NCBI GenBank assembly: GCA_905479105.1
Contig: CAJQLE010000003.1
Location: forward strand, 558,001-622,000
Source of the DNA: an uncultured Flavobacteriales bacterium
GTDB lineage: Bacteria > Bacteroidota > Bacteroidia > Flavobacteriales_G > Salibacteraceae
Reading direction: 5' to 3'
DNA: 64,000 nucleotides
The notes beneath the pieces are model-generated. The model searched no databases and had not been told where the DNA came from. It saw nothing but the letters and a program-made list of their open reading frames with translations. How positions within the stretch are numbered: position 1 is the first letter of the stretch; each line of letters begins with the position of its first letter. Both the position numbers and the translations under genes were made by a program. Below are positions 1 to 64,000 of this stretch, piece after piece.

Positions 1-569
1 ACGTTATGCTCTTCGATTAATTTTCTAAGATTGATCAAAGCATACCGCATTCTTCCAAGTGCAGTGTTTATACTCACATTGGTGTCTTCAGCGATTTCCT
101 TAAAACTCATGTCGTTATAATGCCTTAAGATCAACACATCTCGTTGCTCTTTGGGTAAGAATTCGATGAGCTTTTTGACGTCAGAATGTATTTGTCCGAT
201 CACAAGTTCCTCATCGATGAGTCTATTATCGTCTTTGATAACATTGAAAATATCGAAATCAGGACCACCATCTACAGTTGGATAGCGCTTGTTTTTTCGA
301 AATGTATCAATGACAAGATTGTGGGCAATGCGCATAATCCAAGGAAGAAACTTTCCTTCTTCGTTGTAGCTGCCTCTTTTCATGGTTAGAACTGCCTTAA
401 CGAATACATCTTGGAAAATGTCTTCAGCCAATTGACCATCCTTGACCATCATTTTAATGCAACCGTAAACTCGTCCCTTGTGTCTGCGCAGTAAAACTTC
501 AAATGCAGTTTCGTCACCAGCCAAATACTGACCAACTAAGACTTGGTCATCTTCTTTCTCATACCTCAT
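1..569 (-). CDS. ECF-type RNA polymerase sigma factor, C-terminus cut by window edge
   Basis: This is an extracytoplasmic-function sigma-70 factor, which directs RNA polymerase to a regulon that the sequence does not reveal. The reverse-strand frame starts at an ATG (reads MRYEKEDDQVLVGQYLAGDE) and stays open to base 1, giving about 189 residues. Region 2 lies at about residues 25-100 (LAEDIFQDVFVKA, then FLPWIMRIAHNLVIDTFRK). Region 4 lies at about 130-185 (LPKEQRDVLILRHYNDMSFKEIAEDTNVS as a helix-turn-helix). The family is usually 170-200 residues, so only a few residues are missing. Another ATG six bases upstream runs straight into a stop, which fixes the start. It is divergent from uvrA. 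No anti-sigma gene is visible on this side; one could lie beyond the window. Confidence 0.88.
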   Translation of the reverse strand, partial: MRYEKEDDQVLVGQYLAGDETAFEVLLRRHKGRVYGCIKMMVKDGQLAEDIFQDVFVKAVLTMKRGSYNEEGKFLPWIMRIAHNLVIDTFRKNKRYPTVDGGPDFDIFNVIKDDNRLIDEELVIGQIHSDVKKLIEFLPKEQRDVLILRHYNDMSFKEIAEDTNVSINTALGRMRYALINLRKLIEEHN

Positions 570-739
570 ATCATTAACCTTTTAAGTTGCGCTTAGAAAA
601 AATTCAAGGTAGATATGATGCTATAGGCTTTTGTGTTTTATGAGTTGTGATAGATTAGACGCAAACAATTAACGAAAGGTTTGGATTGTTATTGTATGAA
701 CTAATCATTTTACTTAAGCGAATGTACAAATGAGGGCTT

Positions 740-747
740 TACCTTTG
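740..747 (+). promoter_or_regulatory. Bacteroidota -7 element ahead of uvrA
   Basis: TACCTTTG matches the Bacteroidota -7 consensus TAnnTTTG and sits 41 bases before the uvrA start. No clear TTG is found 19 bases upstream, so this is a half-match only. Confidence 0.4.
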
Positions 748-788
748 CCGACCGTTTTCTAAAAATAAGTGAAGAGCATCAATATAGT

Positions 789-3596
789 ATGAGAAAGATC
801 GAAGAGCTGGATTCCAAAAAGTATATTATCATCAAAGGAGCCAAGATGCACAACTTGCGTGATGTTGATGTGGCTATAAAGCGCAATAGCTTTACGGTTG
901 TTTCGGGATTATCTGGCTCAGGAAAGTCGTCATTGTCATTTGATACATTGTATGCCGAAGGTCAGCGCAGATACATAGAGAGTCTTTCTTCTTATGCTCG
1001 TCAGTTTCTTGGAAAGATTGAAAAGCCTAAGGTCGATTACATCCGTGGAATATCTCCGGCAGTCGCAATCGAGCAAAAGGTAAATACAAGAAACCCCAGA
1101 TCTACCGTTGGAACGAGCACTGAGATTTACGATTACATCAAGCTATTGTATGCTCGAGCTGGTCGCACATATTCTCCCATAAGCGGAGAAGAGGTGAAAA
1201 AAAATTCGGTGATGGATGTGGTAGATTTTGTGCTGAAACAAGAGGAAGGCGCAAAATTATTACTCACCATTGACATAGCTTATACTTCTTTAGAAGAGCT
1301 TAAGCAGAAGCTTGATTTATTAGAGCAGAATGGTTTTGCTAGGATTTTAATCAATGATAAAGTTGAACGTCTATCTAAAATTGAAAAGCCAAGTGAGGGT
1401 GATTATAAGTTAATCGTTGATCGAATAGTCATTAATCACGATGATGAAGGATTTAGAAATCGATTGGCAGACTCAGTAGAGTTGGCGTTTTATGAAGGAC
1501 ATGGAGTATTGCATGTACGAGAATTTGATAATCCCAACAATTCCAATGAATTTTCTAACCTGTTTGAGTTGGATGGGATTCGGTTTGAAGAGCCGGATGT
1601 TCATTTTCTAAGTTTTAATAACCCTAGAGGAGCATGCAAGAAATGTGAGGGTTTTGGAAGTGTGATTGGAATTGATGCCGATCTTGTAATTCCTGATAAA
1701 TCTTTAAGTGTCTTTCAGGACGCCATAGTTTGCTGGAAGGGAGATAAAATGAGTGTATGGAAAGAAGAGTTGTTGAGTTCAGCCTCTAAGTTTGACTTTC
1801 CTATCCATAGAGCGTATGAAGATTTAAGTAAGAAAGAAAAAGAGCTGCTTTGGAAGGGAAACAAGTCCTTTAAAGGAATCAATGCTTTTTTCACCTACCT
1901 CGAAGAAAAGGCATACAAGATTCAGTTTAGAGTAATGCTTTCTCGATACCGAGGTAAAACATTATGTCCTGAATGCAACGGCACTCGATTGCGTCAAGAT
2001 GCAAACTACGTGAAAGTTGCTGGTCATTCAATCTCTGAGCTTTTGTTGATGCCTATTGATGAGCTTAAAGCTCACTTCGAGAATATTTCTTTGGATGAAT
2101 ATGAAGCAAAAGTTGCAAAGCGATTGTTGGTTGAAATCAATAATCGACTGCTATACCTTACCGATGTTGGCTTATCATATTTAACACTGAACAGATTGTC
2201 GAATTCACTTTCAGGTGGGGAATCACAGCGAATTCAGTTGGCGACTTCCTTGGGCAGCGCTTTGGTCGGCTCAATGTATATTTTAGACGAGCCAAGTATT
2301 GGTTTACACCCAAGAGATACTGAACGTTTGATTGTAGTGTTGAAGAATCTTCAAAAAGCTGGAAATACACTCATCGTTGTTGAACATGATGAAGACATTA
2401 TGCGATCGGCCGATGAGCTAATCGATTTAGGACCTGAAGCAGGAATAAATGGTGGGTATTTAGTTTTTCAGGGAAACCAAGAAGAGATAAAGGCGGAAAC
2501 CAAAAGCATCACCGCGCGTTATCTAAATGGTTTAGAAGCCATCCCAGTCCCTGAAGTCCGAAGACCTTGGAAATACTTCATTGAATTAAAAGGAGCGAAG
2601 GAGAACAATCTACAAGACGTAGATGTAAAAGTTCCTTTAGGAGTTTTCACGGTAGTTACTGGAGTAAGTGGCTCTGGTAAATCATCATTAATACGTAAAG
2701 TATTGCATCCTGCTTTAGCGAAGCGAATTGGAGGACATTCTTCGATTCAGACTGGAGTGTTTAAATCTATTGAAGGGAACTTGAATCGAGTAGATTCAGT
2801 TGAATTTATTGACCAAAATCCTATCGGTCGTTCTTCACGAAGCAATCCCGTTACGTTTACTAAGGCCTTTGATGACATTCGCTCCTTATTTGCCGATCAG
2901 CCATTGGCGAAGATGAGAGGTTTTAAACCTGCTCACTTTTCTTTTAATGTTGATGGTGGTAGATGTGAAACCTGTCAAGGAGAAGGCGAAATCACGGTTG
3001 AAATGCAGTTCATGCCAGACATTCATCTTACCTGTGAATCATGCCATGGAAAACGCTTTAAAGAAGAAGTATTAGAGGTCAGATATCATGAGAAGAGTGT
3101 CAATGATATTTTGGAGCTTTCTGTTGATGAGGCGATTGCGTTTTTTGAAATGCATGCACGCAAAGCAGCTGAAAAGAAGATTATTCAAAAGCTTTTACCA
3201 CTTCAAGAGGTTGGTCTTGGTTATGTTTCCCTAGGGCAAAGCTCAAGCACATTAAGTGGGGGTGAAGCTCAACGAATTAAATTGGCTTCTTTTATTGGTA
3301 AAGGACAGTCATCAGAGAATGGAGGAACATTCTTTTTATTCGATGAGCCAACTACAGGGTTGCACACCCACGATATCCGTAAACTGATGGCAAGCTTCAA
3401 TAAGTTAATTGACTTAGGACACACCATTCTCGTAATTGAGCATAACCTAGAAGTTATAAAGCAAGCAGATTGGATTATTGATCTAGGTCCAGACGGTGGC
3501 GACAGGGGAGGAAAGATTGTTTTTGAAGGCACGCCTGAGCAAATAGTTGATTGTAAAGAAAGCTTCACAGGTCAATATTTGAAGAAGCAGATTTAG
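789..3596 (+). CDS. uvrA: Excinuclease ABC subunit UvrA (or a UvrA paralogue)
   Basis: This is the DNA damage-recognition ATPase of nucleotide excision repair, which loads UvrB at lesions. At 935 residues it has normal UvrA length with two ABC cassettes. Walker A motifs are at about residues 40 (GLSGSGKSS) and 623 (GVSGSGKSS), and the signatures LSGGESQR and LSGGEAQR are at about 474 and 821. Zinc ligands are visible at about 281 (CKKC), 392 (CPEC), 726 (CETC) and 748 (CESC). The extra CxxC that E. coli UvrA carries just before the LFSFN segment is replaced by ELDG; from memory this is common in Bacteroidota. Bacteroidota often carry two UvrA paralogues, and I cannot tell from one copy which this is. 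It overlaps the end of the convergent ABC exporter by 4 bases. Confidence 0.93.
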   Translation: MRKIEELDSKKYIIIKGAKMHNLRDVDVAIKRNSFTVVSGLSGSGKSSLSFDTLYAEGQRRYIESLSSYARQFLGKIEKPKVDYIRGISPAVAIEQKVNTRNPRSTVGTSTEIYDYIKLLYARAGRTYSPISGEEVKKNSVMDVVDFVLKQEEGAKLLLTIDIAYTSLEELKQKLDLLEQNGFARILINDKVERLSKIEKPSEGDYKLIVDRIVINHDDEGFRNRLADSVELAFYEGHGVLHVREFDNPNNSNEFSNLFELDGIRFEEPDVHFLSFNNPRGACKKCEGFGSVIGIDADLVIPDKSLSVFQDAIVCWKGDKMSVWKEELLSSASKFDFPIHRAYEDLSKKEKELLWKGNKSFKGINAFFTYLEEKAYKIQFRVMLSRYRGKTLCPECNGTRLRQDANYVKVAGHSISELLLMPIDELKAHFENISLDEYEAKVAKRLLVEINNRLLYLTDVGLSYLTLNRLSNSLSGGESQRIQLATSLGSALVGSMYILDEPSIGLHPRDTERLIVVLKNLQKAGNTLIVVEHDEDIMRSADELIDLGPEAGINGGYLVFQGNQEEIKAETKSITARYLNGLEAIPVPEVRRPWKYFIELKGAKENNLQDVDVKVPLGVFTVVTGVSGSGKSSLIRKVLHPALAKRIGGHSSIQTGVFKSIEGNLNRVDSVEFIDQNPIGRSSRSNPVTFTKAFDDIRSLFADQPLAKMRGFKPAHFSFNVDGGRCETCQGEGEITVEMQFMPDIHLTCESCHGKRFKEEVLEVRYHEKSVNDILELSVDEAIAFFEMHARKAAEKKIIQKLLPLQEVGLGYVSLGQSSSTLSGGEAQRIKLASFIGKGQSSENGGTFFLFDEPTTGLHTHDIRKLMASFNKLIDLGHTILVIEHNLEVIKQADWIIDLGPDGGDRGGKIVFEGTPEQIVDCKESFTGQYLKKQI

Positions 3597-5353
3597 ACGA
3601 ATTGAAGATCGTACAGCTTTTTGTATTCCCCGTCTTTGCGGAGTAATTCTTGGTGACTTCCCTTTTCAACTATTTTACCTTGGTCCATTACGATGATTAA
3701 ATCAGCATATTGAACAGTGGCTAATCGGTGCGCTATGATGATTGATGTTCGATCTTTTGTGATGAATTCAATTGCTTCATTGATCATTTGCTCTGTTTCT
3801 GTATCAACCGAGCTTGTTGCTTCGTCTAAAACCAAGATGGATGGATTGTAAATGTATGCTCGAATGAAAGCAAGCAATTGTCTTTGCCCCACAGAAAGCA
3901 TCCCACCTCTTTCCTTCACATTGAAATCGTAGCCTTCAGGAAGTTTGTCAATAAAGCGATGTGCGCCTACTTTTATGGCTGCCGTTCTTACCTCTTCTAA
4001 GCTGATTTTAGGGTTATTTAAAGTGATGTTATTGTATATGCTATCGGAGAAAAGAAATACATCTTGAAGCACAACTCCAACTTGTCTGCTGAGGTAGTTT
4101 GGGTCAAAATCTCGCAATTCAGTACCATCTATTGAGATTGAACCTTCATTGTATTCATATGACCTGCTCAAAAGATTAATGATACTTGACTTACCAGCTC
4201 CGGTTGCTCCTACAATCGCAATTTTTTGTCCTTTTTTTACATCAAATGAAATGCCCTTTAATACCCAATCTTCATTGTTATAGGCAAAGTGAACATCCTT
4301 GAATGAGATATCTCCACTTATTTCAGGAGTGATATTTTTTCCGGAACCTTCAATTTGAGCTTCTGTATCGAGGATTTTAAATACACGTTCACTAGCTACC
4401 ATTCCCATCTGAAGAGTGTTGAACCGGTCTGCAAGTTGGCGAATCGGCCTAAAGAGCATGTATATGTATAAGATAAATGCAACTAAGTTGCCATAGGTTA
4501 CTGTGCCTTTTAAAACTTCATTACTGCCCCACCAAATCAACAATGCGATAGATAGCGCACTTAATACTTCAACCACTGGAAAGAAAACAGAGTTTGCAAA
4601 TACTGTTCTCAAGTGAGCATCTCTATGACGCGCATTGATTGTTTGAAATTTATTCATCTCTTGTTTCTCTCGATTGAAAATCTGAACGATGAACATTCCG
4701 GTGATATGTTCTTGCACAAAGGCGTTCAACTTTGCTACTTCATTTCTTACATCTTGAAAGGCCAGCTTTATGTAATCCTTAAACACATTGGTGGCCCATA
4801 ATAGAATTGGAATTGGGATCAAGCACATGATGGTTAGCCTCCAATCTAGGTAGAACATGAAAGCTATTACTACAACCAACTTGATCAATTCACCGAGGAT
4901 TGTCAGAACACCTTCAGAGAAGATGTCTGCAATTGTTTCAATATCTGAAACAGCTCGAGTTACTAGTGTTCCGATGGGGGTCTGGTCGAAATACTTTAGT
5001 TTAAAATGGGATATTTTCCTGTAAACGTCAACGCGCAAATCACGAATTACTGATTGTCCAAGCCAGTTTGCAAGGTATGTTTGAAGAAACTGAACTAAGC
5101 CCTCTAAAACCAATAATCCCACGATGATCATAGTGAGCATTTGAAGCAGCTCCATATTTGGGATAATGATTGAGTTGTCGAGAGTGTACTGAATTAACCA
5201 AGGGCGAAGCGGTGAAATTCCAGCAGACAGCAGCACTAAAAAACCAGTGAACACAAACAAAGTCTTGTATGGGTTTACGTATTTCATAACCCTCATAAAG
5301 AGGCTCATGTCAAAGGCTTTACCGCTTATTGATTTGTCTTTCTTGTCGCTCAT
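3593..5353 (-). CDS. MsbA-like ABC exporter (fused permease and ATPase)
   Basis: This is a half-transporter ABC exporter of 586 residues, expected to work as a homodimer in the inner membrane. Substrates in this family are lipids, lipid A or drugs, and the sequence does not decide between them. The membrane domain covers about residues 25-330. The ATPase has Walker A GATGAGKSS at about 383, a signature reading LSVGQRQL (V in place of the usual second G) at about 487, and Walker B ILVLDEATSSVD at about 503. Its start overlaps the stop of truA by 4 bases (ATGA), so the two are probably co-transcribed. A second exporter at 16006 has the canonical LSGGQ signature and is a distinct paralogue. Confidence 0.9.
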   Translation of the reverse strand: MSDKKDKSISGKAFDMSLFMRVMKYVNPYKTLFVFTGFLVLLSAGISPLRPWLIQYTLDNSIIIPNMELLQMLTMIIVGLLVLEGLVQFLQTYLANWLGQSVIRDLRVDVYRKISHFKLKYFDQTPIGTLVTRAVSDIETIADIFSEGVLTILGELIKLVVVIAFMFYLDWRLTIMCLIPIPILLWATNVFKDYIKLAFQDVRNEVAKLNAFVQEHITGMFIVQIFNREKQEMNKFQTINARHRDAHLRTVFANSVFFPVVEVLSALSIALLIWWGSNEVLKGTVTYGNLVAFILYIYMLFRPIRQLADRFNTLQMGMVASERVFKILDTEAQIEGSGKNITPEISGDISFKDVHFAYNNEDWVLKGISFDVKKGQKIAIVGATGAGKSSIINLLSRSYEYNEGSISIDGTELRDFDPNYLSRQVGVVLQDVFLFSDSIYNNITLNNPKISLEEVRTAAIKVGAHRFIDKLPEGYDFNVKERGGMLSVGQRQLLAFIRAYIYNPSILVLDEATSSVDTETEQMINEAIEFITKDRTSIIIAHRLATVQYADLIIVMDQGKIVEKGSHQELLRKDGEYKKLYDLQFV

Positions 5354-6102
5354 TTAATCATCCCTTCTGGGTATACAATGTTTGAAAGATAAAGCCCATG
5401 AGCGGGGACTGAAAGCCCTGCTTTACTTCGATTTTTCGCTTCAATGATACCCTTAAATTCTTCTATATTTATTTTCCCCTGCCCAACCTCCAAAGTGGTT
5501 CCAACGATTGCCCTAACCATATTCCTCAAAAAGCGATTCGCAGAGATATTGAATTTGAGTTCTGTTCCACTTTGAGTCCACCGGGCTTCTGAAACGTCAC
5601 ATAAATTGGTTTCGGTTTGAGTGTTGGATTTTGAGAAGCTAGTGAAGTCTTTATAATCCTGCAAAATACTTGCAGCCTCATTCATGGCTTCTACATCTAA
5701 TTTTTCTCTCATTTCCCATCTTCGGTTAACAGCGAAGGGGTCTTTCTGTTGCGTAATTAAATACTCATAGCTCCTACTTAGTGCTGAAAATCTAGCGTGC
5801 GCTTCGTCAGGTACTTCAAAAAACCGTTGGATGGCAATTGCTGGGTCGAGCATACGGTTGCATTTATATGTCAATTGCTCCAGTTCATTGATTGGCGGCT
5901 CAATATCAAAATGAGCGAAGAATTTCTTCGCATGCACACCAGTATCAGTTCTTCCGCAGCCAACCGCATTAATTTCATCCCTAAGTATCGTTGAAAGTGT
6001 GTTATTCAACGATTCCTGAATAGATTTGGCGTTTGGTTGGATTTGCCAACCATGAAACGGAGTGCCATCGTAAGCAAGCTCTATGAAGTAGCGTTTTGCC
6101 AT
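5350..6102 (-). CDS. truA: tRNA pseudouridine(38-40) synthase TruA
   Basis: TruA isomerises uridines 38-40 in the tRNA anticodon stem to pseudouridine. The 250-residue product has normal length. The catalytic aspartate is D53 in GCGRTDTGVHA, and the RNA-binding FLRNMVRAIVG segment near residue 190 is present. It heads a two-gene unit with the ABC exporter (4-base overlap). It is divergent from menA, with only 25 bases between the two starts, so the promoters must overlap; see the element at 6110-6117. Confidence 0.95.
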   Translation of the reverse strand: MAKRYFIELAYDGTPFHGWQIQPNAKSIQESLNNTLSTILRDEINAVGCGRTDTGVHAKKFFAHFDIEPPINELEQLTYKCNRMLDPAIAIQRFFEVPDEAHARFSALSRSYEYLITQQKDPFAVNRRWEMREKLDVEAMNEAASILQDYKDFTSFSKSNTQTETNLCDVSEARWTQSGTELKFNISANRFLRNMVRAIVGTTLEVGQGKINIEEFKGIIEAKNRSKAGLSVPAHGLYLSNIVYPEGMIK

Positions 6103-6109
6103 GAGCCGA

Positions 6110-6117
6110 CAAAAGTA
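6110..6117 (-). promoter_or_regulatory. Bacteroidota -7 element for truA, almost abutting the start codon
   Basis: On the minus strand the bases read TACTTTTG, matching TAnnTTTG. The element ends only 7 bases from the truA ATG, implying a leaderless or very short-leader mRNA. The upstream half would lie inside menA. No TTG at N19 spacing is seen. Confidence 0.4.
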
Positions 6118-6127
6118 ACTTGAGTTA

Positions 6128-7054
6128 ATGGATGTAGAAACACCAATTCAAAAGAAGAATAAAACTGCTGCTTGGTTTAGCGCAATGCGCTTACGCACCT
6201 TGCCTTTGGCTTTAGCGTCTACTTTGACTGGAGCTTTTTTAGCGATTGACTCTGTTGAAATAGATGGACTTGTGCTCTTGTTTACGGCATTAACCACAAC
6301 TTTTTTACAGGTCAATAGTAACTTAGCAAATGATTACGGTGATTTTTCTCATGGTACAGATAATGAAGGACGAGTAGGTCCAGAAAGGGCAATGCAGTCA
6401 GGGGCGATTACAGAACCTGAGATGCGCAGGGCAATCATATTCACATCGAGCTTGTCCTTAATTTCAGGAATTGTTTTGTTGCTTATTTCTCCTCTTTCTT
6501 GGATGGTAAGAGCGTTGCTCTTTGTGTTTGGTGTTGCTGCTATTTATGCCTCTATAAAATATACAGCAGGAAAAAATCCATATGGCTACAGAGGCTTAGG
6601 TGATGTTTCTGTGATGGCTTTTTTCGGAATACTCGGAGTTGTGGGCTCCTATTTGTGTCAAACAGGAAGTTTTGATTTTACGGTTATGCTTGCGGCTATT
6701 TCCATTGGTGCATTCAGCACAGGTGTTTTGAATATTAATAATACCCGTGATTTGGAAAATGATGAGAAATCGGGGAAAATTACTTTGGCCGTAAAGCTAG
6801 GTCCGACCAAGGCTCGTCTATATCATCTGGCATTAATTACGATTGGGTGTGTTTCTTTCATGTTTTATGCCTGGATTCATTTTGAATGGGGCTGGGCATG
6901 GTTGTTTTTAATCTCGTTTCCATTTTTTATTTTGAATGCTTTTAAAGTCTTCACCACAAAAGAATCTGCATCTCTGGATCCGTATTTAAAGCAGTTGGCT
7001 TTGTCTACTTTTTTGTTTGCGATCACTCTTGGAATAGGACTTTGGTTGCAATAA
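6128..7054 (+). CDS. menA: 1,4-dihydroxy-2-naphthoate polyprenyltransferase MenA
   Basis: This is a membrane prenyltransferase of the UbiA superfamily that attaches the isoprenoid tail to DHNA in menaquinone synthesis. The 308-residue protein is strongly hydrophobic with about eight membrane segments. The prenyl-diphosphate-binding Asp-rich motif is in NDYGDFSHGTDNEGRVGPER (about residues 59-78), and a second Asp/Asn-rich motif (NINNTRDLENDEKSGK) is at about 202. GPERAMQSGAIT following the first motif is typical of MenA. The menaquinone methyltransferase gene is in the same window (54480-55217), consistent with menaquinone as the quinone. Confidence 0.93.
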   Translation: MDVETPIQKKNKTAAWFSAMRLRTLPLALASTLTGAFLAIDSVEIDGLVLLFTALTTTFLQVNSNLANDYGDFSHGTDNEGRVGPERAMQSGAITEPEMRRAIIFTSSLSLISGIVLLLISPLSWMVRALLFVFGVAAIYASIKYTAGKNPYGYRGLGDVSVMAFFGILGVVGSYLCQTGSFDFTVMLAAISIGAFSTGVLNINNTRDLENDEKSGKITLAVKLGPTKARLYHLALITIGCVSFMFYAWIHFEWGWAWLFLISFPFFILNAFKVFTTKESASLDPYLKQLALSTFLFAITLGIGLWLQ

Positions 7055-7140
7055 AACAACATTTGATTACCGTTCACTGTTTCAAAGAGGTCGCTAGCTC
7101 ATTTTAAGTAACCTTTTTATCAAATTCAATTAGAACAGAT

Positions 7141-7148
7141 TAATTTTG
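7141..7148 (+). promoter_or_regulatory. Bacteroidota -7 element for the lipoprotein gene
   Basis: TAATTTTG matches TAnnTTTG and ends 7 bases before the ATG at 7156. A T-rich run lies about 22 bases upstream, but no clear TTG. Confidence 0.4.
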
Positions 7149-7155
7149 GTTCACT

Positions 7156-7908
7156 ATGAATAAATTTTTATCCCTTTTGGCTATAGTATCTATGCTTTCC
7201 TTTTCAAGTTGTTCAAAAGAGGAGGAAGAAGATCCGTTTGATTTTCCTGATACGGAAGTCGTTGCAACTACAGTAACACATATGACTAGGGAGATTGTGA
7301 CAGAGACTGATCCGGATAGAGGACTTGTTGACGAGAATTGGACTGCTTCAAATTCTGAATCGGGATGCAAGGGTGGTTTAGACGTGGATGTTTATGCGTT
7401 GTATGAAATCAATCAAGACAGAGGATTCGCTTCCATGCAATTGGTTCCAGATTCTACATCTTGCGACTTGAACATAACGTTCAATACTCCTTTTCGAGAA
7501 AGCGAGATTGTTTCTGATTATTGGACTAATTGGGATTTTGAATTTACGTTTAGTGAATTACGATTGACTGAATTTGCGGAGTTAAGGCTGAGATTGAATT
7601 ACAGAGAGGTTGAGTTTGATATAGATGTGGCGCCAATAATGAGAGAAGTTTTTCCTCCTGATACAGTATTTGTGGATGCGAATGGTGTGTTCGCTTTCAG
7701 CATAGACGAGACATCAACAAGCTTCAATTTGAATGGTATAGATTGGTCACCGGATTTATCAGAAGGTTATGGAAACGTTTTGAATATCGATCATGATGGT
7801 TCAGAGCCACAACTCGAAATTTCACTTTCAGCATCTCAAGCGGAAACTCAATCTTTCCTTGTTTTCCAATTTGTGCGTATTTCTAGTTATGGAATACCGG
7901 AGCAGTAG
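7156..7908 (+). CDS. Secreted lipoprotein of unknown function
   Basis: The product has 250 residues. The N-terminus is a lipoprotein signal (MNKFLSLLAIVSMLSFSSC) with the acylated cysteine at residue 20, followed by an acidic stretch (KEEEEDPFDFPDTE). The SKEEEEDP run after the cysteine resembles the acidic tail that exports lipoproteins to the surface in Bacteroidota. The mature part is rich in beta-prone segments, with cysteine pairs at residues ~74 and ~98. I do not recognise the family. It stands alone between menA and rarA with its own promoter-like element. Confidence 0.75.
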   Translation: MNKFLSLLAIVSMLSFSSCSKEEEEDPFDFPDTEVVATTVTHMTREIVTETDPDRGLVDENWTASNSESGCKGGLDVDVYALYEINQDRGFASMQLVPDSTSCDLNITFNTPFRESEIVSDYWTNWDFEFTFSELRLTEFAELRLRLNYREVEFDIDVAPIMREVFPPDTVFVDANGVFAFSIDETSTSFNLNGIDWSPDLSEGYGNVLNIDHDGSEPQLEISLSASQAETQSFLVFQFVRISSYGIPEQ

Positions 7909-7910
7909 GG

Positions 7911-7918
7911 TATGTTTG
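7911..7918 (+). promoter_or_regulatory. Bacteroidota -7 element for rarA
   Basis: TATGTTTG matches TAnnTTTG, starts 3 bases after the stop of the lipoprotein gene and lies 16 bases before the rarA ATG. Confidence 0.45.
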
Positions 7919-7934
7919 TTCTCTTGATTTAATC

Positions 7935-9221
7935 ATGGACGAACACAACTCAATTCCTTTAGCTGAAAGACTTCGCCCCAAAACACTTGATGACTATATA
8001 GGTCAAGAGCAGATTGTCGGTAAAGATGGTCCAATCAGATTGTCAATTCGAGCAGGTTCACTTCCATCCATAATATTCTGGGGACCTCCAGGTGTTGGTA
8101 AAACAACCTTGGCTCAAATACTTGCTTCAGAATTAAAGAGGCCTATATTCATTTTAAGCGCTATTAGCAGCGGAGTTAAGGATGTGCGTGAAGTTATTGA
8201 GCGTGCGTCAAGAAAAGATCTGTTATCAACCCAGAAGCCTCTTCTGTTCATTGATGAAATTCATCGATTCAGTAAAAGTCAACAAGATAGTTTGCTCGGT
8301 GCTGTGGAGAAGGGTGTTGTTACCTTACTTGGCGCCACAACGGAGAATCCTTCATTTGAAGTTATACCTGCATTGCTTTCTCGATGTCAAGTATATGTGT
8401 TGGAATCTTTTGGTGTGAAAGAGCTTGAAGCTCTTTTGCAGCGGGCGCTAAAAGAAGATGAATGGTTGAAAGGATTAAAGATAAAGCTCAAAGAAAAAAA
8501 GGCTCTTTTTCAGCTTAGTGGAGGAGATGGACGCAAGATGCTGAACACACTTGAATTGGTGGCTCAATCTGCGGCAGCTGACAAAATGGAGATTACGGAT
8601 GAGTTTGTCACTCGAGTGATCAAGCAGAAAATGGTGCGTTACGACAAAACTGGTGAGCAGCATTACGACATCATTTCGGCTTTTATAAAAAGTATTCGAG
8701 GAAGTGATCCAAATGCATCACTTTACTGGTTAGCTAGAATGATAGAAGGTGGAGAGGATCCAATGTTCATTGCACGCAGGTTGCTGATTCTGTCGAGTGA
8801 GGATATTGGACTTGCAAACCCAACGGCATTGGTGATGGCTAATACGTGTTATCAATCTGTGCACGCCATTGGTTATCCTGAATGCAGAATCATATTGTCT
8901 CAGACAACGGTTTATTTGGCTACTTCGCCAAAGAGTAACTCTACCTATAAGGCAATTGATGAAGCCATTGCTAAAGTGCGCGAAACCGGTGATCTTTCTG
9001 TGCCATTGCATATTAGAAATGCACCAACCAAGCTGATGCAAGAACTTGGATATGGCAAAGACTATAAGTATGCTCATTCTCATGAGGGTAATTTTGTAGA
9101 TCAGGAGTTCCTACCTGATGAACTTTCCAAGGTGAAGTTCTATGAACCCGCTGATAATCAAAGAGAGAAGGGCGTCCGAGACTTCTTGAAAGCCAAGTGG
9201 AAGAATCGCTATGGCTATTAG
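7935..9221 (+). CDS. rarA: Replication-associated recombination protein A (RarA/MgsA)
   Basis: RarA is an AAA+ ATPase related to clamp-loader subunits that acts at stalled replication forks and single-strand gaps. The 428-residue product matches family length. Walker A is GPPGVGKTT at residues 50-58 and Walker B is LLFIDEIHRFSKSQQD at about 102. Sensor and arginine-finger segments follow (GATTENPSFEVIPALLSRC). The C-terminal MgsA-type oligomerisation region includes SEDIGLANPTAL and the end motif. The start ATG is supported by the N-terminal PLAERLRPKTLDDYIGQEQI, which begins where family members begin. Confidence 0.95.
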   Translation: MDEHNSIPLAERLRPKTLDDYIGQEQIVGKDGPIRLSIRAGSLPSIIFWGPPGVGKTTLAQILASELKRPIFILSAISSGVKDVREVIERASRKDLLSTQKPLLFIDEIHRFSKSQQDSLLGAVEKGVVTLLGATTENPSFEVIPALLSRCQVYVLESFGVKELEALLQRALKEDEWLKGLKIKLKEKKALFQLSGGDGRKMLNTLELVAQSAAADKMEITDEFVTRVIKQKMVRYDKTGEQHYDIISAFIKSIRGSDPNASLYWLARMIEGGEDPMFIARRLLILSSEDIGLANPTALVMANTCYQSVHAIGYPECRIILSQTTVYLATSPKSNSTYKAIDEAIAKVRETGDLSVPLHIRNAPTKLMQELGYGKDYKYAHSHEGNFVDQEFLPDELSKVKFYEPADNQREKGVRDFLKAKWKNRYGY

Positions 9222-9280
9222 TTCGAATTAATTTCCTTTCGTATTTGAAATTGACCATCCGTCACTTTTTTGCCCAAAAG

Positions 9281-9301
9281 TGATATTAAAATGATATCAT
9301 T
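9281..9301. promoter_or_regulatory. Palindromic candidate operator of the SPFH/RHH operon
   Basis: Bases 9290-9301 form a perfect 12-base palindrome, AATGATATCATT. TGATAT also occurs at 9281-9286, 11 bases before the same hexamer inside the palindrome (9292-9297). An 8-bp hairpin, TCACTTTT/AAAAGTGA, lies just upstream (9262-9283). The site is 29 bases before the first gene of an operon that ends in a ribbon-helix-helix protein, a family that binds short repeats and often represses its own operon. The pairing of site and regulator is inference. Confidence 0.4.
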
Positions 9302-9329
9302 GTAATGTCAAAAATTTAAACTTACTACC

Positions 9330-10187
9330 ATGAATCAAGAAAAAGAAATTAAGCTGTCGAGCGGATACTTCGCATTGGCTGGTTTTGTTACTCTCATAGC
9401 TATAGCCATAATAACAATCGTTTTCCGGTTATTTCCGATAACAGCAATTGCCGCAATTAGTGCGATTATAATGATACCGGGTTTCTTCTTTATTAACCCA
9501 AATGGCTCACGAGTAATGACCTTATTTGGCGACTATAAGGGTACAATGAAGGCCAATGGATTCTTTTGGGCAAATCCATTCTTTACCAGAAAGCAAATTT
9601 CGTTGAGGGCGCGAAACTTTGATAGCGACCGCGTAAAGGTGAATGACAAATTAGGAAACCCAGTTATGATTTCTGTGATCTTGGTTTGGAGAGTCAGAAA
9701 TACTTTTAAAGCGGCATTTGAAGTGGATAACTATGAAAATTTCGTGCGTGTTCAAACAGATGCAGCCGTAAGAAAAATGGCAGGTTCATATCCATATGAT
9801 GATTGGGAAGACAATGATGATTATAAGATCACATTGCGCTCAGGAATGGAAGAAGTGAATAAAGCATTGGAAGATGAGCTAAGCGAACGATTAGAGATTG
9901 CTGGAATCGAAGTTTTAGAAGCACGAATTGGGTACTTGGCCTACGCTGAAGAAATTGCCAGTTCAATGCTTAAGCGCCAACAAGCAACAGCCATCATTGC
10001 CGCCCGAGAAAAAATCGTTGAAGGTGCCGTTGGAATGGTAGAGAATGCGCTTTCACAATTATCTGAAAAAGGAATTGTAGAATTTGATCAGGATAAGAAA
10101 GCCACAATGGTCAGTAATCTGATGGTAGTACTTTGCTCAGACAAAGAAGTAACTCCAGTAATTAACACAGGATCTCTGCATCAATAG
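9330..10187 (+). CDS. SPFH/band-7 (stomatin/prohibitin-like) membrane protein
   Basis: The 285-residue protein has two adjacent N-terminal membrane segments (about residues 14-55) followed by a band-7 domain (about 60-240) with GSRVMTLFGDYKGTMKANGFFWANPF at its start and VFRVRNT-type strands. SPFH proteins form oligomeric membrane scaffolds that often influence protease activity or lipid domains; no substrate can be inferred here. The two genes that follow are tiny and abut it (10192 and 10346), so all three are probably one transcript ending at the hairpin at 10501. Confidence 0.88.
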   Translation: MNQEKEIKLSSGYFALAGFVTLIAIAIITIVFRLFPITAIAAISAIIMIPGFFFINPNGSRVMTLFGDYKGTMKANGFFWANPFFTRKQISLRARNFDSDRVKVNDKLGNPVMISVILVWRVRNTFKAAFEVDNYENFVRVQTDAAVRKMAGSYPYDDWEDNDDYKITLRSGMEEVNKALEDELSERLEIAGIEVLEARIGYLAYAEEIASSMLKRQQATAIIAAREKIVEGAVGMVENALSQLSEKGIVEFDQDKKATMVSNLMVVLCSDKEVTPVINTGSLHQ

Positions 10188-10191
10188 AATT

Positions 10192-10344
10192 ATGGATAAT
10201 TACAAACTTGTTAAAAAAGGAATCTTTGAGAAGCTGGCTTCATTTGAAGAGAGAATTAATTCAATGAGTGCAGAAGGATGGAATGCCATTTCCATGTCTT
10301 CAGATAATAATAGCATCATTCTACTAATGGAGAGAAGAAGGTGA
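10192..10344 (+). CDS. Small protein of unknown function in the SPFH operon
   Basis: A 50-residue reading frame starts 4 bases after the SPFH stop and ends 1 base before the next ATG. It reads MDNYKLVKKGIFEKL at the start and IILLMERRR at the end. Its tight packing between two clear genes supports real coding. The pattern (YKLV..G..EKL......MS.EGW) resembles small DUF4177-like proteins, which have a short beta-alpha-beta fold, but this is a weak resemblance. Confidence 0.6.
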   Translation: MDNYKLVKKGIFEKLASFEERINSMSAEGWNAISMSSDNNSIILLMERRR

Positions 10345-10345
10345 T

Positions 10346-10498
10346 ATGGCTAAAAAACCATTTGCATTAAGAGTAGACGAAGAGATGATGAAGGCCATTG
10401 AGAAATGGGCTAATGATGAATTTCGCTCTGTAAATGGGCAAATTGAGTGGATGCTGAGCGAGCAGTTGAAGAAGGGAAGGCGCAATCCTAAGAAATAA
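10346..10498 (+). CDS. Arc-like ribbon-helix-helix DNA-binding protein
   Basis: The 50-residue protein starts MAKKPFALRVDEEMMKAIEK and continues through WANDEFRSVNGQIEWMLSEQ to a basic tail (LKKGRRNPKK). This is the strand-helix-helix layout of the Arc/MetJ family: PFALRV is the DNA-reading strand, followed by two helices. It probably represses or tunes its own operon through the palindrome at 9281-9301. It is the last gene before a strong terminator. Confidence 0.8.
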   Translation: MAKKPFALRVDEEMMKAIEKWANDEFRSVNGQIEWMLSEQLKKGRRNPKK

Positions 10499-10500
10499 AA

Positions 10501-10529
10501 AAAGGGCGGCCCAATTTGGGCCGCCCTTT
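10501..10529. terminator. Strong bidirectional hairpin between the RHH gene and rpmH
   Basis: AAAGGGCGGCCC and GGGCCGCCCTTT form a perfect 12-bp stem around a 5-base loop, with A/T runs on both sides. It begins 3 bases after the RHH stop codon and lies 22 bases past the end of rpmH, so it can end transcripts from both directions. Confidence 0.85.
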
Positions 10530-10550
10530 CAAATTTATTGAAAAGAAGAA

Positions 10551-10709
10551 TTACTTCTTGAAAGGCATTTCGTCAGAAACTGTTAGACGCTTTCTACCTC
10601 TAGCTCTTCTTCTAGCTAATACTTTTCTGCCGTTTTTAGAACTCATACGCGCTCTAAAACCGTGCTTATTTTTTCTCTTTCTGAGGGAAGGTTGGAATGT
10701 CCGTTTCAT
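10551..10709 (-). CDS. rpmH: 50S ribosomal protein L34
   Basis: The 52-residue basic protein begins [20 protein letters not shown], followed by [20 protein letters not shown], which is the L34 signature. Eight extra residues follow the core (ending DEMPFKK). L34 is part of the large ribosomal subunit. A good Bacteroidota promoter lies 24 bases upstream. In many bacteria rpmH lies next to rnpA or dnaA; here it stands alone. Confidence 0.96.
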
Positions 10710-10732
10710 GCTATTTACTTATAAAAGGGCTG

Positions 10733-10762
10733 CAAATGTAAGTGACTTATTTTAATTCTCAA
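10733..10762 (-). promoter_or_regulatory. Bacteroidota promoter for rpmH
   Basis: On the minus strand TTG (10762-10760) is followed by 19 bases and then TACATTTG (10740-10733), an exact match to the flavobacterial form TTG-N19-TAnnTTTG. The rpmH ATG is 24 bases further on. The upstream half lies within 6 bases of the stop codon of the large neighbouring gene. Confidence 0.7.
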
Positions 10763-10767
10763 GTATT

Positions 10768-13700
10768 TTATTGCTTTTCTTTTACGAAAGGCAAAGTAAC
10801 TTGTTTATCCTCTGACTTCAGCATGATGTTATACATGCCAGTGCTGAGTTCACCGATGTTTAACACGACTTCTTGTGAAGGTGAAAAAGTGACATTAAGG
10901 ATTTGCTTCACTGTTTTTCCTTGCATATCGATCACCGTAATATCGCCTTGATGAATACTGCCGATGTTTTCAAACCTCAAGTTTATCGTTTCCTTGGCTG
11001 GAGATGGGTAAAGCTTGATAGACAATCCACCAAGTTCGTTTATACCAGTTATGATCAAAGCTTCAGACCATAAACTCCAGCAATTGCCGTCAAATAATCT
11101 TAAAAGGTATGATCCATCTCCCAGTTTGGCAAACTTGTTTTCTGCAGTTATCGTGCTGCTGTCATCATAACTCCACTCATAGCTATCCGCTAGTGATGTT
11201 GTCGTGATACTGTCACCAATATCTAATATAGACGGAGTAGAGGGTATTGGCCAAACCGTCATGTAAACAGCGTTAGACCAAGCAGAACAGCCATTGTTAT
11301 CAATAATGCGAACCCGCACTGAGTCGCCATCACTTAAAAATGCAGTGGACCAATTGTTTAAACTGTCTTGCTGCTCCAAAAGACCTTGAAGAAAGAAAGC
11401 ATGTTCACTGATTGAATCTGACACATTCGTGAATAAAACGGTATCTCCAAAACAAATACTGTTGTTTTCAGCATCGCTGCTTAAAACTGAACTAGGATTT
11501 TCGACTTCTTGAAGCGTCATTATTTCTTCAGCGCTACAACCATTTGAATCCGTCACATTAACCAATATCTCATCATTGTCTTGAGGTGTGAAAATAGATA
11601 CATTCGAATTTGGTCCAAGTTGAATCAATGAATTGTTCAAATAGAACTTGTACAATGCGTAACCAGGTGTGGTAATCAAATCAACAGTATCACCTTCGCA
11701 AAAAATGTTGTTCGAATCGTTGGATGATAGCCCGATATAAGGTGATACAACATTGATATAGTCTGTTTTAGTGTGAGAGCTAATCCCATTGGCGTTGGAT
11801 GCTTGCAGAGTTATTGTGTACACCGCAGTATCCAGAAAAATAATACTTACGTTTTGACTGCCTTGAGATGTTCCATTCGCGAAAGAATAGCTTGCTGGTG
11901 TTATTGTCCAAAACCAAGATGTCGGAGACTGAGAAGATTGATCTAATAAATTGATGGCATCGTTCACACATGAAACAGTGTCAATGGCAATAAAATCAGC
12001 TGCCGGAGCTGCTGTAAGCTCTATACCATCAATTGCCATATCTGACTGCCACTCACTTCCTGAAGTTCCGTTAAAACGCAATTTTACATTTTGGCCGATA
12101 TAGTTTGTGAGATCAATCGAGTCTAATTCCCAAACATCACCTTGAACCCCTGAGATGGTCCATAAGTTTTGCCAAGTGCCATTGGAAAGGATATCTACAT
12201 CCAGATCATTCATTTGAGAAATGTTGCCATTTCTGTGATAAGCGAATTTAATTTCAGGAATTGAAACATTATCAAGATTGATGCAGGGACTTTCCAAAAG
12301 AGCTGTTTGATTTAAGCACCAAGAAGACTCTATGTACATATAGTTGCCGCTGCTTGTGCCTGGTGCGTAGTCTAAACTTGGCCCTGTGCCTGGGGATGGT
12401 GTGCCACCAAAGTCTGTTCTCCAGTCATCATCATCACCAGATCCATTGGCCACGTTAGTCCAGTCAAAGCTGTTGCAATTGATATTGCATCCACCTGTAG
12501 AGCATGGCGAATTGTCTTCAAAATCTTCAACAAGAGGAAGACTAAGCCCCGCCTCAACTTCTAACGCTCCTAGTACTTCAATAGAGTCCATTCCGTTGGC
12601 GTTAGAAACAACAAGTTTTATATCATAGAATCCTATTTGGGTAGCAACAATTTGAGCATTGAATGAACTTGCCGAAGTTCCATTAACGAACGTCACTCCC
12701 GCGTTTGGGGTGATGGTCCAATTGGCTGATGTTGCTCCGTATGCACTGTTGTTGATTAAGTCAATAGTATCTGGCTTACAAATACTTGTGTTTTCTATGT
12801 TCAATTCTAAGAAGGCTGTTGGAGCGAGGGTGAGCGGATAATACAAGTCGCTTTGCCAAAGGCCTCTTCCATATGTTCCTGCTCTCAATCGAGAATTCAC
12901 CCAATCACCTTGAGGATGATATATCTCTAGCTCTGTTACTCCGACATTCACGGGCAGTCCGTTGTCAAATGGAATCCAATTCGGCAGCGTATTATCTGTG
13001 TAATACACTCCCGCATCAGTGCCAACATAAATTCCCTCATTCGAGAACGGGTCTGCAACAAGGCCATTCTTGTTGATTAATGGTAGGTTAGAGTTTATGC
13101 TCGTCCAGCTGGTTCCGCCATTGGTTGAATGGTAAACGATGTTGTTTCGAATAATCCATAATTCATCCGTATCAAATGCTGAAGTTTCAACATCTCTTAA
13201 GGTTCCGCTGCCAGGAAGGGTCGATGTTAGATCTACCCAAGTTGGTGCCGCTCCAAGTGCATTGTCTGATCTGAAAAATTTGTTGTCTGATCTTATTGCG
13301 AACAATCGGTTGCCGTCAATTTTACCTTGTCTCAATTGACGCATGTTTGATGAATTAGATCCAGCCAACGAAGCACTAATTGGAATGAATGTTGGTGGTG
13401 ATGCTAGCGCATTCATTGTTCGATACACGTTTTTGTAGCCGATAAACATAACATCAGAGTTATTTTGGTCTAAAATGTATGGTGTGACCCAAGCTCCTTG
13501 CTCGGTTATTCCATTTAAGTTAATTGCTGCGAAACCTCCAAAGCTCAATCCGTTGTTCATTGAACGTGCAATATTTCCGTAATACAGCGAAGCATACATT
13601 ACATTATCGTTGTTTGGATCGATGATACATTCCATACCGTCACCTCCACGCTCAGTGCGGAAAAGTGTATTGTCCCAAACGGCTGTTCCATTGTCTTGGT

Positions 13701-15168
13701 AGCCATTGATGACAAGCGGATTGGTATTTTGACTGACCCCAATTTTATAGATTTGGGCTACGCCTAAACTGTCTGAAATCTCAGGCCAAGTTGCTCCACC
13801 ATCATTGGTGTAATACAATCCACCGTCATTGCAGTTGTATAGTTTTCCATCTAAAGGAGAATATTCTAACCAGTGGTGGTCAGCATGTACCGAAGCTGCA
13901 GTGGGGCTTCCTACCCAATGCGCAGCGCAGTCCCACGTTACTCCACCATCCCACGACTTGAAAATATTTACGCCACCTACGTATACGATATCGGCATTAT
14001 TAGGGTCTGCAGCAATGGCCAAGTCATACCAGCCCTGTCCGCCACCTCCTGTGGCTGAGGGGTTTTCGCTCCACTGTAAAATGTTTGGTGTGGTTGATTG
14101 TGCAGCAAAGGTTAATCCTGCATCGGTTGATTTAAAAAGACCGCCAAAAGCTGAGCTCACGGAACTCACTAAATAAACCACATTGCTATCAGCTGGGGTA
14201 ACTGCTATTGAAAGGCGCTCGCTGGAGGAAAGACCAGAGAGGATTTCGGTCCATGACGCACCAGCATCCGTGCTTCGCCAAAAGTTAGCTCCACCAGATG
14301 TTTCTGTAGCATAAACAATATTTGGATTACCAGGCTGAAACTTCATGTCTTTGAAATTGTTAGAAGGGCTTTCAAGACTCCATGATCCACCGCCATTTAT
14401 ACTTCTGTATACTCCACCTGAAGTGGCCGCCAAAATATAGGAAGGATTGCTAGGATGCATAAGCATTTGCCCCACGGTATTATTTCCCATTCCAGTGTTC
14501 GAAACAAACCAACTAGCTCCGCCATCCACTGATTTATAAACTCCCAGTCCAGGAGCATTGCCTCCATCACGATCGCCCGTTCCGATGTACATGATATTAG
14601 TATTGGTTGGGTCAATAAGAATACTTGAAACGCGAAGGCTCGGAAGATCATCGGTATTTGAATCCCAAGTTTGTCCCGCATTCGTGGTTTTCCAAAGTCC
14701 GCCAGATGCAGATCCAACCCACAATATGGATGGGTTTGTAGGGTGAAAAGCAATATTGTTCAGACGCCCATTTCCATTAGGTTGTCCAGTCCCATTAACT
14801 GGTTTCATGCGCGGCCCGACTTCAGTCCAATCACCATTAATACTCTCAGTGCCTGAAAGGGACTGATTATAGGCTATTCGCCATGAGGTATAATTGCTAA
14901 TGGTTTGGTCTGCTGGTGGAAATGAACCATCAGGATTAACGCGTTCTTGCCAATACCACTCCCATCTTTTAAATACTTTCCATCCATCTCCTCTCGTTCT
15001 TTCTCTTCCATCCCAATATTGCTCAAAAGCACTTTGTGTTTCGTAGAAGTTAGCACTTGGATCCTGCATCATATCGATCCAAACGGGCGTATTTGCGGTG
15101 TCTATTGTTTGAGCTATACTTGGAGTGATAGCCATAACTATCAACAAAGAGAGTAAGATTCTTTTCAT
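10768..15168 (-). CDS. Giant BNR/VPS10-like beta-propeller protein with type A T9SS sorting signal
   Basis: This secreted protein has about 1466 residues. The chosen start gives a clean signal peptide (MKRILLSLLIVMAITPSIAQ); a TTG 9 bases upstream is the alternative. A conserved-looking N-terminal module with FYETQSAFEQYW and FKRWEWYWQERV lies at about 41-77. Many BNR/sortilin-type blades follow (NAGQTWDSN, DGGASWF, DGGVTWD and others, about 120-780), then PKD-like and MAM-like segments with paired cysteines (about 800-1350). The C-terminal 90 residues form the type A sorting domain (LKLYPSPAKETINL-like, ending LPFVKEKQ). It is exported by T9SS and probably surface-anchored; this family is often called glycosyl hydrolase, but I see no catalytic evidence. 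Confidence 0.88.
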   Translation of the reverse strand: MKRILLSLLIVMAITPSIAQTIDTANTPVWIDMMQDPSANFYETQSAFEQYWDGRERTRGDGWKVFKRWEWYWQERVNPDGSFPPADQTISNYTSWRIAYNQSLSGTESINGDWTEVGPRMKPVNGTGQPNGNGRLNNIAFHPTNPSILWVGSASGGLWKTTNAGQTWDSNTDDLPSLRVSSILIDPTNTNIMYIGTGDRDGGNAPGLGVYKSVDGGASWFVSNTGMGNNTVGQMLMHPSNPSYILAATSGGVYRSINGGGSWSLESPSNNFKDMKFQPGNPNIVYATETSGGANFWRSTDAGASWTEILSGLSSSERLSIAVTPADSNVVYLVSSVSSAFGGLFKSTDAGLTFAAQSTTPNILQWSENPSATGGGGQGWYDLAIAADPNNADIVYVGGVNIFKSWDGGVTWDCAAHWVGSPTAASVHADHHWLEYSPLDGKLYNCNDGGLYYTNDGGATWPEISDSLGVAQIYKIGVSQNTNPLVINGYQDNGTAVWDNTLFRTERGGDGMECIIDPNNDNVMYASLYYGNIARSMNNGLSFGGFAAINLNGITEQGAWVTPYILDQNNSDVMFIGYKNVYRTMNALASPPTFIPISASLAGSNSSNMRQLRQGKIDGNRLFAIRSDNKFFRSDNALGAAPTWVDLTSTLPGSGTLRDVETSAFDTDELWIIRNNIVYHSTNGGTSWTSINSNLPLINKNGLVADPFSNEGIYVGTDAGVYYTDNTLPNWIPFDNGLPVNVGVTELEIYHPQGDWVNSRLRAGTYGRGLWQSDLYYPLTLAPTAFLELNIENTSICKPDTIDLINNSAYGATSANWTITPNAGVTFVNGTSASSFNAQIVATQIGFYDIKLVVSNANGMDSIEVLGALEVEAGLSLPLVEDFEDNSPCSTGGCNINCNSFDWTNVANGSGDDDDWRTDFGGTPSPGTGPSLDYAPGTSSGNYMYIESSWCLNQTALLESPCINLDNVSIPEIKFAYHRNGNISQMNDLDVDILSNGTWQNLWTISGVQGDVWELDSIDLTNYIGQNVKLRFNGTSGSEWQSDMAIDGIELTAAPAADFIAIDTVSCVNDAINLLDQSSQSPTSWFWTITPASYSFANGTSQGSQNVSIIFLDTAVYTITLQASNANGISSHTKTDYINVVSPYIGLSSNDSNNIFCEGDTVDLITTPGYALYKFYLNNSLIQLGPNSNVSIFTPQDNDEILVNVTDSNGCSAEEIMTLQEVENPSSVLSSDAENNSICFGDTVLFTNVSDSISEHAFFLQGLLEQQDSLNNWSTAFLSDGDSVRVRIIDNNGCSAWSNAVYMTVWPIPSTPSILDIGDSITTTSLADSYEWSYDDSSTITAENKFAKLGDGSYLLRLFDGNCWSLWSEALIITGINELGGLSIKLYPSPAKETINLRFENIGSIHQGDITVIDMQGKTVKQILNVTFSPSQEVVLNIGELSTGMYNIMLKSEDKQVTLPFVKEKQ

Positions 15169-15252
15169 ATAGTTCAAATTTACTAGTCAGTCGTTTAGAA
15201 AATAAAAAAGACCCTCAAATGTGAGCCTTTAAATTTACTTATGATTTGATTC

Positions 15253-15849
15253 CTAATCTTCGATAGTCACATGAGCCCAGTTTTCTCCCGATTTTATCCG
15301 ATAGAGTTGCATTTCAGAAATGCCAAATTGCTTGGCTAAGATTTTTAATCTCGTTTTTCTTTTCGGATCAAAAATCTTCTTCTTTAAACGCTTTACTTGA
15401 GTCGCATTAAGCTTATGCCCTTTATAAGGTTTGGTTTCTTTTCTTTTTTTTCTCGCTAATAGGACGTTTGGATTGGTTTGCTGATGCAATTCCATTTCTC
15501 GCTTTGAGGTCCATTTGAGGTTGTCAATATTGTTATTGAGTTTGTTGTAATCTAAATGGATAACAAACTGTTGATCATCGTTTTCTCTTTTTCTGAAAGA
15601 GTCAGCAACCAGTTTATGAATGAAAATCTGCTTATTCTTAATCCTAGTGCCATTCTCTGACTTGTAGAATTGTTTGTATCGAAAAACTGGATATCCATCA
15701 ACTAGGCTTCCTTTAAGAAGACGTCCTTTTTCTAATGAATCGGAGTAACTTACAATCCGGCCATAATTAGATATGGCATAATTATAGCGCAATTTGTCTT
15801 CTCCTAAGTCAATTTCCTTCCACTCCTCGTCCCAGTAAGACTTGATCAT
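15253..15849 (-). CDS. Free-standing NUMOD4/HNH homing-endonuclease-like protein
   Basis: The 198-residue protein starts with a NUMOD4-like DNA-binding motif (EEWKEIDLG and YAISNYGRIVSY, about residues 5-32). An HNH-type nuclease region follows (FIHKLVADSF, HLDYNKLNNNIDNLKWTS, about 75-115). A basic C-terminus contains a helix-turn-helix (LKILAKQFGISEMQLYRI, about 165-185). This order is that of phage and intron HNH homing endonucleases. The canonical first histidine of HNH appears as V-I-H-L-D, so the active site is plausible. No intron, intein or phage genes surround it. Confidence 0.75.
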   Translation of the reverse strand: MIKSYWDEEWKEIDLGEDKLRYNYAISNYGRIVSYSDSLEKGRLLKGSLVDGYPVFRYKQFYKSENGTRIKNKQIFIHKLVADSFRKRENDDQQFVIHLDYNKLNNNIDNLKWTSKREMELHQQTNPNVLLARKKRKETKPYKGHKLNATQVKRLKKKIFDPKRKTRLKILAKQFGISEMQLYRIKSGENWAHVTIED

Positions 15850-16005
15850 TATTAAACAAATTTTGATTTATACAACGATAGTAAATTATCTCCAATTTTA
15901 GTGTTAGTTGTTGTCACATGACTTTCGCTTGTATGTGAATGGAAAAGAATGAAAAATATCGAATAGATTTCAATAGGCCATTTATAATAATGATTTTTGC
16001 GCCTT

Positions 16006-17802
16006 ATGGCCGAAGAACGCAAAAAGAGGGTAAGTAAAGATGCCCTGAAACGAGCAGCGAGAATTTTTAGATATGTGGCTCCCTATCGCAGCAAGTTCAC
16101 CTTAGGGTTGATCTTTCTATTCCTTAGTGCTTTTACTTTCATGACTTTTCCGAGCTTGCTCGGCCGACTTCTGGCAGGAGACGATGCCAAAGAGAGTCCG
16201 ATAGATTCATTTTTTAATCTTGAGAATATCAATCAAGTGGCGTTGCTTTTGATGATGGCATTTGCTCTGCAATCGTTTTTCTCCTTTATGAGAATCTATC
16301 TTTTTGCAGATGTAACGGAGCGCGCCATAGCGCAATTAAGAAAAGACACCTTTGGCCATATGATAAAACTTCCCATGACTTTTTTCAATGGAGAAAGAGC
16401 GGGTGAGCTTAGCAGTCGTATTAGTAACGACATCACGCAGTTGCAAGATACATTTATGACTACGCTGGCTGAATTAATTCGTCAGGCCATCATTATATTT
16501 TTTGGAGTGTCATTGCTCTTTTTTTACAGCATAGAATTGACGTTGGTAATGCTTGTCTCTCTTCCCGTGATGATGCTGGCAGCGGTCTTTTTTGGTAAAT
16601 TCATTAAAACCTTGTCAAAAGCTGCTCAATCTGAATTAGCAAAGAGTCAAGTAGTGGTGGAAGAGACCATCACAGGCATTCAAAGTGTAAAGGCATTTAC
16701 GAATGAATTTCTTGAAATGCTCAGGTATGATGGGGTCGTGGAAGATGTTCGAAAGCTGGCAATGAAAGGTGCTAAATGGCGTGGCGCTTTTGCTTCATTT
16801 ATCATTTTTGGTTTGTTTGGAACCATCGTTTTAGTGATTTGGTATGGCGTTAAATTGAGAAACGATGGCGAAATCGGTTTAGATGTTCTTACTTCTTTCA
16901 TTCTTTATTCTGTATTTGTTGGGGCGTCAATAGGTGGAGTGGCTGATGTTTTTGGCAAGCTTCAAAAAGCAATAGGTGCTACTGAAAGTTTGTTTGACCT
17001 ACTAGAGAAATCCCCAGAGGAATTGAAGCCTCAAAACGAATCTGAGAAACTCTCTCTGACGGGGAAAATTGAATTTAAAGCTGCCAAATTTTCATATCCA
17101 ACGCGTAAAGAGAAACCCGTACTTCGGGGGGTAGATTTTCAAGTTTTACCTGGTGAGAAAGTCGCCATTGTGGGACCTAGTGGGGCAGGAAAAACAACGA
17201 TTTCAGCATTAATGCTGCGCTATTTCGACTTGGATGAAGGGCAAATATTGGTTGATGGAAAACCTGCTGAAGGTTTCCCCATTTCATCACTACGAAATGA
17301 GATGGCATTGGTGCCTCAAGACATTATTTTATTTGGTGGCACGATCGCTCAAAATATTGAATATGGAAAACCTGGGGCTTCAATTGAAGAGGTGAAAAAG
17401 GCAGCCAAAAAAGCCAATGCCTTGGAGTTTATTGAAGCTTTTCCAGAGGGTTTTGATACGCTCGTGGGAGAACGAGGAATTCAATTAAGTGGTGGGCAGA
17501 GACAGCGAGTAGCCATTGCCCGGGCTATTCTTAAAGATCCCAAAATTTTAATTTTAGATGAAGCCACTTCTTCCTTAGATTCTGAAAGTGAACGGTTGGT
17601 TCAACAGGCTCTTGAAACGCTAATGGAAGGCAGAACAAGCTTGATCATTGCACATAGGTTAAGTACGATTCGAAAAGCAAATAATATTCTGCTCCTCGAT
17701 CATGGATTAATCAAGGAACAAGGCACCCACGAACAGCTGATGAAAATAGAGAATGGAACTTACCGTAATTTAACGGAACTTCAATTGCTGGAAGTTAATT
17801 AG
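16006..17802 (+). CDS. ABC exporter, fused permease and ATPase
   Basis: This 598-residue half-transporter is related to lipid and drug exporters. The chosen ATG (MAEERKKRVSKDALKRAARI) is preferred to a TTG 9 bases earlier. Membrane segments cover about residues 30-310. The ATPase domain has Walker A VGPSGAGKTT (about 392), signature LSGGQRQRVAIARAI (about 496) and Walker B ILILDEATSSLDSESE (about 516). A charged insert with DDAKESPID between the first two helices is unusual in length. Neighbours do not reveal a substrate. Confidence 0.9.
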   Translation: MAEERKKRVSKDALKRAARIFRYVAPYRSKFTLGLIFLFLSAFTFMTFPSLLGRLLAGDDAKESPIDSFFNLENINQVALLLMMAFALQSFFSFMRIYLFADVTERAIAQLRKDTFGHMIKLPMTFFNGERAGELSSRISNDITQLQDTFMTTLAELIRQAIIIFFGVSLLFFYSIELTLVMLVSLPVMMLAAVFFGKFIKTLSKAAQSELAKSQVVVEETITGIQSVKAFTNEFLEMLRYDGVVEDVRKLAMKGAKWRGAFASFIIFGLFGTIVLVIWYGVKLRNDGEIGLDVLTSFILYSVFVGASIGGVADVFGKLQKAIGATESLFDLLEKSPEELKPQNESEKLSLTGKIEFKAAKFSYPTRKEKPVLRGVDFQVLPGEKVAIVGPSGAGKTTISALMLRYFDLDEGQILVDGKPAEGFPISSLRNEMALVPQDIILFGGTIAQNIEYGKPGASIEEVKKAAKKANALEFIEAFPEGFDTLVGERGIQLSGGQRQRVAIARAILKDPKILILDEATSSLDSESERLVQQALETLMEGRTSLIIAHRLSTIRKANNILLLDHGLIKEQGTHEQLMKIENGTYRNLTELQLLEVN

Positions 17803-17833
17803 AAAGTCTCTTCTCGCCTTGATACATTGATCT

Positions 17834-18232
17834 TTAGACCCAAGCGCAAACTAAACCTCCAAACCCTTGCTCAAATGTTTGCCAAGCCAAGTCAAAGGCA
17901 ATTAGCTTAGGATCTATTACGGCATTGAAGCTAATGCCGAAAAGAAAGGCAATACTATAAATCAAAATTCCAGCGCCAGCGCCTATAAAAGCGCCATACT
18001 TAAAAGAATCTTTGATCCTTTTAAACATGTAAGTAAGTACTGTAATGAGAAGCGCAATAACGAAATACACCAATCCAGCGATCAATAGAAATAGGTCTTT
18101 CGGATAGGAAATTTTAATGAAATCATTCAACACAATTCCATGCCAAGCATAGGAAAGACCGTACATGACTACAAAGCAAACGAGCCACGAGATGAAAAAT
18201 TTACGATCAGGATGCGGTAAAATGTTATTCAT
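17834..18232 (-). CDS. Small integral membrane protein of unknown function
   Basis: The 132-residue protein has four predicted membrane helices (about residues 10-30, 43-66, 78-98 and 105-130 with breaks). It begins MNNILPHPDRKFFISWLVCF and ends WQTFEQGFGGLVCAWV. The layout of four helices with polar loops recalls DUF1761/DUF2177-type membrane proteins, but I cannot confirm a family. It is convergent with the ABC exporter and 32 bases away. Confidence 0.65.
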   Translation of the reverse strand: MNNILPHPDRKFFISWLVCFVVMYGLSYAWHGIVLNDFIKISYPKDLFLLIAGLVYFVIALLITVLTYMFKRIKDSFKYGAFIGAGAGILIYSIAFLFGISFNAVIDPKLIAFDLAWQTFEQGFGGLVCAWV

Positions 18233-18340
18233 AAGGCCAATGAAGGGCAGTAATTGCTATGTTTTTAAGACGTGTCTACGATGCTTTACGTCTAAAGATT
18301 CAAGCATGCGATTTTTTAACACCTTTGAATTCTTCTGCAA

Positions 18341-19936
18341 ATGAAATCATTCAAAACAAGGTTCTCAATATTTGTTGCGCTATTTGTAGTTATTCTAACG
18401 AATAGTTGCCGAAGAAGCAATGAACTAGCTCCGTGGGATGCCGATGTTTTAGCTCCCATTTCATATGGCGCGCTAGACTTGGGAGATATGCTTGTTTCTG
18501 ATGAATTGATGGCGGACTCTTCAGGGTTGTTTCATTTAAGAGTAAGTGATACGCTCATAAATCTTGGCCTTGACTCTTTGATTGGTATTCCAGATACTAG
18601 CTTTAAAGAAGAGTATTTGATTCCTATTGGTAATTTAACATTGCCAACGGGAATACCATTTTACTCAAATACAACGGTCACAAAATATAATCTGAAAGAA
18701 GTTGAATTGACCTATGCTGAGGTGCGAACTTCATTGTTTAATGTGGAATTTACCAACTCTCTTAAAAGTCAAATTATTGTTCGTTACCAGGTGCTATCGG
18801 CAACGCTTGATGGTGATACGTTTGAATTGGTAGAGTTCGTTCCCGCGAAATCAACTTTTACGGGTGACTTTAGTTTGGATGGATATGCATTGGATTTAAG
18901 AGGGCTTAATGGAACCGCTGTAAACACCTTGGTTTCAAAGGTTGAGGTAATGGTTGATCCGGCTGAAGGCGCTACTTATACATTTTCTGCCGGAGAACGC
19001 TTTGGCATCGAAACAGCTTTTGAGAAAATCATTCCTGGTTATGCGGTAGGCTTCTTTGGTTCCTCGAAGACCGTGTTTGAAGGTTCCACTGCGTTGGATG
19101 TGTTTGATGAAATACCATTTGATGCATTAGATATTGCTGAATTCAACGTTCTTATGACCATAGATAATGGCATTGGCGCAGATTTGCAGTTGAGCATCGA
19201 TGAGATGTCTTCTTCAAATTCATTTGGGCAATCGGCTACGCTTACTCATCCTATCATCGGACAAACGCAGCAACTTAGCCGAGCTGTTAATTTATTCGCG
19301 CAAGAAAATCCGGTAAAACACATTGTGAAAACCTTTGTATTTAATGAAACCAATTCAAACTTGGATGTATTGATTGAGCTGAGGCCTTCTTCATTGAATT
19401 ATAACCTCGATCTATTTATAAATCCCTTGGGTAATATTTCCTTAGGCAATGACTTTGTCTATTATGGACATGATATATCTGTGCTTATGGATATTGATGT
19501 TCCTCTGAAAGTTGGTGTTTCAGGTTTAGTGCTTCAAGACACATTTGCGGTAGAATTTATTGAAGAAAATCCCGATCAAGGATCTGGGCTGATCAATGGC
19601 GGTTACTTGAGGGTGTATTTTGATAATGCATATCCTTTTTCAACGGAAGTTCAACTCTATCTTCAAGATGAGAATGGGGTTGAAATTGACAGCTTGCTGA
19701 ATGAAGCGCAAGCAATAGCATCATCCATTACTGATGAACAAGGCGAACTTGTGTCCAATGGAACGAGTGAAGTAGTGATCCCAGTGAATCAAGAAATAAT
19801 TGAAAAGCTCAGGCTTGCCAAGGCAATGAGAATGCGAGCGGTAATTGATACTTACAATGGCCAAGTTGTAAATATTTATGATAATTATCGGATTAGCTTC
19901 AAGATGATAGCCGACTTAAATGTCAATACTCAATGA
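18341..19936 (+). CDS. Large lipoprotein, first gene of a surface operon
   Basis: The 531-residue protein has a lipoprotein signal (MKSFKTRFSIFVALFVVILTNSC; the acylated cysteine is residue 23). The mature protein begins RRSNELAPWDADVLAPISYG and is rich in beta strands throughout, with no recognised catalytic motif. Its stop overlaps the start of the DUF5723 gene by 4 bases, and that gene overlaps a T9SS cargo, so the three genes are one operon. Proteins of this kind beside a DUF5723 gene are common in Bacteroidota as far as I recall; the function is unknown. An outer-membrane location is inferred. Confidence 0.75.
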   Translation: MKSFKTRFSIFVALFVVILTNSCRRSNELAPWDADVLAPISYGALDLGDMLVSDELMADSSGLFHLRVSDTLINLGLDSLIGIPDTSFKEEYLIPIGNLTLPTGIPFYSNTTVTKYNLKEVELTYAEVRTSLFNVEFTNSLKSQIIVRYQVLSATLDGDTFELVEFVPAKSTFTGDFSLDGYALDLRGLNGTAVNTLVSKVEVMVDPAEGATYTFSAGERFGIETAFEKIIPGYAVGFFGSSKTVFEGSTALDVFDEIPFDALDIAEFNVLMTIDNGIGADLQLSIDEMSSSNSFGQSATLTHPIIGQTQQLSRAVNLFAQENPVKHIVKTFVFNETNSNLDVLIELRPSSLNYNLDLFINPLGNISLGNDFVYYGHDISVLMDIDVPLKVGVSGLVLQDTFAVEFIEENPDQGSGLINGGYLRVYFDNAYPFSTEVQLYLQDENGVEIDSLLNEAQAIASSITDEQGELVSNGTSEVVIPVNQEIIEKLRLAKAMRMRAVIDTYNGQVVNIYDNYRISFKMIADLNVNTQ

Positions 19937-21186
19937 GGCTATTGCTCGTCATATTTGCATTCGTCTTAATGCAGAGTGCATTGAACGCACAGCGCTTTGT
20001 GAATCCAACTTGGTTGAACCTTGGACCTAAAAAAGCTTCTGTAGGTGCCTATGGTTATGGTAGTATTTCATCCGCAGAAGTGACCAATTCTTTTTTGTTG
20101 AACATCACCAAGCCTGAGCAACTTGATGCTCAAGTGAAGAGCGACCAATTGGCAAATTTTAAAACCTCAAATAATCTTGTTGGCGGTAACTATAGCTTAG
20201 GATTGCAGGGAGGTTTTCACCTTCCAAACCTATGTGCGGGTCTCGTTTTTAATTTCTCAGATGAGGCACATTTGAGTGCTAGTTTCCCCGGAGATCTTGG
20301 GAAGTTTGTGTTTGACGGAAATAAGCAATTCGCAGGCAGAGAGGCTGATTTCAGTAGAACTTCTTTTAATGTGCTGCGCTATCAAAAGATGGGGGCAGGT
20401 TTGAATTTTGAGCCTGCAGAAGATATTAAGTATGGCTTCATTGTTTCTTTTTTGAATGGAGAGTCCACGGCATCGCTAAATCTAAATAATGGAGGAGTTT
20501 ATACTTCTCTCATAGGCGATAGTGTCTCTTACAACTTAAGAGGAACTGCTTTTTACTCAGACACTTCAAATACAGGGTTTTTCAAGCATAATGGCGGTGG
20601 AGTAGCGGTTGATTTGTTTTTCTCGCAGCGGCTAGACGTTTTTAATGAGCGGTTGCAAGTGAGTGCTTTATTGATGAATGTTGGGATGATTCAATGGCAC
20701 CCTGAAACAGAAGCTTATCTTGTTGATACCACGGTTTCTACTCGAGGAATTGAATTGAATGACTTGGAAACAGCACAATCAACGATTAATGCATACGATT
20801 TAGAAGATTCATTACTCGGTGCGATAACCTCAGGATTTTCTAGAGCAACAATGAATCAAGTAATCCCTGGATTTATGCAATTTGAAATAAGCAGGGTGAT
20901 CGATAAAGGATTTGATGCCGGTGCAGGAGTAACTATTCGCTGGCAAACCATTTCAAGGTCTTATTCTTGGTTAAACCTTGGATATCGGTTTAGTCCGGGC
21001 TTTATGATTAAATCTGAATTGGGCTATGGAGGTTACGGGCGTTTTCAAGCAGGTCTTGGTGCTATATATCAAAATGAGTGGTTTGCAGCAAATATTCGTG
21101 TTGCCAACTTAGAAGCAGTTGTGGCTCCAAATAAATTAGGTGGAATTACCCTCGGTTGTGGGGTGCAATATTTCTTTGGGTTATGA
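19933..21186 (+). CDS. DUF5723-type outer-membrane beta-barrel protein
   Basis: The 417-residue protein has a signal peptide (MRLLLVIFAFVLMQSALNAQ) followed by repeated amphipathic strands and a C-terminus ending in an aromatic-rich strand (GCGVQYFFGL), typical of outer-membrane barrels. The N-terminal pattern (LNLGPKKASVGAYGYGSISSAE) and the FDGNKQFAG segment resemble DUF5723. Function is unknown. It overlaps the genes on both sides by 4 bases. Confidence 0.7.
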   Translation: MRLLLVIFAFVLMQSALNAQRFVNPTWLNLGPKKASVGAYGYGSISSAEVTNSFLLNITKPEQLDAQVKSDQLANFKTSNNLVGGNYSLGLQGGFHLPNLCAGLVFNFSDEAHLSASFPGDLGKFVFDGNKQFAGREADFSRTSFNVLRYQKMGAGLNFEPAEDIKYGFIVSFLNGESTASLNLNNGGVYTSLIGDSVSYNLRGTAFYSDTSNTGFFKHNGGGVAVDLFFSQRLDVFNERLQVSALLMNVGMIQWHPETEAYLVDTTVSTRGIELNDLETAQSTINAYDLEDSLLGAITSGFSRATMNQVIPGFMQFEISRVIDKGFDAGAGVTIRWQTISRSYSWLNLGYRFSPGFMIKSELGYGGYGRFQAGLGAIYQNEWFAANIRVANLEAVVAPNKLGGITLGCGVQYFFGL

Positions 21187-22661
21187 AAGCAATAAAGATT
21201 TTTTTAGTTTGCTTTTTAACCTCTTTGAATGGCATAGGGCAGGATACAACATTCCATGTTTCGATTGGAACTCCTGGTGCCGAAGATGCAGTGGATTTGT
21301 TTGAAACCGAAAATGGATTTCTGTTGTTTGGAAGCACAGGATACACAGGTTCAGGACAATCGGATATTTATATTGTTGATTTATCTGAGGACTTAGTCGT
21401 TTCCGATTTTCGAACAATAGGAACTGCTGGCATCGAAAGATTAACATCAGTATGTCAAGGCGATAACGGATCCTTTTTGCTTGCCAGTCATTCTTACAAT
21501 GGATATGCTGTCTCTGATTATGATGTTCGTTTGGATGTTTTGGATAGTGCTGGGATTAGTTTGCTTACAACTATAATTGAGGAGCCTGGCATTCAGATTC
21601 CAATAGATATTTGTTCAAAAGACGATAAGATTTTTGTTCTTGTAAAAAGTTCAGTGATTTCTTCCATTGATGCATACTTCATTTATGTATTCGACTTTCA
21701 ATTAAATGAGTTGCAGTCTTTTAATGTGTCTATTGAAGATTCATTTGCCTTGAATTCGATGGAAATATTGAACAATTCTATTTGGTTGACCGGTGAAATT
21801 ACTCCTGAGGATAGTTTGAATTCCAATTTGTTAACGCTGAAATTGTCATTCTCGGGTAATATTCTGATTCAGAAATCCTTCGGTGGAGCTGGGCGTGACC
21901 TTGGATCTGCTCTTTACTTCGACACAGATTCTACACTTATTGTTACAGGCTCCACTAATTCGTTCGATTCCATAGATTACGATTCTTATATTTTAAGGAT
22001 CGATACTATGATGAACCTTGTTTGGTCTGAGACTTTCGGATTTAATCCTTTTGTGCAGAACAACGATGACTTTGGAGTGAAGACAATTAAAGCTTTTGAT
22101 GGGAAGCTGTATAATGGTGTTTCGACTCGCACTTACGGTGAAGGAGGCGAAGACTTCCATTTATATCAAATGACAAGCGCGGGAGTCTTTGAAGAAGGTA
22201 ATTCTTTTGGCTTATCAAAAACAGAATCGCTTGCCTCAATCATTCAGTCTTCAGACAGTAATTTTTATTTATTTGGAACCACTAATTCCGATGGCTTTGG
22301 ACAGACAGACTTATTTTTAGTTAAAACCCCGACAGCTAGCGTAGGGCCAATTAAAGTGTTTTCAGTTGTTCATGATACTTTAACAGAGGTCACTTATGTT
22401 GTATCAATAACAGAACTTGATAAAAGTCCTGATATAGGTTATTTGATATACAGTGAATCTCGGCCAATTTTCATGTTGAATACATTTCAAAGTGAAGTGA
22501 TCGCTCGCATTTATAATATGCAAGGTCAGCTCGTGCTAGAGGATAGAAATGTAAAAGGAAATGTAAGCTTTCAAGGGCTGAAAACTGGAATTTATAGTCT
22601 TAAGATCGGAAACAATAAAATCGGTTTTCAAGACATTAAAGTTATCACTCCAACACAATAA
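21183..22661 (+). CDS. Exported beta-propeller-like protein with type A T9SS sorting domain
   Basis: The start at 21183 gives MKAIKIFLVCFLTSLNGIGQ, a normal signal peptide, and overlaps the DUF5723 stop (ATGA). The body (about residues 20-400) contains repeated segments such as LLFGSTGYTGSGQSDIYIVD and LFGTTNSDGFGQTDLFLVKT, which look like beta-propeller blades. The last 80 residues form a type A sorting domain (ARIYNMQGQLVLEDRNVKGN, LKTGIYSLKIG). The last 17 bases overlap the convergent PorE-like gene. It is probably a T9SS cargo coupled to the two upstream envelope proteins. Confidence 0.78.
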   Translation: MKAIKIFLVCFLTSLNGIGQDTTFHVSIGTPGAEDAVDLFETENGFLLFGSTGYTGSGQSDIYIVDLSEDLVVSDFRTIGTAGIERLTSVCQGDNGSFLLASHSYNGYAVSDYDVRLDVLDSAGISLLTTIIEEPGIQIPIDICSKDDKIFVLVKSSVISSIDAYFIYVFDFQLNELQSFNVSIEDSFALNSMEILNNSIWLTGEITPEDSLNSNLLTLKLSFSGNILIQKSFGGAGRDLGSALYFDTDSTLIVTGSTNSFDSIDYDSYILRIDTMMNLVWSETFGFNPFVQNNDDFGVKTIKAFDGKLYNGVSTRTYGEGGEDFHLYQMTSAGVFEEGNSFGLSKTESLASIIQSSDSNFYLFGTTNSDGFGQTDLFLVKTPTASVGPIKVFSVVHDTLTEVTYVVSITELDKSPDIGYLIYSESRPIFMLNTFQSEVIARIYNMQGQLVLEDRNVKGNVSFQGLKTGIYSLKIGNNKIGFQDIKVITPTQ

Positions 22662-24594
22662 ACTCGGTCCTTCTATTCAATGCCCTTCCTTCATCTGTTT
22701 CGTTGGTGGCTATCGGTTTGGTTTGTCCGTAGCCTTTATACATTAACCTTCCGCCACTTATTCCATGGTCAATAAGATATTGATATACAGCCTTAGATCG
22801 GTTTTCTGAAAGCGTTTGGTTGGCTGCTGCATTGCCTTGATTATCTGTATGTCCAGATACTTCAATTTTTATGTCAGGATTGGCATCAAGCAAGTCTGCT
22901 AATTTGTTGAGCTCTGTTTTTGATGCAGGCTTTAAGTCAAATTTATCCGTGTCGAAAAACACATTTTTAAGCACCACACTTCTTCCAGCTTCTATGGGTT
23001 GTAATTCAATGTTTTTCGTGTAATGACTTTTATTGGTGGCAAGGTCTAATTCAAAATTCTCACTGTGAAAAAGATAGCCTTGCTTATCTGCCAATAGCGC
23101 GTAGTTTTCACTTGCAGGTAATACAACGAGAAATGAACCACTCTCTCTATCAGAACTAGCTAATGCTATAGTGTCGCCTGAGCCTAGGTCTATCAATGTG
23201 AAAAATGCTTCCAATGGCTTTCCAGTGGCTGCGTCTTTGATCTTTCCTTGTAGGTAGGTTACCGGATTTGGTTTCAGAGCTTCTGGCAGTTCAAAGGAGT
23301 ATAAATCTAGCTTTCCATATCCACCTTCACGGTTGCTAGCAATGATCGCATACTCTCCGTCAGCACTTACAAAGAAACTGTTTTCATGCTCTGGCGTATT
23401 GATTGGGTAACCCAAATTAACAGGATCAGACCATGTACCGTCATCGTTTTTGCGCGACATAAAAATGTCCATGTTGCCCAAACCAACATGTCCGCGTGAT
23501 GAGAAGTAAAGTGTCTTATTATCTGGATGAATGAATACAGATTCCTCATCTTCAGTCGAGTTGATGTTTGGTGGCAACGCTTGCGCCTTTGCCCATTTCC
23601 CATTGATCAACTCTGAAAAATAGATGTCATCAAATCGATCGTGCTCTTTGTTATATCTACCTCTTACGAAATAGAGTGTTTTACCATCTGAGGCGAAACT
23701 CGGTTGGCTTTCCCAGTGTTTGCTGTTGATGGTTTGTCCCATGTTGATTGGTCTCGACCATGACTTTCCATTTCTCACAGACACAAAAAGGTCACAACTT
23801 CCGAAGCCTTCTTTGTCTTGTCCATACTGTCCATACAAATCACAGATGGTGAAAATGATGTATTTACCGTCTGGTGAAATCGTTGGCGCTCCTTCTCTCC
23901 AAGATGAATTAATAGGTCTGCCAGGATTATAAGCTCTTCCCCATGAACCGTCTTCTTGACGTTCTGAGAAAAAGAAATCTTCATCTTTTCCGTCAGGACT
24001 CATAGGATTGTTTGGTGCGTCAAACTCACGCGTGTAAATCAATAATTCCTGATCTGCAGTCATAGCAGGGAAATACTCGTCATTTTCTGAATTGACTCCA
24101 GGACCAAGGTTTTGCGGTTCAAAAGGCACGGGATGATCCATCGCCCACATAGCAAATTCACAATTGGCTGCACCTCTTTTTGCCGCTTGATAGTTGTTTG
24201 ATTCAGGTGGAGCTATGGTCATGTATTGCTCATAATAGCCCAATGCTTTTTCGAAATTATCTTCCATTTGAGCCATCATGGCGAGTGTGACAATCAAACT
24301 CGGAGCATAGCGCTCATTTTTAGCTACAATGGATTCAATGTGCTTTTTTGCATCCGCTGTCTTACCCATTTTCATGTACATGTCACTCAGGTCAAAGAGG
24401 GCATCTAAGTATTCGGGATCCCTCTCGAGGGCTTTTTGAAAATAGATCTCAGCCATCTCCACCCGTCCAAATCGCTTATGTTGGCGAGCTTCCTCATAAA
24501 ATTTGGAGGCTTTATTGTCTTCGGTTCCTCCTCCCTGGGCAAAAGCTCCAGTAATTGAAAGCAGGATAATAAGAATCGTTAATAGCTTTTTCAT
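22645..24594 (-). CDS. PorE-like protein: TPR, PD40 beta-propeller, carboxypeptidase-regulatory and OmpA domains
   Basis: The start at 24594 (MKKLLTILIILLSITGAFAQ) overlaps the queE stop by ATGA and gives 649 residues. Domain order: TPR helices (about 28-145), five PD40 propeller blades (PAMTADQELLIYT, TISPDGKYIIFT, SFASDGKTLYFVRG, FIHPDNKTLYFSSRG, FVSADGEYAIIASN; about 160-435), a carboxypeptidase regulatory-like fold (LQGKIKDAATGKPLEAFF, about 450-525), and an OmpA peptidoglycan-binding domain (FDTDKFDLKP to the end). This is the architecture known for PorE of the T9SS. Unlike PorE of Porphyromonas it has a type I signal with no lipobox cysteine. Flavobacteria have several paralogues of this shape, so a T9SS role is likely but not proven. 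Confidence 0.85.
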   Translation of the reverse strand: MKKLLTILIILLSITGAFAQGGGTEDNKASKFYEEARQHKRFGRVEMAEIYFQKALERDPEYLDALFDLSDMYMKMGKTADAKKHIESIVAKNERYAPSLIVTLAMMAQMEDNFEKALGYYEQYMTIAPPESNNYQAAKRGAANCEFAMWAMDHPVPFEPQNLGPGVNSENDEYFPAMTADQELLIYTREFDAPNNPMSPDGKDEDFFFSERQEDGSWGRAYNPGRPINSSWREGAPTISPDGKYIIFTICDLYGQYGQDKEGFGSCDLFVSVRNGKSWSRPINMGQTINSKHWESQPSFASDGKTLYFVRGRYNKEHDRFDDIYFSELINGKWAKAQALPPNINSTEDEESVFIHPDNKTLYFSSRGHVGLGNMDIFMSRKNDDGTWSDPVNLGYPINTPEHENSFFVSADGEYAIIASNREGGYGKLDLYSFELPEALKPNPVTYLQGKIKDAATGKPLEAFFTLIDLGSGDTIALASSDRESGSFLVVLPASENYALLADKQGYLFHSENFELDLATNKSHYTKNIELQPIEAGRSVVLKNVFFDTDKFDLKPASKTELNKLADLLDANPDIKIEVSGHTDNQGNAAANQTLSENRSKAVYQYLIDHGISGGRLMYKGYGQTKPIATNETDEGRALNRRTEFIVLE

Positions 24595-25208
24595 GGTATC
24601 TGCATGTACTTGTGCGTTTGAAGAGAAACGCGCCATTTTGGATGTTGCTTAATGTATTCCACAATCAATGGCATCATAGCATCTCGTTTGCTCCATTCAG
24701 GTTGTAAATACAATTTGCATTCATCATGGATTTTGGATGCATGTTCTTCAGCGAAGGCAAAATCTGATTTATTAAAAATCACCACCTTCAATTCTTGTGC
24801 CTTGTTGTAAAATTCAGCCGTTGGGGCTTTGAACTTTTTTGGGGAAAAAGTAATCCAAGACCAATCTCCTGATAGAGGATAGGCGCCAGAAGTCTCTAGA
24901 TGGACAGATTTACCTGTCTTTTTCAAAGCTTCGGTCAATGCATCTAAATTATACATCATAGGTTCGCCTCCTGTGATTACTACAAAGTCCAACCCACTCT
25001 CTTCAGCAAGTTTTACTAAGGCTTCAATAGACATTGAATCATGTCCTTGATCTGGCCAACTTTCTTTTACATCACACCAATGGCACCCGACATTGCATCC
25101 TCCGATTCGGATAAAAAAGGCTGGTGTTCCTGAATAAAACCCTTCTCCTTGAATAGTGGGAAAGTGTTCCATTATTGGAAAGTGTGAGTTTACAATGGGT
25201 GCTGTCAT
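24591..25208 (-). CDS. queE: 7-carboxy-7-deazaguanine synthase QueE
   Basis: This radical SAM enzyme converts CPH4 to 7-carboxy-7-deazaguanine in queuosine (and 7-deazapurine DNA) biosynthesis. The 205-residue product has the iron-sulfur motif at C38, C42 and C45 (GGCNVGCHWCD), preceded by FPTIQGEGFYSGTPAFFIR. FVVITGGEPMMY binds SAM. Length is typical. It shares a transcript with the PorE-like gene. The other queuosine genes (queC, queD, queF) are not in this window. Confidence 0.93.
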   Translation of the reverse strand: MTAPIVNSHFPIMEHFPTIQGEGFYSGTPAFFIRIGGCNVGCHWCDVKESWPDQGHDSMSIEALVKLAEESGLDFVVITGGEPMMYNLDALTEALKKTGKSVHLETSGAYPLSGDWSWITFSPKKFKAPTAEFYNKAQELKVVIFNKSDFAFAEEHASKIHDECKLYLQPEWSKRDAMMPLIVEYIKQHPKWRVSLQTHKYMQIP

Positions 25209-25223
25209 AATTTATAATGCGTG

Positions 25224-25231
25224 CAAAAGTA
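25224..25231 (-). promoter_or_regulatory. Bacteroidota -7 element for queE
   Basis: On the minus strand the bases read TACTTTTG, matching TAnnTTTG, 15 bases before the queE ATG. No TTG at N19 is found. Confidence 0.4.
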
Positions 25232-25250
25232 CGTTCTTCTGAAAGCATTT

Positions 25251-25281
25251 TTTGAATGCAGGGATAGGCATTGTAAATTTG
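25251..25281 (+). promoter_or_regulatory. Bacteroidota promoter for the DUF4301 gene
   Basis: TTTG (25251-25254), then exactly 19 bases, then TAAATTTG (25274-25281) matches the TTG-N19-TAnnTTTG form. It lies 52 bases before the TTG start of the DUF4301 gene and is back to back with the queE promoter. Confidence 0.7.
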
Positions 25282-25333
25282 TCGGATTAGTTATTAATCC
25301 TGCCAACGCAAAGCACTGGAACCTAGCATAACA

Positions 25334-26749
25334 TTGGACGAGAATATTCGAAATCAACTTGATAAGTTTGAACGAGGAACGAAGTATGTTCAATTGTTGC
25401 GTCCGGCCTCCATTGATGGAGGGATTTTTAAATTAAAAAAATCTGAAATCACACTGGCTATTGATCGATTTGAGAAGTCGGATCTTTCTAGAATGAAATT
25501 TGTTCCCGCCTCGGGTGCAGCTACAAGAATGTTTAAGAAAGTCTTTGCTTGGTTGGAAGATCCGAAAGGGAATAAGACGGAAATAGATCGTTTTTTTGAA
25601 CGAGTAGAGGAATTGGCCTTTTTTGAAGAATGGTTAAAAGTCGCAGATCGAGAAGATGTTGAAACGTTTGAAACTGGGCTTGACGCAAAAGTCCGCTGGT
25701 TGGAGTTGATGCTTTATTCTGATGGTTTAAACTTGAGTCAATTACCTAAGGGATTGATTGATTTCCATTTGTATAATGAACCTCAGATGCCATTAGTTGA
25801 GCATTTAAAAGAGGCGATGAACTATGCTTCAAAGGATGGAGTAGCTCGTGCACATTTTACCGTTTCACCTGAGCATTTAGAAGGGTTTGAAAAGGCTATT
25901 GGTCAATGGGTTTCGAGGCCTCCTTTTGACTCAATAGATTGGGATATTACATTTTCTCATCAGTTAAAACGGACCGATACAATTGCAGTAAATGCGAATA
26001 ATGAACCTGTATTTGAAAATGGCGAAGTAGTAACTCGCCCAGGAGGCCATGGTGCTCTTATTCACAATTTGAATGACCTGAATGCTGATCTCATTTTCAT
26101 TAAGAACATTGATAATGTTGCGCATGATCGCATGTTGAATGATACAGTAATGTATAAAAAGGCCTTGGCAGGTAAGTTACTCGAGTTGCGTGATGATATG
26201 ATGACGTTGAACGTAAGTTTAGAGAAAGGCTTGCTTGACGAGAATCAAATTCAAAATTTAAGAGATAAGTGGAAGATTCGAATTCCAAAAGGTTACAAAC
26301 AGCTCAAATCATATTTGAAACGACCCATTCGAGTTTGCGGAATGGTGAAGAATGAAGGAGAGCCGGGAGGCGGTCCGTTTTGGACGACTGATAATTACAT
26401 TGGAGAATCTCTTCAAATTGTGGAGCAGGCTCAAATTGATTCATCAAACTCAAGGCAAAAAAACATACTCAAATCTTCGACTCACTTTAATCCAGTTGAT
26501 TTGGTATGCTTAACCAAAGATTTAAAGGGTAATAAAATTGATTTACATGATTTTGTAGATGATGAGCTGTATTTCGTGGCATCAAAAAGTCGTAATGGAC
26601 TCGATGTGAAGGCGCTTGAATGGCCAGGACTTTGGAATGGAGCCATGGCTAATTGGATTACTATTTTTGTTGAAGTTCCTATCGAAACCTTTAATCCTGT
26701 AAAGGAATTTTCGGATTTGCTTCGGCCTGAACATTTGAAAAAAGGATGA
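25334..26749 (+). CDS. DUF4301 family protein
   Basis: The 471-residue cytoplasmic protein belongs to a family found mainly in Bacteroidota. The marker is KFVPASGAATRMFKKVFAWL at about residues 55-75; VCGMVKNEGEPGGGPFWT (about 335) and FNPVDLVCLTKDLKGNKID (about 385) are also conserved in my recollection. The PASGAATRMFK segment looks like a nucleotide-sugar-pyrophosphorylase-like loop, but no activity is established. The start is a TTG: no in-frame ATG occurs until residue 56, which is inside the conserved region. Confidence 0.85.
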   Translation: MDENIRNQLDKFERGTKYVQLLRPASIDGGIFKLKKSEITLAIDRFEKSDLSRMKFVPASGAATRMFKKVFAWLEDPKGNKTEIDRFFERVEELAFFEEWLKVADREDVETFETGLDAKVRWLELMLYSDGLNLSQLPKGLIDFHLYNEPQMPLVEHLKEAMNYASKDGVARAHFTVSPEHLEGFEKAIGQWVSRPPFDSIDWDITFSHQLKRTDTIAVNANNEPVFENGEVVTRPGGHGALIHNLNDLNADLIFIKNIDNVAHDRMLNDTVMYKKALAGKLLELRDDMMTLNVSLEKGLLDENQIQNLRDKWKIRIPKGYKQLKSYLKRPIRVCGMVKNEGEPGGGPFWTTDNYIGESLQIVEQAQIDSSNSRQKNILKSSTHFNPVDLVCLTKDLKGNKIDLHDFVDDELYFVASKSRNGLDVKALEWPGLWNGAMANWITIFVEVPIETFNPVKEFSDLLRPEHLKKG

Positions 26750-26899
26750 TCGATATTAACTGGCAACTCATTCCTCTTCAATGCGACTTAAAAACGAATG
26801 GTGAATAATTTTGTCGAAATGTGTTCTTATATTCGCTATCGCTAATTAAATAGCTCTTTTAAACATTGCGTTACCTGTGATTCTCTAAATACTTTGATC

Positions 26900-29800
26900 T
26901 TGAAAAGAATATTAGCTCTTCTAACGATTTTCATCGCTTTTGCATGTATTTTGCCTGACTCAGTCAAAGGACAATGCGCTGGAAGCCCTATTGTTTTGCC
27001 AATGAACCAAAATAATGGTCAAGATGGTTTGATGTTTAATCTTACTGCGTTGACTGATGTTACAGTAGATTCGGTTTGGGGCAATTTTGCTGCTGGAACA
27101 ATTGGAGTAGCTGAAATATGGTCATGTCCGACAGGAATTGTTGGAAATCAGGCTAATGCTGGGGCCTGGACCCTAGCGGGAAGTGCGAACAATGTTGTTA
27201 GCGCTGGGATTAATAATTCTACTCAAATTCCTGTTTACATTAATGTTCCAGTGTTGAACGGAACTACAACAGGCTTTTATGTGACTAGTACAGGCGCAAG
27301 TGGACCGATTATGAGATATACAAATGGTGTCGGTACTGCTGGTAATTTCTACATGGGCAATGGAGATATTTCTATTTCTCAAGGCTACGGAAAGGACTAT
27401 CCTTTTGGCGCGTCATTCAATCCGAGACAATTTAATGGGCACGTTTTCTACAGTTGTTGTCCCACACCTGCTGCTCCTCAGGGGCCAATAATCGGTGATA
27501 CAACGAGCTGTATAGGTGATACGGTAACTTTTTACGTTCCGTTTGACACGAATGCAGTTTCATATACATGGACAGTTCCGGCAGGAGATACAATCATATC
27601 AGGAGCCAATGATTCTCTCATGACAATGGTTGTTGGTCCGAATTCTTCAGGTGGTCAAATATGCGTATCGCTTACAGATACTTGTACCGCTAGTCCTGAC
27701 ATATGCGTGAACTATAGCATTAATCAGCCAGCAGCTCCACCAGCCATTAGTGGTGTTGTGTCGATTTGTCAAAATGATAGTGCTTGGTATTCAGTGACGG
27801 CATCTGCAAGTATTATTAGTTACAATTGGTTTTTACCTCCGGGTGCTTCCTTCCTTTCAACTCAAGATAGTAATGAAGTTCATGTTCAATTTGGTTCTAA
27901 TGGAGGTGATATCTGTCTTCAGGTTACAGACTCTTGTGCAACCAGTGATAGCGTTTGTTTAAGCGTTACTATTAATTCCAATCCAACACTTGCTAATGCA
28001 GGACCGGATAGAACGGTATGCGCTGGAAACATGGCGAACTTAGCGGCTACTGCTGCAGCTAACGGAATTGGTTTATGGTCGGTTATTTCGGCTCCTGGTG
28101 CAGGTTCTTTTACAGACACTGCTGATCACCAATCTGGATATTCAACACTCTCTCCGGGACAACATATACTAAGATGGACAGTTTCTTCTGCTGGTTGCCC
28201 GAGCACCTCGGATATGATGAATGTTGATGTTATAGCAACACCTGCAGCCAATTTCACCACGGCAAATGTCTGCGAAGGAACACCAGTTTCTTTCCAAGAT
28301 TTAAGCGCTAGTAATGGCACTTCAATTACTTCATGGTTGTGGGATGTCACAGGAAATGGAGTGGATAATTACTCCAATCAAAACCCGACACACAATTATA
28401 ATTCTCCTGGGATTTACAATGTAAGATTGATAGTGAGCGCCCAAGGTTGTGCGGACACATTGTATCAAAACTTAGCGGTCAATCCAATGCCTGTGTTGAG
28501 TGTTGTGGCTGAAGATGTCTGTTTCCAAGATCTTGTTGAGATTTCAAATACCTCAACAATCAGTTTAGGTTCTATCGATTCAGTTTCTTGGGATTTTGGT
28601 GATGGATCAGGTGTTCAAACAAGCTTTGGTGCAAGTGTGAATTTGGCACCCAACCACACCTATGGTCTCCCTGGGCAATATACCATCAATCACACGGCTT
28701 ATTCGGATCAAGGTTGTGTTGCGAATGCGGTAATTCCTATTGAAGTGTATCATTTACCAGTGGCTGATTTTAGCGCGGTCAATGCGTGCCAATTTCAAAC
28801 GACAGGCTTTAATGATTTAAGTACGATTGTAGGGGCGAACATTGATAAATGGTCATGGAGCTTTGGTGATGGAAATGATTCAGCGTTTGTGCAGAATCCA
28901 TCGCATGACTATGAAGTGAATGGTTTTGTTGATGTCACTTTATTGGTGCAGACGGATGAAGGCTGTATAGATCAAAAGACAGTGAGTTTAGAAGTGTTTC
29001 CAACGCCTGACAATGAATTCAATTATTCCAATCGGGTATGTTTAGGGGATACTCATTTCTTAGACGATCAATCTACCATTGCTTATGGATCTATAGATCA
29101 GTTCCTCTGGCAAATTGATGATTCGATTGACTATGTTGGGGCTAATGTGTGGCATTTGTTTGATGAAGTAGGCCTCTATAAAGTGGAGTTAACAACAGAA
29201 TCTGACAATGGATGTCGTGCTACAATTGAAAAGGAGATTCCAGTATTTGCCATTCCAGAGGCTGACTTTGTATTCACCAATGAATGCGAGGATGAATTGA
29301 TAAGCTTTTCGGACAGTACTAGTTTCAATAACGAGTCAATTTTTAGTTACTCATGGGATTTTGGAGATAGCACAGGATTGGTGAGTGAGCAAAATCCGAA
29401 ACATGCATTTGAAACTTTTGGGATTTATGATGTCACTTTTAAAGTAGAGTCATATAAAGGGTGCATTGGCACAGTAACTTATCCGGTGAAAGTTTATGAA
29501 AGAGTAATTCCCAACTTCACTCCAGTTCCAGATAGCGGTTGTTCACGATTGTACGTTGCTTTTCTTGATTCTACGGAGAGTTTCACGGATAGAGATTTAA
29601 AATATAAGTGGTATTACGGAGATGGATTTAGTCGATTTGATACTGCTGAATACACCTATGTAAATAGTTCTGGGAGGGTAAGAGCGTATGATGTTACACT
29701 AGAAATATTGACCGATGAGGGTTGCTTAGGATCTACTACACTTGATAGTTCTATTACTGTGATCCCACAGCCAATAGCTGCCTTCAGTAGTGATCCAGAA

Positions 29801-30307
29801 CTTGACAAGTTGAAAACAACCAATCCATTGGTACAATTCAAGAACGAGTCGATTCAAACCAATTGGCTGGTATGGGATTTTGGAGACGGTGAAATATCTA
29901 GAGAACAGAATCCAGCCCACGAGTATAAACTGGAAGGAGAGTATGAGGTTATGCTGGTCGCTAGAAATGTCTATCAATGTACTGATACATTGAGGAAAAC
30001 GGCAATTGTGAATCATGCCAACATTCCCTTTATTCCTTCGGCTTTCACGCCCAATGGAGACGGTATTAATGACTTTTTCTCGATTGATGGTCTTCAGGAT
30101 GTGTCAGATGTGACCCTTGAAATATTTGACAGATGGGGACATTTAATATTTCAAGGCGATGGTCTAGATGTTCAATGGGATGGATCAAATAACCAATCTA
30201 GAGTGGTTCAACAAGGCGTGTACAATTACAGATTGTTATACACTGATTCCTTCGGAGAGAGCTTTGAAGTGTCAGGAAACTTAAGCGTAGTCGGAGTAGA
30301 GAAATAA
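26900..30307 (+). CDS. Giant PKD-repeat adhesin with gliding-motility (type B) T9SS signal, copy 1
   Basis: The protein has about 1135 residues and starts at a TTG (reads MKRILALLTIFIAFACILPD; another TTG lies 6 bases upstream). After the signal peptide comes an N-terminal domain (about 26-195) ending in a double cysteine (YSCCP). Ig/PKD-like modules follow, with at least seven PKD repeats from about 465 marked by WDFGDG-type motifs. Nearly every repeat has a cysteine near its start and another in a closing GC. The C-terminal 95 residues form the type B sorting domain (FIPSAFTPNGDGINDFFSID). It is a T9SS surface adhesin or filament candidate. It is the first gene of a four-gene cassette, with 4 bases to the next gene. 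Confidence 0.88.
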   Translation: MKRILALLTIFIAFACILPDSVKGQCAGSPIVLPMNQNNGQDGLMFNLTALTDVTVDSVWGNFAAGTIGVAEIWSCPTGIVGNQANAGAWTLAGSANNVVSAGINNSTQIPVYINVPVLNGTTTGFYVTSTGASGPIMRYTNGVGTAGNFYMGNGDISISQGYGKDYPFGASFNPRQFNGHVFYSCCPTPAAPQGPIIGDTTSCIGDTVTFYVPFDTNAVSYTWTVPAGDTIISGANDSLMTMVVGPNSSGGQICVSLTDTCTASPDICVNYSINQPAAPPAISGVVSICQNDSAWYSVTASASIISYNWFLPPGASFLSTQDSNEVHVQFGSNGGDICLQVTDSCATSDSVCLSVTINSNPTLANAGPDRTVCAGNMANLAATAAANGIGLWSVISAPGAGSFTDTADHQSGYSTLSPGQHILRWTVSSAGCPSTSDMMNVDVIATPAANFTTANVCEGTPVSFQDLSASNGTSITSWLWDVTGNGVDNYSNQNPTHNYNSPGIYNVRLIVSAQGCADTLYQNLAVNPMPVLSVVAEDVCFQDLVEISNTSTISLGSIDSVSWDFGDGSGVQTSFGASVNLAPNHTYGLPGQYTINHTAYSDQGCVANAVIPIEVYHLPVADFSAVNACQFQTTGFNDLSTIVGANIDKWSWSFGDGNDSAFVQNPSHDYEVNGFVDVTLLVQTDEGCIDQKTVSLEVFPTPDNEFNYSNRVCLGDTHFLDDQSTIAYGSIDQFLWQIDDSIDYVGANVWHLFDEVGLYKVELTTESDNGCRATIEKEIPVFAIPEADFVFTNECEDELISFSDSTSFNNESIFSYSWDFGDSTGLVSEQNPKHAFETFGIYDVTFKVESYKGCIGTVTYPVKVYERVIPNFTPVPDSGCSRLYVAFLDSTESFTDRDLKYKWYYGDGFSRFDTAEYTYVNSSGRVRAYDVTLEILTDEGCLGSTTLDSSITVIPQPIAAFSSDPELDKLKTTNPLVQFKNESIQTNWLVWDFGDGEISREQNPAHEYKLEGEYEVMLVARNVYQCTDTLRKTAIVNHANIPFIPSAFTPNGDGINDFFSIDGLQDVSDVTLEIFDRWGHLIFQGDGLDVQWDGSNNQSRVVQQGVYNYRLLYTDSFGESFEVSGNLSVVGVEK

Positions 30308-30311
30308 TCAA

Positions 30312-30689
30312 ATGATGAAGAGTTTTAAGATAAATAAAATGACCAAAAAGCAAATCTATTTTGTGGCAATAATTTTTGCAGTGAGCTTTTTCACCAATAA
30401 GGCCTATTCTCAGGCTTCAGACGCATCAGGCTTGCCTTATTACGTTCCTGCTATCATGGAGATAATAACAGATGCTGCAGAGCAACCAACGGATACCAAT
30501 GCATACGTAAGTATGTTGTTTGAAGCTCAGGACTTTCCAGAAATTGTTTTGGGAGAAGAACTCGAGAATGAAACGTTGAGTGAAATTGAAGAATGGGTTT
30601 CAACGCATGCTGCTATAATGCAAGAATTCCAGCAGGAAAGAAAAATAAATTACGATAAGTTTTACTTAGAACAAGGAAATAACCAATGA
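30312..30689 (+). CDS. Small exported protein paired with adhesin 1
   Basis: The 125-residue protein has a long N-region and a signal peptide ending NKAYSQ; an internal ATG (MTKKQIYFVA) is an alternative start. The mature part is acidic and mostly helical, with NAYVSMLFEA, FPEIVLGEEL and EEWVSTHAAIM. No sorting signal is visible. Its stop overlaps the start of adhesin 2 by 4 bases (ATGA). It appears distantly related to the small protein at 33822 (NA[YF][VI], [FV]P and W[VW][SA][ST]H line up in order). Function is unknown; a role with the adjacent adhesin is inferred from the gene order. Confidence 0.7.
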   Translation: MMKSFKINKMTKKQIYFVAIIFAVSFFTNKAYSQASDASGLPYYVPAIMEIITDAAEQPTDTNAYVSMLFEAQDFPEIVLGEELENETLSEIEEWVSTHAAIMQEFQQERKINYDKFYLEQGNNQ

Positions 30690-33600
30690 TCAAATCAAAG
30701 CGAATATTAAAGTCGGTGAAGGTGTTATTGGCATTCATGCTTTTAGTAACATCTAGTGTAGGTTATTCTCAAACGCCTATTCCTATTGGACCTCAGAGCA
30801 ATACATTCACGAGTATGGTCAGGGGATACCATTTTATAGCACCCGTAAATTTTACAATTTGTGGTTTATATATTCCAACGGATGCTTCAATGGGATTGCA
30901 ATCTGTAGAGGTTGTTAAGTTTACCAACGCTGCACCTCCAGCTTTTCCTGGCACTACAAATGCTTTCACATCCCAATTTTATTCTCCAAGTTATCCTACC
31001 AATGCGATGATTCCTTGTAACATTCAAATCAATATAGGTGATATTGTGGGTGTCTATGGAGCGAGAGCAGCCAATATGGTAAATAGTTATGATGGTGTCA
31101 ATTATGCGTCAACCATATCTACCTTGCCAGTTACATTCTCTAGATCAGGAATGCAGGCAAATCTTTCGACAGGTCAAATGGCCAATATTTGGTCAGAGGT
31201 AAATTATAATATTGGAAGGATAATCATGTATTATGAATGCTGTCCCGATCCTCCCACACCTCAACTTACAGCTGCACCCACACAAATTTGTTCAAATGAT
31301 ACGTTTACCTATTCTGCGGCTGCTTATGCTTTTGCAACTGGATATACTTGGGATTTTGGTAATTCAGGTACAATTGTAGGTGCTAATATTGATAGCTCTG
31401 AAGTACAGGTGACTTATGATGGAACAGTCGTATTTGACACGGTGTGTTTGACCATGTTTGATTCTTGTTCGAGCAGTGACACTTGTTTTCCAGTAGTGAT
31501 TAATCCACCTTTTGCTTTTGCTGGAAATGATACTTCTATTTGCTCTACTACCTTCCAATTAAATGGAAATCAAGGTAACGGATATTGGACTGTACTAGGA
31601 GGTGCTGGAACGTTTTCCAACACCAATGACTTCAATTCATCCGTCAGTGGATTAGCACCGGGAGTGAACACGCTGTCATGGACTATTTCAAATAATAATT
31701 GCCCTGCGATAACCGATGAAATTAATATCACGGTTAAACCTGTTCCTGTTGCACAAATGATTGTGCCCGATGGATGTGATCAAGGACAGATTCAGTTTGT
31801 TGATGACTCATACGCTCTTAATGGAAATATCATTGATTGGAATTGGGATGTTGACGGTGATGGAACATTTGATTATAGCACCAATACGTTTAATCACACG
31901 TACGCTGCACCTGGAACATATCAGTGCACGTTGGTTGTAACCGCGAATCAAGGATGTCAAGACACATTGGTAGAACCAATTATTGTTCACCCGAATCCTG
32001 TAACTGACTTCTCCTACAATAGTGATTGTGAAGGCAGTCCTATGGCTTTCAATGATCTTACGGTAATTTCTTCTGGATTCATAAGTGATTGGGAGTGGGA
32101 TTTTGGCGATGGAACAACTAATAGTTTAGCTCAAGGTCCAGCGCACGTATATGCAAATGCTGGTTTTTACTGGGTTTCATTGACTGCTACCAGCAATGAA
32201 GGGTGTACGGTCACTCATTCTGATTCGGTTCAAGTTTATTCTATACCAGATATTGACTGGTTGTCTCCTGAGATGTGCCAGAATGATACCGTCTTTTATG
32301 CTGATTCATCAACATCAGTTGAAGGCGTGATTAATTACTGGGAATGGGATTTCGGTGATGGTTCACCGATTGATTACAACCAACATACAGCACATAAGTA
32401 TCCAACGCATAATCTTTATTCTGTTCGATTAACGGTTGCTACTAATTTGGGATGTACAAATACTGTAGTGAGAGATCAGCGTTCATTCCCCGTTCCTCAA
32501 CCTAATTACCTTCAAGATGGAGTGTGTGAAGAACAGCGAGTAACTTTTACAGATAATTCAACGGTGAGCAATATGTTCGGATCCACATTCGCAAGTTTCC
32601 GATGGAACTTCGGTGATGGAGATAGCGCCATTAATCCTTCCGTAGGTCATTTTTATCAAGATCCGGGCCTCTACACTTTAGCGCTGACTCCTTATACTAA
32701 CTATGGATGTCATTTCACTTTTGAAGATGAGATTCTGATAAGACCTAGACCAGACGCTAAGATTTTGGTTGTAGACGATAAAGTCTGCGCTCGAAATGAG
32801 ATCAGCTATCGTGATCAAACTTATTTTGACTATGAGTTTGATGCAGTAGGAGTGGTAGCTTGGAATTGGCAGTTTGGAAACGGTGCATCATCATCATTGC
32901 AAGACCCTAAAAACGTTTTTGCTAAAGGCGGAGATTATAGCACATTACTCACAGTTGAAACGGGTTATGGGTGTATAGATTCTACAAGAAAAACTACAGT
33001 CATTTATCACAATCCAAAGGCTGAATATCGCATGGACACACTCGAAGGATGTTCTCCTCATTGTGTTACGTTTATCGATGAGTCTAAATTATCTACCGGT
33101 GAAGATTTAATTTACAATTGGAATTTCGGTGATGGACAAATTGATGTCGAAAATGTGAATCCAACGTATTGTTATGCCATTCAGGATGGGGCTAGTGATG
33201 TATTGTTTAATTCATCTTTAAGGGTGACTTCGCCTAATGGATGTTCTGATTCATACAGCAGTCCAGGTCGCATAAAGGTTTATTCAAATCCGATTGCTGA
33301 TTTTGATGTTGGTTCTGTTTCAGTAAGTGAATTAGAGCCAGTTGTGCTGATTGATAATTACTCTGTTGGAGGCGATTATTGGAGTTGGGATTTTGGTGAT
33401 ACTAGTTTTAGTTCGCTCTTCAATCCAATAAAACATGAATATGCTGAGCCGGGTATTTACGAGATTCAATTGGTTACTCTAACAGAGTTCGGTTGTAGAG
33501 ATAATATCTCAAAGCGAGTGAATGTGGAAAGACTACAGACAATCTTCATTCCTTCAAGTTTCACTCCAAATGGAGATGGTGTCAATGACTTCTTTGAAGT

Positions 33601-33817
33601 TTACGGGGCCGATCTTCAAGAGGTTAAGCTTTGGATTTTTGATCGATGGGGTAATGAATTATTCTATGGTGAAGATGACTTAGCAAGGTGGGATGGTAAG
33701 ATTGAAGGCAAGCTGCTTCCAATAGGTGCTTATGCTTATGTATTAGTCTATAAGCAATCTGATCAAATCAGACAAAAGAAGTCGGGAAATTTTGTAATCT
33801 CTAGATCAAACAATTAA
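30686..33817 (+). CDS. Giant PKD-repeat adhesin with gliding-motility (type B) T9SS signal, copy 2
   Basis: The 1043-residue protein starts at an ATG overlapping the previous stop (MIKSKRILKSVKVLLAFMLL, signal ending GYSQT). The N-terminal domain (about 30-185) ends in YYECCPDPP, mirroring copy 1. About seven PKD modules run from residue ~375 to ~945 (WEWDFGDG, FRWNFGDGD, WNWQFGNG and others), most opening and closing on a cysteine. The C-terminal type B domain (FIPSSFTPNGDGVNDFFEV) ends FVISRSNN. Layout and motifs show it is a paralogue of copy 1 rather than a duplicate of recent origin. T9SS export and surface location are inferred from the C-terminal domain. Confidence 0.88.
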   Translation: MIKSKRILKSVKVLLAFMLLVTSSVGYSQTPIPIGPQSNTFTSMVRGYHFIAPVNFTICGLYIPTDASMGLQSVEVVKFTNAAPPAFPGTTNAFTSQFYSPSYPTNAMIPCNIQINIGDIVGVYGARAANMVNSYDGVNYASTISTLPVTFSRSGMQANLSTGQMANIWSEVNYNIGRIIMYYECCPDPPTPQLTAAPTQICSNDTFTYSAAAYAFATGYTWDFGNSGTIVGANIDSSEVQVTYDGTVVFDTVCLTMFDSCSSSDTCFPVVINPPFAFAGNDTSICSTTFQLNGNQGNGYWTVLGGAGTFSNTNDFNSSVSGLAPGVNTLSWTISNNNCPAITDEINITVKPVPVAQMIVPDGCDQGQIQFVDDSYALNGNIIDWNWDVDGDGTFDYSTNTFNHTYAAPGTYQCTLVVTANQGCQDTLVEPIIVHPNPVTDFSYNSDCEGSPMAFNDLTVISSGFISDWEWDFGDGTTNSLAQGPAHVYANAGFYWVSLTATSNEGCTVTHSDSVQVYSIPDIDWLSPEMCQNDTVFYADSSTSVEGVINYWEWDFGDGSPIDYNQHTAHKYPTHNLYSVRLTVATNLGCTNTVVRDQRSFPVPQPNYLQDGVCEEQRVTFTDNSTVSNMFGSTFASFRWNFGDGDSAINPSVGHFYQDPGLYTLALTPYTNYGCHFTFEDEILIRPRPDAKILVVDDKVCARNEISYRDQTYFDYEFDAVGVVAWNWQFGNGASSSLQDPKNVFAKGGDYSTLLTVETGYGCIDSTRKTTVIYHNPKAEYRMDTLEGCSPHCVTFIDESKLSTGEDLIYNWNFGDGQIDVENVNPTYCYAIQDGASDVLFNSSLRVTSPNGCSDSYSSPGRIKVYSNPIADFDVGSVSVSELEPVVLIDNYSVGGDYWSWDFGDTSFSSLFNPIKHEYAEPGIYEIQLVTLTEFGCRDNISKRVNVERLQTIFIPSSFTPNGDGVNDFFEVYGADLQEVKLWIFDRWGNELFYGEDDLARWDGKIEGKLLPIGAYAYVLVYKQSDQIRQKKSGNFVISRSNN

Positions 33818-33821
33818 TAAA

Positions 33822-34145
33822 ATGAAGAAGTTGAATCAATTCAAAGCCATACTTATTCTGATAGCTGTGATGTTTGGTTTTTCTGGCTTTGCTCAGAGTA
33901 CAAATGTCGCTGATGATGAACAACCTATATTGTCGTATGATACCTATGCGATCGCTACAGAATGGAATGCTTGGCACGAAACACCGAATGCTGCAAATGC
34001 GTTTATTGGTGAATTTATGACCGAGTTTAATGTTCCTCAAACAACAGTGAATCCAGGCTTGACATTATTCAAAACTTGGCAATGGTGGGCTTCACATAAT
34101 GAAGCTGCTGTAGAAGAATACATTTCTCGGAGAGACAATCAATAG
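33822..34145 (+). CDS. Small exported protein paired with adhesin 2
   Basis: The 107-residue protein has a signal peptide (MKKLNQFKAILILIAVMFGF to GFAQ). The mature part is short and aromatic-rich, with TPNAANAFIGEFM and LFKTWQWWASHNEA. It starts 4 bases after the stop of adhesin 2. It resembles the small protein at 30312 over about 50 residues. Its LFKTWQWW resembles VFKRWEWYW in the N-terminal module of the giant VPS10-like protein at 10768. No T9SS sorting domain is present, so it probably stays in the periplasm or is released. Function is unknown. Confidence 0.7.
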   Translation: MKKLNQFKAILILIAVMFGFSGFAQSTNVADDEQPILSYDTYAIATEWNAWHETPNAANAFIGEFMTEFNVPQTTVNPGLTLFKTWQWWASHNEAAVEEYISRRDNQ

Positions 34146-34156
34146 CAGGTCTTCCA

Positions 34157-35857
34157 TTAAGAAATTCCTAAATCCTTGATGATATCTTGAATGGTATGAT
34201 CAAGGATTTTTTGTTGTGCACTTAGTGATTTAGTGCTGTCCCATTCTTTTCTCACGCTGAAATAAAACTTGATCTTTGGCTCTGTTCCTGAAGGTCGAGC
34301 TGAGATTTTACTTCCTGATGAAGTATAGAACTGCAAGACGTTCGAAGCCGGTAAATCTATTGGTGTTGAATGCCCCGTTTTAAGATCAGTGGATGTTCCG
34401 TTGTTGATATCATCTATCCGAACGATTTCATCTCCACCGAGCGATGAAGGAGGATTTGATCTTAAGTCGCGCATCATTTGAGCGATTTCTTCACCACCTT
34501 CTTTGCCTTTTTTGGTTAGGCTAATAAGATCCTCTTTATAGAGGCCATGACGCTTATAAATTCGACTTAAATATTGTTCTGCATTTTCACCGTCTTGAAG
34601 AACCTGACCCAGCCAATCGCAGAAGATCAACGCAGCAGTTAAGGCATCCTTGTCGCGCACAAAATCACCAATCATAAAACCGTAGCTCTCTTCGCCACCG
34701 CCAATAAAGGTTTTGTCACCTTCATTGTCTTTGATCAGTTTAGCAATGTGCTTAAAACCCGTTAGGCAAACTTCTGAATCAACGCCATAGTGCAACGCGA
34801 CATCACCAAATAAATCGCTGCTTACGATGGTGTAGGCAATGAATTCATCCCCTTTAAGTGCTGTGTTCTGCAATAGGTAATCTGTTAACAGAACGCCCGT
34901 CTGATTTCCGTTCAGGAGAATCATTTCCCCTTCACTGTTTCTCACCGCCACGCCTATTCTATCACTATCGGGGTCCGTTCCTATAACCAGGTCAGCATTT
35001 TCTTTTTCAGCCAATTCTAAAGCCATGTTCAAGGCCTCGCGCTCTTCTGGATTCGGACTTTTTACAGTTGGGAAATTCCCATCAGGAACGGCCTGTTCCT
35101 CAACGATAAGCAGATTCTCATAACCTGCCTCTTGCAAAAGTCTAGGCAGCAATGTAATTGATGTGCCGTGCAAAGATGTCAACACGATTTTCAGATTCTT
35201 ATTGACGTTGTTGGATCGTCTTTGCTCCAATGAGGCTTTAACAAAAGCACCGTCCATTTCCTTGCCCAATTCATGGATCAAAGAAGAGTTTGCTTTGAAA
35301 TTGATTTGACTGAGCTGCTCGATTTTCCGAACCTCTTCAATGATAACTTTATCTTGTGGAGCAACGATTTGCGCACCATCATTCCAATATACTTTGTATC
35401 CGTTGTATTCAGGTGGGTTGTGTGAAGCTGTAATAACGATTCCACTATGGCAGTTTAATTCTCTCACAGCAAAAGACAACTGAGGCGTAGGCCGCAATTC
35501 AGAAAACAAATAAGCCTCAATGCCATTAGCTGAGAAAATTTCAGCTACCATTCGGGCAAATGTTTGACTGTTGTTTCTGCAATCATAGGCAATGGCGATT
35601 CTAATTTGTTCGCTAGGAAATGACTGCTTGAGGTAATTGGCCAATCCTTGCGTGGCCATACCGAAGGTGTATTTGTTCACTCTGTTTGAACCAACACCCA
35701 TCACTCCACGCATTCCTCCAGTTCCAAATTCAAGGTCGCGGTAGAAAGCATCTTCTAGATCTTTCTCTGGACCGTCTAGAAGCGCTTGTATTCCATTCTT
35801 GAATGATTCTTCCGTATCTTGTTTTAGCCATCTTAGGGCATTCTCTCTTGCTGTCAT
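34157..35857 (-). CDS. Phospho-sugar mutase (phosphoglucomutase/phosphomannomutase family)
   Basis: This 566-residue alpha-D-phosphohexomutase interconverts sugar 1- and 6-phosphates. All four family motifs are visible: the phosphoserine loop TASHNPPEYNG (about residue 140), the metal-binding GTDPDSDRIG (about 295), the sugar-binding GGGEESYGF (about 390) and the phosphate-binding RPSGTEPKIKF near the C-terminus. GGMRGVMGVGSNRVN at about 45 is typical of the long bacterial/PGM2-like branch. The exact sugar cannot be told from sequence. It is convergent with the adhesin cassette, 11 bases away. Confidence 0.92.
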   Translation of the reverse strand: MTARENALRWLKQDTEESFKNGIQALLDGPEKDLEDAFYRDLEFGTGGMRGVMGVGSNRVNKYTFGMATQGLANYLKQSFPSEQIRIAIAYDCRNNSQTFARMVAEIFSANGIEAYLFSELRPTPQLSFAVRELNCHSGIVITASHNPPEYNGYKVYWNDGAQIVAPQDKVIIEEVRKIEQLSQINFKANSSLIHELGKEMDGAFVKASLEQRRSNNVNKNLKIVLTSLHGTSITLLPRLLQEAGYENLLIVEEQAVPDGNFPTVKSPNPEEREALNMALELAEKENADLVIGTDPDSDRIGVAVRNSEGEMILLNGNQTGVLLTDYLLQNTALKGDEFIAYTIVSSDLFGDVALHYGVDSEVCLTGFKHIAKLIKDNEGDKTFIGGGEESYGFMIGDFVRDKDALTAALIFCDWLGQVLQDGENAEQYLSRIYKRHGLYKEDLISLTKKGKEGGEEIAQMMRDLRSNPPSSLGGDEIVRIDDINNGTSTDLKTGHSTPIDLPASNVLQFYTSSGSKISARPSGTEPKIKFYFSVRKEWDSTKSLSAQQKILDHTIQDIIKDLGIS

Positions 35858-35943
35858 AGCGTAAAATTAGGGGTGCAAATTTAGCTTCTTAGATAACAAT
35901 GAGAACTCCCGTTTCACGTTAAAAACAGTATCGCTTCAAAGCG

Positions 35944-35951
35944 TAAATTTG
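35944..35951 (+). promoter_or_regulatory. Bacteroidota -7 element for the coiled-coil lipoprotein
   Basis: TAAATTTG matches TAnnTTTG, 18 bases before the ATG. No TTG at N19 is seen. Confidence 0.4.
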
Positions 35952-35969
35952 TTGTAAATATTTTAAGCC

Positions 35970-36824
35970 ATGCGTTTTCTATCCTTCCTCATTCTCCTAT
36001 CAATTGTGGTTGCTTCTTGTGGAAACCCAGAAGCAGAAAAAGCAGCTCAAAAAGCTGCTTCAGATAGTTTGTTGCAAGTTCAGCAAGACTCTTTGCTCGA
36101 TGTTTTTCGCGGTGAGCTTCAAGATATTTCTCAGCGCATTAGTCAGGTTTCTGTTCGCAATGGTTTATTAGCGATTGATTCCAATGAAGGTGATGTGCTT
36201 TCTAAGGATATGATTCTTAAGCGCGTGGAATCTTTAGATGGTTTGCTTTCCAATAACAAATCGGAGTTGAATCAGCTTTATGAGCGCATGCGTAAGAGCA
36301 ATGTGAAAAACAAGCAGATGGAAGATATGCTTCAAGGTATGCAGGCGCGCATCGCTGAGCGCGAAGAGCAGATTGATAAATTGATGTCGATGATCAATGA
36401 TAAAGATGTGGTAATTGGTGAGATTAAAGCAAGCTTAGACAGCATGCGCAGAGACAACATCAATTTGACAGAAGATGTGATTCACATGGATGAAGAAATG
36501 CACACTGTGCACTACATTATCGGAGAGCAAAAAGAATTGAAAGAGAAAGGTGTTATTACGAAGGAAGGTGGTATTCTCGGAATTGGTGCTTCCAAAAAAT
36601 TGGACGTAAGCAAGCTTGATCCTGCTTTATTTACCGATGGTGATGACCGAGAGTTGTTAAGTATTCCACTATATTCAAAAAAGGCAAAGCTGATTACCAA
36701 TCACCCAGAAACTTCTTATGAATTTATCATGGATTCTGATGGCAATGTAGAGTCGTTGAAAGTGAATGATAGAAAAGCATTTTGGTCCGTTACCAATTAC
36801 CTTGTGGTTGAGGTAGACAATTAA
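35970..36824 (+). CDS. Coiled-coil lipoprotein
   Basis: The 284-residue protein has a lipoprotein signal (MRFLSFLILLSIVVASC; acylated cysteine at residue 17). A long coiled coil (about residues 40-205) follows, with heptad-like spacing of L, M and I (DMILKRVESLDGLLSNNKSE, QMEDMLQGMQARIAEREEQI). A small globular C-terminus (about 205-284) includes LITNHPETSYEFIMDSDGN. Similar Bacteroidota proteins are sometimes labelled Cbp1-family collagen-binding adhesins, but no binding activity can be read here. Monocistronic. Confidence 0.78.
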   Translation: MRFLSFLILLSIVVASCGNPEAEKAAQKAASDSLLQVQQDSLLDVFRGELQDISQRISQVSVRNGLLAIDSNEGDVLSKDMILKRVESLDGLLSNNKSELNQLYERMRKSNVKNKQMEDMLQGMQARIAEREEQIDKLMSMINDKDVVIGEIKASLDSMRRDNINLTEDVIHMDEEMHTVHYIIGEQKELKEKGVITKEGGILGIGASKKLDVSKLDPALFTDGDDRELLSIPLYSKKAKLITNHPETSYEFIMDSDGNVESLKVNDRKAFWSVTNYLVVEVDN

Positions 36825-36955
36825 ATTTTGTCGCTTTTTCTGAATATTTAATCGAAAAAGGATTCGTGCTCAGCAAATTTTTTGAAGAAAGTCGCTGATT
36901 ACCAAATCTTTTAGCCTCGAATTACGTCTTATATGTAAACATCATAAAGACGATC

Positions 36956-37375
36956 ATGAAACTGCTACGATTTTTCCGATACAAATACCTTCTCAATTCT
37001 AGAAAAAGACATTATGCTTCACTGGCGTTGTCAATTGCTTTAGCTCATGCCTCTTTCGGTCATGCGCGCTATAGATCAGTTGGAAATGGTATTTCAGACA
37101 TTGAATTGTCGTTGGATCAAGATCAGAAGTTTCAATTGCATCTCAACAAGCTGGATGAGCATAAGGAATACACCGTAAAGGGTAAATGGACCATGGATCA
37201 CGATAACTACGTGCTTCATTTTAAACGTTCAAAGTTTGATATTCCAAATTTATTCTCCAGTAATACCGGATTCCAGAACGCAATTATGGTTCAAGGAAAA
37301 CGCACGGTAACAATTCCTGCTAACCGCAACGGAGTGGTGATTATGGGTATCTATTGCCCGCGATTGAGCGCCTGA
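36956..37375 (+). CDS. Exported protein of unknown function
   Basis: The 139-residue protein has an unusually long basic N-region (MKLLRFFRYKYLLNSRKRHY) before a hydrophobic stretch (ASLALSIALAHASFGHA). The mature part contains short beta-type segments (DIELSLDQDQKFQLHLN, YTVKGKWTMDHDNYVLHFKR). This pattern recalls small lipocalin-like proteins, but that is only a resemblance. Its 3' end overlaps the convergent DUF983 gene by 25 bases. Confidence 0.6.
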   Translation: MKLLRFFRYKYLLNSRKRHYASLALSIALAHASFGHARYRSVGNGISDIELSLDQDQKFQLHLNKLDEHKEYTVKGKWTMDHDNYVLHFKRSKFDIPNLFSSNTGFQNAIMVQGKRTVTIPANRNGVVIMGIYCPRLSA

Positions 37376-37827
37376 GCCTTTTCTTCCTCGTCTAAAGCGT
37401 TCGGATTGTACTTGATGAACATGTTTATCCAAACACTTTTTCCTAGCCTGAATGTTAACGGAGCCAATATAAATATGGCAATGATGATCCCGATCAAATA
37501 GTGGTGTAATTCAAAGTTATTTCCCAACACATTCATTGCAAGAAACACGGCTAATGCTATTCCAACCGTAAAGCCATAATTCACATACATCGCACCGTAA
37601 AAAAACGAAGGCTCTAGTTGATAGAGTTGATTGCATTTTTCGCAGCGCTCTGGCATATCGAAGAGCTTCTTCAAATGGTAGGGATTGCGATCAACAAACA
37701 ATTCCCCTTCACGGCATTTGGGGCATTTTTGATTGATTATGGCGTAAAGCTTGGTTCCTTTCAACACTCTAATTTTTGAGAAGGCAAAGTTCGTCAAATG
37801 TTTTAGAGCATGTGTTACTAAAATCAC
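37351..37827 (-). CDS. DUF983 family membrane protein with zinc ribbon
   Basis: The protein has up to 158 residues. Two zinc-type pairs (CPKCREGELF and CEKCNQLY) precede two membrane helices (about residues 80-100 and 108-130). The marker is a CPxCREGELF start and FFYGAMYVNYGFTVG, as in DUF983. The frame opens at a GTG; GTG or TTG about 20 codons later (before LKGTKLYAI) fits the usual family length better, so the start is uncertain. Function is unknown. Confidence 0.8.
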   Translation of the reverse strand: MILVTHALKHLTNFAFSKIRVLKGTKLYAIINQKCPKCREGELFVDRNPYHLKKLFDMPERCEKCNQLYQLEPSFFYGAMYVNYGFTVGIALAVFLAMNVLGNNFELHHYLIGIIIAIFILAPLTFRLGKSVWINMFIKYNPNALDEEEKAQALNRGQ

Positions 37828-37885
37828 AGGGGGTGCTGTCAGTTATCAGCCTTCAGGTCCATAATGAATGATTAATCCAATTATT

Positions 37886-37969
37886 GGGAGTATTCGCTTT
37901 GCTCATGATCCCACCGAACCCGAGAAGGGAATCAAAGCCAGCTCGCTATGCTCACTGTGGGCTTTTTTC
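37886..37969 (+). repeat. 84-bp direct repeat, copy 1
   Basis: This 84-base sequence is repeated at 38109-38192 with a single difference (gctcatg here, gcttatg there). It contains an imperfect inverted pair (GCTTTG..GATCCC against GGGAATCAAAGC) around ACCGAACCCGAGAA, then AAAGCC and GGCTTT flanking a 20-base spacer and a T run. Similarity continues weakly about 20 bases upstream. No reading frame explains it. Confidence 0.95.
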
Positions 37970-38023
37970 ATTTAGCTCTCGTGCAGTTTCCACATAGCTT
38001 AAAATTGAAGTATTAAGTTACTG

Positions 38024-38066
38024 TCAGTTCGAGTGATCCGCCAGCAGGCGGATTGTATCGAGAACT
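38024..38066. repeat. REP-like palindrome
   Basis: Between the two 84-bp copies, ATCCGCC and GGCGGAT (38036-38042 and 38047-38053) make a 7-bp stem with loop AGCA. The outer arms AGTTC (38026-38030) and GAACT (38062-38066) also pair. This layout (CAGTTCGAG, central palindrome, TATCGAGAACT) resembles REP elements that I recall as widespread in Bacteroidota genomes. No REP-associated transposase is in the window. Confidence 0.7.
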
Positions 38067-38108
38067 CTAATTATAAATAGTCAATCATAAATTATGAATC
38101 CAGTAAGT

Positions 38109-38192
38109 GGGAGTATTCGCTTTGCTTATGATCCCACCGAACCCGAGAAGGGAATCAAAGCCAGCTCGCTATGCTCACTGTGGGCTTTTTTC
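38109..38192 (+). repeat. 84-bp direct repeat, copy 2
   Basis: Second copy of the unit at 37886-37969, offset 223 bases, one mismatch. The whole stretch 37828-38238 (411 bases) holds no supportable gene and consists of these two copies, the REP-like palindrome and short A/T-rich spacers. Confidence 0.95.
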
Positions 38193-38238
38193 TTTTAGCC
38201 TTCGCTCAAGCAAGCTTGGCTTAAATGAAGGGCTGTGA

Positions 38239-38583
38239 TTAACTCAATTGTTTGATCAATCCGAAAAGCATTTTTGATAATTCTTCCAGTTCAGCATAAA
38301 ATTGATCAAACGCTTCTTCTGAGATGGAACCGATGTCTTTCAGGTAATCGAAGATTGCCACACATTCAAAAACTGAACCTCTGGAAATAACATAGAAATT
38401 TCTTTTGTCGGGTTTTGTAAATCTTCCCGTTCCTTCTGCAATGTTCAACATGATGCTGAAGGAAGCTCTTCTGAGTTGATCATTAGTTGTTCTATCTAAC
38501 GTGGAATTAGAAAGAAAAACATTTACTTTTTTATTGAATTGCTTCGCTTTGAGATATACCGTCAATTTTTCAAAATCAAACAT
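38239..38583 (-). CDS. Four-helix-bundle (S23-like) protein
   Basis: The 114-residue protein matches the four-helix-bundle family first known from intervening sequences of 23S rRNA. It starts MFDFEKLTVYLKAKQFNKKV; RRASFSIMLNIAEGTGRFT (about residue 39) and FYVISRGSVFECVAIFDYLK (about 63) are the usual conserved segments. These proteins form pentamers in known structures and have no settled function. There is no rRNA here, and it lies between repeat clusters, which suggests it came in as a mobile passenger. Confidence 0.88.
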   Translation of the reverse strand: MFDFEKLTVYLKAKQFNKKVNVFLSNSTLDRTTNDQLRRASFSIMLNIAEGTGRFTKPDKRNFYVISRGSVFECVAIFDYLKDIGSISEEAFDQFYAELEELSKMLFGLIKQLS

Positions 38584-38599
38584 AGTCGAAGAGGAGTAT

Positions 38600-38841
38600 T
38601 GAGGGGTGAAACAGTATCGAGTTAGAGTCTTGAGGGAAAACAGTTTTGGTAAGCTTGCCCTCAGAACTCGAGACTCGCACTCAAAACTGTTTTAATAAGG
38701 TATCTACTCATTACTCTGAACTCAAACTCGTTACTCAAATCTGCGGCAGTTTGAGTTGGAGTGTGAGTTTTGAGGGACAAAACAATTTTTCGTGCGAGTC
38801 CTTCGTCTCAAGACTCAGAACTCGCACTCAAAACTGTTTTG
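38600..38841. repeat. ACTC-rich degenerate repeats and inverted repeats before ssrA
   Basis: The string ACTCGCACTCAAAACTGTTTT occurs twice (starting about 38673 and 38821, differing little around it). Reverse-complement versions (TTGAGGGAAAACAGTTTT, GTGAGTTTTGAGGGACAAAAC) lie at about 38630 and 38766. The segment is dominated by ACTC/GAGT words and ends exactly at the 3' end of the tmRNA gene. No gene is seen. Confidence 0.75.
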
Positions 38842-39234
38842 TGGAGCTGGTGGGAGTCGAACCCACGTCCAAACAAGGAACCATAAAGCTTTCTACGAGC
38901 TTAGCCTTCTGATTGATTTTCGATCTTAGCCAGGCCAGAGGCAGCCAAACCAAAACTTATCTTCTTAATTTTCAAACAATCAGCAAAGAAATGATCATTC
39001 TATTCTGTCATTGACCACGCCTCTATCAACACAGGGGTCAGACAAACCCGTGCCAGAGACGTCTCGTCCCATACCTAGTATGAGATAAAGCCTAATCTTC
39101 TATCGAATGATTAAGCAGCAAGAGCGTAAGATGTTTCGCCAGTTACAATTTTAAACAGCTTTTTAACGAGGTGCTATTCAATCCCCGGCTTGCTTACAGT
39201 ATCATCCATCTTGCTGTCAAAACCGGTCAGCCCC
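38842..39234 (-). ncRNA. ssrA: Transfer-messenger RNA (ssrA)
   Basis: This RNA rescues stalled ribosomes and tags the nascent peptide. The mature 5' end GGGGCTGACC pairs with the 3' end CAGCTCC to make the tRNA-like acceptor stem, and the TΨC arm (GGGTTCGACTCCC) is present. The discriminator A is at 38842 and CCA is not encoded. The tag frame reads GETSYALAA then TAA (39140-39111), preceded by the resume-site context GTAACT. Ala charged on the tRNA part gives the tag AGETSYALAA, of the type usual in Bacteroidota (compare GENNYALAA). Total length is 393 bases. Confidence 0.95.
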
Positions 39235-39247
39235 AAAGAACAAGTGA

Positions 39248-39273
39248 CAAAGGTAGGGAATGATTTGCTCAAA
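39248..39273 (-). promoter_or_regulatory. Putative promoter of ssrA
   Basis: On the minus strand TTTG (39273-39270) is followed after 14 bases by TACCTTTG (39255-39248), an exact TAnnTTTG match. The spacer is shorter than the usual 19. The element ends 13 bases before the mature 5' end, allowing a short 5' leader removed by RNase P. Confidence 0.45.
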
Positions 39274-39368
39274 GCACCATCCTTGTTGACGTTAAAGATT
39301 ATTAAGATCATGGCACAATGAAGAATATTAACTCGCCACAATCTTTACTTCCCGTAGGGAAAAGACGT

Positions 39369-39376
39369 TATCTTTG
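39369..39376 (+). promoter_or_regulatory. Bacteroidota -7 element for the Wza-like gene
   Basis: TATCTTTG matches TAnnTTTG and ends 8 bases before the ATG, another near-leaderless arrangement. Confidence 0.4.
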
Positions 39377-39384
39377 GCGCCCTT

Positions 39385-39993
39385 ATGAAATTTACTCTCC
39401 GTCATCTTTGGATTGCTCTCATAGCGGTTGTTTTGTCTTCCTGTGTAGGGAATAAAAAACTGGTCTATTTACAAGATAAAGAGGCTAAGGGAAGTGAACG
39501 TTACGAGAAAGACGTCAACCTACCTTCTATAACCGATACTTATCTCCTCCGTCCTGGCGATATTCTTTTTGTAAACATGCAGAAATTCGTGGTAGGAGAA
39601 GAACTATTTAGTATTTCAGGTTTCGAACAAGCCAACCGTATTGGGCAAATGCAACACCCATTTCTTCAAGGCCATAATGTAGACGGTGAAGGAAACATTG
39701 ACTTACCACTTCTAGGAAAAGTTAAGGCGGAAGGACGATCCATAGATCAATTAAAAACAGAGCTGAAAGGTGCTGCGATGAAGGAGTATCCCGGGGCCGT
39801 TGTAGAATTGTTTCTATTGGACGGAATGGTTTCTGTCTTGGGCGAAGTGAATAACGCTGGAAGATATCCCATTTATAAATCCAAGAACACTATTTTCGAT
39901 CTTATTGCTTCAGCGGGTGATTTGGGAGATTATGCCAATCGTTCCAGCATCAAGATATTGAGAGAAAAGGATTTATCCCTCAATTCCAAGTGA
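39385..39993 (+). CDS. Polysaccharide export (Wza-like) lipoprotein, C-terminally truncated
   Basis: The 202-residue protein has a lipoprotein signal (MKFTLRHLWIALIAVVLSSC). The polysaccharide biosynthesis/export domain starts at YLLRPGDILFV (about residue 53), and an SLBB-type domain follows (VSVLGEVNNAGRYPIY, about 155). Family members in Bacteroidota are usually about 255-275 residues and end in a YYLxPNDVVYV-type strand and a membrane helix; both are missing here. The stop comes just after KILREKD, exactly where the frame of the next ORF begins. No tyrosine kinase or capsule genes follow. See the finding on this junction. Function is likely lost or altered unless the join is an artefact. 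Confidence 0.78.
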   Translation: MKFTLRHLWIALIAVVLSSCVGNKKLVYLQDKEAKGSERYEKDVNLPSITDTYLLRPGDILFVNMQKFVVGEELFSISGFEQANRIGQMQHPFLQGHNVDGEGNIDLPLLGKVKAEGRSIDQLKTELKGAAMKEYPGAVVELFLLDGMVSVLGEVNNAGRYPIYKSKNTIFDLIASAGDLGDYANRSSIKILREKDLSLNSK

Positions 39994-41948
39994 TGGGAGG
40001 TCAAATGACGGGTCAGAAGACCTATTTAGACGTTGCTTTAAGCGGCTTGCTCATTGAAGGAACACTGAAGGCACAATTCGATTTGATGAAGTTGCTGAAT
40101 GAAGATTCGAAGTTGGAAGTTTCTCCAAACATCGGTGTTGCGGCTGGGTATTATACATCGGAGATTACACGTGAGAGTACGGGAGCTCCTGTTGATAATT
40201 CATTTAATGTAAACCAAGACGAAACCTTTGGTTTTGCTGCAGCTTGGGGAGGCCGTGTAGGCTATCAAATCAACGACACATGGAGTGCGTTTACAGGATT
40301 GGACATGCGTTACTACTTGACTGATCAGTTAGATGCTTACCAGGGTTTGAATTTACCAGCGAACGTTGAGTCAGGAAATGACTGGACATCTTATGCTTAT
40401 GTAGGTGTAGGATTTACATTGCCTCCTGGAAAAGGAAATACAGGTGATATTGAGAAAGATATTGATCCAAAAAGACTATTCAACGGTCAGTTTACGTTTA
40501 ACAACTTGCCAAAGTCTGGTGTGAAGTTAGAATTGTATGATGATAAGGATGAGTTATTGTCTACAACCGAAACAGACAACAGCGGTAACTTCAGCTTTCC
40601 TAAGTTGAAGCCAAACAAAGAATACATGGTTCGTCTTGCTGATGAGGATGCGGATCTGGGTAAGAATGGTAAGATATACGTGATCAACGAGGCGAGAGAA
40701 AAAGTAGCCATTGCGGACAAAAAAGGTGATAACAGATTTGTGTATACGCACATCACTCAAGATGAGGTGGCCATGTTAGCTCCAGTTGAAGTAGAGACCG
40801 AAGAAACGTCCATGAAAGGTTTGTTTACTTATAAGAAATTAGCGAAAGGTGGAGTGAAGTTGAATTTGTATAACCAAAGTGGTGAGAAGGTTGCTTCTAC
40901 GGTAACGGATATTGGTGGTCAATTCAAATTCCAAGGCTTGAGCCCTGATGAGGCATATGTGGTGAGATTGAATGAAGACGATAAAGACCTCTTCAATGAA
41001 GGCCGCTTGTATATGTTGAACAGCGAGAATAAGCGTATCGAGAAGACAGTGCGTCCTAAGTTCAATGAGTTCACATTCGATCAAATCGGAATTGAAGAGG
41101 CTGATAAGCTGCCAGTATTGGTTGAAACGGATGACGAAGCGAAAATGAAAGGTGTGTTTGTTTACAACGACCTTCCGAAAGCTGGAGTTAAGGTTTACAT
41201 CATAGATGATAAAGACAACAAGATTGATTCTGTGATCACTGGAGTAGATGGATCCTTCCAATTCTCTGAGTTGGTGCCAAACAAGGATTACATGGTGAGA
41301 ATAGATGAGAAATCAATGACAGATACGAAAGGTGTTGACATGTTCTTCTTGAATGCTGACAACGAGCCAGTAATGAGAGCAGGCGCAGAGAAAGACAATA
41401 AGTTCTCTTTCTCAGCACTTCCTGAAGATGAGATTGCAGGCCTTCAAGTATTGAAGGTTGAGCAAGCTGGAGAAGGCAAGTTGCTCTACAGAAGAGAAAG
41501 TGTTGATGGGGAATACGTTTCTGCGACAGATGGAGATTCAGCTGAAGTGCATGCTTTTGATATTGTTGAAGGAACTCCAGACTCTAAGGATGAGCCTGTG
41601 AATAAGAAGACGAACATTTACAATGTAGACTTCGAGAAAGAAACAATCTTCTTTGAGCATAATAAGTACACCATATCTCAAGATCAAACAGGATCTAAAG
41701 GTTCTGTGATCGCCAAGAAGATGAAGGCAAATCCTGCGATGCGCGTTCAGATCCAAGGCTATGCTTCTCAGCCTGGAACGGAGGCTTACAAGAGACTGTT
41801 GAGTCAGCGTAGGGCGGATGAGTTGAAAGAATTGTTGGTTCAGAAGTATGGTATCGACAAAGGAAGACTCGAGGCGATTGGCAAGGGAGAAGATCCATCA
41901 GCTGATGCTACTGAGGCAAGAAGAGCTCGAATCATCATTCTTGAATAA
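39990..41948 (+). CDS. OmpA-family outer-membrane protein with three Cna-B-like repeats, N-terminus missing
   Basis: The ORF opens at GTG 39990 or ATG 39993 with MGGQMTGQKTYLD and no signal peptide. Residues 1-150 are the later strands of a beta-barrel (VSPNIGVAAGYYTSEI, WGGRVGYQINDTWSAFTGLD). Three repeated modules of about 100 residues follow (LPKSGVKLELYDDKDELLST, LAKGGVKLNLYNQSGEKVAS, LPKAGVKVYIIDDKDNKIDS), each closing with a MVRLADEDADL-type strand; these look like prealbumin/Cna-B folds. The C-terminus is an OmpA peptidoglycan-binding domain (VQIQGYASQPGTEAYKRLLS). Full-length relatives would begin with a signal peptide and further strands, so the 5' part is lost. The 3' end has a good terminator. 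Confidence 0.8.
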   Translation: MMGGQMTGQKTYLDVALSGLLIEGTLKAQFDLMKLLNEDSKLEVSPNIGVAAGYYTSEITRESTGAPVDNSFNVNQDETFGFAAAWGGRVGYQINDTWSAFTGLDMRYYLTDQLDAYQGLNLPANVESGNDWTSYAYVGVGFTLPPGKGNTGDIEKDIDPKRLFNGQFTFNNLPKSGVKLELYDDKDELLSTTETDNSGNFSFPKLKPNKEYMVRLADEDADLGKNGKIYVINEAREKVAIADKKGDNRFVYTHITQDEVAMLAPVEVETEETSMKGLFTYKKLAKGGVKLNLYNQSGEKVASTVTDIGGQFKFQGLSPDEAYVVRLNEDDKDLFNEGRLYMLNSENKRIEKTVRPKFNEFTFDQIGIEEADKLPVLVETDDEAKMKGVFVYNDLPKAGVKVYIIDDKDNKIDSVITGVDGSFQFSELVPNKDYMVRIDEKSMTDTKGVDMFFLNADNEPVMRAGAEKDNKFSFSALPEDEIAGLQVLKVEQAGEGKLLYRRESVDGEYVSATDGDSAEVHAFDIVEGTPDSKDEPVNKKTNIYNVDFEKETIFFEHNKYTISQDQTGSKGSVIAKKMKANPAMRVQIQGYASQPGTEAYKRLLSQRRADELKELLVQKYGIDKGRLEAIGKGEDPSADATEARRARIIILE

Positions 41949-41968
41949 GAATTAATTATAGAATTAAG

Positions 41969-41998
41969 AAAAGCCCTGCATCTTTGCGGGGCTTTTTT
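41969..41998 (+). terminator. Rho-independent terminator after the OmpA gene
   Basis: AAAAGCCCTGCA pairs with TGCGGGGCTTTT (12 bp including one G-T) around TCTT, followed by further Ts. It lies 20 bases past the stop codon. A GTG-started gene begins 17 bases later. Confidence 0.85.
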
Positions 41999-42014
41999 GT
42001 TATTTTGAATATCT

Positions 42015-42818
42015 GTGAAAACGAGACTAATCATATCGGTTGTATTTCTCTTGGCGAGTCTTTCGATGAGTGCCCAAGGGTATTATTGGAAAAACGCGGG
42101 TAAGAAAAAGTATATTCAAAACCTCACGGTTGATGCTGGACTTGGCCTTCGCATGTATTCAGGCGATATTCAGCAGCGAGGCTCGTTGTTTAATCCCATG
42201 AAATTGGCTTACGGACTTGGAGTGCGCTATCAGGCAAATGAGCGATTTGGATTTGCACTGAACGGTGCTGGTCGCGGATATAAGGGAACAGCAGAGCAAG
42301 GAGCCGGATTTCCCGATGCCATGGAAGAAATGAATGGCAAGCTTTGGGAAGGAAACCTAACGGTTCAATTCAGTATTTTGAAATGGACAGATTTTACCAA
42401 ACGTCAATTCACAGATAGAGATCCAGTCACAAAAGGCAATGTATTCATCGGAGTTGGCGGAGGAGCAGCTTTGTTTAATGGTTCTTACTCATCGCTAAGG
42501 TATGCCACAGCCACAGCTTTGGATGTATTGGGCAATGATTCTAACTATACCTATCCAGTTTCAACTTCGGGATCAGGATCGGGATTCGGATTTTATGTTC
42601 CCATTGTATTTGGTGCGCGGTATCGCTTTGATCCCATGTGGAGTTTGGGAGTGGAGATGAATTATCACATGTATTTCTCTGATAATTTGGATGGACTGGA
42701 ACGTGGAAAGAAAGACGCCATGTCGCTTTTTATGCTGAAGTTGGGATACACCTTCGGACAAAACAAGAAAAAAGCCAATATTGGCAAAACACCGAATCAA
42801 AAACGAAAGGGTAAATGA
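42015..42818 (+). CDS. Outer-membrane beta-barrel protein
   Basis: The 267-residue protein begins at a GTG and has a signal peptide (MKTRLIISVVFLLASLSMSA). The mature part is built of amphipathic strands with glycine turns (LTVDAGLGLRMYSGDI, NVFIGVGGGAALFNG), an aromatic penultimate strand (MLKLGYTFGQN) and a short basic tail. It looks like an 8-stranded barrel of unknown function. Its stop overlaps the start of the next gene by 4 bases. No known partner. Confidence 0.75.
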   Translation: MKTRLIISVVFLLASLSMSAQGYYWKNAGKKKYIQNLTVDAGLGLRMYSGDIQQRGSLFNPMKLAYGLGVRYQANERFGFALNGAGRGYKGTAEQGAGFPDAMEEMNGKLWEGNLTVQFSILKWTDFTKRQFTDRDPVTKGNVFIGVGGGAALFNGSYSSLRYATATALDVLGNDSNYTYPVSTSGSGSGFGFYVPIVFGARYRFDPMWSLGVEMNYHMYFSDNLDGLERGKKDAMSLFMLKLGYTFGQNKKKANIGKTPNQKRKGK

Positions 42819-44017
42819 TAAAATTTGGAATTATCAAAGAGGGGAAAGTGCCAACCGATGAAAGGGTGCCATTGACTCCTGCTCAGATTGCCAGATTGAT
42901 CAATACCAAGAAAGAAGGCAGATTCGTTGTTGAAAGATCCGATGTAAGAAGGATTAAAGATGCTGAATACGAGGCGGTGAATGTTGAGATGCAGGATGAT
43001 GTGTCTGACGCTGATGTTTTGTTGGGTGTCAAAGAAGTTCCAATTGATCAATTGGTTCCAGGAAAAACGCATTTATTCTTTTCGCATACCATCAAAATGC
43101 AACCGTATAATAAGAAATTGCTCAAGGCGGTTTTAGATAAAAACGTACGACTTATTGACTGGGAATGCCTGCGAGATGCCCTGGGAAGAAGGGTGATTGG
43201 CTTTGGAAGATATGCAGGAATTGTTGGTGCCTACAATGGTTTTAGAGCCTATGGATTAAAGCATAAAAGCTTTGAATTAAAGAAAGCACATGACTGCATT
43301 GATCGGAAGGAGATGGAGGCTGAATTGGATAAGATTAAACTGCCTAACCTGCGCATTTTATTGACTGGAAGAGGTAAAGTGGCTAAAGGCTCTATGGAGA
43401 TTTTGGATGCTATGAAGGTCAGGAAAGTGCGTATCCGAGAATACCTCAAAGGAGGATTTGATGAGCCTGTATACTGTCAAATAACGTTTACAGAATATTT
43501 CCAACCAAAAGACCATGGCGGGTTTGATGTGAAAGAGTTTTATGCTCATCCAGAACGTTTTAAAAGTGATTTCATGCGTTTTGCAAAGTCCACAGACTTC
43601 TTGATCGCAGGACATTATTGGGATTCTAAATCACCATTTCTTTTTACACGTGAAGAAGCACGCTCTTCGGAGTTCAACATCAAATTGGTGGCTGATATTT
43701 CATGTGATATTGATGGTCCCGTGGCTTCAACTTTAAGACCATCCAGTATAAGCGATCCCTTTTATGGTTATGACCCTCAATCAGAAAAGGAAGTTGCTTT
43801 TGATGCGGAAGGGGCGATCACGGTTATGGCGGTAGATAACCTTCCCTGCGAATTGCCGCGGGATGCAAGCTATGATTTTGGCGAGATGTTTATTTCCTCT
43901 GTGCTTCCTAGTTTCTTGAATGGAGATAAGAAGGATATTTTGAAAAAAGCAACCATTGCTCAAGATGGAAAAATCACCGATCACTACGCTTATTTGCGTG
44001 ATTGGGTGAATGCTTAA
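42815..44017 (+). CDS. NAD(P)-dependent oxidoreductase of the alanine/saccharopine dehydrogenase type
   Basis: The 400-residue protein has an AlaDH/PNT-like N-terminal domain (FGIIKEGKVPTDERVPLTPA at residues 4-23; conserved lysine and arginine). A Rossmann-like central region follows (ILLTGRGKVAKGSMEILDAM, about 180), with a glycine-rich variant GRGKVAKGS. The C-terminus has DISCDIDGPVASTLR and AVDNLPCELPRDAS. These are features of lysine-forming saccharopine dehydrogenase (LYS1)-like proteins, which Bacteroidota carry with unclear substrate. It overlaps the preceding barrel gene by 4 bases and the convergent rpe gene by 4 bases. Confidence 0.82.
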   Translation: MIKFGIIKEGKVPTDERVPLTPAQIARLINTKKEGRFVVERSDVRRIKDAEYEAVNVEMQDDVSDADVLLGVKEVPIDQLVPGKTHLFFSHTIKMQPYNKKLLKAVLDKNVRLIDWECLRDALGRRVIGFGRYAGIVGAYNGFRAYGLKHKSFELKKAHDCIDRKEMEAELDKIKLPNLRILLTGRGKVAKGSMEILDAMKVRKVRIREYLKGGFDEPVYCQITFTEYFQPKDHGGFDVKEFYAHPERFKSDFMRFAKSTDFLIAGHYWDSKSPFLFTREEARSSEFNIKLVADISCDIDGPVASTLRPSSISDPFYGYDPQSEKEVAFDAEGAITVMAVDNLPCELPRDASYDFGEMFISSVLPSFLNGDKKDILKKATIAQDGKITDHYAYLRDWVNA

Positions 44018-44664
44018 GCGTTACCCAATGCCTCGATAGTTTTAAGCGGATCTTCTGATTTGTAAACTGTGCTTCCAGCTACTAAAGCATTGACTCCAGC
44101 AGCAACCAATTTTGGTGCGTTTTCTAAGTTTACACCGCCATCTACTTCAATGATGGTGCGAGAACCTGCCATGTCGATCATCGCTTTTAAAGATCGCACT
44201 TTTTCATAGGTGTGTTCAATGAATTTTTGACCTCCAAAACCTGGATTTACACTCATAATTAAGACCATGTCTAGATCTTGAATAATTTCTGAAAGTAAAG
44301 AAACAGAAGTGTGTGGGTTTAATGCAACACCTGCTTTCATTCCTGCCTTTTTAATGGCGTCAATCGTGCGATGGAGATGAGGGCAAGCTTCATAGTGAAC
44401 CGTTAAGATATCAACTCCCGCTGACTTGAAATCATTGATGTAAGGATCAGGATTTGCAATCATGGCGTGCACATCGAGCACTTTTGTCGTATGCCTTCTG
44501 AATGCCTCAATAATGGGTAGTCCAAAAGATATGTTTGGCACGAAAACACCGTCCATAACGTCTAAATGAAACCATTGTGCTGAGCTCTCATTGAGTCGTT
44601 CTGATTCTTCTTTTATCCTTGAGAAATCACTTGAAAGTAGAGAAGGGGCAACAATATTTTTCAT
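44014..44664 (-). CDS. rpe: Ribulose-phosphate 3-epimerase
   Basis: This enzyme interconverts ribulose 5-phosphate and xylulose 5-phosphate in the pentose phosphate pathway. The 216-residue TIM barrel has all family motifs: APSLLSSDFSRI, LDVMDGVFVPNISFG (metal ligands), SVNPGFGGQKF, and VDGGVNLENAPKLVAAG with AGSTVYKS for phosphate binding. Normal length; the start is clear. Confidence 0.96.
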   Translation of the reverse strand: MKNIVAPSLLSSDFSRIKEESERLNESSAQWFHLDVMDGVFVPNISFGLPIIEAFRRHTTKVLDVHAMIANPDPYINDFKSAGVDILTVHYEACPHLHRTIDAIKKAGMKAGVALNPHTSVSLLSEIIQDLDMVLIMSVNPGFGGQKFIEHTYEKVRSLKAMIDMAGSRTIIEVDGGVNLENAPKLVAAGVNALVAGSTVYKSEDPLKTIEALGNA

Positions 44665-44686
44665 GATCCAAAAGTAAAGAATGCAA

Positions 44687-45529
44687 TTACTGTAAATCGA
44701 ATATTATACGGACACTGAACGGTGCTTTTTCAACAATTTCAAGCTCACCTTGGAGCTGCCCTACTAAAAGTTCAATCACCTTAAGGCCAATGTGTCCATT
44801 ATTTTTTACTTCTTCGAAATTGCCTATGCCAGTGCCATCATCTGCGTATTCTAGCACACCGGTTATTCCTTTCTTATAAAGCTTGATAGTTATACTTCCT
44901 TTTTCTAAAGTTTTGAAGGCGTGCTTCAGTGAATTAGTTACCAATTCATGGATGATTAAACTTAAAGGAACAGCTTGATCTACAAGTATTTGCGTATCGC
45001 TATTCCTGATAATGAGCTTAATACTTTGTTTCCCAGTTTTTTAAGATGAGATTATCTGTTTTACCAGGTCTTCAAGGTAGACTTGAAAGTCAATGTTTTC
45101 GAAGTGTTCTTCTAGGTAGAGCTTTTGATGAATCAAAGACATTGTTTGAACACGCTGCTGACTTTCTCTTATAGCGGCCTTTGAGGCGGGGTCTTCGACC
45201 TTTTTTGATTGAAGAAGGAGTAAGCTGGATATAATCTGTAGGTTATTATTTACCCTATGGTTAACCTCTCTAAGTAAGGTTTCTTTTTCGACAAGAGCCT
45301 TTTCAAGCGGCTTTTTTTGAGAAATTATCTCCTCATTTTTATCCTGTATTTCCCGATGCTCTTTTGATCGTTTTATCATGCAATAGGTAGAAAAAGAGGC
45401 GATTATGAGTGCAACGATGAATATGTATATGATGTTTCTATTTTTCTGGATTTCGGCACGTTCTTTTAATTCTTTGATTTCTTGAATGCTGAGGTACAAC
45501 AAGTTGATAAAATGGATACAAATACTCAA
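44687..45529 (-). pseudogene. Sensor histidine kinase (HisKA_2/HWE-like), broken
   Basis: Two fragments in the same reading frame make one kinase. The 5' piece (45529-45044) has a coiled region, one membrane helix ([20 protein letters not shown]), a second coil and the H-box [19 protein letters not shown]. It is cut by an in-frame TAA at 45043-45041. The 3' piece continues without frameshift as KTGKQSIKLII and VPLSLIIHELVTNSLKHAF, then the ATP-binding DDGTGIG and GLKVIELLVGQL. IISS-stop-KTGK is easily explained by a Tyr codon changed to TAA. The N-terminal sensor (usually TPR repeats in this class) is absent: upstream of about LSIQEIKEL the frame runs into a different gene. No response regulator is adjacent. 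Confidence 0.8.
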
Positions 45530-46078
45530 GATGGAAATGAAGAACCTTATCCTATAACACCACCGATTAATGATAATGAAGAATCGATTGCCGTGGAAGA
45601 AAGTGTCGTAAACAATACTGTTTTTGAGAATCCACCAGTCAAAGAAGAACCGAAAGTGAAAAAGGCAGTTGCCTCTATGGATTATAGCGACTTTAGGTTG
45701 AAAGATGGCTCATTTGCTGAGGTAGTTGAAACACGCAAAGGATGGAACTTACATTTTGATTTCAATGAGTTTTTATTGAGTCGAAATCAAATGGATTATG
45801 TCTATGAAGTATTGATTCCATTGCTCAGAGAGAACCCGAATATGACTTTAGTATTAGAAGGTCATGCCGATAGCATTGGTTCAAACGATGTGAATTACAG
45901 AATGTCAGTTTTAAGGATTTCGAATGTGCTTTACCACATAGAAATGAATGGTATAGAAGATACTAGGATCACTGTTCGACCTAAAGGTGAATCAGAACCT
46001 TTAGCACCAAACTCCACTGAAGAGGGTAGAGCAATAAATAGAAGAGTAGAAATAATTAAGAGTACAGAGGAGAAGTAG
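45482..46078 (+). CDS. OmpA-family protein, N-terminus missing
   Basis: The ORF has 198 residues with no signal peptide. The first 90 residues are an acidic, proline-rich linker ([34 protein letters not shown]). The rest is an OmpA peptidoglycan-binding domain ([29 protein letters not shown]-like end). The start ATG lies inside the antisense start of the kinase fragment, so the true 5' part has been lost. It converges with rpoD and ends 1 base before its stop. Confidence 0.7.
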
Positions 46079-46079
46079 C

Positions 46080-46949
46080 TTAACCTAGGTAAGCCATTAA
46101 AAGTTTACTTCTAGAAGTATGTCTTAATCTTCGAATTGCTTTTTCTTTGATTTGACGAACACGCTCACGCGTTAGATCGAATTCTTCACCGATTTCCTCT
46201 AGGGTCATAGGATGCTTTCCTGTTAATCCAAAATAGAGACGGATTACATCTGATTCTCTATCTGAAAGAGTTGCTAGCGAGCGTTCAATTTCTCTGCGCA
46301 AAGACTCATTTAACAACGAAATTTCTGGGTTGTTTTCGCTGTCTCCGCTCATTGTGTCATACATGTTTCTTTCGTCATCTTCTGATCCTAGAAGAGGAGC
46401 GTCCATAGAAACGTGTCGTCTGTTGTTCTTGATGTTTTGGCTAATAACGCCTTCAGCCATTTCGAGCTCAGTGGCGAGTTCATCGACTGTTGGTTCACGC
46501 TCGTATACTTGCTCAAGTTGAGCATAAGCACGATTGATTTTATTGATATTACCTATCTTATTTAAAGGAAGGCGAACGATTCTTGCTTGCTCAGCTAAAG
46601 ATTGAAGGATTGATTGGCGAATCCACCATACAGCATAGGATATAAACTTAAATCCACGCGTTTCGTCAAAACGCTTGGCAGCCTTAATAAGTCCAAGATT
46701 GCCTTCATTGATTAGGTCTGGTAGACTTAATCCTTGATTTTGGTATTGTTTAGAAACGGATACCACAAATCTTAAGTTAGCACGCACCATTTTCGCGAGT
46801 GCTTGTTGATCACCTTGTTTAATGCGTATCGCTAATTCAACTTCTTGTTCGGCATTGATTAAGTCTTCACGACCAATTTCAGTTAAGTACTTGTCGAGAG
46901 ATGCAGTCTCACGATTCGTTATTTGCTGGACGATTTTTAGTTGACGCAT
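46080..46949 (-). CDS. rpoD: Primary RNA polymerase sigma factor (RpoD/SigA)
   Basis: The 289-residue protein is the short sigma-70 form of Bacteroidota, lacking region 1.1. It starts [20 protein letters not shown]. Region 2 has [38 protein letters not shown] and [15 protein letters not shown]. Region 3 is [15 protein letters not shown]. Region 4 has [21 protein letters not shown] as the -35-binding helix-turn-helix. It is followed upstream (in its transcript direction) by pnp and rpsO, a usual order in the phylum, but the pnp terminator at 47001 separates it. Confidence 0.96.
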
Positions 46950-47000
46950 AGGTTAGGTTTTTCTCTCTATAAAGAAATACCATCCTGAAGGGAAAAAAAG

Positions 47001-47032
47001 AAGCCGATATTTAGACTTATAAATATCGGCTT
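47001..47032 (-). terminator. Rho-independent terminator after pnp
   Basis: AAGCCGATATTTA pairs with TAAATATCGGCTT (13 bp, loop of 6) and on the minus strand is followed by a T run (CTTCTTTTTTTC). It lies 26 bases past the pnp stop and 52 bases before rpoD. Confidence 0.85.
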
Positions 47033-47058
47033 GTTAAAAGTGTATTTGTAACGTACTC

Positions 47059-49194
47059 TTACTGAGCGTTGTTGGGCTCTGGGCGAGGAAGTAATGCCTT
47101 TCTAGAAAGTCTTAATTTCCCTGTTTTAACGTCAATTTCGATCAATTTAACCTCGATTTCTTGACCTGCTTTGAGAACATCTTCGACATTTTCTATGCGT
47201 TTATGATCAATTTCTGAAATATGAAGTAAACCTTCTTTGCCAGGAAGAATTTCAACAAAAGCTCCAAAAGCAGCGATGTTTTTGACCTTTCCTTGGTAAA
47301 TTTCTCCAACTTCTGGTTTAGCAACGATGCCTCTAATCCAAGCCATTGCTTTGTCCATGCCTTCTTTATTGTCGCAGGCAATTTGAATCATTCCTTTATT
47401 GTCTTCCTCAGTAATTGAGATTGACGTTTCAGTTTTAGCCTGAATCTCTTGAATCACTTTTCCACCTGGTCCTATTACGGCACCAATCTGTTCCTTATCG
47501 ATGAAAATGGTTTCAATTCTTGGAACATGTGGTTTGAAATCTGCGCGAGGCTCTTGGATGGTTTTAAGCATTTCATTTAAAATATGAGCTCTTCCTTCTT
47601 TCGCTTGATTCAATGCTTTTTCTAAAACTTCATATGCTAAACCATCAACTTTGATGTCCATTTGACACGCTGTGATTCCTTTCTCAGTTCCGGTTACTTT
47701 AAAGTCCATGTCACCTAAGTGATCTTCGTCTCCTAGGATATCAGAAAGAACAGAATACTTTCCATCCTTATCCATGATTAACCCCATTGCGATTCCACTC
47801 ACGGGTCTTTTGATCTTCACACCAGCATCCATAAGTGCTAATGTTCCTGCGCATACAGTCGCCATTGAAGATGAACCGTTTGATTCAAGAATGTCTGATA
47901 CTATTCTTATCGTGTAAGGATTGACATCAGATCCTGGAATCATGTTTTTCAAAGCGCGAAGCGCCAAATTACCGTGACCAACCTCTCTTCTAGAAACACC
48001 TCTTAAAGGACGTGCTTCGCCAGTGGAGAAAGGAGGGAAGTTATAGTGAAGTAAGAATTTCTCACTTCCTGAATGAAGAGCTCCATCAATTGTTTGCTCG
48101 TCAAGTTTTGTACCTAAAGTAATTGTGGTAAGTGATTGAGTCTCTCCTCTTGTAAAGATCGCTGAACCATGAGTCCCAGGTAGGTAATCAATTTCTGTCC
48201 AGATAGGACGAATTTCTGTCGTGGTTCTTCCATCAAGGCGCTTACCTTCCTTGATTACCATCTTTCGCATTGCTTCTTTCTCTACTTTATGGAAGTATTT
48301 CCCAACAAGTCCAGCCTTTTCAGCTTGCTCATCTTCGCTCAGTGTGCCGAGGTATTCGGCTTCTAGTGCTTTGAACGCATCGCTTCGATCGTGCTTAGCA
48401 CTGGCTGACGTTGCGATTGTATAGCATTTGTCAAAGCAATAAGCCATAACATTTGCTTCTAATTCAGCGTCATTAGTTTCGTGAGAATATTCTCTTTTTG
48501 GACTAGACTTTTCAATTTTAGAAGCAAGATCTAATTGAGCTTGGCAGTGAAGCTTGATCTCAGCATGAGCAACTTTGATAGCGTCAAGCATTTCAGTTTC
48601 GCTCGCCTCATGCATTTCACCTTCCACCATCATGATATTATCTATCGTAGCAGCTACCATGATGTCCATGTCACAATCGGCCATTTGAGCGAAAGTTGGA
48701 TTGACAATGAATTCACCATTTATTCTTCCAACGCGAACCTCAGAAACTGGTCCTGCAAAAGGAATATTTGAAACGGCTATGGCTGCAGATGCAGCTAAAC
48801 ATGCTAATGCATCTGGTTGAACGCTCTTGTCAGACGAAATTAGACTGATCATCACCTGAGTTTCAGCGTGAAAATCGTCTGGAAAAAGAGGTCTTAATGC
48901 TCTATCAATTAAACGCATTGTAAGCACTTCTCCATCTGAAGGTCTAGCTTCTCTTTTGAAGAATCCACCAGGAAACTTACCTGTTGAAGGATATTTCTCT
49001 CTGTAGTCTACTGTTAATGGAAGGAAATCGATTCCTTCTTTGGCATCTTTACTTGCTACTACTGTGGCCAGCAACATGGTTCCTCCTTGCTTGACAACTA
49101 CCGAACCGTCTGCTTGCTTGGCAAGTTTGCCTGTCTCGATAGTGATTTCACCGCCATTCGTTGATGCGATGTTTTGTTGTGTTCCTAATATCAT
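47059..49194 (-). CDS. pnp: Polynucleotide phosphorylase
   Basis: This 3'-to-5' phosphorolytic exoribonuclease is central to mRNA decay. The 711-residue protein has two RNase PH domains (about 10-145 and 325-460, with GSGRATR-like FTRGETQSL and the phosphate site [13 protein letters not shown]-type [11 protein letters not shown]). A KH domain ([14 protein letters not shown], about 555) and an S1 domain ([20 protein letters not shown], about 620) follow. Normal length and domain order. The S15 gene precedes it but has its own terminator, a usual arrangement. Confidence 0.97.
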
Positions 49195-49217
49195 AGTTAA
49201 ACGATAAGTATAAATAT

Positions 49218-49247
49218 GAAAAAAGGCAATGAAGATTGCCTTTTTTC
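49218..49247 (-). terminator. Terminator after rpsO
   Basis: GAAAAAAGGCAAT pairs with ATTGCCTTTTTTC (13 bp, loop GAAG). On the minus strand the T run closes the hairpin 17 bases past the rpsO stop. It may also act as a processing site between rpsO and pnp. Confidence 0.85.
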
Positions 49248-49263
49248 TAAAATGATTGGAAAA

Positions 49264-49533
49264 TTACTTCCTTAGATTAAGTTCTTTGATTATGCTTCTG
49301 TAACGCTCAATGTCTTTTGCTTTGAGGTAGTTAAGAAGACTTCTACGTTTTCCAACGAGCTTAATAAGCGCTTGTTGCGTAGTGAAATCTTTACGATTTT
49401 TCTTTAAATGCTCTGTTAAATGAGCAATTCTGAAAGTGAAAAGAGCAATTTGCCCTTCAGCTGATCCAGTGTTAGAAGCCGCTTCTCCGTGCTTCTTAAA
49501 TATGTCTTGTTTTGTTTCGCTAGTCAAATACAT
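49264..49533 (-). CDS. rpsO: 30S ribosomal protein S15
   Basis: The 89-residue protein has the S15 signature: TGSAEGQIALFTFRIAHLTE, then HLKKNRKDFTTQQALIKLVG, then KRRSLLNYLKAKDIERYRSI. S15 binds 16S rRNA in the central domain and initiates platform assembly. Normal length. Confidence 0.97.
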   Translation of the reverse strand: MYLTSETKQDIFKKHGEAASNTGSAEGQIALFTFRIAHLTEHLKKNRKDFTTQQALIKLVGKRRSLLNYLKAKDIERYRSIIKELNLRK

Positions 49534-49601
49534 GCTAAAGCTTCTATTTCTTTATAAGGGGCGCAAATATATACATTTCTATCTCTGCGTCAATTACTTA
49601 T

Positions 49602-50447
49602 TTAATTTTTAATTAGGGACAAAAATTGCCCTATTCTTTCTTTCAAATTTTTGCGATCTACAATGAAATCTAAAAAGCCATGTTCAAGCACAAATTCTGA
49701 AGTTTGAAATCCTTCAGGAAGCTCTTTTCCAATGGTTTCTTTTACTACTCGAGGGCCTGCAAATCCAATGAGAGCGCCTGGTTCTGCAATATTTACATCA
49801 CCTAACATAGCAAATGATGCTGTAACGCCTCCTGTAGTAGGATCAGTTAACATAGAGATGTACGGTATTTTCTTCTCGCTAAGTTGGGTGAGTTTTGCAC
49901 TGGTTTTAGCCATTTGCATGAGAGAAAAAGCCGCTTCCATCATTCTAGCACCGCCACTTTTACTTATTAAAATAAAAGGTGAGTTGTGTTCAATGGCATA
50001 ATCTATAGCTCTAGCAATTTTTTCACCAACTACGGAGCCCATGCTTCCCCCAATGAATTGGAAGTCCATACAAGCAACTACGACCTTCTTTCTGTTCACA
50101 TTTCCAGCTGCTGTTCTCACAGCATCATGCAATCCTGTTTTTCTAATAGAGGCTTGCAATCGATCAGCATATTTTTTGGTGTCTTCGAATGAAAGTGGAT
50201 CACCAGAAATCATGTGAGGATTTATCTCGGTGTAGCGATTATTGTCAAATAACACTTGAAAGTATTGCAGAGAGCTAATTCGCTCATGATAAGCACATTT
50301 TTCGCAAACCCACAATGAATTGGCATGTTCCTCAGAGCTCACAACATGATTGCAGCTGCGGCACTTGTACCATAAACCTTCTGGAGTTTCTTTTTTTTCC
50401 GTTGTTGGAGTGCGAATCCCCTCCGTCATTCTTTTAAACCATCCCAT
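49602..50447 (-). CDS. accD: Acetyl-CoA carboxylase carboxyltransferase subunit beta
   Basis: This is the beta half of the carboxyltransferase that makes malonyl-CoA for fatty acid synthesis. The 281-residue protein has a zinc ribbon at C29, C32, C48 and C51 ([23 protein letters not shown]). The crotonase-fold carboxyltransferase domain follows, with [20 protein letters not shown] (about 165) and [20 protein letters not shown] (about 200). Normal length; start clear ([10 protein letters not shown]). Confidence 0.96.
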
Positions 50448-50503
50448 GCCTAGTGCTTTGAATCGGTTGCAAAGCTATACCAATATTTGTGACATCATAA
50501 TCC

Positions 50504-52942
50504 TTAAAAGGGATACTGAATGGCAAGGTTGAATGTTATTTGTGGGCGATAAGGAGCGTCCCATTCTGCCACTCGAGTAAAGCCTTGTGACTGTCTTTTG
50601 TCGTTTGCTGACGATCGCAATTGGTTGGTAAGTGTTTTTGGCTGGAAGAGCCATCGCTCTCCTTCTGGCAGTGCAGGATTTTTGATTTGAAGTCCGCCAT
50701 CTAATCTTAAAATGAAGAAACTAAAGTTAAGTCGTATTCCTGCTCCAGGAGCAAGAGCAATTTCGTTATAGAATCGATCGAACTTAAACTCTGCTCCTTC
50801 CCTTTGAGGGTCTAAGTTCAATAGCCAAATATTTCCCATATCTGTGAATAGAGCTCCTTCTACTTGTTTGATGATGTGAAAGCGGTATTCTAAATTTAGT
50901 TCTAATTGAAACTCGCCAACTTGATCAATACCATAAGTTTCAATTTCTGAAAGACTTCCTGGGCCCAGTGCTCGCGCTCGCCAAGCTCTTATGCCATTTG
51001 ATCCTCCTGCAAAAAAACTACGTTCAAAGGGAAGAGTATTCAAATTGCTGAATGGAGTTCCAATTCCACCAAAAAAGCGATATACCATTTTTGAATTCTC
51101 TGTGAGATTGACGTTTTTGACAAAATTCACATCAAATTTTATGTACTGGGCAAATGCAATACTGTCTATGAGGTATGAATTAGTTGACTCATCGTATGGA
51201 AGTCCAATAGATCCGCTTACTGCGCGCAAAAGGTTTCCTGCTGACTCAAAATTTAACTTGTAGTAATAGTAATTCTTGAATTTATTGATGTCTTGCGTTG
51301 TGTAAGAATAACTAATTCTGCCTGCTGCGATTATGTGGTCATTGTAACTATTTATAAGTAAAGAATTCCCGGTTTCTTGTAATTGCTGCTCGAATTCAGG
51401 CTCATTATCCAATTGAATAACACTCAAGTCCACTGGTGCGATTATTAGCTGATCCCTATCACGAAGTCTCATTGTATACTGATAGGTGGTATTCAATAAG
51501 TTTCTCTTGTACTGAGGGCGCACCTGTCTGTCTACGGAAGCGCTAATGTTCGTTTTTGGTTCTTTAAGCCATAGAAATTCTCTTTTTGAGATGCGCATTA
51601 AAAAATCAGGAATAGTTAAGCTTACCTGACTACCAAATTCATAAGTATTGAAAATGCTGATATTGCTTATTACCTCAGAGTTGGCGTCCGAATTTGTACT
51701 GTTAGTGCGTTGAGACTCTAATCCACCATAGATCTTCCAGTCAAGTTGCTCAGCTCCTCGGAATAGATTCCTGTTTTTATAGTTAACCGATGTTGAAATA
51801 CCCAAGTTTCCAGATCGGTTCGTTCCTGTAGTCTCTAGACTAAATGAGTGTTTCGGAGCACGAGTTAAATTAATTCTTAAGTCCAACAATGCGGCAGAAG
51901 TGTCAATATTACTCTGAGAGTATTGCATGTCAATGAATCGAAAGTTATTCAAAGAATTCAGTCGTTCATAGCTGTAGTTTGTCCTGCTAAGTGAATATTG
52001 ATCGCCTGGCGAGATGAAAATATTCCTCGATATCCTAAGAGGACGAATAAATGGTTTTCCTATAGAAAGGATGGATAAATTCCTGAATAGAATGGTATCT
52101 AATGGGGCTCTTGTTTTTGCTCGAGCATTGAAGTCTTCATTAATTACAATAGTGTTTAAAAAGTGTTTCCTATGCGATTTCTCCATAATGGAATCTTGCC
52201 CATTTATTGTTTCGGACAAACGCAGGTTTCTAAGTCTGACTGAAACATCAAACCGTGTACCAGGCATATTTGTATCTATATCATACAAAACATGAATCTT
52301 GTCAAAGGTGAAATACCCCAAGTTTTTCATTTTGTCTGTGAGTCGGTTGCGCTCTTTTTCGAATTGATCAGCATTGAACCGATCTCCCGGAGTTAATGTT
52401 GTTTTTACTCCATTTTCGTTTTTGAATTCTTTAATTAGCGCAGTGTCTTCAAAGGCATACTGTACTTTTCTTATCGTGTATGCAGGACCACTATTAATGT
52501 AAAAATGAAGTTCAGTGGTTTTTTTATCCAAGAAGGCAAAACCATTGACTGTAGCATCAAAGTAACCTTCGTTCTTAAGAGTTCGAAGAAGCTGGTCTTT
52601 GCTTTTTTCTAGTAAAATAGGCTCATAAATAGGAGGTGCTTCACCTACCGTATTTGTGAGGTAGGCGTTGAGTTTTTTATCCTGATTTCGTTTCGCAGCA
52701 AAATTCCAAACAGTAAGGTGAAAAGGGATGAATCCTAATATTTTTCTATAAGACTTTTGCTTTAGAGCTGTCTCAAGACTATAAGGATCAGCTTTGTATT
52801 CAAACTCATTATTTCCATTTAAATGGATCTGAGTTTTTACCACAAGATGTTGTCCATCCTCAAGATGCCGTGTTAATTGACATGATTGGAGCAACCAAGC
52901 GGTGAAAAGAAGAAATATGGCAGTGAAAAACTTCCTCATCAA
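50504..52942 (-). CDS. TamL-like lipoprotein of the BamA/TamA (Omp85) superfamily
   Basis: The 812-residue protein has a lipoprotein signal (MMRKFFTAIFLLFTAWLLQSC; cysteine at residue 21). POTRA-type domains (about 35-320) contain the SYRKILGFIPFHLTVWNFA and FRFIDMQYSQ segments. A 16-strand barrel (about 370-812) carries AGGSNGIRAWRARALGPGSL, the Omp85 lid-lock motif. It ends in a terminal aromatic strand (NLAIQYPF). A TamA relative with a lipid anchor is the TamL form known in Bacteroidota. It is expected to act with TamB in outer-membrane assembly; tamB is not in this window. It is divergent from an RNA methyltransferase gene, which I recall as a usual neighbour. Confidence 0.88.
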   Translation of the reverse strand: MMRKFFTAIFLLFTAWLLQSCQLTRHLEDGQHLVVKTQIHLNGNNEFEYKADPYSLETALKQKSYRKILGFIPFHLTVWNFAAKRNQDKKLNAYLTNTVGEAPPIYEPILLEKSKDQLLRTLKNEGYFDATVNGFAFLDKKTTELHFYINSGPAYTIRKVQYAFEDTALIKEFKNENGVKTTLTPGDRFNADQFEKERNRLTDKMKNLGYFTFDKIHVLYDIDTNMPGTRFDVSVRLRNLRLSETINGQDSIMEKSHRKHFLNTIVINEDFNARAKTRAPLDTILFRNLSILSIGKPFIRPLRISRNIFISPGDQYSLSRTNYSYERLNSLNNFRFIDMQYSQSNIDTSAALLDLRINLTRAPKHSFSLETTGTNRSGNLGISTSVNYKNRNLFRGAEQLDWKIYGGLESQRTNSTNSDANSEVISNISIFNTYEFGSQVSLTIPDFLMRISKREFLWLKEPKTNISASVDRQVRPQYKRNLLNTTYQYTMRLRDRDQLIIAPVDLSVIQLDNEPEFEQQLQETGNSLLINSYNDHIIAAGRISYSYTTQDINKFKNYYYYKLNFESAGNLLRAVSGSIGLPYDESTNSYLIDSIAFAQYIKFDVNFVKNVNLTENSKMVYRFFGGIGTPFSNLNTLPFERSFFAGGSNGIRAWRARALGPGSLSEIETYGIDQVGEFQLELNLEYRFHIIKQVEGALFTDMGNIWLLNLDPQREGAEFKFDRFYNEIALAPGAGIRLNFSFFILRLDGGLQIKNPALPEGERWLFQPKTLTNQLRSSANDKRQSQGFTRVAEWDAPYRPQITFNLAIQYPF

Positions 52943-52991
52943 GAGGTGACCTTATCTTTGGTTCAAAGCTAATGGTATTTAAGCGACACAA

Positions 52992-53732
52992 TTGATTTCA
53001 AAAAATGAAATAAAACGTATTCGCGGTCTTCATCAAAAGAAAGGTCGGAGCGCTTCCCAGCAATATATAATTGAAGGGGAGAAGTCTGTCCGTGAAGCGC
53101 TTGAAGCAAATGTTGTTTTAATCGGGCTATTCACATTGGAAACGGCCCCTCAAGATCTTCTTCAAAGAGGAGCGTTGATTTCAGAGAAAGAAATGAAACA
53201 GATTTCAGCTTTGAGTTCAATTTCACCTGTGTTGGCGGTAGTTGAAATGAGTTTAAATAGATTGGACTTTGATTTGATTTCCACTCAAAAGGCAATTGCC
53301 TTGGATGGGATTAGAGATCCCGGAAATCTTGGCACTATTATTCGCACTGCGGACTGGTTTGGCGTTAAAACAATTCTGCTTTCTTCAGATTGTGTTGATC
53401 CATATAATCCAAAAACTATTCAAGCTACAATGGGTAGTTTTCATCATTTGGACGTTTTTCAAGGTGATTTGAAGACAATGATTAAGGCTGTCAAAGAAAA
53501 GAACACTGACTATAACGTATATGGTGCTTTGCTGAATGGTTCAGAGGCAAGCATTATTAAAGGATCAAATTACCCTGGACTTTTGATTATCGGCAGTGAG
53601 TCTCATGGTATTAGTGATACAATTCAAGATTTGTGTACTCATAAACTCACGATTGCTGGCAAAGGGCAAGCTGAATCTCTCAATGCCAGCGTTGCCGCAG
53701 CAATTCTGTTGGCCAGTTGGTTTGAAGATTAA
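52992..53732 (+). CDS. SpoU/TrmH-family RNA methyltransferase
   Basis: The 246-residue protein starts at a TTG (MISKNEIKRIRGLHQKKGR); no upstream ATG is in frame. The N-terminal substrate-binding part covers about 1-95. The SPOUT knot has LDGIRDPGNLGTIIRTADWF (about 109), LLIIGSESHGIS (about 196) and LNASVAAAILLASW (about 229), the three SpoU motifs. It 2'-O-methylates rRNA or tRNA; the target base cannot be told. The TTG start lies 49 bases from the divergent tamL start. It converges with porT with a 4-base overlap. Confidence 0.92.
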   Translation: MISKNEIKRIRGLHQKKGRSASQQYIIEGEKSVREALEANVVLIGLFTLETAPQDLLQRGALISEKEMKQISALSSISPVLAVVEMSLNRLDFDLISTQKAIALDGIRDPGNLGTIIRTADWFGVKTILLSSDCVDPYNPKTIQATMGSFHHLDVFQGDLKTMIKAVKEKNTDYNVYGALLNGSEASIIKGSNYPGLLIIGSESHGISDTIQDLCTHKLTIAGKGQAESLNASVAAAILLASWFED

Positions 53733-54448
53733 CCCTCGAAGTTAAAGGATAGCGCGATGATCCTTGAGTTTAACTGATTAACCGGATTAGCGAATTTTGT
53801 TTCGTCCTGAACAATGATGTTGTTGATTCCATAGCTAAACCTGAGCTCAGGGCTAAACTTGAAATACTCAAGAAAAAAATCAAAACCTACACCGGCTTCT
53901 ACCATATAATTCATTCGCTGAAGTTTAACGATGAACTCTCCTTTCTCATCTACAGTATTGTCTACAAATTGTTGAGAGGCAAGGTCAATGCTGTAATTGA
54001 AACCTGCAAAAATGTATTGAGCGAAGTTGTTTACCCTGGCCGATCTATATTTCAAGTACAGCGGTATATCAACAAAAGTTGATTCAATTGTTCTTATAAC
54101 TGGCGATTGAGCAGTATTGGAAGATGTGAAGTAGGTGTATTGCAAGTTGCGTGAAGCAAAAGCAATTCCGGGTGTAAATCTCAATCCAAAGTATGGCCCT
54201 AGATGCAATTCAGAAACAACATGAATAATAAACCCCGGCTCTCTGCCCATCTCTAATCTGGTGAGAGAGTCACCTAATGTCAAGTCTTGCTCAACGTTAA
54301 ATCCATTACTGCTAAGGCCTAATTGAAAACCAAAATGAAGTTTTCGGTTATCAAATTTCGGTAGGTTTTCCGGTATATCTCTTTGAGCAATTGCACCCAA
54401 AGAAGTAATCGTTAAAACAATCAGTATTATAGGTTTACTAAAACGCAT
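53729..54448 (-). CDS. porT: PorT-like outer-membrane barrel, T9SS component
   Basis: The 239-residue protein has a signal peptide (MRFSKPIILIVLTITSLGAI, cleaved near AQ); the ATG at 54448 is chosen over a TTG 9 bases earlier. The mature part is an 8-stranded barrel with PKFDNRKLHFGFQLGLSSNG at the start and IALSFNFEG at the end. The sequence and the position directly next to menG/ubiE match PorT (SprT), a component of the type IX secretion system in Bacteroidota. The window also encodes several T9SS cargos, so the link is consistent. Confidence 0.83.
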   Translation of the reverse strand: MRFSKPIILIVLTITSLGAIAQRDIPENLPKFDNRKLHFGFQLGLSSNGFNVEQDLTLGDSLTRLEMGREPGFIIHVVSELHLGPYFGLRFTPGIAFASRNLQYTYFTSSNTAQSPVIRTIESTFVDIPLYLKYRSARVNNFAQYIFAGFNYSIDLASQQFVDNTVDEKGEFIVKLQRMNYMVEAGVGFDFFLEYFKFSPELRFSYGINNIIVQDETKFANPVNQLNSRIIALSFNFEG

Positions 54449-54479
54449 TAGATGCAAAGGAACGAAAGCTCGGCTAGTT

Positions 54480-55217
54480 TTATTTCTCAGCTAAGTATAT
54501 TGTGGCAATTCCAAATGTTAATCTATACTCTCTAATCTTCTTATATCCCACTTCATCAAGGATAGATAAAAATGTTTTCCCCTCTGGAAATGCGCTAACA
54601 GATTCAGGCAGATAGGTATATGCTCTTGGGTCTTTTGACACTAGGCGACCAATATTAGGCAGTATTGCTTTAAAGTAAATGTTGTATAACTGCTTCATAG
54701 GAAATGTTCGAGGCTTTGAGAATTCCAAGATCGCTACGGCATATCCTGGCTTCAAAACTCTTTTTATTTCTCCCAATCCAGCTTTTAAATTCTCAAAATT
54801 TCTTACTCCGAAAGCTACTGTCACCGCCTCGAAATGGTTGTCAGGAAACTCAATGTTTTCTGCATCTCCTAGTTTTAGTTCGATCACTTTATCAAGAGCG
54901 CGCTTACGCATTTTGATTTTACCCACTTCAAGCATTCCTGCCGAGATATCGATTCCTTTTATCTCAGATGGCTTTAAAGACATAAGTTCCACAGCAAAGT
55001 CTCCGGTGCCAGTAGCTACATCTAAAATTATGGTTGGCTTGTATGGGCTGAGAAGCTTCACGGCCTTCTTTCTCCAAAGCTTATCAATATTCAGACTCAG
55101 CACATGGTTAAGAAGGTCATACCTTCCCGATATGTTGTCAAACATTTGAGCTACTTGCTCTTTCTTGCTACCTTCTTCTGCGTAAGGTTTTACTTTTTCT
55201 GCTGCGTTTTCAGTCAT
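54480..55217 (-). CDS. ubiE: Demethylmenaquinone methyltransferase
   Basis: This SAM-dependent class I methyltransferase makes menaquinone from demethylmenaquinone (MenG). The 245-residue protein has FDNISGRYDLLNHVLSLNID (about 27), motif I ILDVATGTGDFAVEL (about 64), GDAENIEFPDNHFEAVTVAF (about 118) and RNFENLKAGLGEIKRVLKPG. Normal length. With menA at 6128 it points to menaquinone use. Its start overlaps the stop of the TrkH gene by 1 base, so the trk, ubiE and porT genes may be one transcript. Confidence 0.95.
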   Translation of the reverse strand: MTENAAEKVKPYAEEGSKKEQVAQMFDNISGRYDLLNHVLSLNIDKLWRKKAVKLLSPYKPTIILDVATGTGDFAVELMSLKPSEIKGIDISAGMLEVGKIKMRKRALDKVIELKLGDAENIEFPDNHFEAVTVAFGVRNFENLKAGLGEIKRVLKPGYAVAILEFSKPRTFPMKQLYNIYFKAILPNIGRLVSKDPRAYTYLPESVSAFPEGKTFLSILDEVGYKKIREYRLTFGIATIYLAEK

Positions 55218-57046
55218 TAACCAACCATTATATGTTCTTCGGGGTAAGCATAATTAGTGCTTATTATCTTTCTAGAGAACGCGAATATGATAGATAATGT
55301 TCCCAGTCGTCCTATAAACATAGAAACGATCAGGATTAACTTCCCAGGATTACTCAACATTCCTGTTATTCCGGTACTCAGGCCACAAGTGGAGAATGCT
55401 GAAACCTCTTCGAATATTAAATCGATAAGTCCTCGATCGCTCATCGCTAAAATATGTCCCTCCGTCAAGCAAAGTGCATAGGTGCAAATAAGCATTCCTC
55501 CGCTGAATGTTACTAACACTGTAAAAGCTTTCAGCATATCATCTGTGGGAATTGTTCTTCCAAAAACTTCAACACTTTTTTTGCCCCGGATAATAGACCA
55601 AGTATTTATGCAGATAAGCCCAAAAGTGGAAGTTTTGATTCCACCAGCAGTTGAAAAAGTATTCCCTCCTATAAACATCATAAAAACCAGCATGAGCAGC
55701 GTAGCGGTTGATAGGCTGAATATATCAGCCGTGTTTAAACCTGCGGATCTCGATGAGACAGATTGAAATAGAGCAACAATTGTTTTCTCTACAAAAGTCA
55801 GATCTGATAGGGTTGTTTTCCACTCAGCAGCCATGTATAAAACCACACCTATACCGATAAGAATTAAATGAGTTCTAACGGCTAATATGGTACTCATATT
55901 TGGTCTTTTCCATGGATGTTTTAATCTGTCTCGCATCAAGCTTGGAGTGAAAAGATCAAACATTACTGTAAATCCAAATGCTCCAAGTAATACTAGCAAA
56001 GCAACAACCAAGTGCATCAAGTAAGCTTCGCGAATAAATGGCGCGTACATACCATCTGTCACGGTAGAAAAACCAGCATTGTTAAATGCCGAAATGGAAT
56101 GGAAAATGCCGAAAAAAAGTCGATCTCCTGTAGTTTTCAGAGGCATGTCAGGTGTGATAAGTGCGTATATCAAAACACCTCCAACTATTTCTATTATCGC
56201 GCTTAAAGCAAATACTTTGATCAGCATTCCTTTTGCATTGAAGAATGCGTCTTTTGTAACAAAATCTTCAATGATGTCATCCTGTTTTAAACTAAATCCA
56301 GCCCTGTTGAGGAATGCAGCTAAATAGGCAAACGAGACAATATTCAATCCTCCTAACTTCATTAAGAGCATGATCACAAAATGCCCTTTGTAAGTAAAAA
56401 ATGTGCCGGTATCAACTACGATAAGTCCTGTCACGCATGTTGCGCTTACGGAGGTAAACAGAGCATCGATAAAATCCATACTTCCCACTTCTATGGTCAT
56501 TTCAGGCATTAAAAGTAGACCTGTGCCTAATCCAATAATTACAAGAAATGAAGAAATGAAAATCGTAGAAGGGTGAATCTTGATGTTGTTGAAAATATTT
56601 GTGTTGTCATTCAACTCAAAAAACACAACAATAAAAAGGTAGAACTGAAGAAATACAACTGATAGCGCTCCTAAGCTCTCTAAGCCTATTGCATTGAATA
56701 TTGTTTGGACTATCAGCGTGTCAAAAAGGTTGTAAGAAATGCCTTCAAAAACTAATATCAGCACGAGTATACTTTCAAACCAATTGTCTTTTATGAACGT
56801 TATTGGTTCAAAGTCATAGAAAATTTTGACCAAGTAATGCAGTACATAGAAAATGAACGAAAACTGAACGATGCCTTGAATAATAATTGCTGTTTCAGTA
56901 TCGTGGCTGAATCCATGAAAATAAAACAAGCTGCCTATAGCAACCATCGAAATCAGAATGCTTAAAACCTTTAGAATTTTGAGGTTCTTTGCTTTACTGC
57001 TGTAAATGATCAGATTGATTTTCTCACGTATAGATCTAATGTCCAC
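55217..57046 (-). CDS. TrkH/KtrB-family cation transporter
   Basis: The 609-residue protein starts at GTG (MDIRSIREKINLI). The first 170 residues form about four extra membrane helices not found in minimal KtrB. Four pore-loop repeats follow with selectivity-filter glycines, e.g. SVSATCVTGLIVVDTGTFF (about 205), FHSISAFNNAGFS (about 310), VSSRSAGLNTADIF (about 430) and VSAFSTCGLSTGI (about 550). Such proteins take up K+ or Na+ with a TrkA/KtrA subunit; none is encoded in the window. It follows the heptose kinase gene with 1 base between. Confidence 0.9.
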   Translation of the reverse strand: MDIRSIREKINLIIYSSKAKNLKILKVLSILISMVAIGSLFYFHGFSHDTETAIIIQGIVQFSFIFYVLHYLVKIFYDFEPITFIKDNWFESILVLILVFEGISYNLFDTLIVQTIFNAIGLESLGALSVVFLQFYLFIVVFFELNDNTNIFNNIKIHPSTIFISSFLVIIGLGTGLLLMPEMTIEVGSMDFIDALFTSVSATCVTGLIVVDTGTFFTYKGHFVIMLLMKLGGLNIVSFAYLAAFLNRAGFSLKQDDIIEDFVTKDAFFNAKGMLIKVFALSAIIEIVGGVLIYALITPDMPLKTTGDRLFFGIFHSISAFNNAGFSTVTDGMYAPFIREAYLMHLVVALLVLLGAFGFTVMFDLFTPSLMRDRLKHPWKRPNMSTILAVRTHLILIGIGVVLYMAAEWKTTLSDLTFVEKTIVALFQSVSSRSAGLNTADIFSLSTATLLMLVFMMFIGGNTFSTAGGIKTSTFGLICINTWSIIRGKKSVEVFGRTIPTDDMLKAFTVLVTFSGGMLICTYALCLTEGHILAMSDRGLIDLIFEEVSAFSTCGLSTGITGMLSNPGKLILIVSMFIGRLGTLSIIFAFSRKIISTNYAYPEEHIMVG

Positions 57047-57047
57047 T

Positions 57048-58040
57048 TTACAGAGATTTATTAATTTCTGCTAGAAGATCACTCTGTGTTATTGAGACGA
57101 CACCTGGAAATTGGCAAACCCAACCACCAGCTAGGTTTGAAATAGTCGCAATATCCTTTAGGTCCATTCCAACGGATAATGCACATGTCGCAGCGGAGAT
57201 TACGGTGTCTCCTGCTCCTGAGACATCTGCAATGGTTCTATTTAATGCAGCAAGATGATGTTGTTCATCACCATCAGTAATAAAAACACCATCAGCAGAA
57301 AGTGTGAAAAAAGCCGATTCTACCTGCATTTTTTCTTGAAGGCTTGAGTAAGCTTTCATCAAGTCGATATCATTGGACTTAAGATGGGGCATGTTTAAAC
57401 CTTCCCTTAATTCCTTCATGTTAGGCTTGAATAAAGTCGCCCCCGTATAGCTGAAAAAGTTTTTCTTTTTGGGGTCAACAGTGACCTTAATTCCTTTTGA
57501 AACAGCTGTTTTAATTACTGATGCTATCAGTGATTTCGTGATACAGCCCTTATCGTAATCTTCAAAAATAATTGCCTGCGGAGAATGTGTTTCAATGAGT
57601 GTAGAGATTCGATGGAATAAATTTTCTTCATCCTTTTGCGCCAAGTCCGCTGTGATTTCCTCATCAAACCTTAAGAGTTGACTAAAGCCACTTACCATGC
57701 GTGTTTTCTGGGATGTCTTTCGAGACGAACTCTGGATGATTCCGCTTGTATCCAATCCCTCGTCTTGCATCAAACCAGAAACTGATTTTCCAGCATCATC
57801 ATCACCAATGACTGAACATAGAATGCAGGAAGCACCCAGATTTTTAACGTTTAGAGCCACGTTAGCAGCCCCGCCTAATCTGTAATCTTTTGTATGAATA
57901 TCTAGAACAGGAACTGGTGCTTCTGGTGAAATTCTAGAAACCTCGCCTTTGTAATAGGCGTCAAGAATTACATCTCCAATAACGAGAATTTTAAGTTGAT
58001 TGAACTTTGAGACAGAACTTAATAGATCTTGCTTGTTCAT
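57048..58040 (-). CDS. D-glycero-beta-D-manno-heptose-7-phosphate kinase (RfaE1/HldE-type)
   Basis: The 330-residue pfkB-family sugar kinase has GDVILDAYYKGEVSRISPEAP at about 22, the glycine pair GGAANVALNVKNLGA (about 58) and the catalytic anion-hole motif DVSGAGDTVISAA (about 270). SPEAPVPVL with the early D-A-Y is characteristic of heptose 7-phosphate kinases that supply LPS heptose. The cytidylyltransferase half found in fused HldE is absent, as in most Bacteroidota. It overlaps the aminotransferase stop by 1 base. Confidence 0.87.
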   Translation of the reverse strand: MNKQDLLSSVSKFNQLKILVIGDVILDAYYKGEVSRISPEAPVPVLDIHTKDYRLGGAANVALNVKNLGASCILCSVIGDDDAGKSVSGLMQDEGLDTSGIIQSSSRKTSQKTRMVSGFSQLLRFDEEITADLAQKDEENLFHRISTLIETHSPQAIIFEDYDKGCITKSLIASVIKTAVSKGIKVTVDPKKKNFFSYTGATLFKPNMKELREGLNMPHLKSNDIDLMKAYSSLQEKMQVESAFFTLSADGVFITDGDEQHHLAALNRTIADVSGAGDTVISAATCALSVGMDLKDIATISNLAGGWVCQFPGVVSITQSDLLAEINKSL

Positions 58041-59233
58041 TAGCTTAATTGTTCAATAGCTGATTTAATGCGGTTAAGTGCTTTTTGTAAATCTTCCTCG
58101 GAAGCAGCATAGCTCAATCGAATGTATTCATCTGCTCCAAATGCGCCTCCCGAAACTGTTGCGACATGGGCCATTTCTAGTAAATACATGCATAAATCAC
58201 CGGCATTATTAATTTGTCGTCCATTGTGACTTTTTCCAAATAAACTTGAAACTTTTGGGAAAAGATAAAACGCTCCTTCAGGACGATTACAAACAAGGCC
58301 TTCAATGGCTGAAAGGCCAGTAATCATTAATTCTCTTCGCTTTTTAAACTCATTGACCATTGGTCTAAGTTCTGCAGGATCCATTTCCATGGCAGCGATG
58401 GTAGCCATTTGACTAATTCCTGATGGAGCACTTGTAAATTGGCCTTGCATTTTGTTGCAGGCACCAGCAATTTCTTTCGATGAGGCGATGTATCCGATTC
58501 TCCAACCGGTCATAGCAAAGGATTTTGATACGCCATTTACAGTGATTACTCTATCGTAAAGCTCGGGAATAGCAGCAAGGCTAAAATGCTCACCTTCAAA
58601 TCGGATATGCTCATAGATTTCATCAGAAATGATAAAAACATTTGGATATTTCTTGAAGACTTCTCCCAAGGCAAGCATTTCATCTTTGGAATATGCACCA
58701 CCCGTTGGATTCGATGGCGAAGAGAACATAAACAACTTAGTGTCTTGTTCTAGATGCTCGTCCAATTGCTCTGGGGTGATTTTAAAGTTTTGTTCAACAC
58801 CCGCTTTTACTTCAATCATTTCACCTTGAGCAAAGCCAATCATTTCTTTATAGCTCACCCAGTATGGTGTGGCTACTACAACTTTATCTCCTGGGTTTAC
58901 TAGACAAAGCACTGTATTCATCAAACTTTGTTTTGCTCCAGTAGAAACAACAATTTGATCTATAGAATAGTCAAGAGCATTATCACGTTTGAGCTTTTTA
59001 CAAATTGATGTTCTCACTTCAACCAATCCTGGAACGGGAGTGTAGTGCGAAACATTATCCTTAATAGCTTGTATTCCAGCTTTTTTAATGATTTCAGGGG
59101 TGTTGAAATCAGGTTCACCTAAGCTTAGGTTAATGACATCATGTCCAAGTGCTTTGAGGTCTCTGCTTTTTTGAGACATCGCGATGGTCTCTGATTCGGC
59201 AAGCCTCTGAATACGATCTGATAATACGTTCAT
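58040..59233 (-). CDS. Aspartate-type aminotransferase (class I PLP enzyme)
   Basis: The start at 59233 (MNVLSDRIQRLAESETIAMS) is the family-typical one; an upstream frame would add 13 unlike residues. The product has 397 residues. Visible motifs are LSLGEPDFNTPE (about 37), VSTGAKQSLMNTVL (about 98), SSPSNPTGGAYSKDEM (about 165), the aspartate in IISDEIYEHIRF (about 200), and the PLP lysine in NGVSKSFAMTGWRIGYIAS (about 236). It transfers amino groups between aspartate/glutamate and oxo acids; the precise substrate is unclear. Confidence 0.93.
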   Translation of the reverse strand: MNVLSDRIQRLAESETIAMSQKSRDLKALGHDVINLSLGEPDFNTPEIIKKAGIQAIKDNVSHYTPVPGLVEVRTSICKKLKRDNALDYSIDQIVVSTGAKQSLMNTVLCLVNPGDKVVVATPYWVSYKEMIGFAQGEMIEVKAGVEQNFKITPEQLDEHLEQDTKLFMFSSPSNPTGGAYSKDEMLALGEVFKKYPNVFIISDEIYEHIRFEGEHFSLAAIPELYDRVITVNGVSKSFAMTGWRIGYIASSKEIAGACNKMQGQFTSAPSGISQMATIAAMEMDPAELRPMVNEFKKRRELMITGLSAIEGLVCNRPEGAFYLFPKVSSLFGKSHNGRQINNAGDLCMYLLEMAHVATVSGGAFGADEYIRLSYAASEEDLQKALNRIKSAIEQLS

Positions 59234-59338
59234 GAATAAATTATGAAGAGCAAAGCTAAAGAATTGATACACTTTTCTGACATGCTTATTCTGTGTTAAT
59301 TAGGCGCTAGTGACCCGATCTTTTTCAATATTTGCGGT

Positions 59339-59875
59339 ATGGATAATATAAGCGCAATAGCCTTGATAATAACAGTGATTGTAACTGCTGGAGCAATAGT
59401 AGCAGTGGTGTACACGATATTGAATCAATATTTCAAGCAGCAGCAAGAAAACAACGCTATGCAATTAGAAGAAAGAAAAAGGAAAGATTTTGTGACGATA
59501 CAAATGCAAGCTTATGAGCGTTTGATCCTTTTTTTAGAACGTATCAATCCAGAACGATTGGTTTTTAGAGTGAACAAGCCAGGCATGAGCGCTCGTTTAC
59601 TGCAGTCTGATATTTTGAAAACTGTGCGAGAAGAGTTTGATCATAACCTTACCCAACAACTATACATCAGTTCTGAAGCTTGGTTGGCTGTAAATGCTGC
59701 TCGTGAAGAAACATTTAAGATATTCAACGTTGCAGCAGAACGCGTGCACAGAGATTCTGATTCTTTGGCTCTTTCTAAATCCATTTTGGAAGTTTCTGGG
59801 AGTATGGAGAAACTACCTACTGAAGTTGCCATCGATATTTTAAAGAGAGAGTTTAGAAAAAAGATGAAGATCTAG
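59339..59875 (+). CDS. Membrane-anchored helical protein of unknown function
   Basis: The 178-residue protein has one N-terminal membrane helix (ISAIALIITVIVTAGAIVAV) followed by a charged, helical cytoplasmic part (QQENNAMQLEERKRKDFVTI, IQMQAYERLILFLERINPER). The pattern of a short anchor plus soluble helices is common in Bacteroidota genomes with no assigned role. It converges with meaB, overlapping by 4 bases. Confidence 0.72.
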   Translation: MDNISAIALIITVIVTAGAIVAVVYTILNQYFKQQQENNAMQLEERKRKDFVTIQMQAYERLILFLERINPERLVFRVNKPGMSARLLQSDILKTVREEFDHNLTQQLYISSEAWLAVNAAREETFKIFNVAAERVHRDSDSLALSKSILEVSGSMEKLPTEVAIDILKREFRKKMKI

Positions 59876-60855
59876 TCTTTGGTTAACCTCTGAAGGGAAG
59901 TGATTACTTCCATCGAAGCGTTGTATTCGTTTTTCAATCCCTTTGATACCTCATCTTTTAAATATCCAACATCATGGGATTTTCCTAATGATTGAATTAC
60001 GTATTCGTAAATACTTAATTCAGTGAGTTTTTCAAAAGCACGAGCTTGCTGCTCTTTTCGTTTTGCATCAAACTGTCCATTTTCCTGTAGCGTTTGTAGC
60101 ATGTCGTTGACTGTTTCCCAGACATTAGAAACACCTTCATTATGAAGCCCAGAGGCAGTTAAGACCTTGGTGTTCCAGCCAGAATTTGAAGAAGGGAAAA
60201 GATGTAGAGCCATTTCCAGTTGCTTTTTAGCTTTTCTAGCGGCATCTATATTACTTCCGTCAGCCTTGTTAATCACAATGATGTCAGCTGCTTCCATAAT
60301 TCCGCGTTTGATGCCCTGAAGGTCATCACCAGTGCCGGGCATGGCAAGCATTAAAAAACAGTCGGTGATATTAATAACTTCAGTTTCACTTTGACCAACG
60401 CCTACCGTTTCTATGATAATAACATCAAATCCTGCTGCCTCACACAAGAGCATTGACTCCCTTGTTCGTGCTGCTAATCCTCCTAAAGTTCCACTTGACG
60501 GGCTAGGGCGAATAAAAGCGTTTGGCTCTCGGCTTAACTCTTCCATTCTTGTTTTATCGCCCAGAATACTACCGCCTGTTTTCTGACTACTTGGATCTAC
60601 AGCCAGCACAGCTAGTTTTAAGCCATGCGACAGAATGAGCTTGCCGAATTGTTCAATGAAGGTGCTTTTCCCGACTCCTGGAATACCTGTTATGCCGATT
60701 CTAATGGCAGGTTTGCGCCTATCATAAATGGAGTCAATAAGCTCAATGGATTTTTTTCTATGCTTTGGAAGTGTACTTTCTATTAAGGTTATTGCCTTTG
60801 ATAGAGTGAGAAGATCTCCTTCAAGTAGTTTGTCTATGTTGATGGACGTTTCCAT
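59872..60855 (-). CDS. meaB: Methylmalonyl-CoA mutase-associated GTPase MeaB
   Basis: This G3E-type GTPase protects and loads the B12-dependent methylmalonyl-CoA mutase. The 327-residue protein has the P-loop GITGIPGVGKST (about 54), switch segments (AVDPSSQKTGGSILGDKTRM at about 85, FIRPSPSSGTLGGLAART at about 115), ETVGVGQSE (about 150) and the guanine-specificity motif VINKADGSN (about 197). Normal length. The mutase genes are not next to it here. Confidence 0.94.
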   Translation of the reverse strand: METSINIDKLLEGDLLTLSKAITLIESTLPKHRKKSIELIDSIYDRRKPAIRIGITGIPGVGKSTFIEQFGKLILSHGLKLAVLAVDPSSQKTGGSILGDKTRMEELSREPNAFIRPSPSSGTLGGLAARTRESMLLCEAAGFDVIIIETVGVGQSETEVINITDCFLMLAMPGTGDDLQGIKRGIMEAADIIVINKADGSNIDAARKAKKQLEMALHLFPSSNSGWNTKVLTASGLHNEGVSNVWETVNDMLQTLQENGQFDAKRKEQQARAFEKLTELSIYEYVIQSLGKSHDVGYLKDEVSKGLKNEYNASMEVITSLQRLTKD

Positions 60856-60908
60856 TGATTTTCAAAGAAAGCAATTGTAAGACTGACAAAGTAAAAGGAG
60901 TGCAATAA

Positions 60909-61295
60909 TTATCGGAAGGCATGATTAAAACTCACGAATCTTGGAGTGCAATCGCCTTTTGTGATTTGACTTATATCCACCGAATACTTGAGCCCAATTT
61001 CGAGGTTGTTGCGCACAATAAAATCATGATGAATTTCAAAGTCTTTCAATACACCGAGCTCTTGGTCTTCAAGAGCCAGAACACTGGCTTTGAAATCAAG
61101 AATTACGGCTATTCTTCCATTGCCGTCAGCATGTGGTCTGATATCTATGATCTCTGCATAGGTTTCAACTCTATCATAATCACAGTCGTTAGATTTAGTC
61201 TTATTTGCACAAGACGAAGCCACGAATGAAAAAACTAAGATTGAAAGAATAGCTCTGACGCTATTTAATGAATTTACTGTTCCAAACATTCTCAC
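60909..61295 (-). CDS. Small lipoprotein of unknown function
   Basis: The 128-residue protein has a lipobox near residue 29 (SFVASSCANK) preceded by a hydrophobic segment. The mature part is a short beta-rich domain with cysteines in NDCDYDRVETYAEIIDI and GDCTPRFVSF. Its 5' end overlaps the 3' end of the next gene upstream by 35 bases; a start a few codons later (MFGTVNSLNS) would reduce this only slightly. I do not recognise the family. Confidence 0.62.
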   Translation of the reverse strand: MRMFGTVNSLNSVRAILSILVFSFVASSCANKTKSNDCDYDRVETYAEIIDIRPHADGNGRIAVILDFKASVLALEDQELGVLKDFEIHHDFIVRNNLEIGLKYSVDISQITKGDCTPRFVSFNHAFR

Positions 61296-61974
61296 TAAAA
61301 TCCTTAGAATACATAATTGCTGTAATCACCGATAATGTCATAATCAAACATGTTGTCATGCTGAACATGAAGAATCGGAAGAAGAATTCACTATGAACTG
61401 CTTCGAATTGTGAAGGTACAAGAATAGCTACCAATAATCCTATTGCAGATGATGTAGCGGCTAATGCCCCAATGTGTCTGAAAGGATATTTCAATATCTC
61501 TTCGTACCATTTCATGTCATCTCCCCACTGGAAAATGTAGTAGAACTGACCGTTTGGTAACTCAGCCATCAAAATGGGATCCTTTGTGCTGTCTTTTAAA
61601 TTGAATCGCTCTTGAGGAGCAATGATCTTAAAGGTTGAGAATGTGGTACCAATGGAAGACTCAATTCTCTTGACTTCTCTAATCGCTTCGCTTGGAATAT
61701 CACCTTTGAATAAATCGCTTTCAAGAAAACGAAGTCTGAATCGAATGCAGATTTTCTCAATCGACTCTGCGTTGTATTTTCTCGTTTCGTCTAGTTTTTT
61801 GATCCAACCAAATTTATCTTGAGACAGAGAGCTGCCTTTTGAAATTCGATCAGCTATTGAAATTTCATTCGTAGAATCGCTTTCTAAAAGTGATTTCACT
61901 TCGTTAATTAAACATGATTGCTCAAATTCCATTTGAGCATTTGCCATTTCCTCCAGTAAATTGATATCGTTCAT
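61261..61974 (-). CDS. Two-helix membrane protein with large cytoplasmic domain
   Basis: The 237-residue protein has a soluble acidic N-terminus (about 1-165; contains ELPNGQFYYIFQWGDDMKWY) and two close membrane helices (about 168-190 and 197-222) near the C-terminus. It lacks a signal peptide. It overlaps a small lipoprotein gene downstream and follows a small one-helix protein by 1 base. Function unknown. Confidence 0.72.
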   Translation of the reverse strand: MNDINLLEEMANAQMEFEQSCLINEVKSLLESDSTNEISIADRISKGSSLSQDKFGWIKKLDETRKYNAESIEKICIRFRLRFLESDLFKGDIPSEAIREVKRIESSIGTTFSTFKIIAPQERFNLKDSTKDPILMAELPNGQFYYIFQWGDDMKWYEEILKYPFRHIGALAATSSAIGLLVAILVPSQFEAVHSEFFFRFFMFSMTTCLIMTLSVITAIMYSKDFSENVWNSKFIK

Positions 61975-61975
61975 T

Positions 61976-62134
61976 CTATTCTTCTTTAATAGGTTCGATG
62001 TTGGATGCCTCTGCGGCTTTTCTGGTGGCTTGATTTCTTTTTATGCGTTTTATTTGAAACCAAATGTATAGGCTGAAAAAGGCAGTGAGCATAAGCACCA
62101 CAAACACTAAAACAACATATTCTCCTGGCTTCAT
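61976..62134 (-). CDS. Single-helix membrane microprotein
   Basis: A 52-residue frame begins MKPGEYVVLVFVVLMLTAFF and ends ASNIEPIKEE; the first 25 residues are one membrane helix and the rest is charged. The stop is 1 base before the ATG of the next gene, which supports co-translation. Position and composition make coding likely. Function unknown. Confidence 0.6.
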   Translation of the reverse strand: MKPGEYVVLVFVVLMLTAFFSLYIWFQIKRIKRNQATRKAAEASNIEPIKEE

Positions 62135-62174
62135 TTACTCTTAACAGATAATCACATCAACAAGTTCAAAGTGG

Positions 62175-62936
62175 TTATAGAACACCCAAAAATAATAGGA
62201 TAGAAATAAGAATCATAAGAATTCCTACAAGATTTTGAATGAATGAAATGGTGACTTTCTCAAGCAGTCGTTTCCCAATAAGTGCTCCTCCAAACGCAGA
62301 TAGAGTTGCAAGCCCTATTAACCCTAATGATTCTTCTAAAACAGCAAAGTCAAAAGACATGGCATAAGTGCTTATTCTGATGGTGTCTACCAGGCAGGCA
62401 ATAACTACTCCTGAAGCCACAAACTGACTCTTACTCAAACCTAGTTTTACTAGGAAAGCACTTCTCAGAGCTCCTTGATGACCACTTAGACCTCCAAAAA
62501 ATCCGCTCATTACACCTCCCGGAATTAAAAATTTCTTGCTGATCTCGAGGTTCTTTAAACGAGGTAACAATTCCATTAAAGAGAATGTGAAAATCAGCAG
62601 CGCCATCACCACATTGAGAAAATTGGTTTCTATCGGGCCAATATGCAATATCGTATCTGAATGCGCCAATTTTCCTAGTGCTAATGCTCCAAAATACGCA
62701 CCGACAATTGCTGGTAGTCCAAAGCGTATGATCACTGACTTTACTGCATGCTTGCCCACTAAAATGAGCTTGAAAATGTTGTTTAGAAAATGCACTATGG
62801 CCGTTGCAGCAACAGCAAATTCTGGCGGAAAGAATAAAATAAAGACGGGCGTAAGCATGGTGCCTAAACCAAAACCTGAAAAGAAGGTGAGCATCGAAGC
62901 TCCAAATGCTACAATTATGATGACAATGTATTCCAT
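62175..62936 (-). CDS. TauE/SafE-family sulfite/organosulfonate exporter
   Basis: The start at 62936 (MEYIVIIIVAFGASMLTFFS) gives 253 residues with about eight membrane helices; the frame is open upstream through a leader hairpin, so a GTG 51 bases earlier is formally possible. Family signatures are GFGLGTMLTPVFILFFPP (about 22) and GGVMSGFFGGLSGHQGALR (about 138), with a second GL-rich repeat. This family moves sulfite, sulfonates or similar anions. The leader looks like a transcription attenuator (see 62943-63027). Confidence 0.88.
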   Translation of the reverse strand: MEYIVIIIVAFGASMLTFFSGFGLGTMLTPVFILFFPPEFAVAATAIVHFLNNIFKLILVGKHAVKSVIIRFGLPAIVGAYFGALALGKLAHSDTILHIGPIETNFLNVVMALLIFTFSLMELLPRLKNLEISKKFLIPGGVMSGFFGGLSGHQGALRSAFLVKLGLSKSQFVASGVVIACLVDTIRISTYAMSFDFAVLEESLGLIGLATLSAFGGALIGKRLLEKVTISFIQNLVGILMILISILLFLGVL

Positions 62937-62942
62937 AAAAAA

Positions 62943-63027
62943 ACCGGAGCGATTACCTTGTTGCAAGATAATCCTCCGGTGAAGCACCCCTACTTCTTTT
63001 CATAAGAACTAGACTATTAACGGAGGA
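62943..63027 (-). promoter_or_regulatory. Attenuator-like leader of the TauE/SafE gene
   Basis: On the minus strand ACCGGAG (62980-62974) pairs with CTCCGGT (62949-62943), and inside it GATTATCTTG pairs with CAAGGTAATC, making about 17 bp with one bulge, followed by seven Ts and then at once the ATG. Upstream, TCCTCCG (63027-63021) can pair instead with CGGAGGA of the same left arm. The two structures exclude each other, as in terminator/antiterminator switches. The ligand or signal is unknown. Confidence 0.65.
62953..63003 (-). CDS. Possible 16-residue leader peptide in the attenuator
   Basis: An ATG at 63003 opens a frame reading MKRSRGASPEDYLATR with TAA at 62955-62953. It runs through the left arm of the terminator hairpin, so a translating ribosome would block that hairpin. 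It has no ribosome-binding motif. It could be chance in a 16-codon stretch. Confidence 0.3.
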   Translation of the reverse strand: MKRSRGASPEDYLATR

Positions 63028-63111
63028 AGATATCGGTAGCGTATTGAATCGCATTATTTTAGACAATTGATTGCAATTTTACGATTAGTATATTAAGAAT
63101 AAGTTACCAAC

Positions 63112-63699
63112 ATGAGATTAAAGCAAGAGGAATCTATCGAATGGATAGCAAGCAGAAGATCGGTTTTCCCGAAGGAGTTTGAAGAGGGAAGTTTAAGCGA
63201 AACTGAAATTGAGTTATTATTAGAGGCAGCGAAATGGGCTCCAACTCATAAATCAACAGAACCCTGGCGTTTTTCTGTTATTATGAGTCCTGAGAAAAAA
63301 ACAAAGTTGATTAATCTTCAAGTTGAGGCACTCTTTGCGTCAAAAGGTGAATCTGAAATGACTGCTGCAAAAGCAGGCAAGTTTAGAATGATAGGAGAGA
63401 AATCTTCAGCGATTATTGCCATAGTAATGAAGCGTGATATTCAAGAAAGAATTCCAGTTAACGAGGAGCTTTGGGCTGTTGCCTGTGCTGTACAAAACAT
63501 TCACTTGCATTCTGCATCGTTGAATATTGGGGGATACTGGAGTACTGGTGCAATGACAAACGATGATTCAATTCGCGAATTTTTGAATCTTGAGGAAGAC
63601 GATATCCACATGGGTTGGTTTTATCTAGGCAGGTATTCCAAAACCAAGACATTGGTTAAACCTCGTATGATTCAAGAAGATTATGTGAATTGGATGTAA
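63112..63699 (+). CDS. Nitroreductase-family FMN oxidoreductase
   Basis: The 195-residue protein has the nitroreductase fold: a RRSVFPKEF start, the FMN-phosphate-binding RRSV-type loop, EAAKWAPTHKSTEPWRFSVI (about 40-60), and the aromatic C-terminal segment MGWFYLGRYSKTKT. These flavoproteins reduce nitro- or quinone-like compounds with NAD(P)H; the substrate is not known. Its start lies 85 bases from the leader of the divergent exporter gene. Confidence 0.88.
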   Translation: MRLKQEESIEWIASRRSVFPKEFEEGSLSETEIELLLEAAKWAPTHKSTEPWRFSVIMSPEKKTKLINLQVEALFASKGESEMTAAKAGKFRMIGEKSSAIIAIVMKRDIQERIPVNEELWAVACAVQNIHLHSASLNIGGYWSTGAMTNDDSIREFLNLEEDDIHMGWFYLGRYSKTKTLVKPRMIQEDYVNWM

Positions 63700-63711
63700 T
63701 GGCTATAAAGC

Positions 63712-63748
63712 GTATGTGCCCTTCCTGCAATGCAAGTCGGGCACATAC
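63712..63748. repeat. 10-bp inverted repeat downstream of the nitroreductase gene
   Basis: GTATGTGCCC (63712-63721) and GGGCACATAC (63739-63748) are perfect inverted repeats around a 17-base spacer that itself holds the palindrome TGCAATGCA-like core. It could act as a terminator hairpin between the convergent genes, but it has no flanking T run. Confidence 0.7.
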
Positions 63749-63788
63749 TATCAACCACCACTATGATCTTTAAACTCTTGCGAGTTTG

Positions 63789-64000
63789 CTATTTCGTTAA
63801 GTTCAATGATAAAAACAACGCCTCTTTGACTTTGTTCGTTGTGTGTTCCCAAGAAAATGAAGAAATTCTTTGAAGACCCTTATTTTTAAGCGTAAGTCTC
63901 TGATTTTCATCGTGATAAATTTCAAGCATATTGTCCGAAATTTTTTCAATGTTGTCGGGATCTGAAATCATTGCTGCATTACCAGCAATTTCAGGAAGGG
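63789..64000 (-). CDS. Glycosyltransferase family 4, C-terminal part (cut by window edge)
   Basis: About 70 codons are visible on the minus strand, beginning off the window. The frame reads LPEIAGNAAMISDPDNIEKI and ends with FSWEHTTNKVKEAL. This is the donor-sugar-binding end of GT-B glycosyltransferases (LPEVAGNAALLVDP, FSWEKTA in typical members). It probably builds surface polysaccharide, but no neighbouring genes confirm this. Confidence 0.75.
   Translation of the reverse strand, partial: LPEIAGNAAMISDPDNIEKISDNMLEIYHDENQRLTLKNKGLQRISSFSWEHTTNKVKEALFLSLNLTK

Follow-up and report, generated by a model that had tools for sequence, protein, structure and literature searches.

Four nearly touching genes in the genome of an uncultured Flavobacteriales bacterium encode two giant adhesins, A and B, and two small exported proteins, a and b, which raises the question of whether the small proteins serve the adhesins and, if so, which part of which adhesin each of them accompanies. 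We addressed it by analysing the 64,000-nucleotide stretch of DNA that contains the locus (hereafter the window) together with related loci in other genomes.

Composition of the four-gene cluster

All four genes lie on the + strand in the order A-a-B-b, and their coordinates (Table 1) confirmed the gaps of 4, -4 and 4 bases between neighbours given in the initial annotation of this DNA; the negative value corresponds to the overlap of the stop codon of a with the start codon of B (ATGA). The start of A may be either of two nearby TTG codons, at 26894 or at 26900. Promoter and terminator scans yielded window signals no better than those of shuffled sequences. A DUF4301 gene and a phosphoglucomutase gene flank the locus, in the window and in sister genomes alike. 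The PorE-like gene of the window is found two genes away from the adhesin cluster, a position kept across the genus.

Table 1. Features of the adhesin locus and other genes of the window (NTD, N-terminal domain).
Feature	Position	Strand	Description
Adhesin A	26894-30307	+	1137 aa: signal peptide, NTD type I (~residues 27-189, FYSCC end), PKD/PKD_6 repeats, type B T9SS sorting domain
NTD type I of adhesin A	26972-27460	+	CC end; resembles the NTD of B, not the NTD of A, in most sister genomes
Small protein a	30312-30689	+	125 aa (116 aa if start at 30339): signal peptide, ~90 aa mature, acidic, four predicted helices
Adhesin B	30686-33817	+	1043 aa: signal peptide, NTD type II (~residues 27-186, YYECC end), PKD repeats, type B T9SS sorting domain
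NTD type II of adhesin B	30764-31243	+	Predicted beta sandwich; conserved cysteines
Small protein b	33822-34145	+	107 aa, diverged Trp-rich paralogue of a, after core B
PorE-like protein	22645-24636	-	TPR-PD40-OmpA protein (NCBIfam T9SS_PorE 284 bits, cut-off 600)
Type A T9SS protein	10768-15177	-	Large Sortilin-Vps10/MAM/PKD protein with type A T9SS tail
OmpA-like protein	39990-41948	+	Repeated short modules (KGxFxYxxLxKxGVKLxLY); directly 3' of a polysaccharide-export-like lipoprotein gene

Both adhesins harbour a type B sorting domain, with scores of 58.5 (A) and 61.0 bits (B) for TIGR04131 (cut-off 35) and of 73.0 and 61.4 bits for CHU_C, and both contain six to seven PKD_4 stretches in addition to PKD_6. 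The layout that they had been described as sharing is real for the PKD core and the type B C-terminus (33% identity) and for the CC ends of the NTDs, but the two NTDs have no match to each other. No PorP_SprF match was found at the adhesin locus, and the eight over the cut-off in this genome are all located elsewhere, so that A and B resemble 'orphan' type B substrates. An adjacent PorP/SprF gene is common but not required, as 3 of 12 type B genes of F. johnsoniae lack one (PMC12618676).

Small proteins a and b form one family

The sequences of a and b match each other in blastp with E = 2e-4, and comparison of the profiles of their orthologues with hhalign, the check proposed in the initial annotation, aligned them well above background (probability 97.6%, E = 3.5e-12). 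When only the mature sequences were considered, the a-profile gave up to 16.9 bits on b proteins and the b-profile up to 18.9 bits on a proteins, with 500 shuffles reaching at most 7.6 bits. The window pair alone is modest in this respect, its score being attained by 35 of 5000 shuffles. The ordered motifs reported as common to both proteins (NAYV/NAFI, FP/VP and WVSTH/WWASH, for a and b, respectively) are all present. Thus, a and b are members of one homologous family of small exported proteins, previously unnamed.

Both proteins have a signal peptide, and neither a lipobox nor a T9SS sorting signal was found on them. Searches with the small proteins gave no match over the cut-off in Pfam or NCBIfam, and in the PDB no sequence match of note and no fold match at E < 3. 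The AlphaFold2 model of the mature small protein consists of four helices, with pLDDT values mostly above 90. The b protein is a diverged paralogue of a, confined to the genus of the window; a form intermediate between the two occurs in G015, and a search with a b-only profile returned nine loci from the same species as those already sampled. Weak hits to the family in G024, G472, G349 and G118 were discarded as partial matches within other, longer open frames. Hits with E > 0.001 from the initial single-sequence searches with a and b were not borne out by the profile.

Linkage of a to adhesins with a type II NTD

Adhesin NTDs form two groups without mutual similarity, type I (NNGQDG...) and type II (GPQ...RGY...), neither of which has a match in Pfam. 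NTD II is modelled as a beta sandwich with moderate confidence, and a fold search with it returned weak beta-sandwich matches only (PHR, PHM), none at E < 0.01. It has up to four conserved cysteines: in the set associated with small proteins, Cys33 and the terminal CC never vary, and 87% of the members have Cys85. These residues are largely kept in the NTD II of family f21 (see below) and largely missing from the remaining NTD II proteins. A role of the CC motif akin to that of the SprF twin cysteines was considered and dropped, since the latter are periplasmic, in a barrel, and the former belong to an exported adhesin (PMC12635249). Domains similar to NTD I and NTD II are also present on ~860-aa proteins coded beside ribosomal protein genes (L164 and L165, in G004 C1 and G001 C15); these proteins lack type B tails and have no small neighbours.

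We examined the good hits of the small-family profile in 395 genomes of the class and in all 87 genomes of family f43. The class search scored the best candidates per genome only, so that it may have overlooked a few divergent copies. Copies were found in three Bacteroidota families only (f1, f35 and f43). In 30 of 30 loci (10, 1 and 19 in these families, respectively), the a-type gene lies immediately upstream of the gene of an NTD II adhesin and on the same strand; like the gene of a dedicated chaperone, it is thus exclusive to one cargo type. The gap between the two genes in f43 ranges from -20 to 21 bases, the lower value possibly reflecting start-codon choice. The reverse search with NTD II in this family gave a concordant picture. 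Its 19 high-scoring NTD II domains coincide, locus by locus, with the 19 small genes; below them the score falls from 204 bits to 138, and the 23 hits beyond this step all lack a small gene. The adhesins checked with Pfam, three in f43 and one in G019, are of type B with PKD or Ig repeats; in f35, the NTD II adhesin beside the small gene runs off the contig, and the neighbour on the other side is of type B.

The initial annotation had expected homologues of the small proteins directly downstream of type B PKD proteins, each serving the adhesin before it. Every readable copy does adjoin a type B adhesin, and the genome context agrees with service to adhesins; however, a sits upstream of its NTD II partner, which argues against its pairing with A. 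As a goes with NTD II and directly precedes it in every case, its partner in the window would be the downstream adhesin, B.

The association is not obligatory for the domain. Six f21 genomes, of one other genus, encode an NTD II adhesin that has no small gene beside it, and the one example checked with Pfam is of type B, so NTD II can function without the small protein, at least in f21. High-scoring NTD II domains without a small gene are also found in G329:C64 and G165, on short proteins with type A-looking C-termini. In genus g36 of f21, adhesins with NTD II but no small gene are coded next to adhesin-like open frames of up to at least 2600 aa (L157-L159, in G059, G252 and G381).

Exchange of NTDs and co-inheritance of a

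The order a-A-B-b is found in five genomes of the genus (G004, G005, G006, G007 and G009), and the broken assemblies of G002 and G012 are consistent with it; A-a-B-b is restricted to the window and its sister G011. G001 has the order A-B-b, with two NTD I and no a. Outside the genus, G019 harbours a single unit of a followed by an adhesin gene, and in G015 a single small gene, whose product combines a and b character, follows A-B; both adhesins of G015 carry NTD II, the small gene that they share lying after the second. In f43, f35 and G019, the unit consists of the small gene and then the adhesin gene. Part of the proposal that an ancestral two-gene unit was duplicated therefore stands: since A and B are homologous, and a and b as well, duplication of an adhesin gene and a small gene is still likely. 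The adhesin-then-small order of that unit does not, the current layout of the window being a later rearrangement. Two further observations concern G009, in which adhesin A is split in two overlapping open frames of 944 and 200 aa (L044, 8737-12173) through a frameshift or an assembly error, and in which the start of another contig (L045) carries part of a second, near-identical copy of B and b.

In most sister genomes NTD II is part of A and NTD I part of B. The reverse holds in the window and G011, with cores A and B still orthologous, and in sliding comparisons both adhesins switch at the FYSCC/YYECC motif, around residue 181 of A. The NTDs of A and B have thus been exchanged at the CC motif in the window lineage, and a moved along with NTD II.

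Identities across the genus follow the same partition. Those of a correlate with those of NTD II (r = 0.85, or 0.80 when sister pairs are excluded) and weakly or not at all with those of the cores, b or the flanking genes (r between -0.03 and 0.30 for cores and flanks, sister pairs excluded), which correlate with one another. The trees of a and of NTD II each join the window and G011 to G005 with a support of 100. In contrast, the core tree joins them to G007/G009 with a support of 99 and rejects the a/NTD II grouping (p-AU 0.013); conversely, the core grouping is rejected by a plus NTD II (p-AU 3.6e-9). The flanks also join the window and G011 to G007 and G009, with a borderline conflict (p-AU 0.056). 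Identities and trees agree, and a and NTD II thus move as one cassette.

The putative client of b

The gene of b is directly 3' of core B in all 10 readable loci, and a further b is present in G008 at a contig end. NTD I occurs at all b loci that could be read, and b is present without a in G001. With sister pairs excluded, the identity of b correlates with that of core B (r = 0.74) and less so with that of NTD I (r = 0.30); it also follows the flanks. The pairing of b with B in the initial annotation agrees with the position of b after B in ten loci, but we judge it unsupported as it was stated. The b gene is a duplicated, diverged copy, the product of which we tentatively take to serve the other adhesin or NTD I.

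Proposed function and alternative explanations

The tie of the small family to one front-end domain of adhesins suggests a dedicated, previously undescribed helper. We propose that this Sec-exported four-helix family is accessory and dedicated to giant type B T9SS adhesins, and that a acts as a periplasmic escort that binds NTD II; we give this reading, in which we infer the binding, the periplasmic site and the chaperone role, a probability of about 0.5. The ancestral unit would have been a small gene almost touching the gene of an adhesin with NTD II, an arrangement with the small gene first, such that the small protein would be made just before the adhesin. Mature a would stay in the periplasm after Sec export, a location deduced from missing signals only, that is, from the lack of a sorting domain and of a lipobox. 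There, it would bind NTD II emerging from Sec and hold it soluble, correctly folded or off the envelope until the adhesin, by way of its C-terminal signal, is exported by the T9SS. When the NTDs were swapped between A and B in the window lineage, a went along with NTD II and would thus now serve B. The escort model is built on the upstream position of the small gene, the near-touching genes, the presence of a Sec signal without a T9SS signal and the exclusive linkage to one NTD; the f21 NTD II adhesins without a small gene, the sharing of a single small gene in G015 and the tracking of core B by b argue against it.

The main rival of the escort model is a co-exported tip subunit, in which the small protein would bind NTD II in the periplasm, travel through the T9SS pore with the adhesin as its passenger, and remain at the surface as part of the binding tip or as a cap. 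Genomic context and co-inheritance speak for it in the same manner, and the exclusive link is to the far-tip domain rather than to the anchored C-terminus. Moreover, a diverges faster (27-38% identity to more distant sister species) than NTD II (47-51%), which suits surface exposure. However, the small protein has no sorting signal of its own, T9SS export of a second chain as a passenger was not found in the literature searched, and the f21 adhesins manage without it, so that we see this explanation as possible but rather improbable.

Both of these readings involve physical contact, and the interaction of a with NTD II is putative. As a and NTD II are adjacent, linkage suffices for their joint transfer and could explain co-inheritance without contact: a might be a separately acting exported protein that is co-regulated with the adhesin and moves with it. 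We find this unlikely, as a tie to one domain type over three families, and never elsewhere, would be hard to keep without a functional tie, and as small genes are missing next to the 23 NTD II hits of lower score in f43. Even less probable is the model of the initial annotation, a tandem-duplicated adhesin-then-small unit in which A is the client of a and B that of b. The homology within each pair of genes and the location of b right after B in all ten visible loci agree with it, but in every one of the 30 loci a precedes the NTD II adhesin, only the window and G011 have the A-a-B-b order, and it is NTD II, not core A, that a tracks.

Extending the escort model, one may envisage a second, N-terminal layer of T9SS cargo specificity. 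Interchangeable cassettes of a small exported escort and its matching NTD would be exchanged among giant type B adhesins at the CC junction, with paralogous escorts (a and b) matched to different NTDs. This generalization is speculative, and we hold it to be possible though doubtful.

Comparison with known systems

The published partners of type B substrates are the PorP/SprF proteins, outer membrane beta barrels that recognize the C-terminal sorting domain (PMC12618676, PMC9143113). The present locus resembles the SprB-SprF and PG1035-PorP systems in that a dedicated partner gene is found beside that of a type B T9SS adhesin, cognate PorP/SprF pairs being specific (PMC12618676, PMC9143113). 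Unlike these barrels, which act on the C-terminal domain, a and b are helical proteins of ~90 residues tied to the N-terminal domain. With 107-125 aa, an all-helical model for a and no match to Pfam PorP_SprF, they do not correspond to a 14-strand outer membrane beta barrel of ~300 aa. A functional parallel might be SkpA, a Skp homologue in the T9SS Extended Translocon that is also a helical periplasmic helper acting on T9SS export, as we propose for a (PMC10994853). However, SkpA is general and part of the translocon, whereas the small family is linked to its cargo, and no homology of a or b to Skp was detected in Pfam, NCBIfam, PDB sequences or PDB folds.

The class I chaperones of type III secretion are cytoplasmic and encoded directly upstream of their cargo. 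By analogy, a is a small acidic protein whose gene lies just upstream of that of one cargo, the N-terminus of which is its likely target; the type III chaperones differ by their cytoplasmic location and their fold, a having a Sec signal and its cargo a C-terminal signal. The open literature that we searched, subscription papers being outside its scope, describes no small partner of this kind for type B substrates. The initial annotation, which knew of no named system with such a small partner, was right in this respect, as no named family or solved structure matched either.

The analysis thus gives a genomic context to a family of small proteins that had no annotation. The natural exchange of a and NTD II offers a direct test of partner specificity, with the NTD II adhesins of f21, free of small genes, as a natural negative case. 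A partner of this kind would bear on how the tip domain of a giant adhesin remains competent while in the periplasm, or on what sits at the tip outside. Type B T9SS specificity is known to involve the C-terminal domain and a barrel shuttle; a partner of the tip domain at the N-terminus would add a control point distinct from these.

Follow-up and report, generated by a model that had tools for sequence, protein, structure and literature searches.

What does the short leader between a tauE gene and its divergent neighbour do in an uncultured Flavobacteriales bacterium? The window analysed here, a stretch of 64,000 nucleotides of one contig, carries a gene for a TauE/SafE-family exporter on the minus strand (62175-62936; PF01925, E 1.9e-19), which is present as a single copy in the genome, and, 175 bases away, a nitroreductase-family gene on the plus strand (63112-63699; PF00881). 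TauE/SafE proteins are widespread and their substrate is mostly unknown; a link of the leader to sulfur rests only on the name of the exporter family. The initial annotation had proposed a terminator and an antiterminator in front of tauE, possibly with a leader peptide. The leader is probably a small gene switch, and the best reading of its sequence is that of a lineage-restricted transcription attenuator with tauE as the probable target and with a putative sensing sequence that overlaps the base of the terminator.

The leader ends in an intrinsic terminator hairpin of 17 pairs (62980-62943, minus strand). In the minimum free energy fold the left arm comprises 62980-62964, the loop 62963-62961 and the right arm 62960-62951 and 62949-62943, with G62950 bulged; a run of seven Ts (U7, 62943-62937) directly abuts the ATG of tauE (62936-62934). 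The 97-nt leader folds at −30.6 kcal/mol, versus −19.3 ± 3.2 kcal/mol in shuffled sequences (z = −3.56), and 1 of 200 shuffles was as good. The 17-bp hairpin with seven Ts ending at the start codon, as first described from the letters, is thereby confirmed, and neither the hairpin nor the leader element is due to chance. The hairpin (62943-62980) is absent from the list of a consensus terminator scan, presumably because of its bulge. Among the 13 copies of the element, the U-run touches the start codon of tauE in nine, which leaves no space for tauE to have a promoter of its own downstream of the hairpin; the gap is 21-70 nt in L006, L007, L009 and L012. The arrangement is that of an intrinsic-terminator attenuator, a GC-rich stem and then a U-run upstream of the gene, behind a presumed promoter. 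In L003, the conserved start of tauE reads ATT instead of ATG and follows a run of nine Ts.

The conserved RNA element, consisting of a hairpin P2, a core and the terminator, spans 63014-62937 on the minus strand and was described by a covariance model (R1). This model scored 85.6 bits (E 3.8e-13) in the genome of the window, whose own copy was a training sequence, and matched 13 genomes in all, with one match per carrier, each before tauE. A tauE homologue is present in 40 of 60 related genomes. Within the genus, 12 of 13 genomes carry the element before tauE, as does one of 22 other genomes of the family (G015, from a sister genus); the remaining 21 family genomes and seven further genomes of the order gave no match to R1. 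All counts of 13 copies exclude L013, a member of the genus that has neither the element nor a nitroreductase next to tauE and whose genome is 78% complete. In scans that scored 12 candidates per genome, and may therefore miss weak relatives, the element was found in seven of 395 genomes across the class, all of the genus or G015, and in one of 395 across the phylum, that of the window itself. A regular expression for the core, applied to the 400 nt before tauE at 82 loci, matched only L001-L009, L011, L014 and L031, the last of which was dropped as a duplicate of the L002 contig region; L010 and L012 have variant forms. The element is restricted to one genus of Bacteroidota and one genome of its sister genus among the genomes scanned. 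Other hairpins of the form CCGGAG...CTCCGGTTTTT with a loop part of 12-40 were not found in the genus, 12 of 13 genomes having exactly one match and one having none. Additional copies were considered as a clue to a ligand, but the genome of the window has a single exact copy. G015 has a second match of 16 nt (L100), which from its position falls within a long open frame and was put down to chance.

Within the element, the sequence at 62990-62974 (minus strand), GGGGTGCTTCACCGGAG, is an invariant core that reaches into the basal part of the terminator's left arm. Across the 13 copies hardly any change affects the stretch GGGGTGCTTC[AG]CCGGAG or the right-hand base of the stem, CTCCGGTTTTTT, and GGGTGCTTC[AG]CCGGAG is retained in 12 of them, L012 having a short change. 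Over the same carriers, fourfold-degenerate sites of tauE are on average only about 30% identical, at TauE protein identities of 60-94%. The core is demonstrably under selection. Eleven terminator pairs fall into two groups, five in the upper stem with changes on both sides and six at the base that never vary. A fixed base is unusual for terminators and suggests that something reads its sequence. The covariation score for two helices, the terminator and P2, was 0.277 compared with 0.154 ± 0.023 in shuffled alignments (0 of 500 as good) and at most 0.183 in slid versions; two of five covariation measures, pairs with double change and further pair types, were not above shuffles. RNAalifold recovered the terminator unaided, its covariation term being just −0.19; P2 was not recovered. 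The hairpin P2 (63013-62989, minus strand), between the core and the upstream strand described below, was obtained from folds; 78% of its cells are paired, and two of its pairs have changes on both sides. L010, L011 and L014 form it weakly or in another shape.

An attenuator also needs a competing strand, and TCCTCCG had been named as one that could pair with the left arm. It is present at 63027-63021, its CCTCCG being complementary to CGGAGG in the left arm, and the seven bases turned out to be part of a longer strand, here called strand A (63034-63021, minus strand). When the nascent RNA was folded without the right arm, the minimum free energy folds of most members joined the left arm to an upstream strand. 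Since the upper half of the left arm varies between species, it was possible to ask by permutation whether strand A fits its own arm. In ten group representatives strand A favoured its own left arm, the variable part included, over the arms of other species; 53 of 20000 permutations were as good, and 52 of 20000 when the test was repeated. With other representatives and scores, 7 to 160 of 20000 were as good; a narrower window with the variable part alone gave 301, and the addition of GGAG 67 of 20000. As controls, strand A had no preference for its own right arm (13027 of 20000 as good), and three stretches further upstream had no such preference for the left arm (17118, 5603 and 1033 of 20000). 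Taken one by one, L001, L004, L006, L008 and L014 have a strong or clear fit (0 to 40 of 1000 shuffled arms as good), L009 and L010 a weak one (94 and 111 of 1000) and L007, L011 and L012 none (305 to 804 of 1000). A mutually exclusive upstream pairing is found for the set as a whole, but not for these last three singly. The proposed terminator/antiterminator is therefore supported, by compensation in the upper stem and by co-variation of strand A with the left arm, though not in every homologue.

Further upstream, alignment of the 13 members revealed a conserved box, GTCTAAAA (63057-63064), a candidate part of a promoter or an operator on either strand. In 12 of 13 copies the GTCTAAA of the box lies 42-44 nt from a CGTT (63019-63022) and the intervening sequence is barely conserved, whereas the spacing between CGTT and core ranges from 13 to 34. 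We tentatively read box and CGTT (63019-63064) as a promoter plus a fixed 5' part of the RNA; they may also be a two-part operator common to both divergent genes. A combined box-to-core pattern had no matches in the genome of the window and is uninformative, because it required GGTCTAAAA where the window reads TGTCTAAAA.

Put together, these elements would make up a cis-acting transcription attenuator of tauE, to which we give a probability of about two in three. Weighing against it are the own-arm preference that is clear in only part of the set, the 21-70 nt between U-run and tauE in four copies, the weak or altered P2 of three members, the two covariation measures that do not surpass shuffles and the ATT start of L003. 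RNA polymerase would initiate in the conserved block that precedes strand A and transcribe through the leader. The nascent RNA would first form a duplex of strand A and what later becomes the left arm of the terminator, enclosing P2 and the core GGGGUGCUUCRCC. A putative small hairpin inside the core, P3 (62988-62978, minus strand; GGUG-CUU-CACC), is predicted by nascent folds in 6 of 13 members with a probability of about 0.3 to 0.9; it would compete with the outermost pairs of the terminator and has few changes by which it could be judged. In some nascent folds, strand A with the left arm, P2 and P3 may form a three-way junction, which we offer as a proposal. Transcription would proceed into tauE if this fold were stabilised, the probable agent being a protein or small ligand that recognises the invariant core. 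If not, we infer that the right arm would displace strand A, the terminator would form and transcription would stop at the U-run before the start codon. The leader can be assigned to the attenuators as a kind; for the putative sensor, both an aptamer, as in a riboswitch, and a protein site on the invariant core are conceivable.

The same RNA could be read as an independent small RNA gene that merely happens to have its terminator in front of tauE, with a core that acts in trans and a separate tauE promoter. Its compactness, the conserved stretch just 5' of a strong terminator at its end, the conserved and promoter-like upstream block and the 58-70 nt that separate terminator and tauE in L006, L007 and L009 would all suit such a gene. 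The element is, however, invariably found before tauE, and the contact of the U-run with the start codon in nine of 13 copies, together with the co-variation between strand A and the left arm, as is expected of an attenuator and not of a small RNA, favours an attenuator of tauE; we regard a small RNA as unlikely. The strong hairpin with its U-run would also suit a plain terminator without regulation, or a hairpin whose only role is to protect the mRNA or to tune translation. Translation in Bacteroidota often initiates without a Shine-Dalgarno site, and a U-rich stretch before the ATG could serve initiation. Neither a base and a 10-nt 5' flank that stay unchanged over saturated divergence nor a co-varying upstream strand would be needed by an ordinary terminator, which makes this explanation distinctly improbable.

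A leader peptide had also been suggested. A 16-codon frame, MKRSRGASPEDYLATR (63003-62953, minus strand), is indeed present in the window and runs through the left arm, so that the position of a ribosome on it could select the fold. An ATG frame of 16 codons is found at the same place only in L001, L002, L003 and L008, that is in 4 of 13 homologues. It is missing in the other nine, including L004, whose antiterminator is among the strongest, and L005. None of the four peptides contains a stretch of a single regulatory amino acid. As a general mechanism the leader peptide was rejected, and ribosome-controlled attenuation is very improbable. The frame is not conserved and probably not functional; it is likely to be a side effect of the conserved RNA. 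Compensatory changes in both helices and a conserved leader frame had been named as signs of support by the initial annotation: compensation in the upper stem and the own-arm co-variation were found, but the conserved frame was not.

Does the attenuator belong to a known class of RNA? In agreement with the earlier impression that no known riboswitch class is present, no Rfam family, whether TPP, SAM, cobalamin or another, matched the leader of the window at E values up to 5. Across nine loci surrounding other members, the only match was a weak one to sR3 (E 2.8), below its gathering score. A resemblance of GGGGTGC to the TPP riboswitch was considered and had no support from Rfam. In classical amino-acid leader-peptide attenuators (trp, his), antiterminator and terminator have one arm in common; the tauE leader likewise uses one common arm for both, but it has no conserved leader peptide. 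A literature search found no tauE leader attenuator in Bacteroidota.

The closest architecture that we found is the HMP-PP (thiS motif) riboswitch. It is compact, has its conserved sensing nucleotides within or beside an intrinsic terminator, controls the next gene directly and adopts a second fold that keeps the tip of the terminator and breaks its base [PMC6478431]. The tauE leader is similar in its compactness, in conserved nucleotides embedded at the terminator, in an alternative fold and in direct control of the next gene as proposed here; it differs in that the HMP-PP riboswitch has a conserved terminator loop and precedes thiamin synthesis genes, whereas in the Bacteroidota leader the loop varies, the base and the 5' flank are fixed and the gene is tauE [PMC6478431]. 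The thiamin gene context is absent from the tauE leader, and Rfam gave no match, in a library whose inclusion of the thiS family is unconfirmed. The ykkC subtype 2d orphan riboswitch candidates are described as regulating transporters annotated as TauE or EamA with an undetermined ligand, and they share with our leader the position before tauE genes [PMC7266159]. By contrast, no Rfam family, ykkC-related ones included if they are in the library, matches our leader at E values up to 5, and nothing ties it to ykkC subtype 2d.

A more far-reaching idea, doubtful as it stands but conceivable, is that of a new and very rare riboswitch class, found in one genus of Bacteroidota and its neighbour. Its aptamer would be a three-way junction that uses the left arm of the terminator, and it would sense the substrate of the TauE-family exporter, which is perhaps also handled by the divergent nitroreductase. 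A conserved RNA sensor before a TauE/SafE gene would give a direct assay of the exported compound. Like the HMP-PP riboswitch, it would exemplify a terminator that itself contains the sensing nucleotides, and it would be an attenuator in a phylum in which our literature search found nothing similar.

The surroundings of tauE are conserved as well. By tblastn synteny, the divergent nitroreductase adjoins the element in all 13 carriers. Downstream of tauE, the window encodes a membrane-like frame of about 54 amino acids, followed by a protein of 237 amino acids without a Pfam match (61261-61974, minus strand). This order is conserved, the 237-amino-acid protein being matched in 12 of 13 carriers (not in L012) and the small membrane-like protein also in 12 of 13 (not in L014). 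Elsewhere in the window, a DUF7935 family protein (59339-59875, plus strand) adjoins a gene for a MeaB-type GTPase, and a tmRNA gene is located at 38839-39234 on the minus strand (Rfam RF00023, 145 bits).
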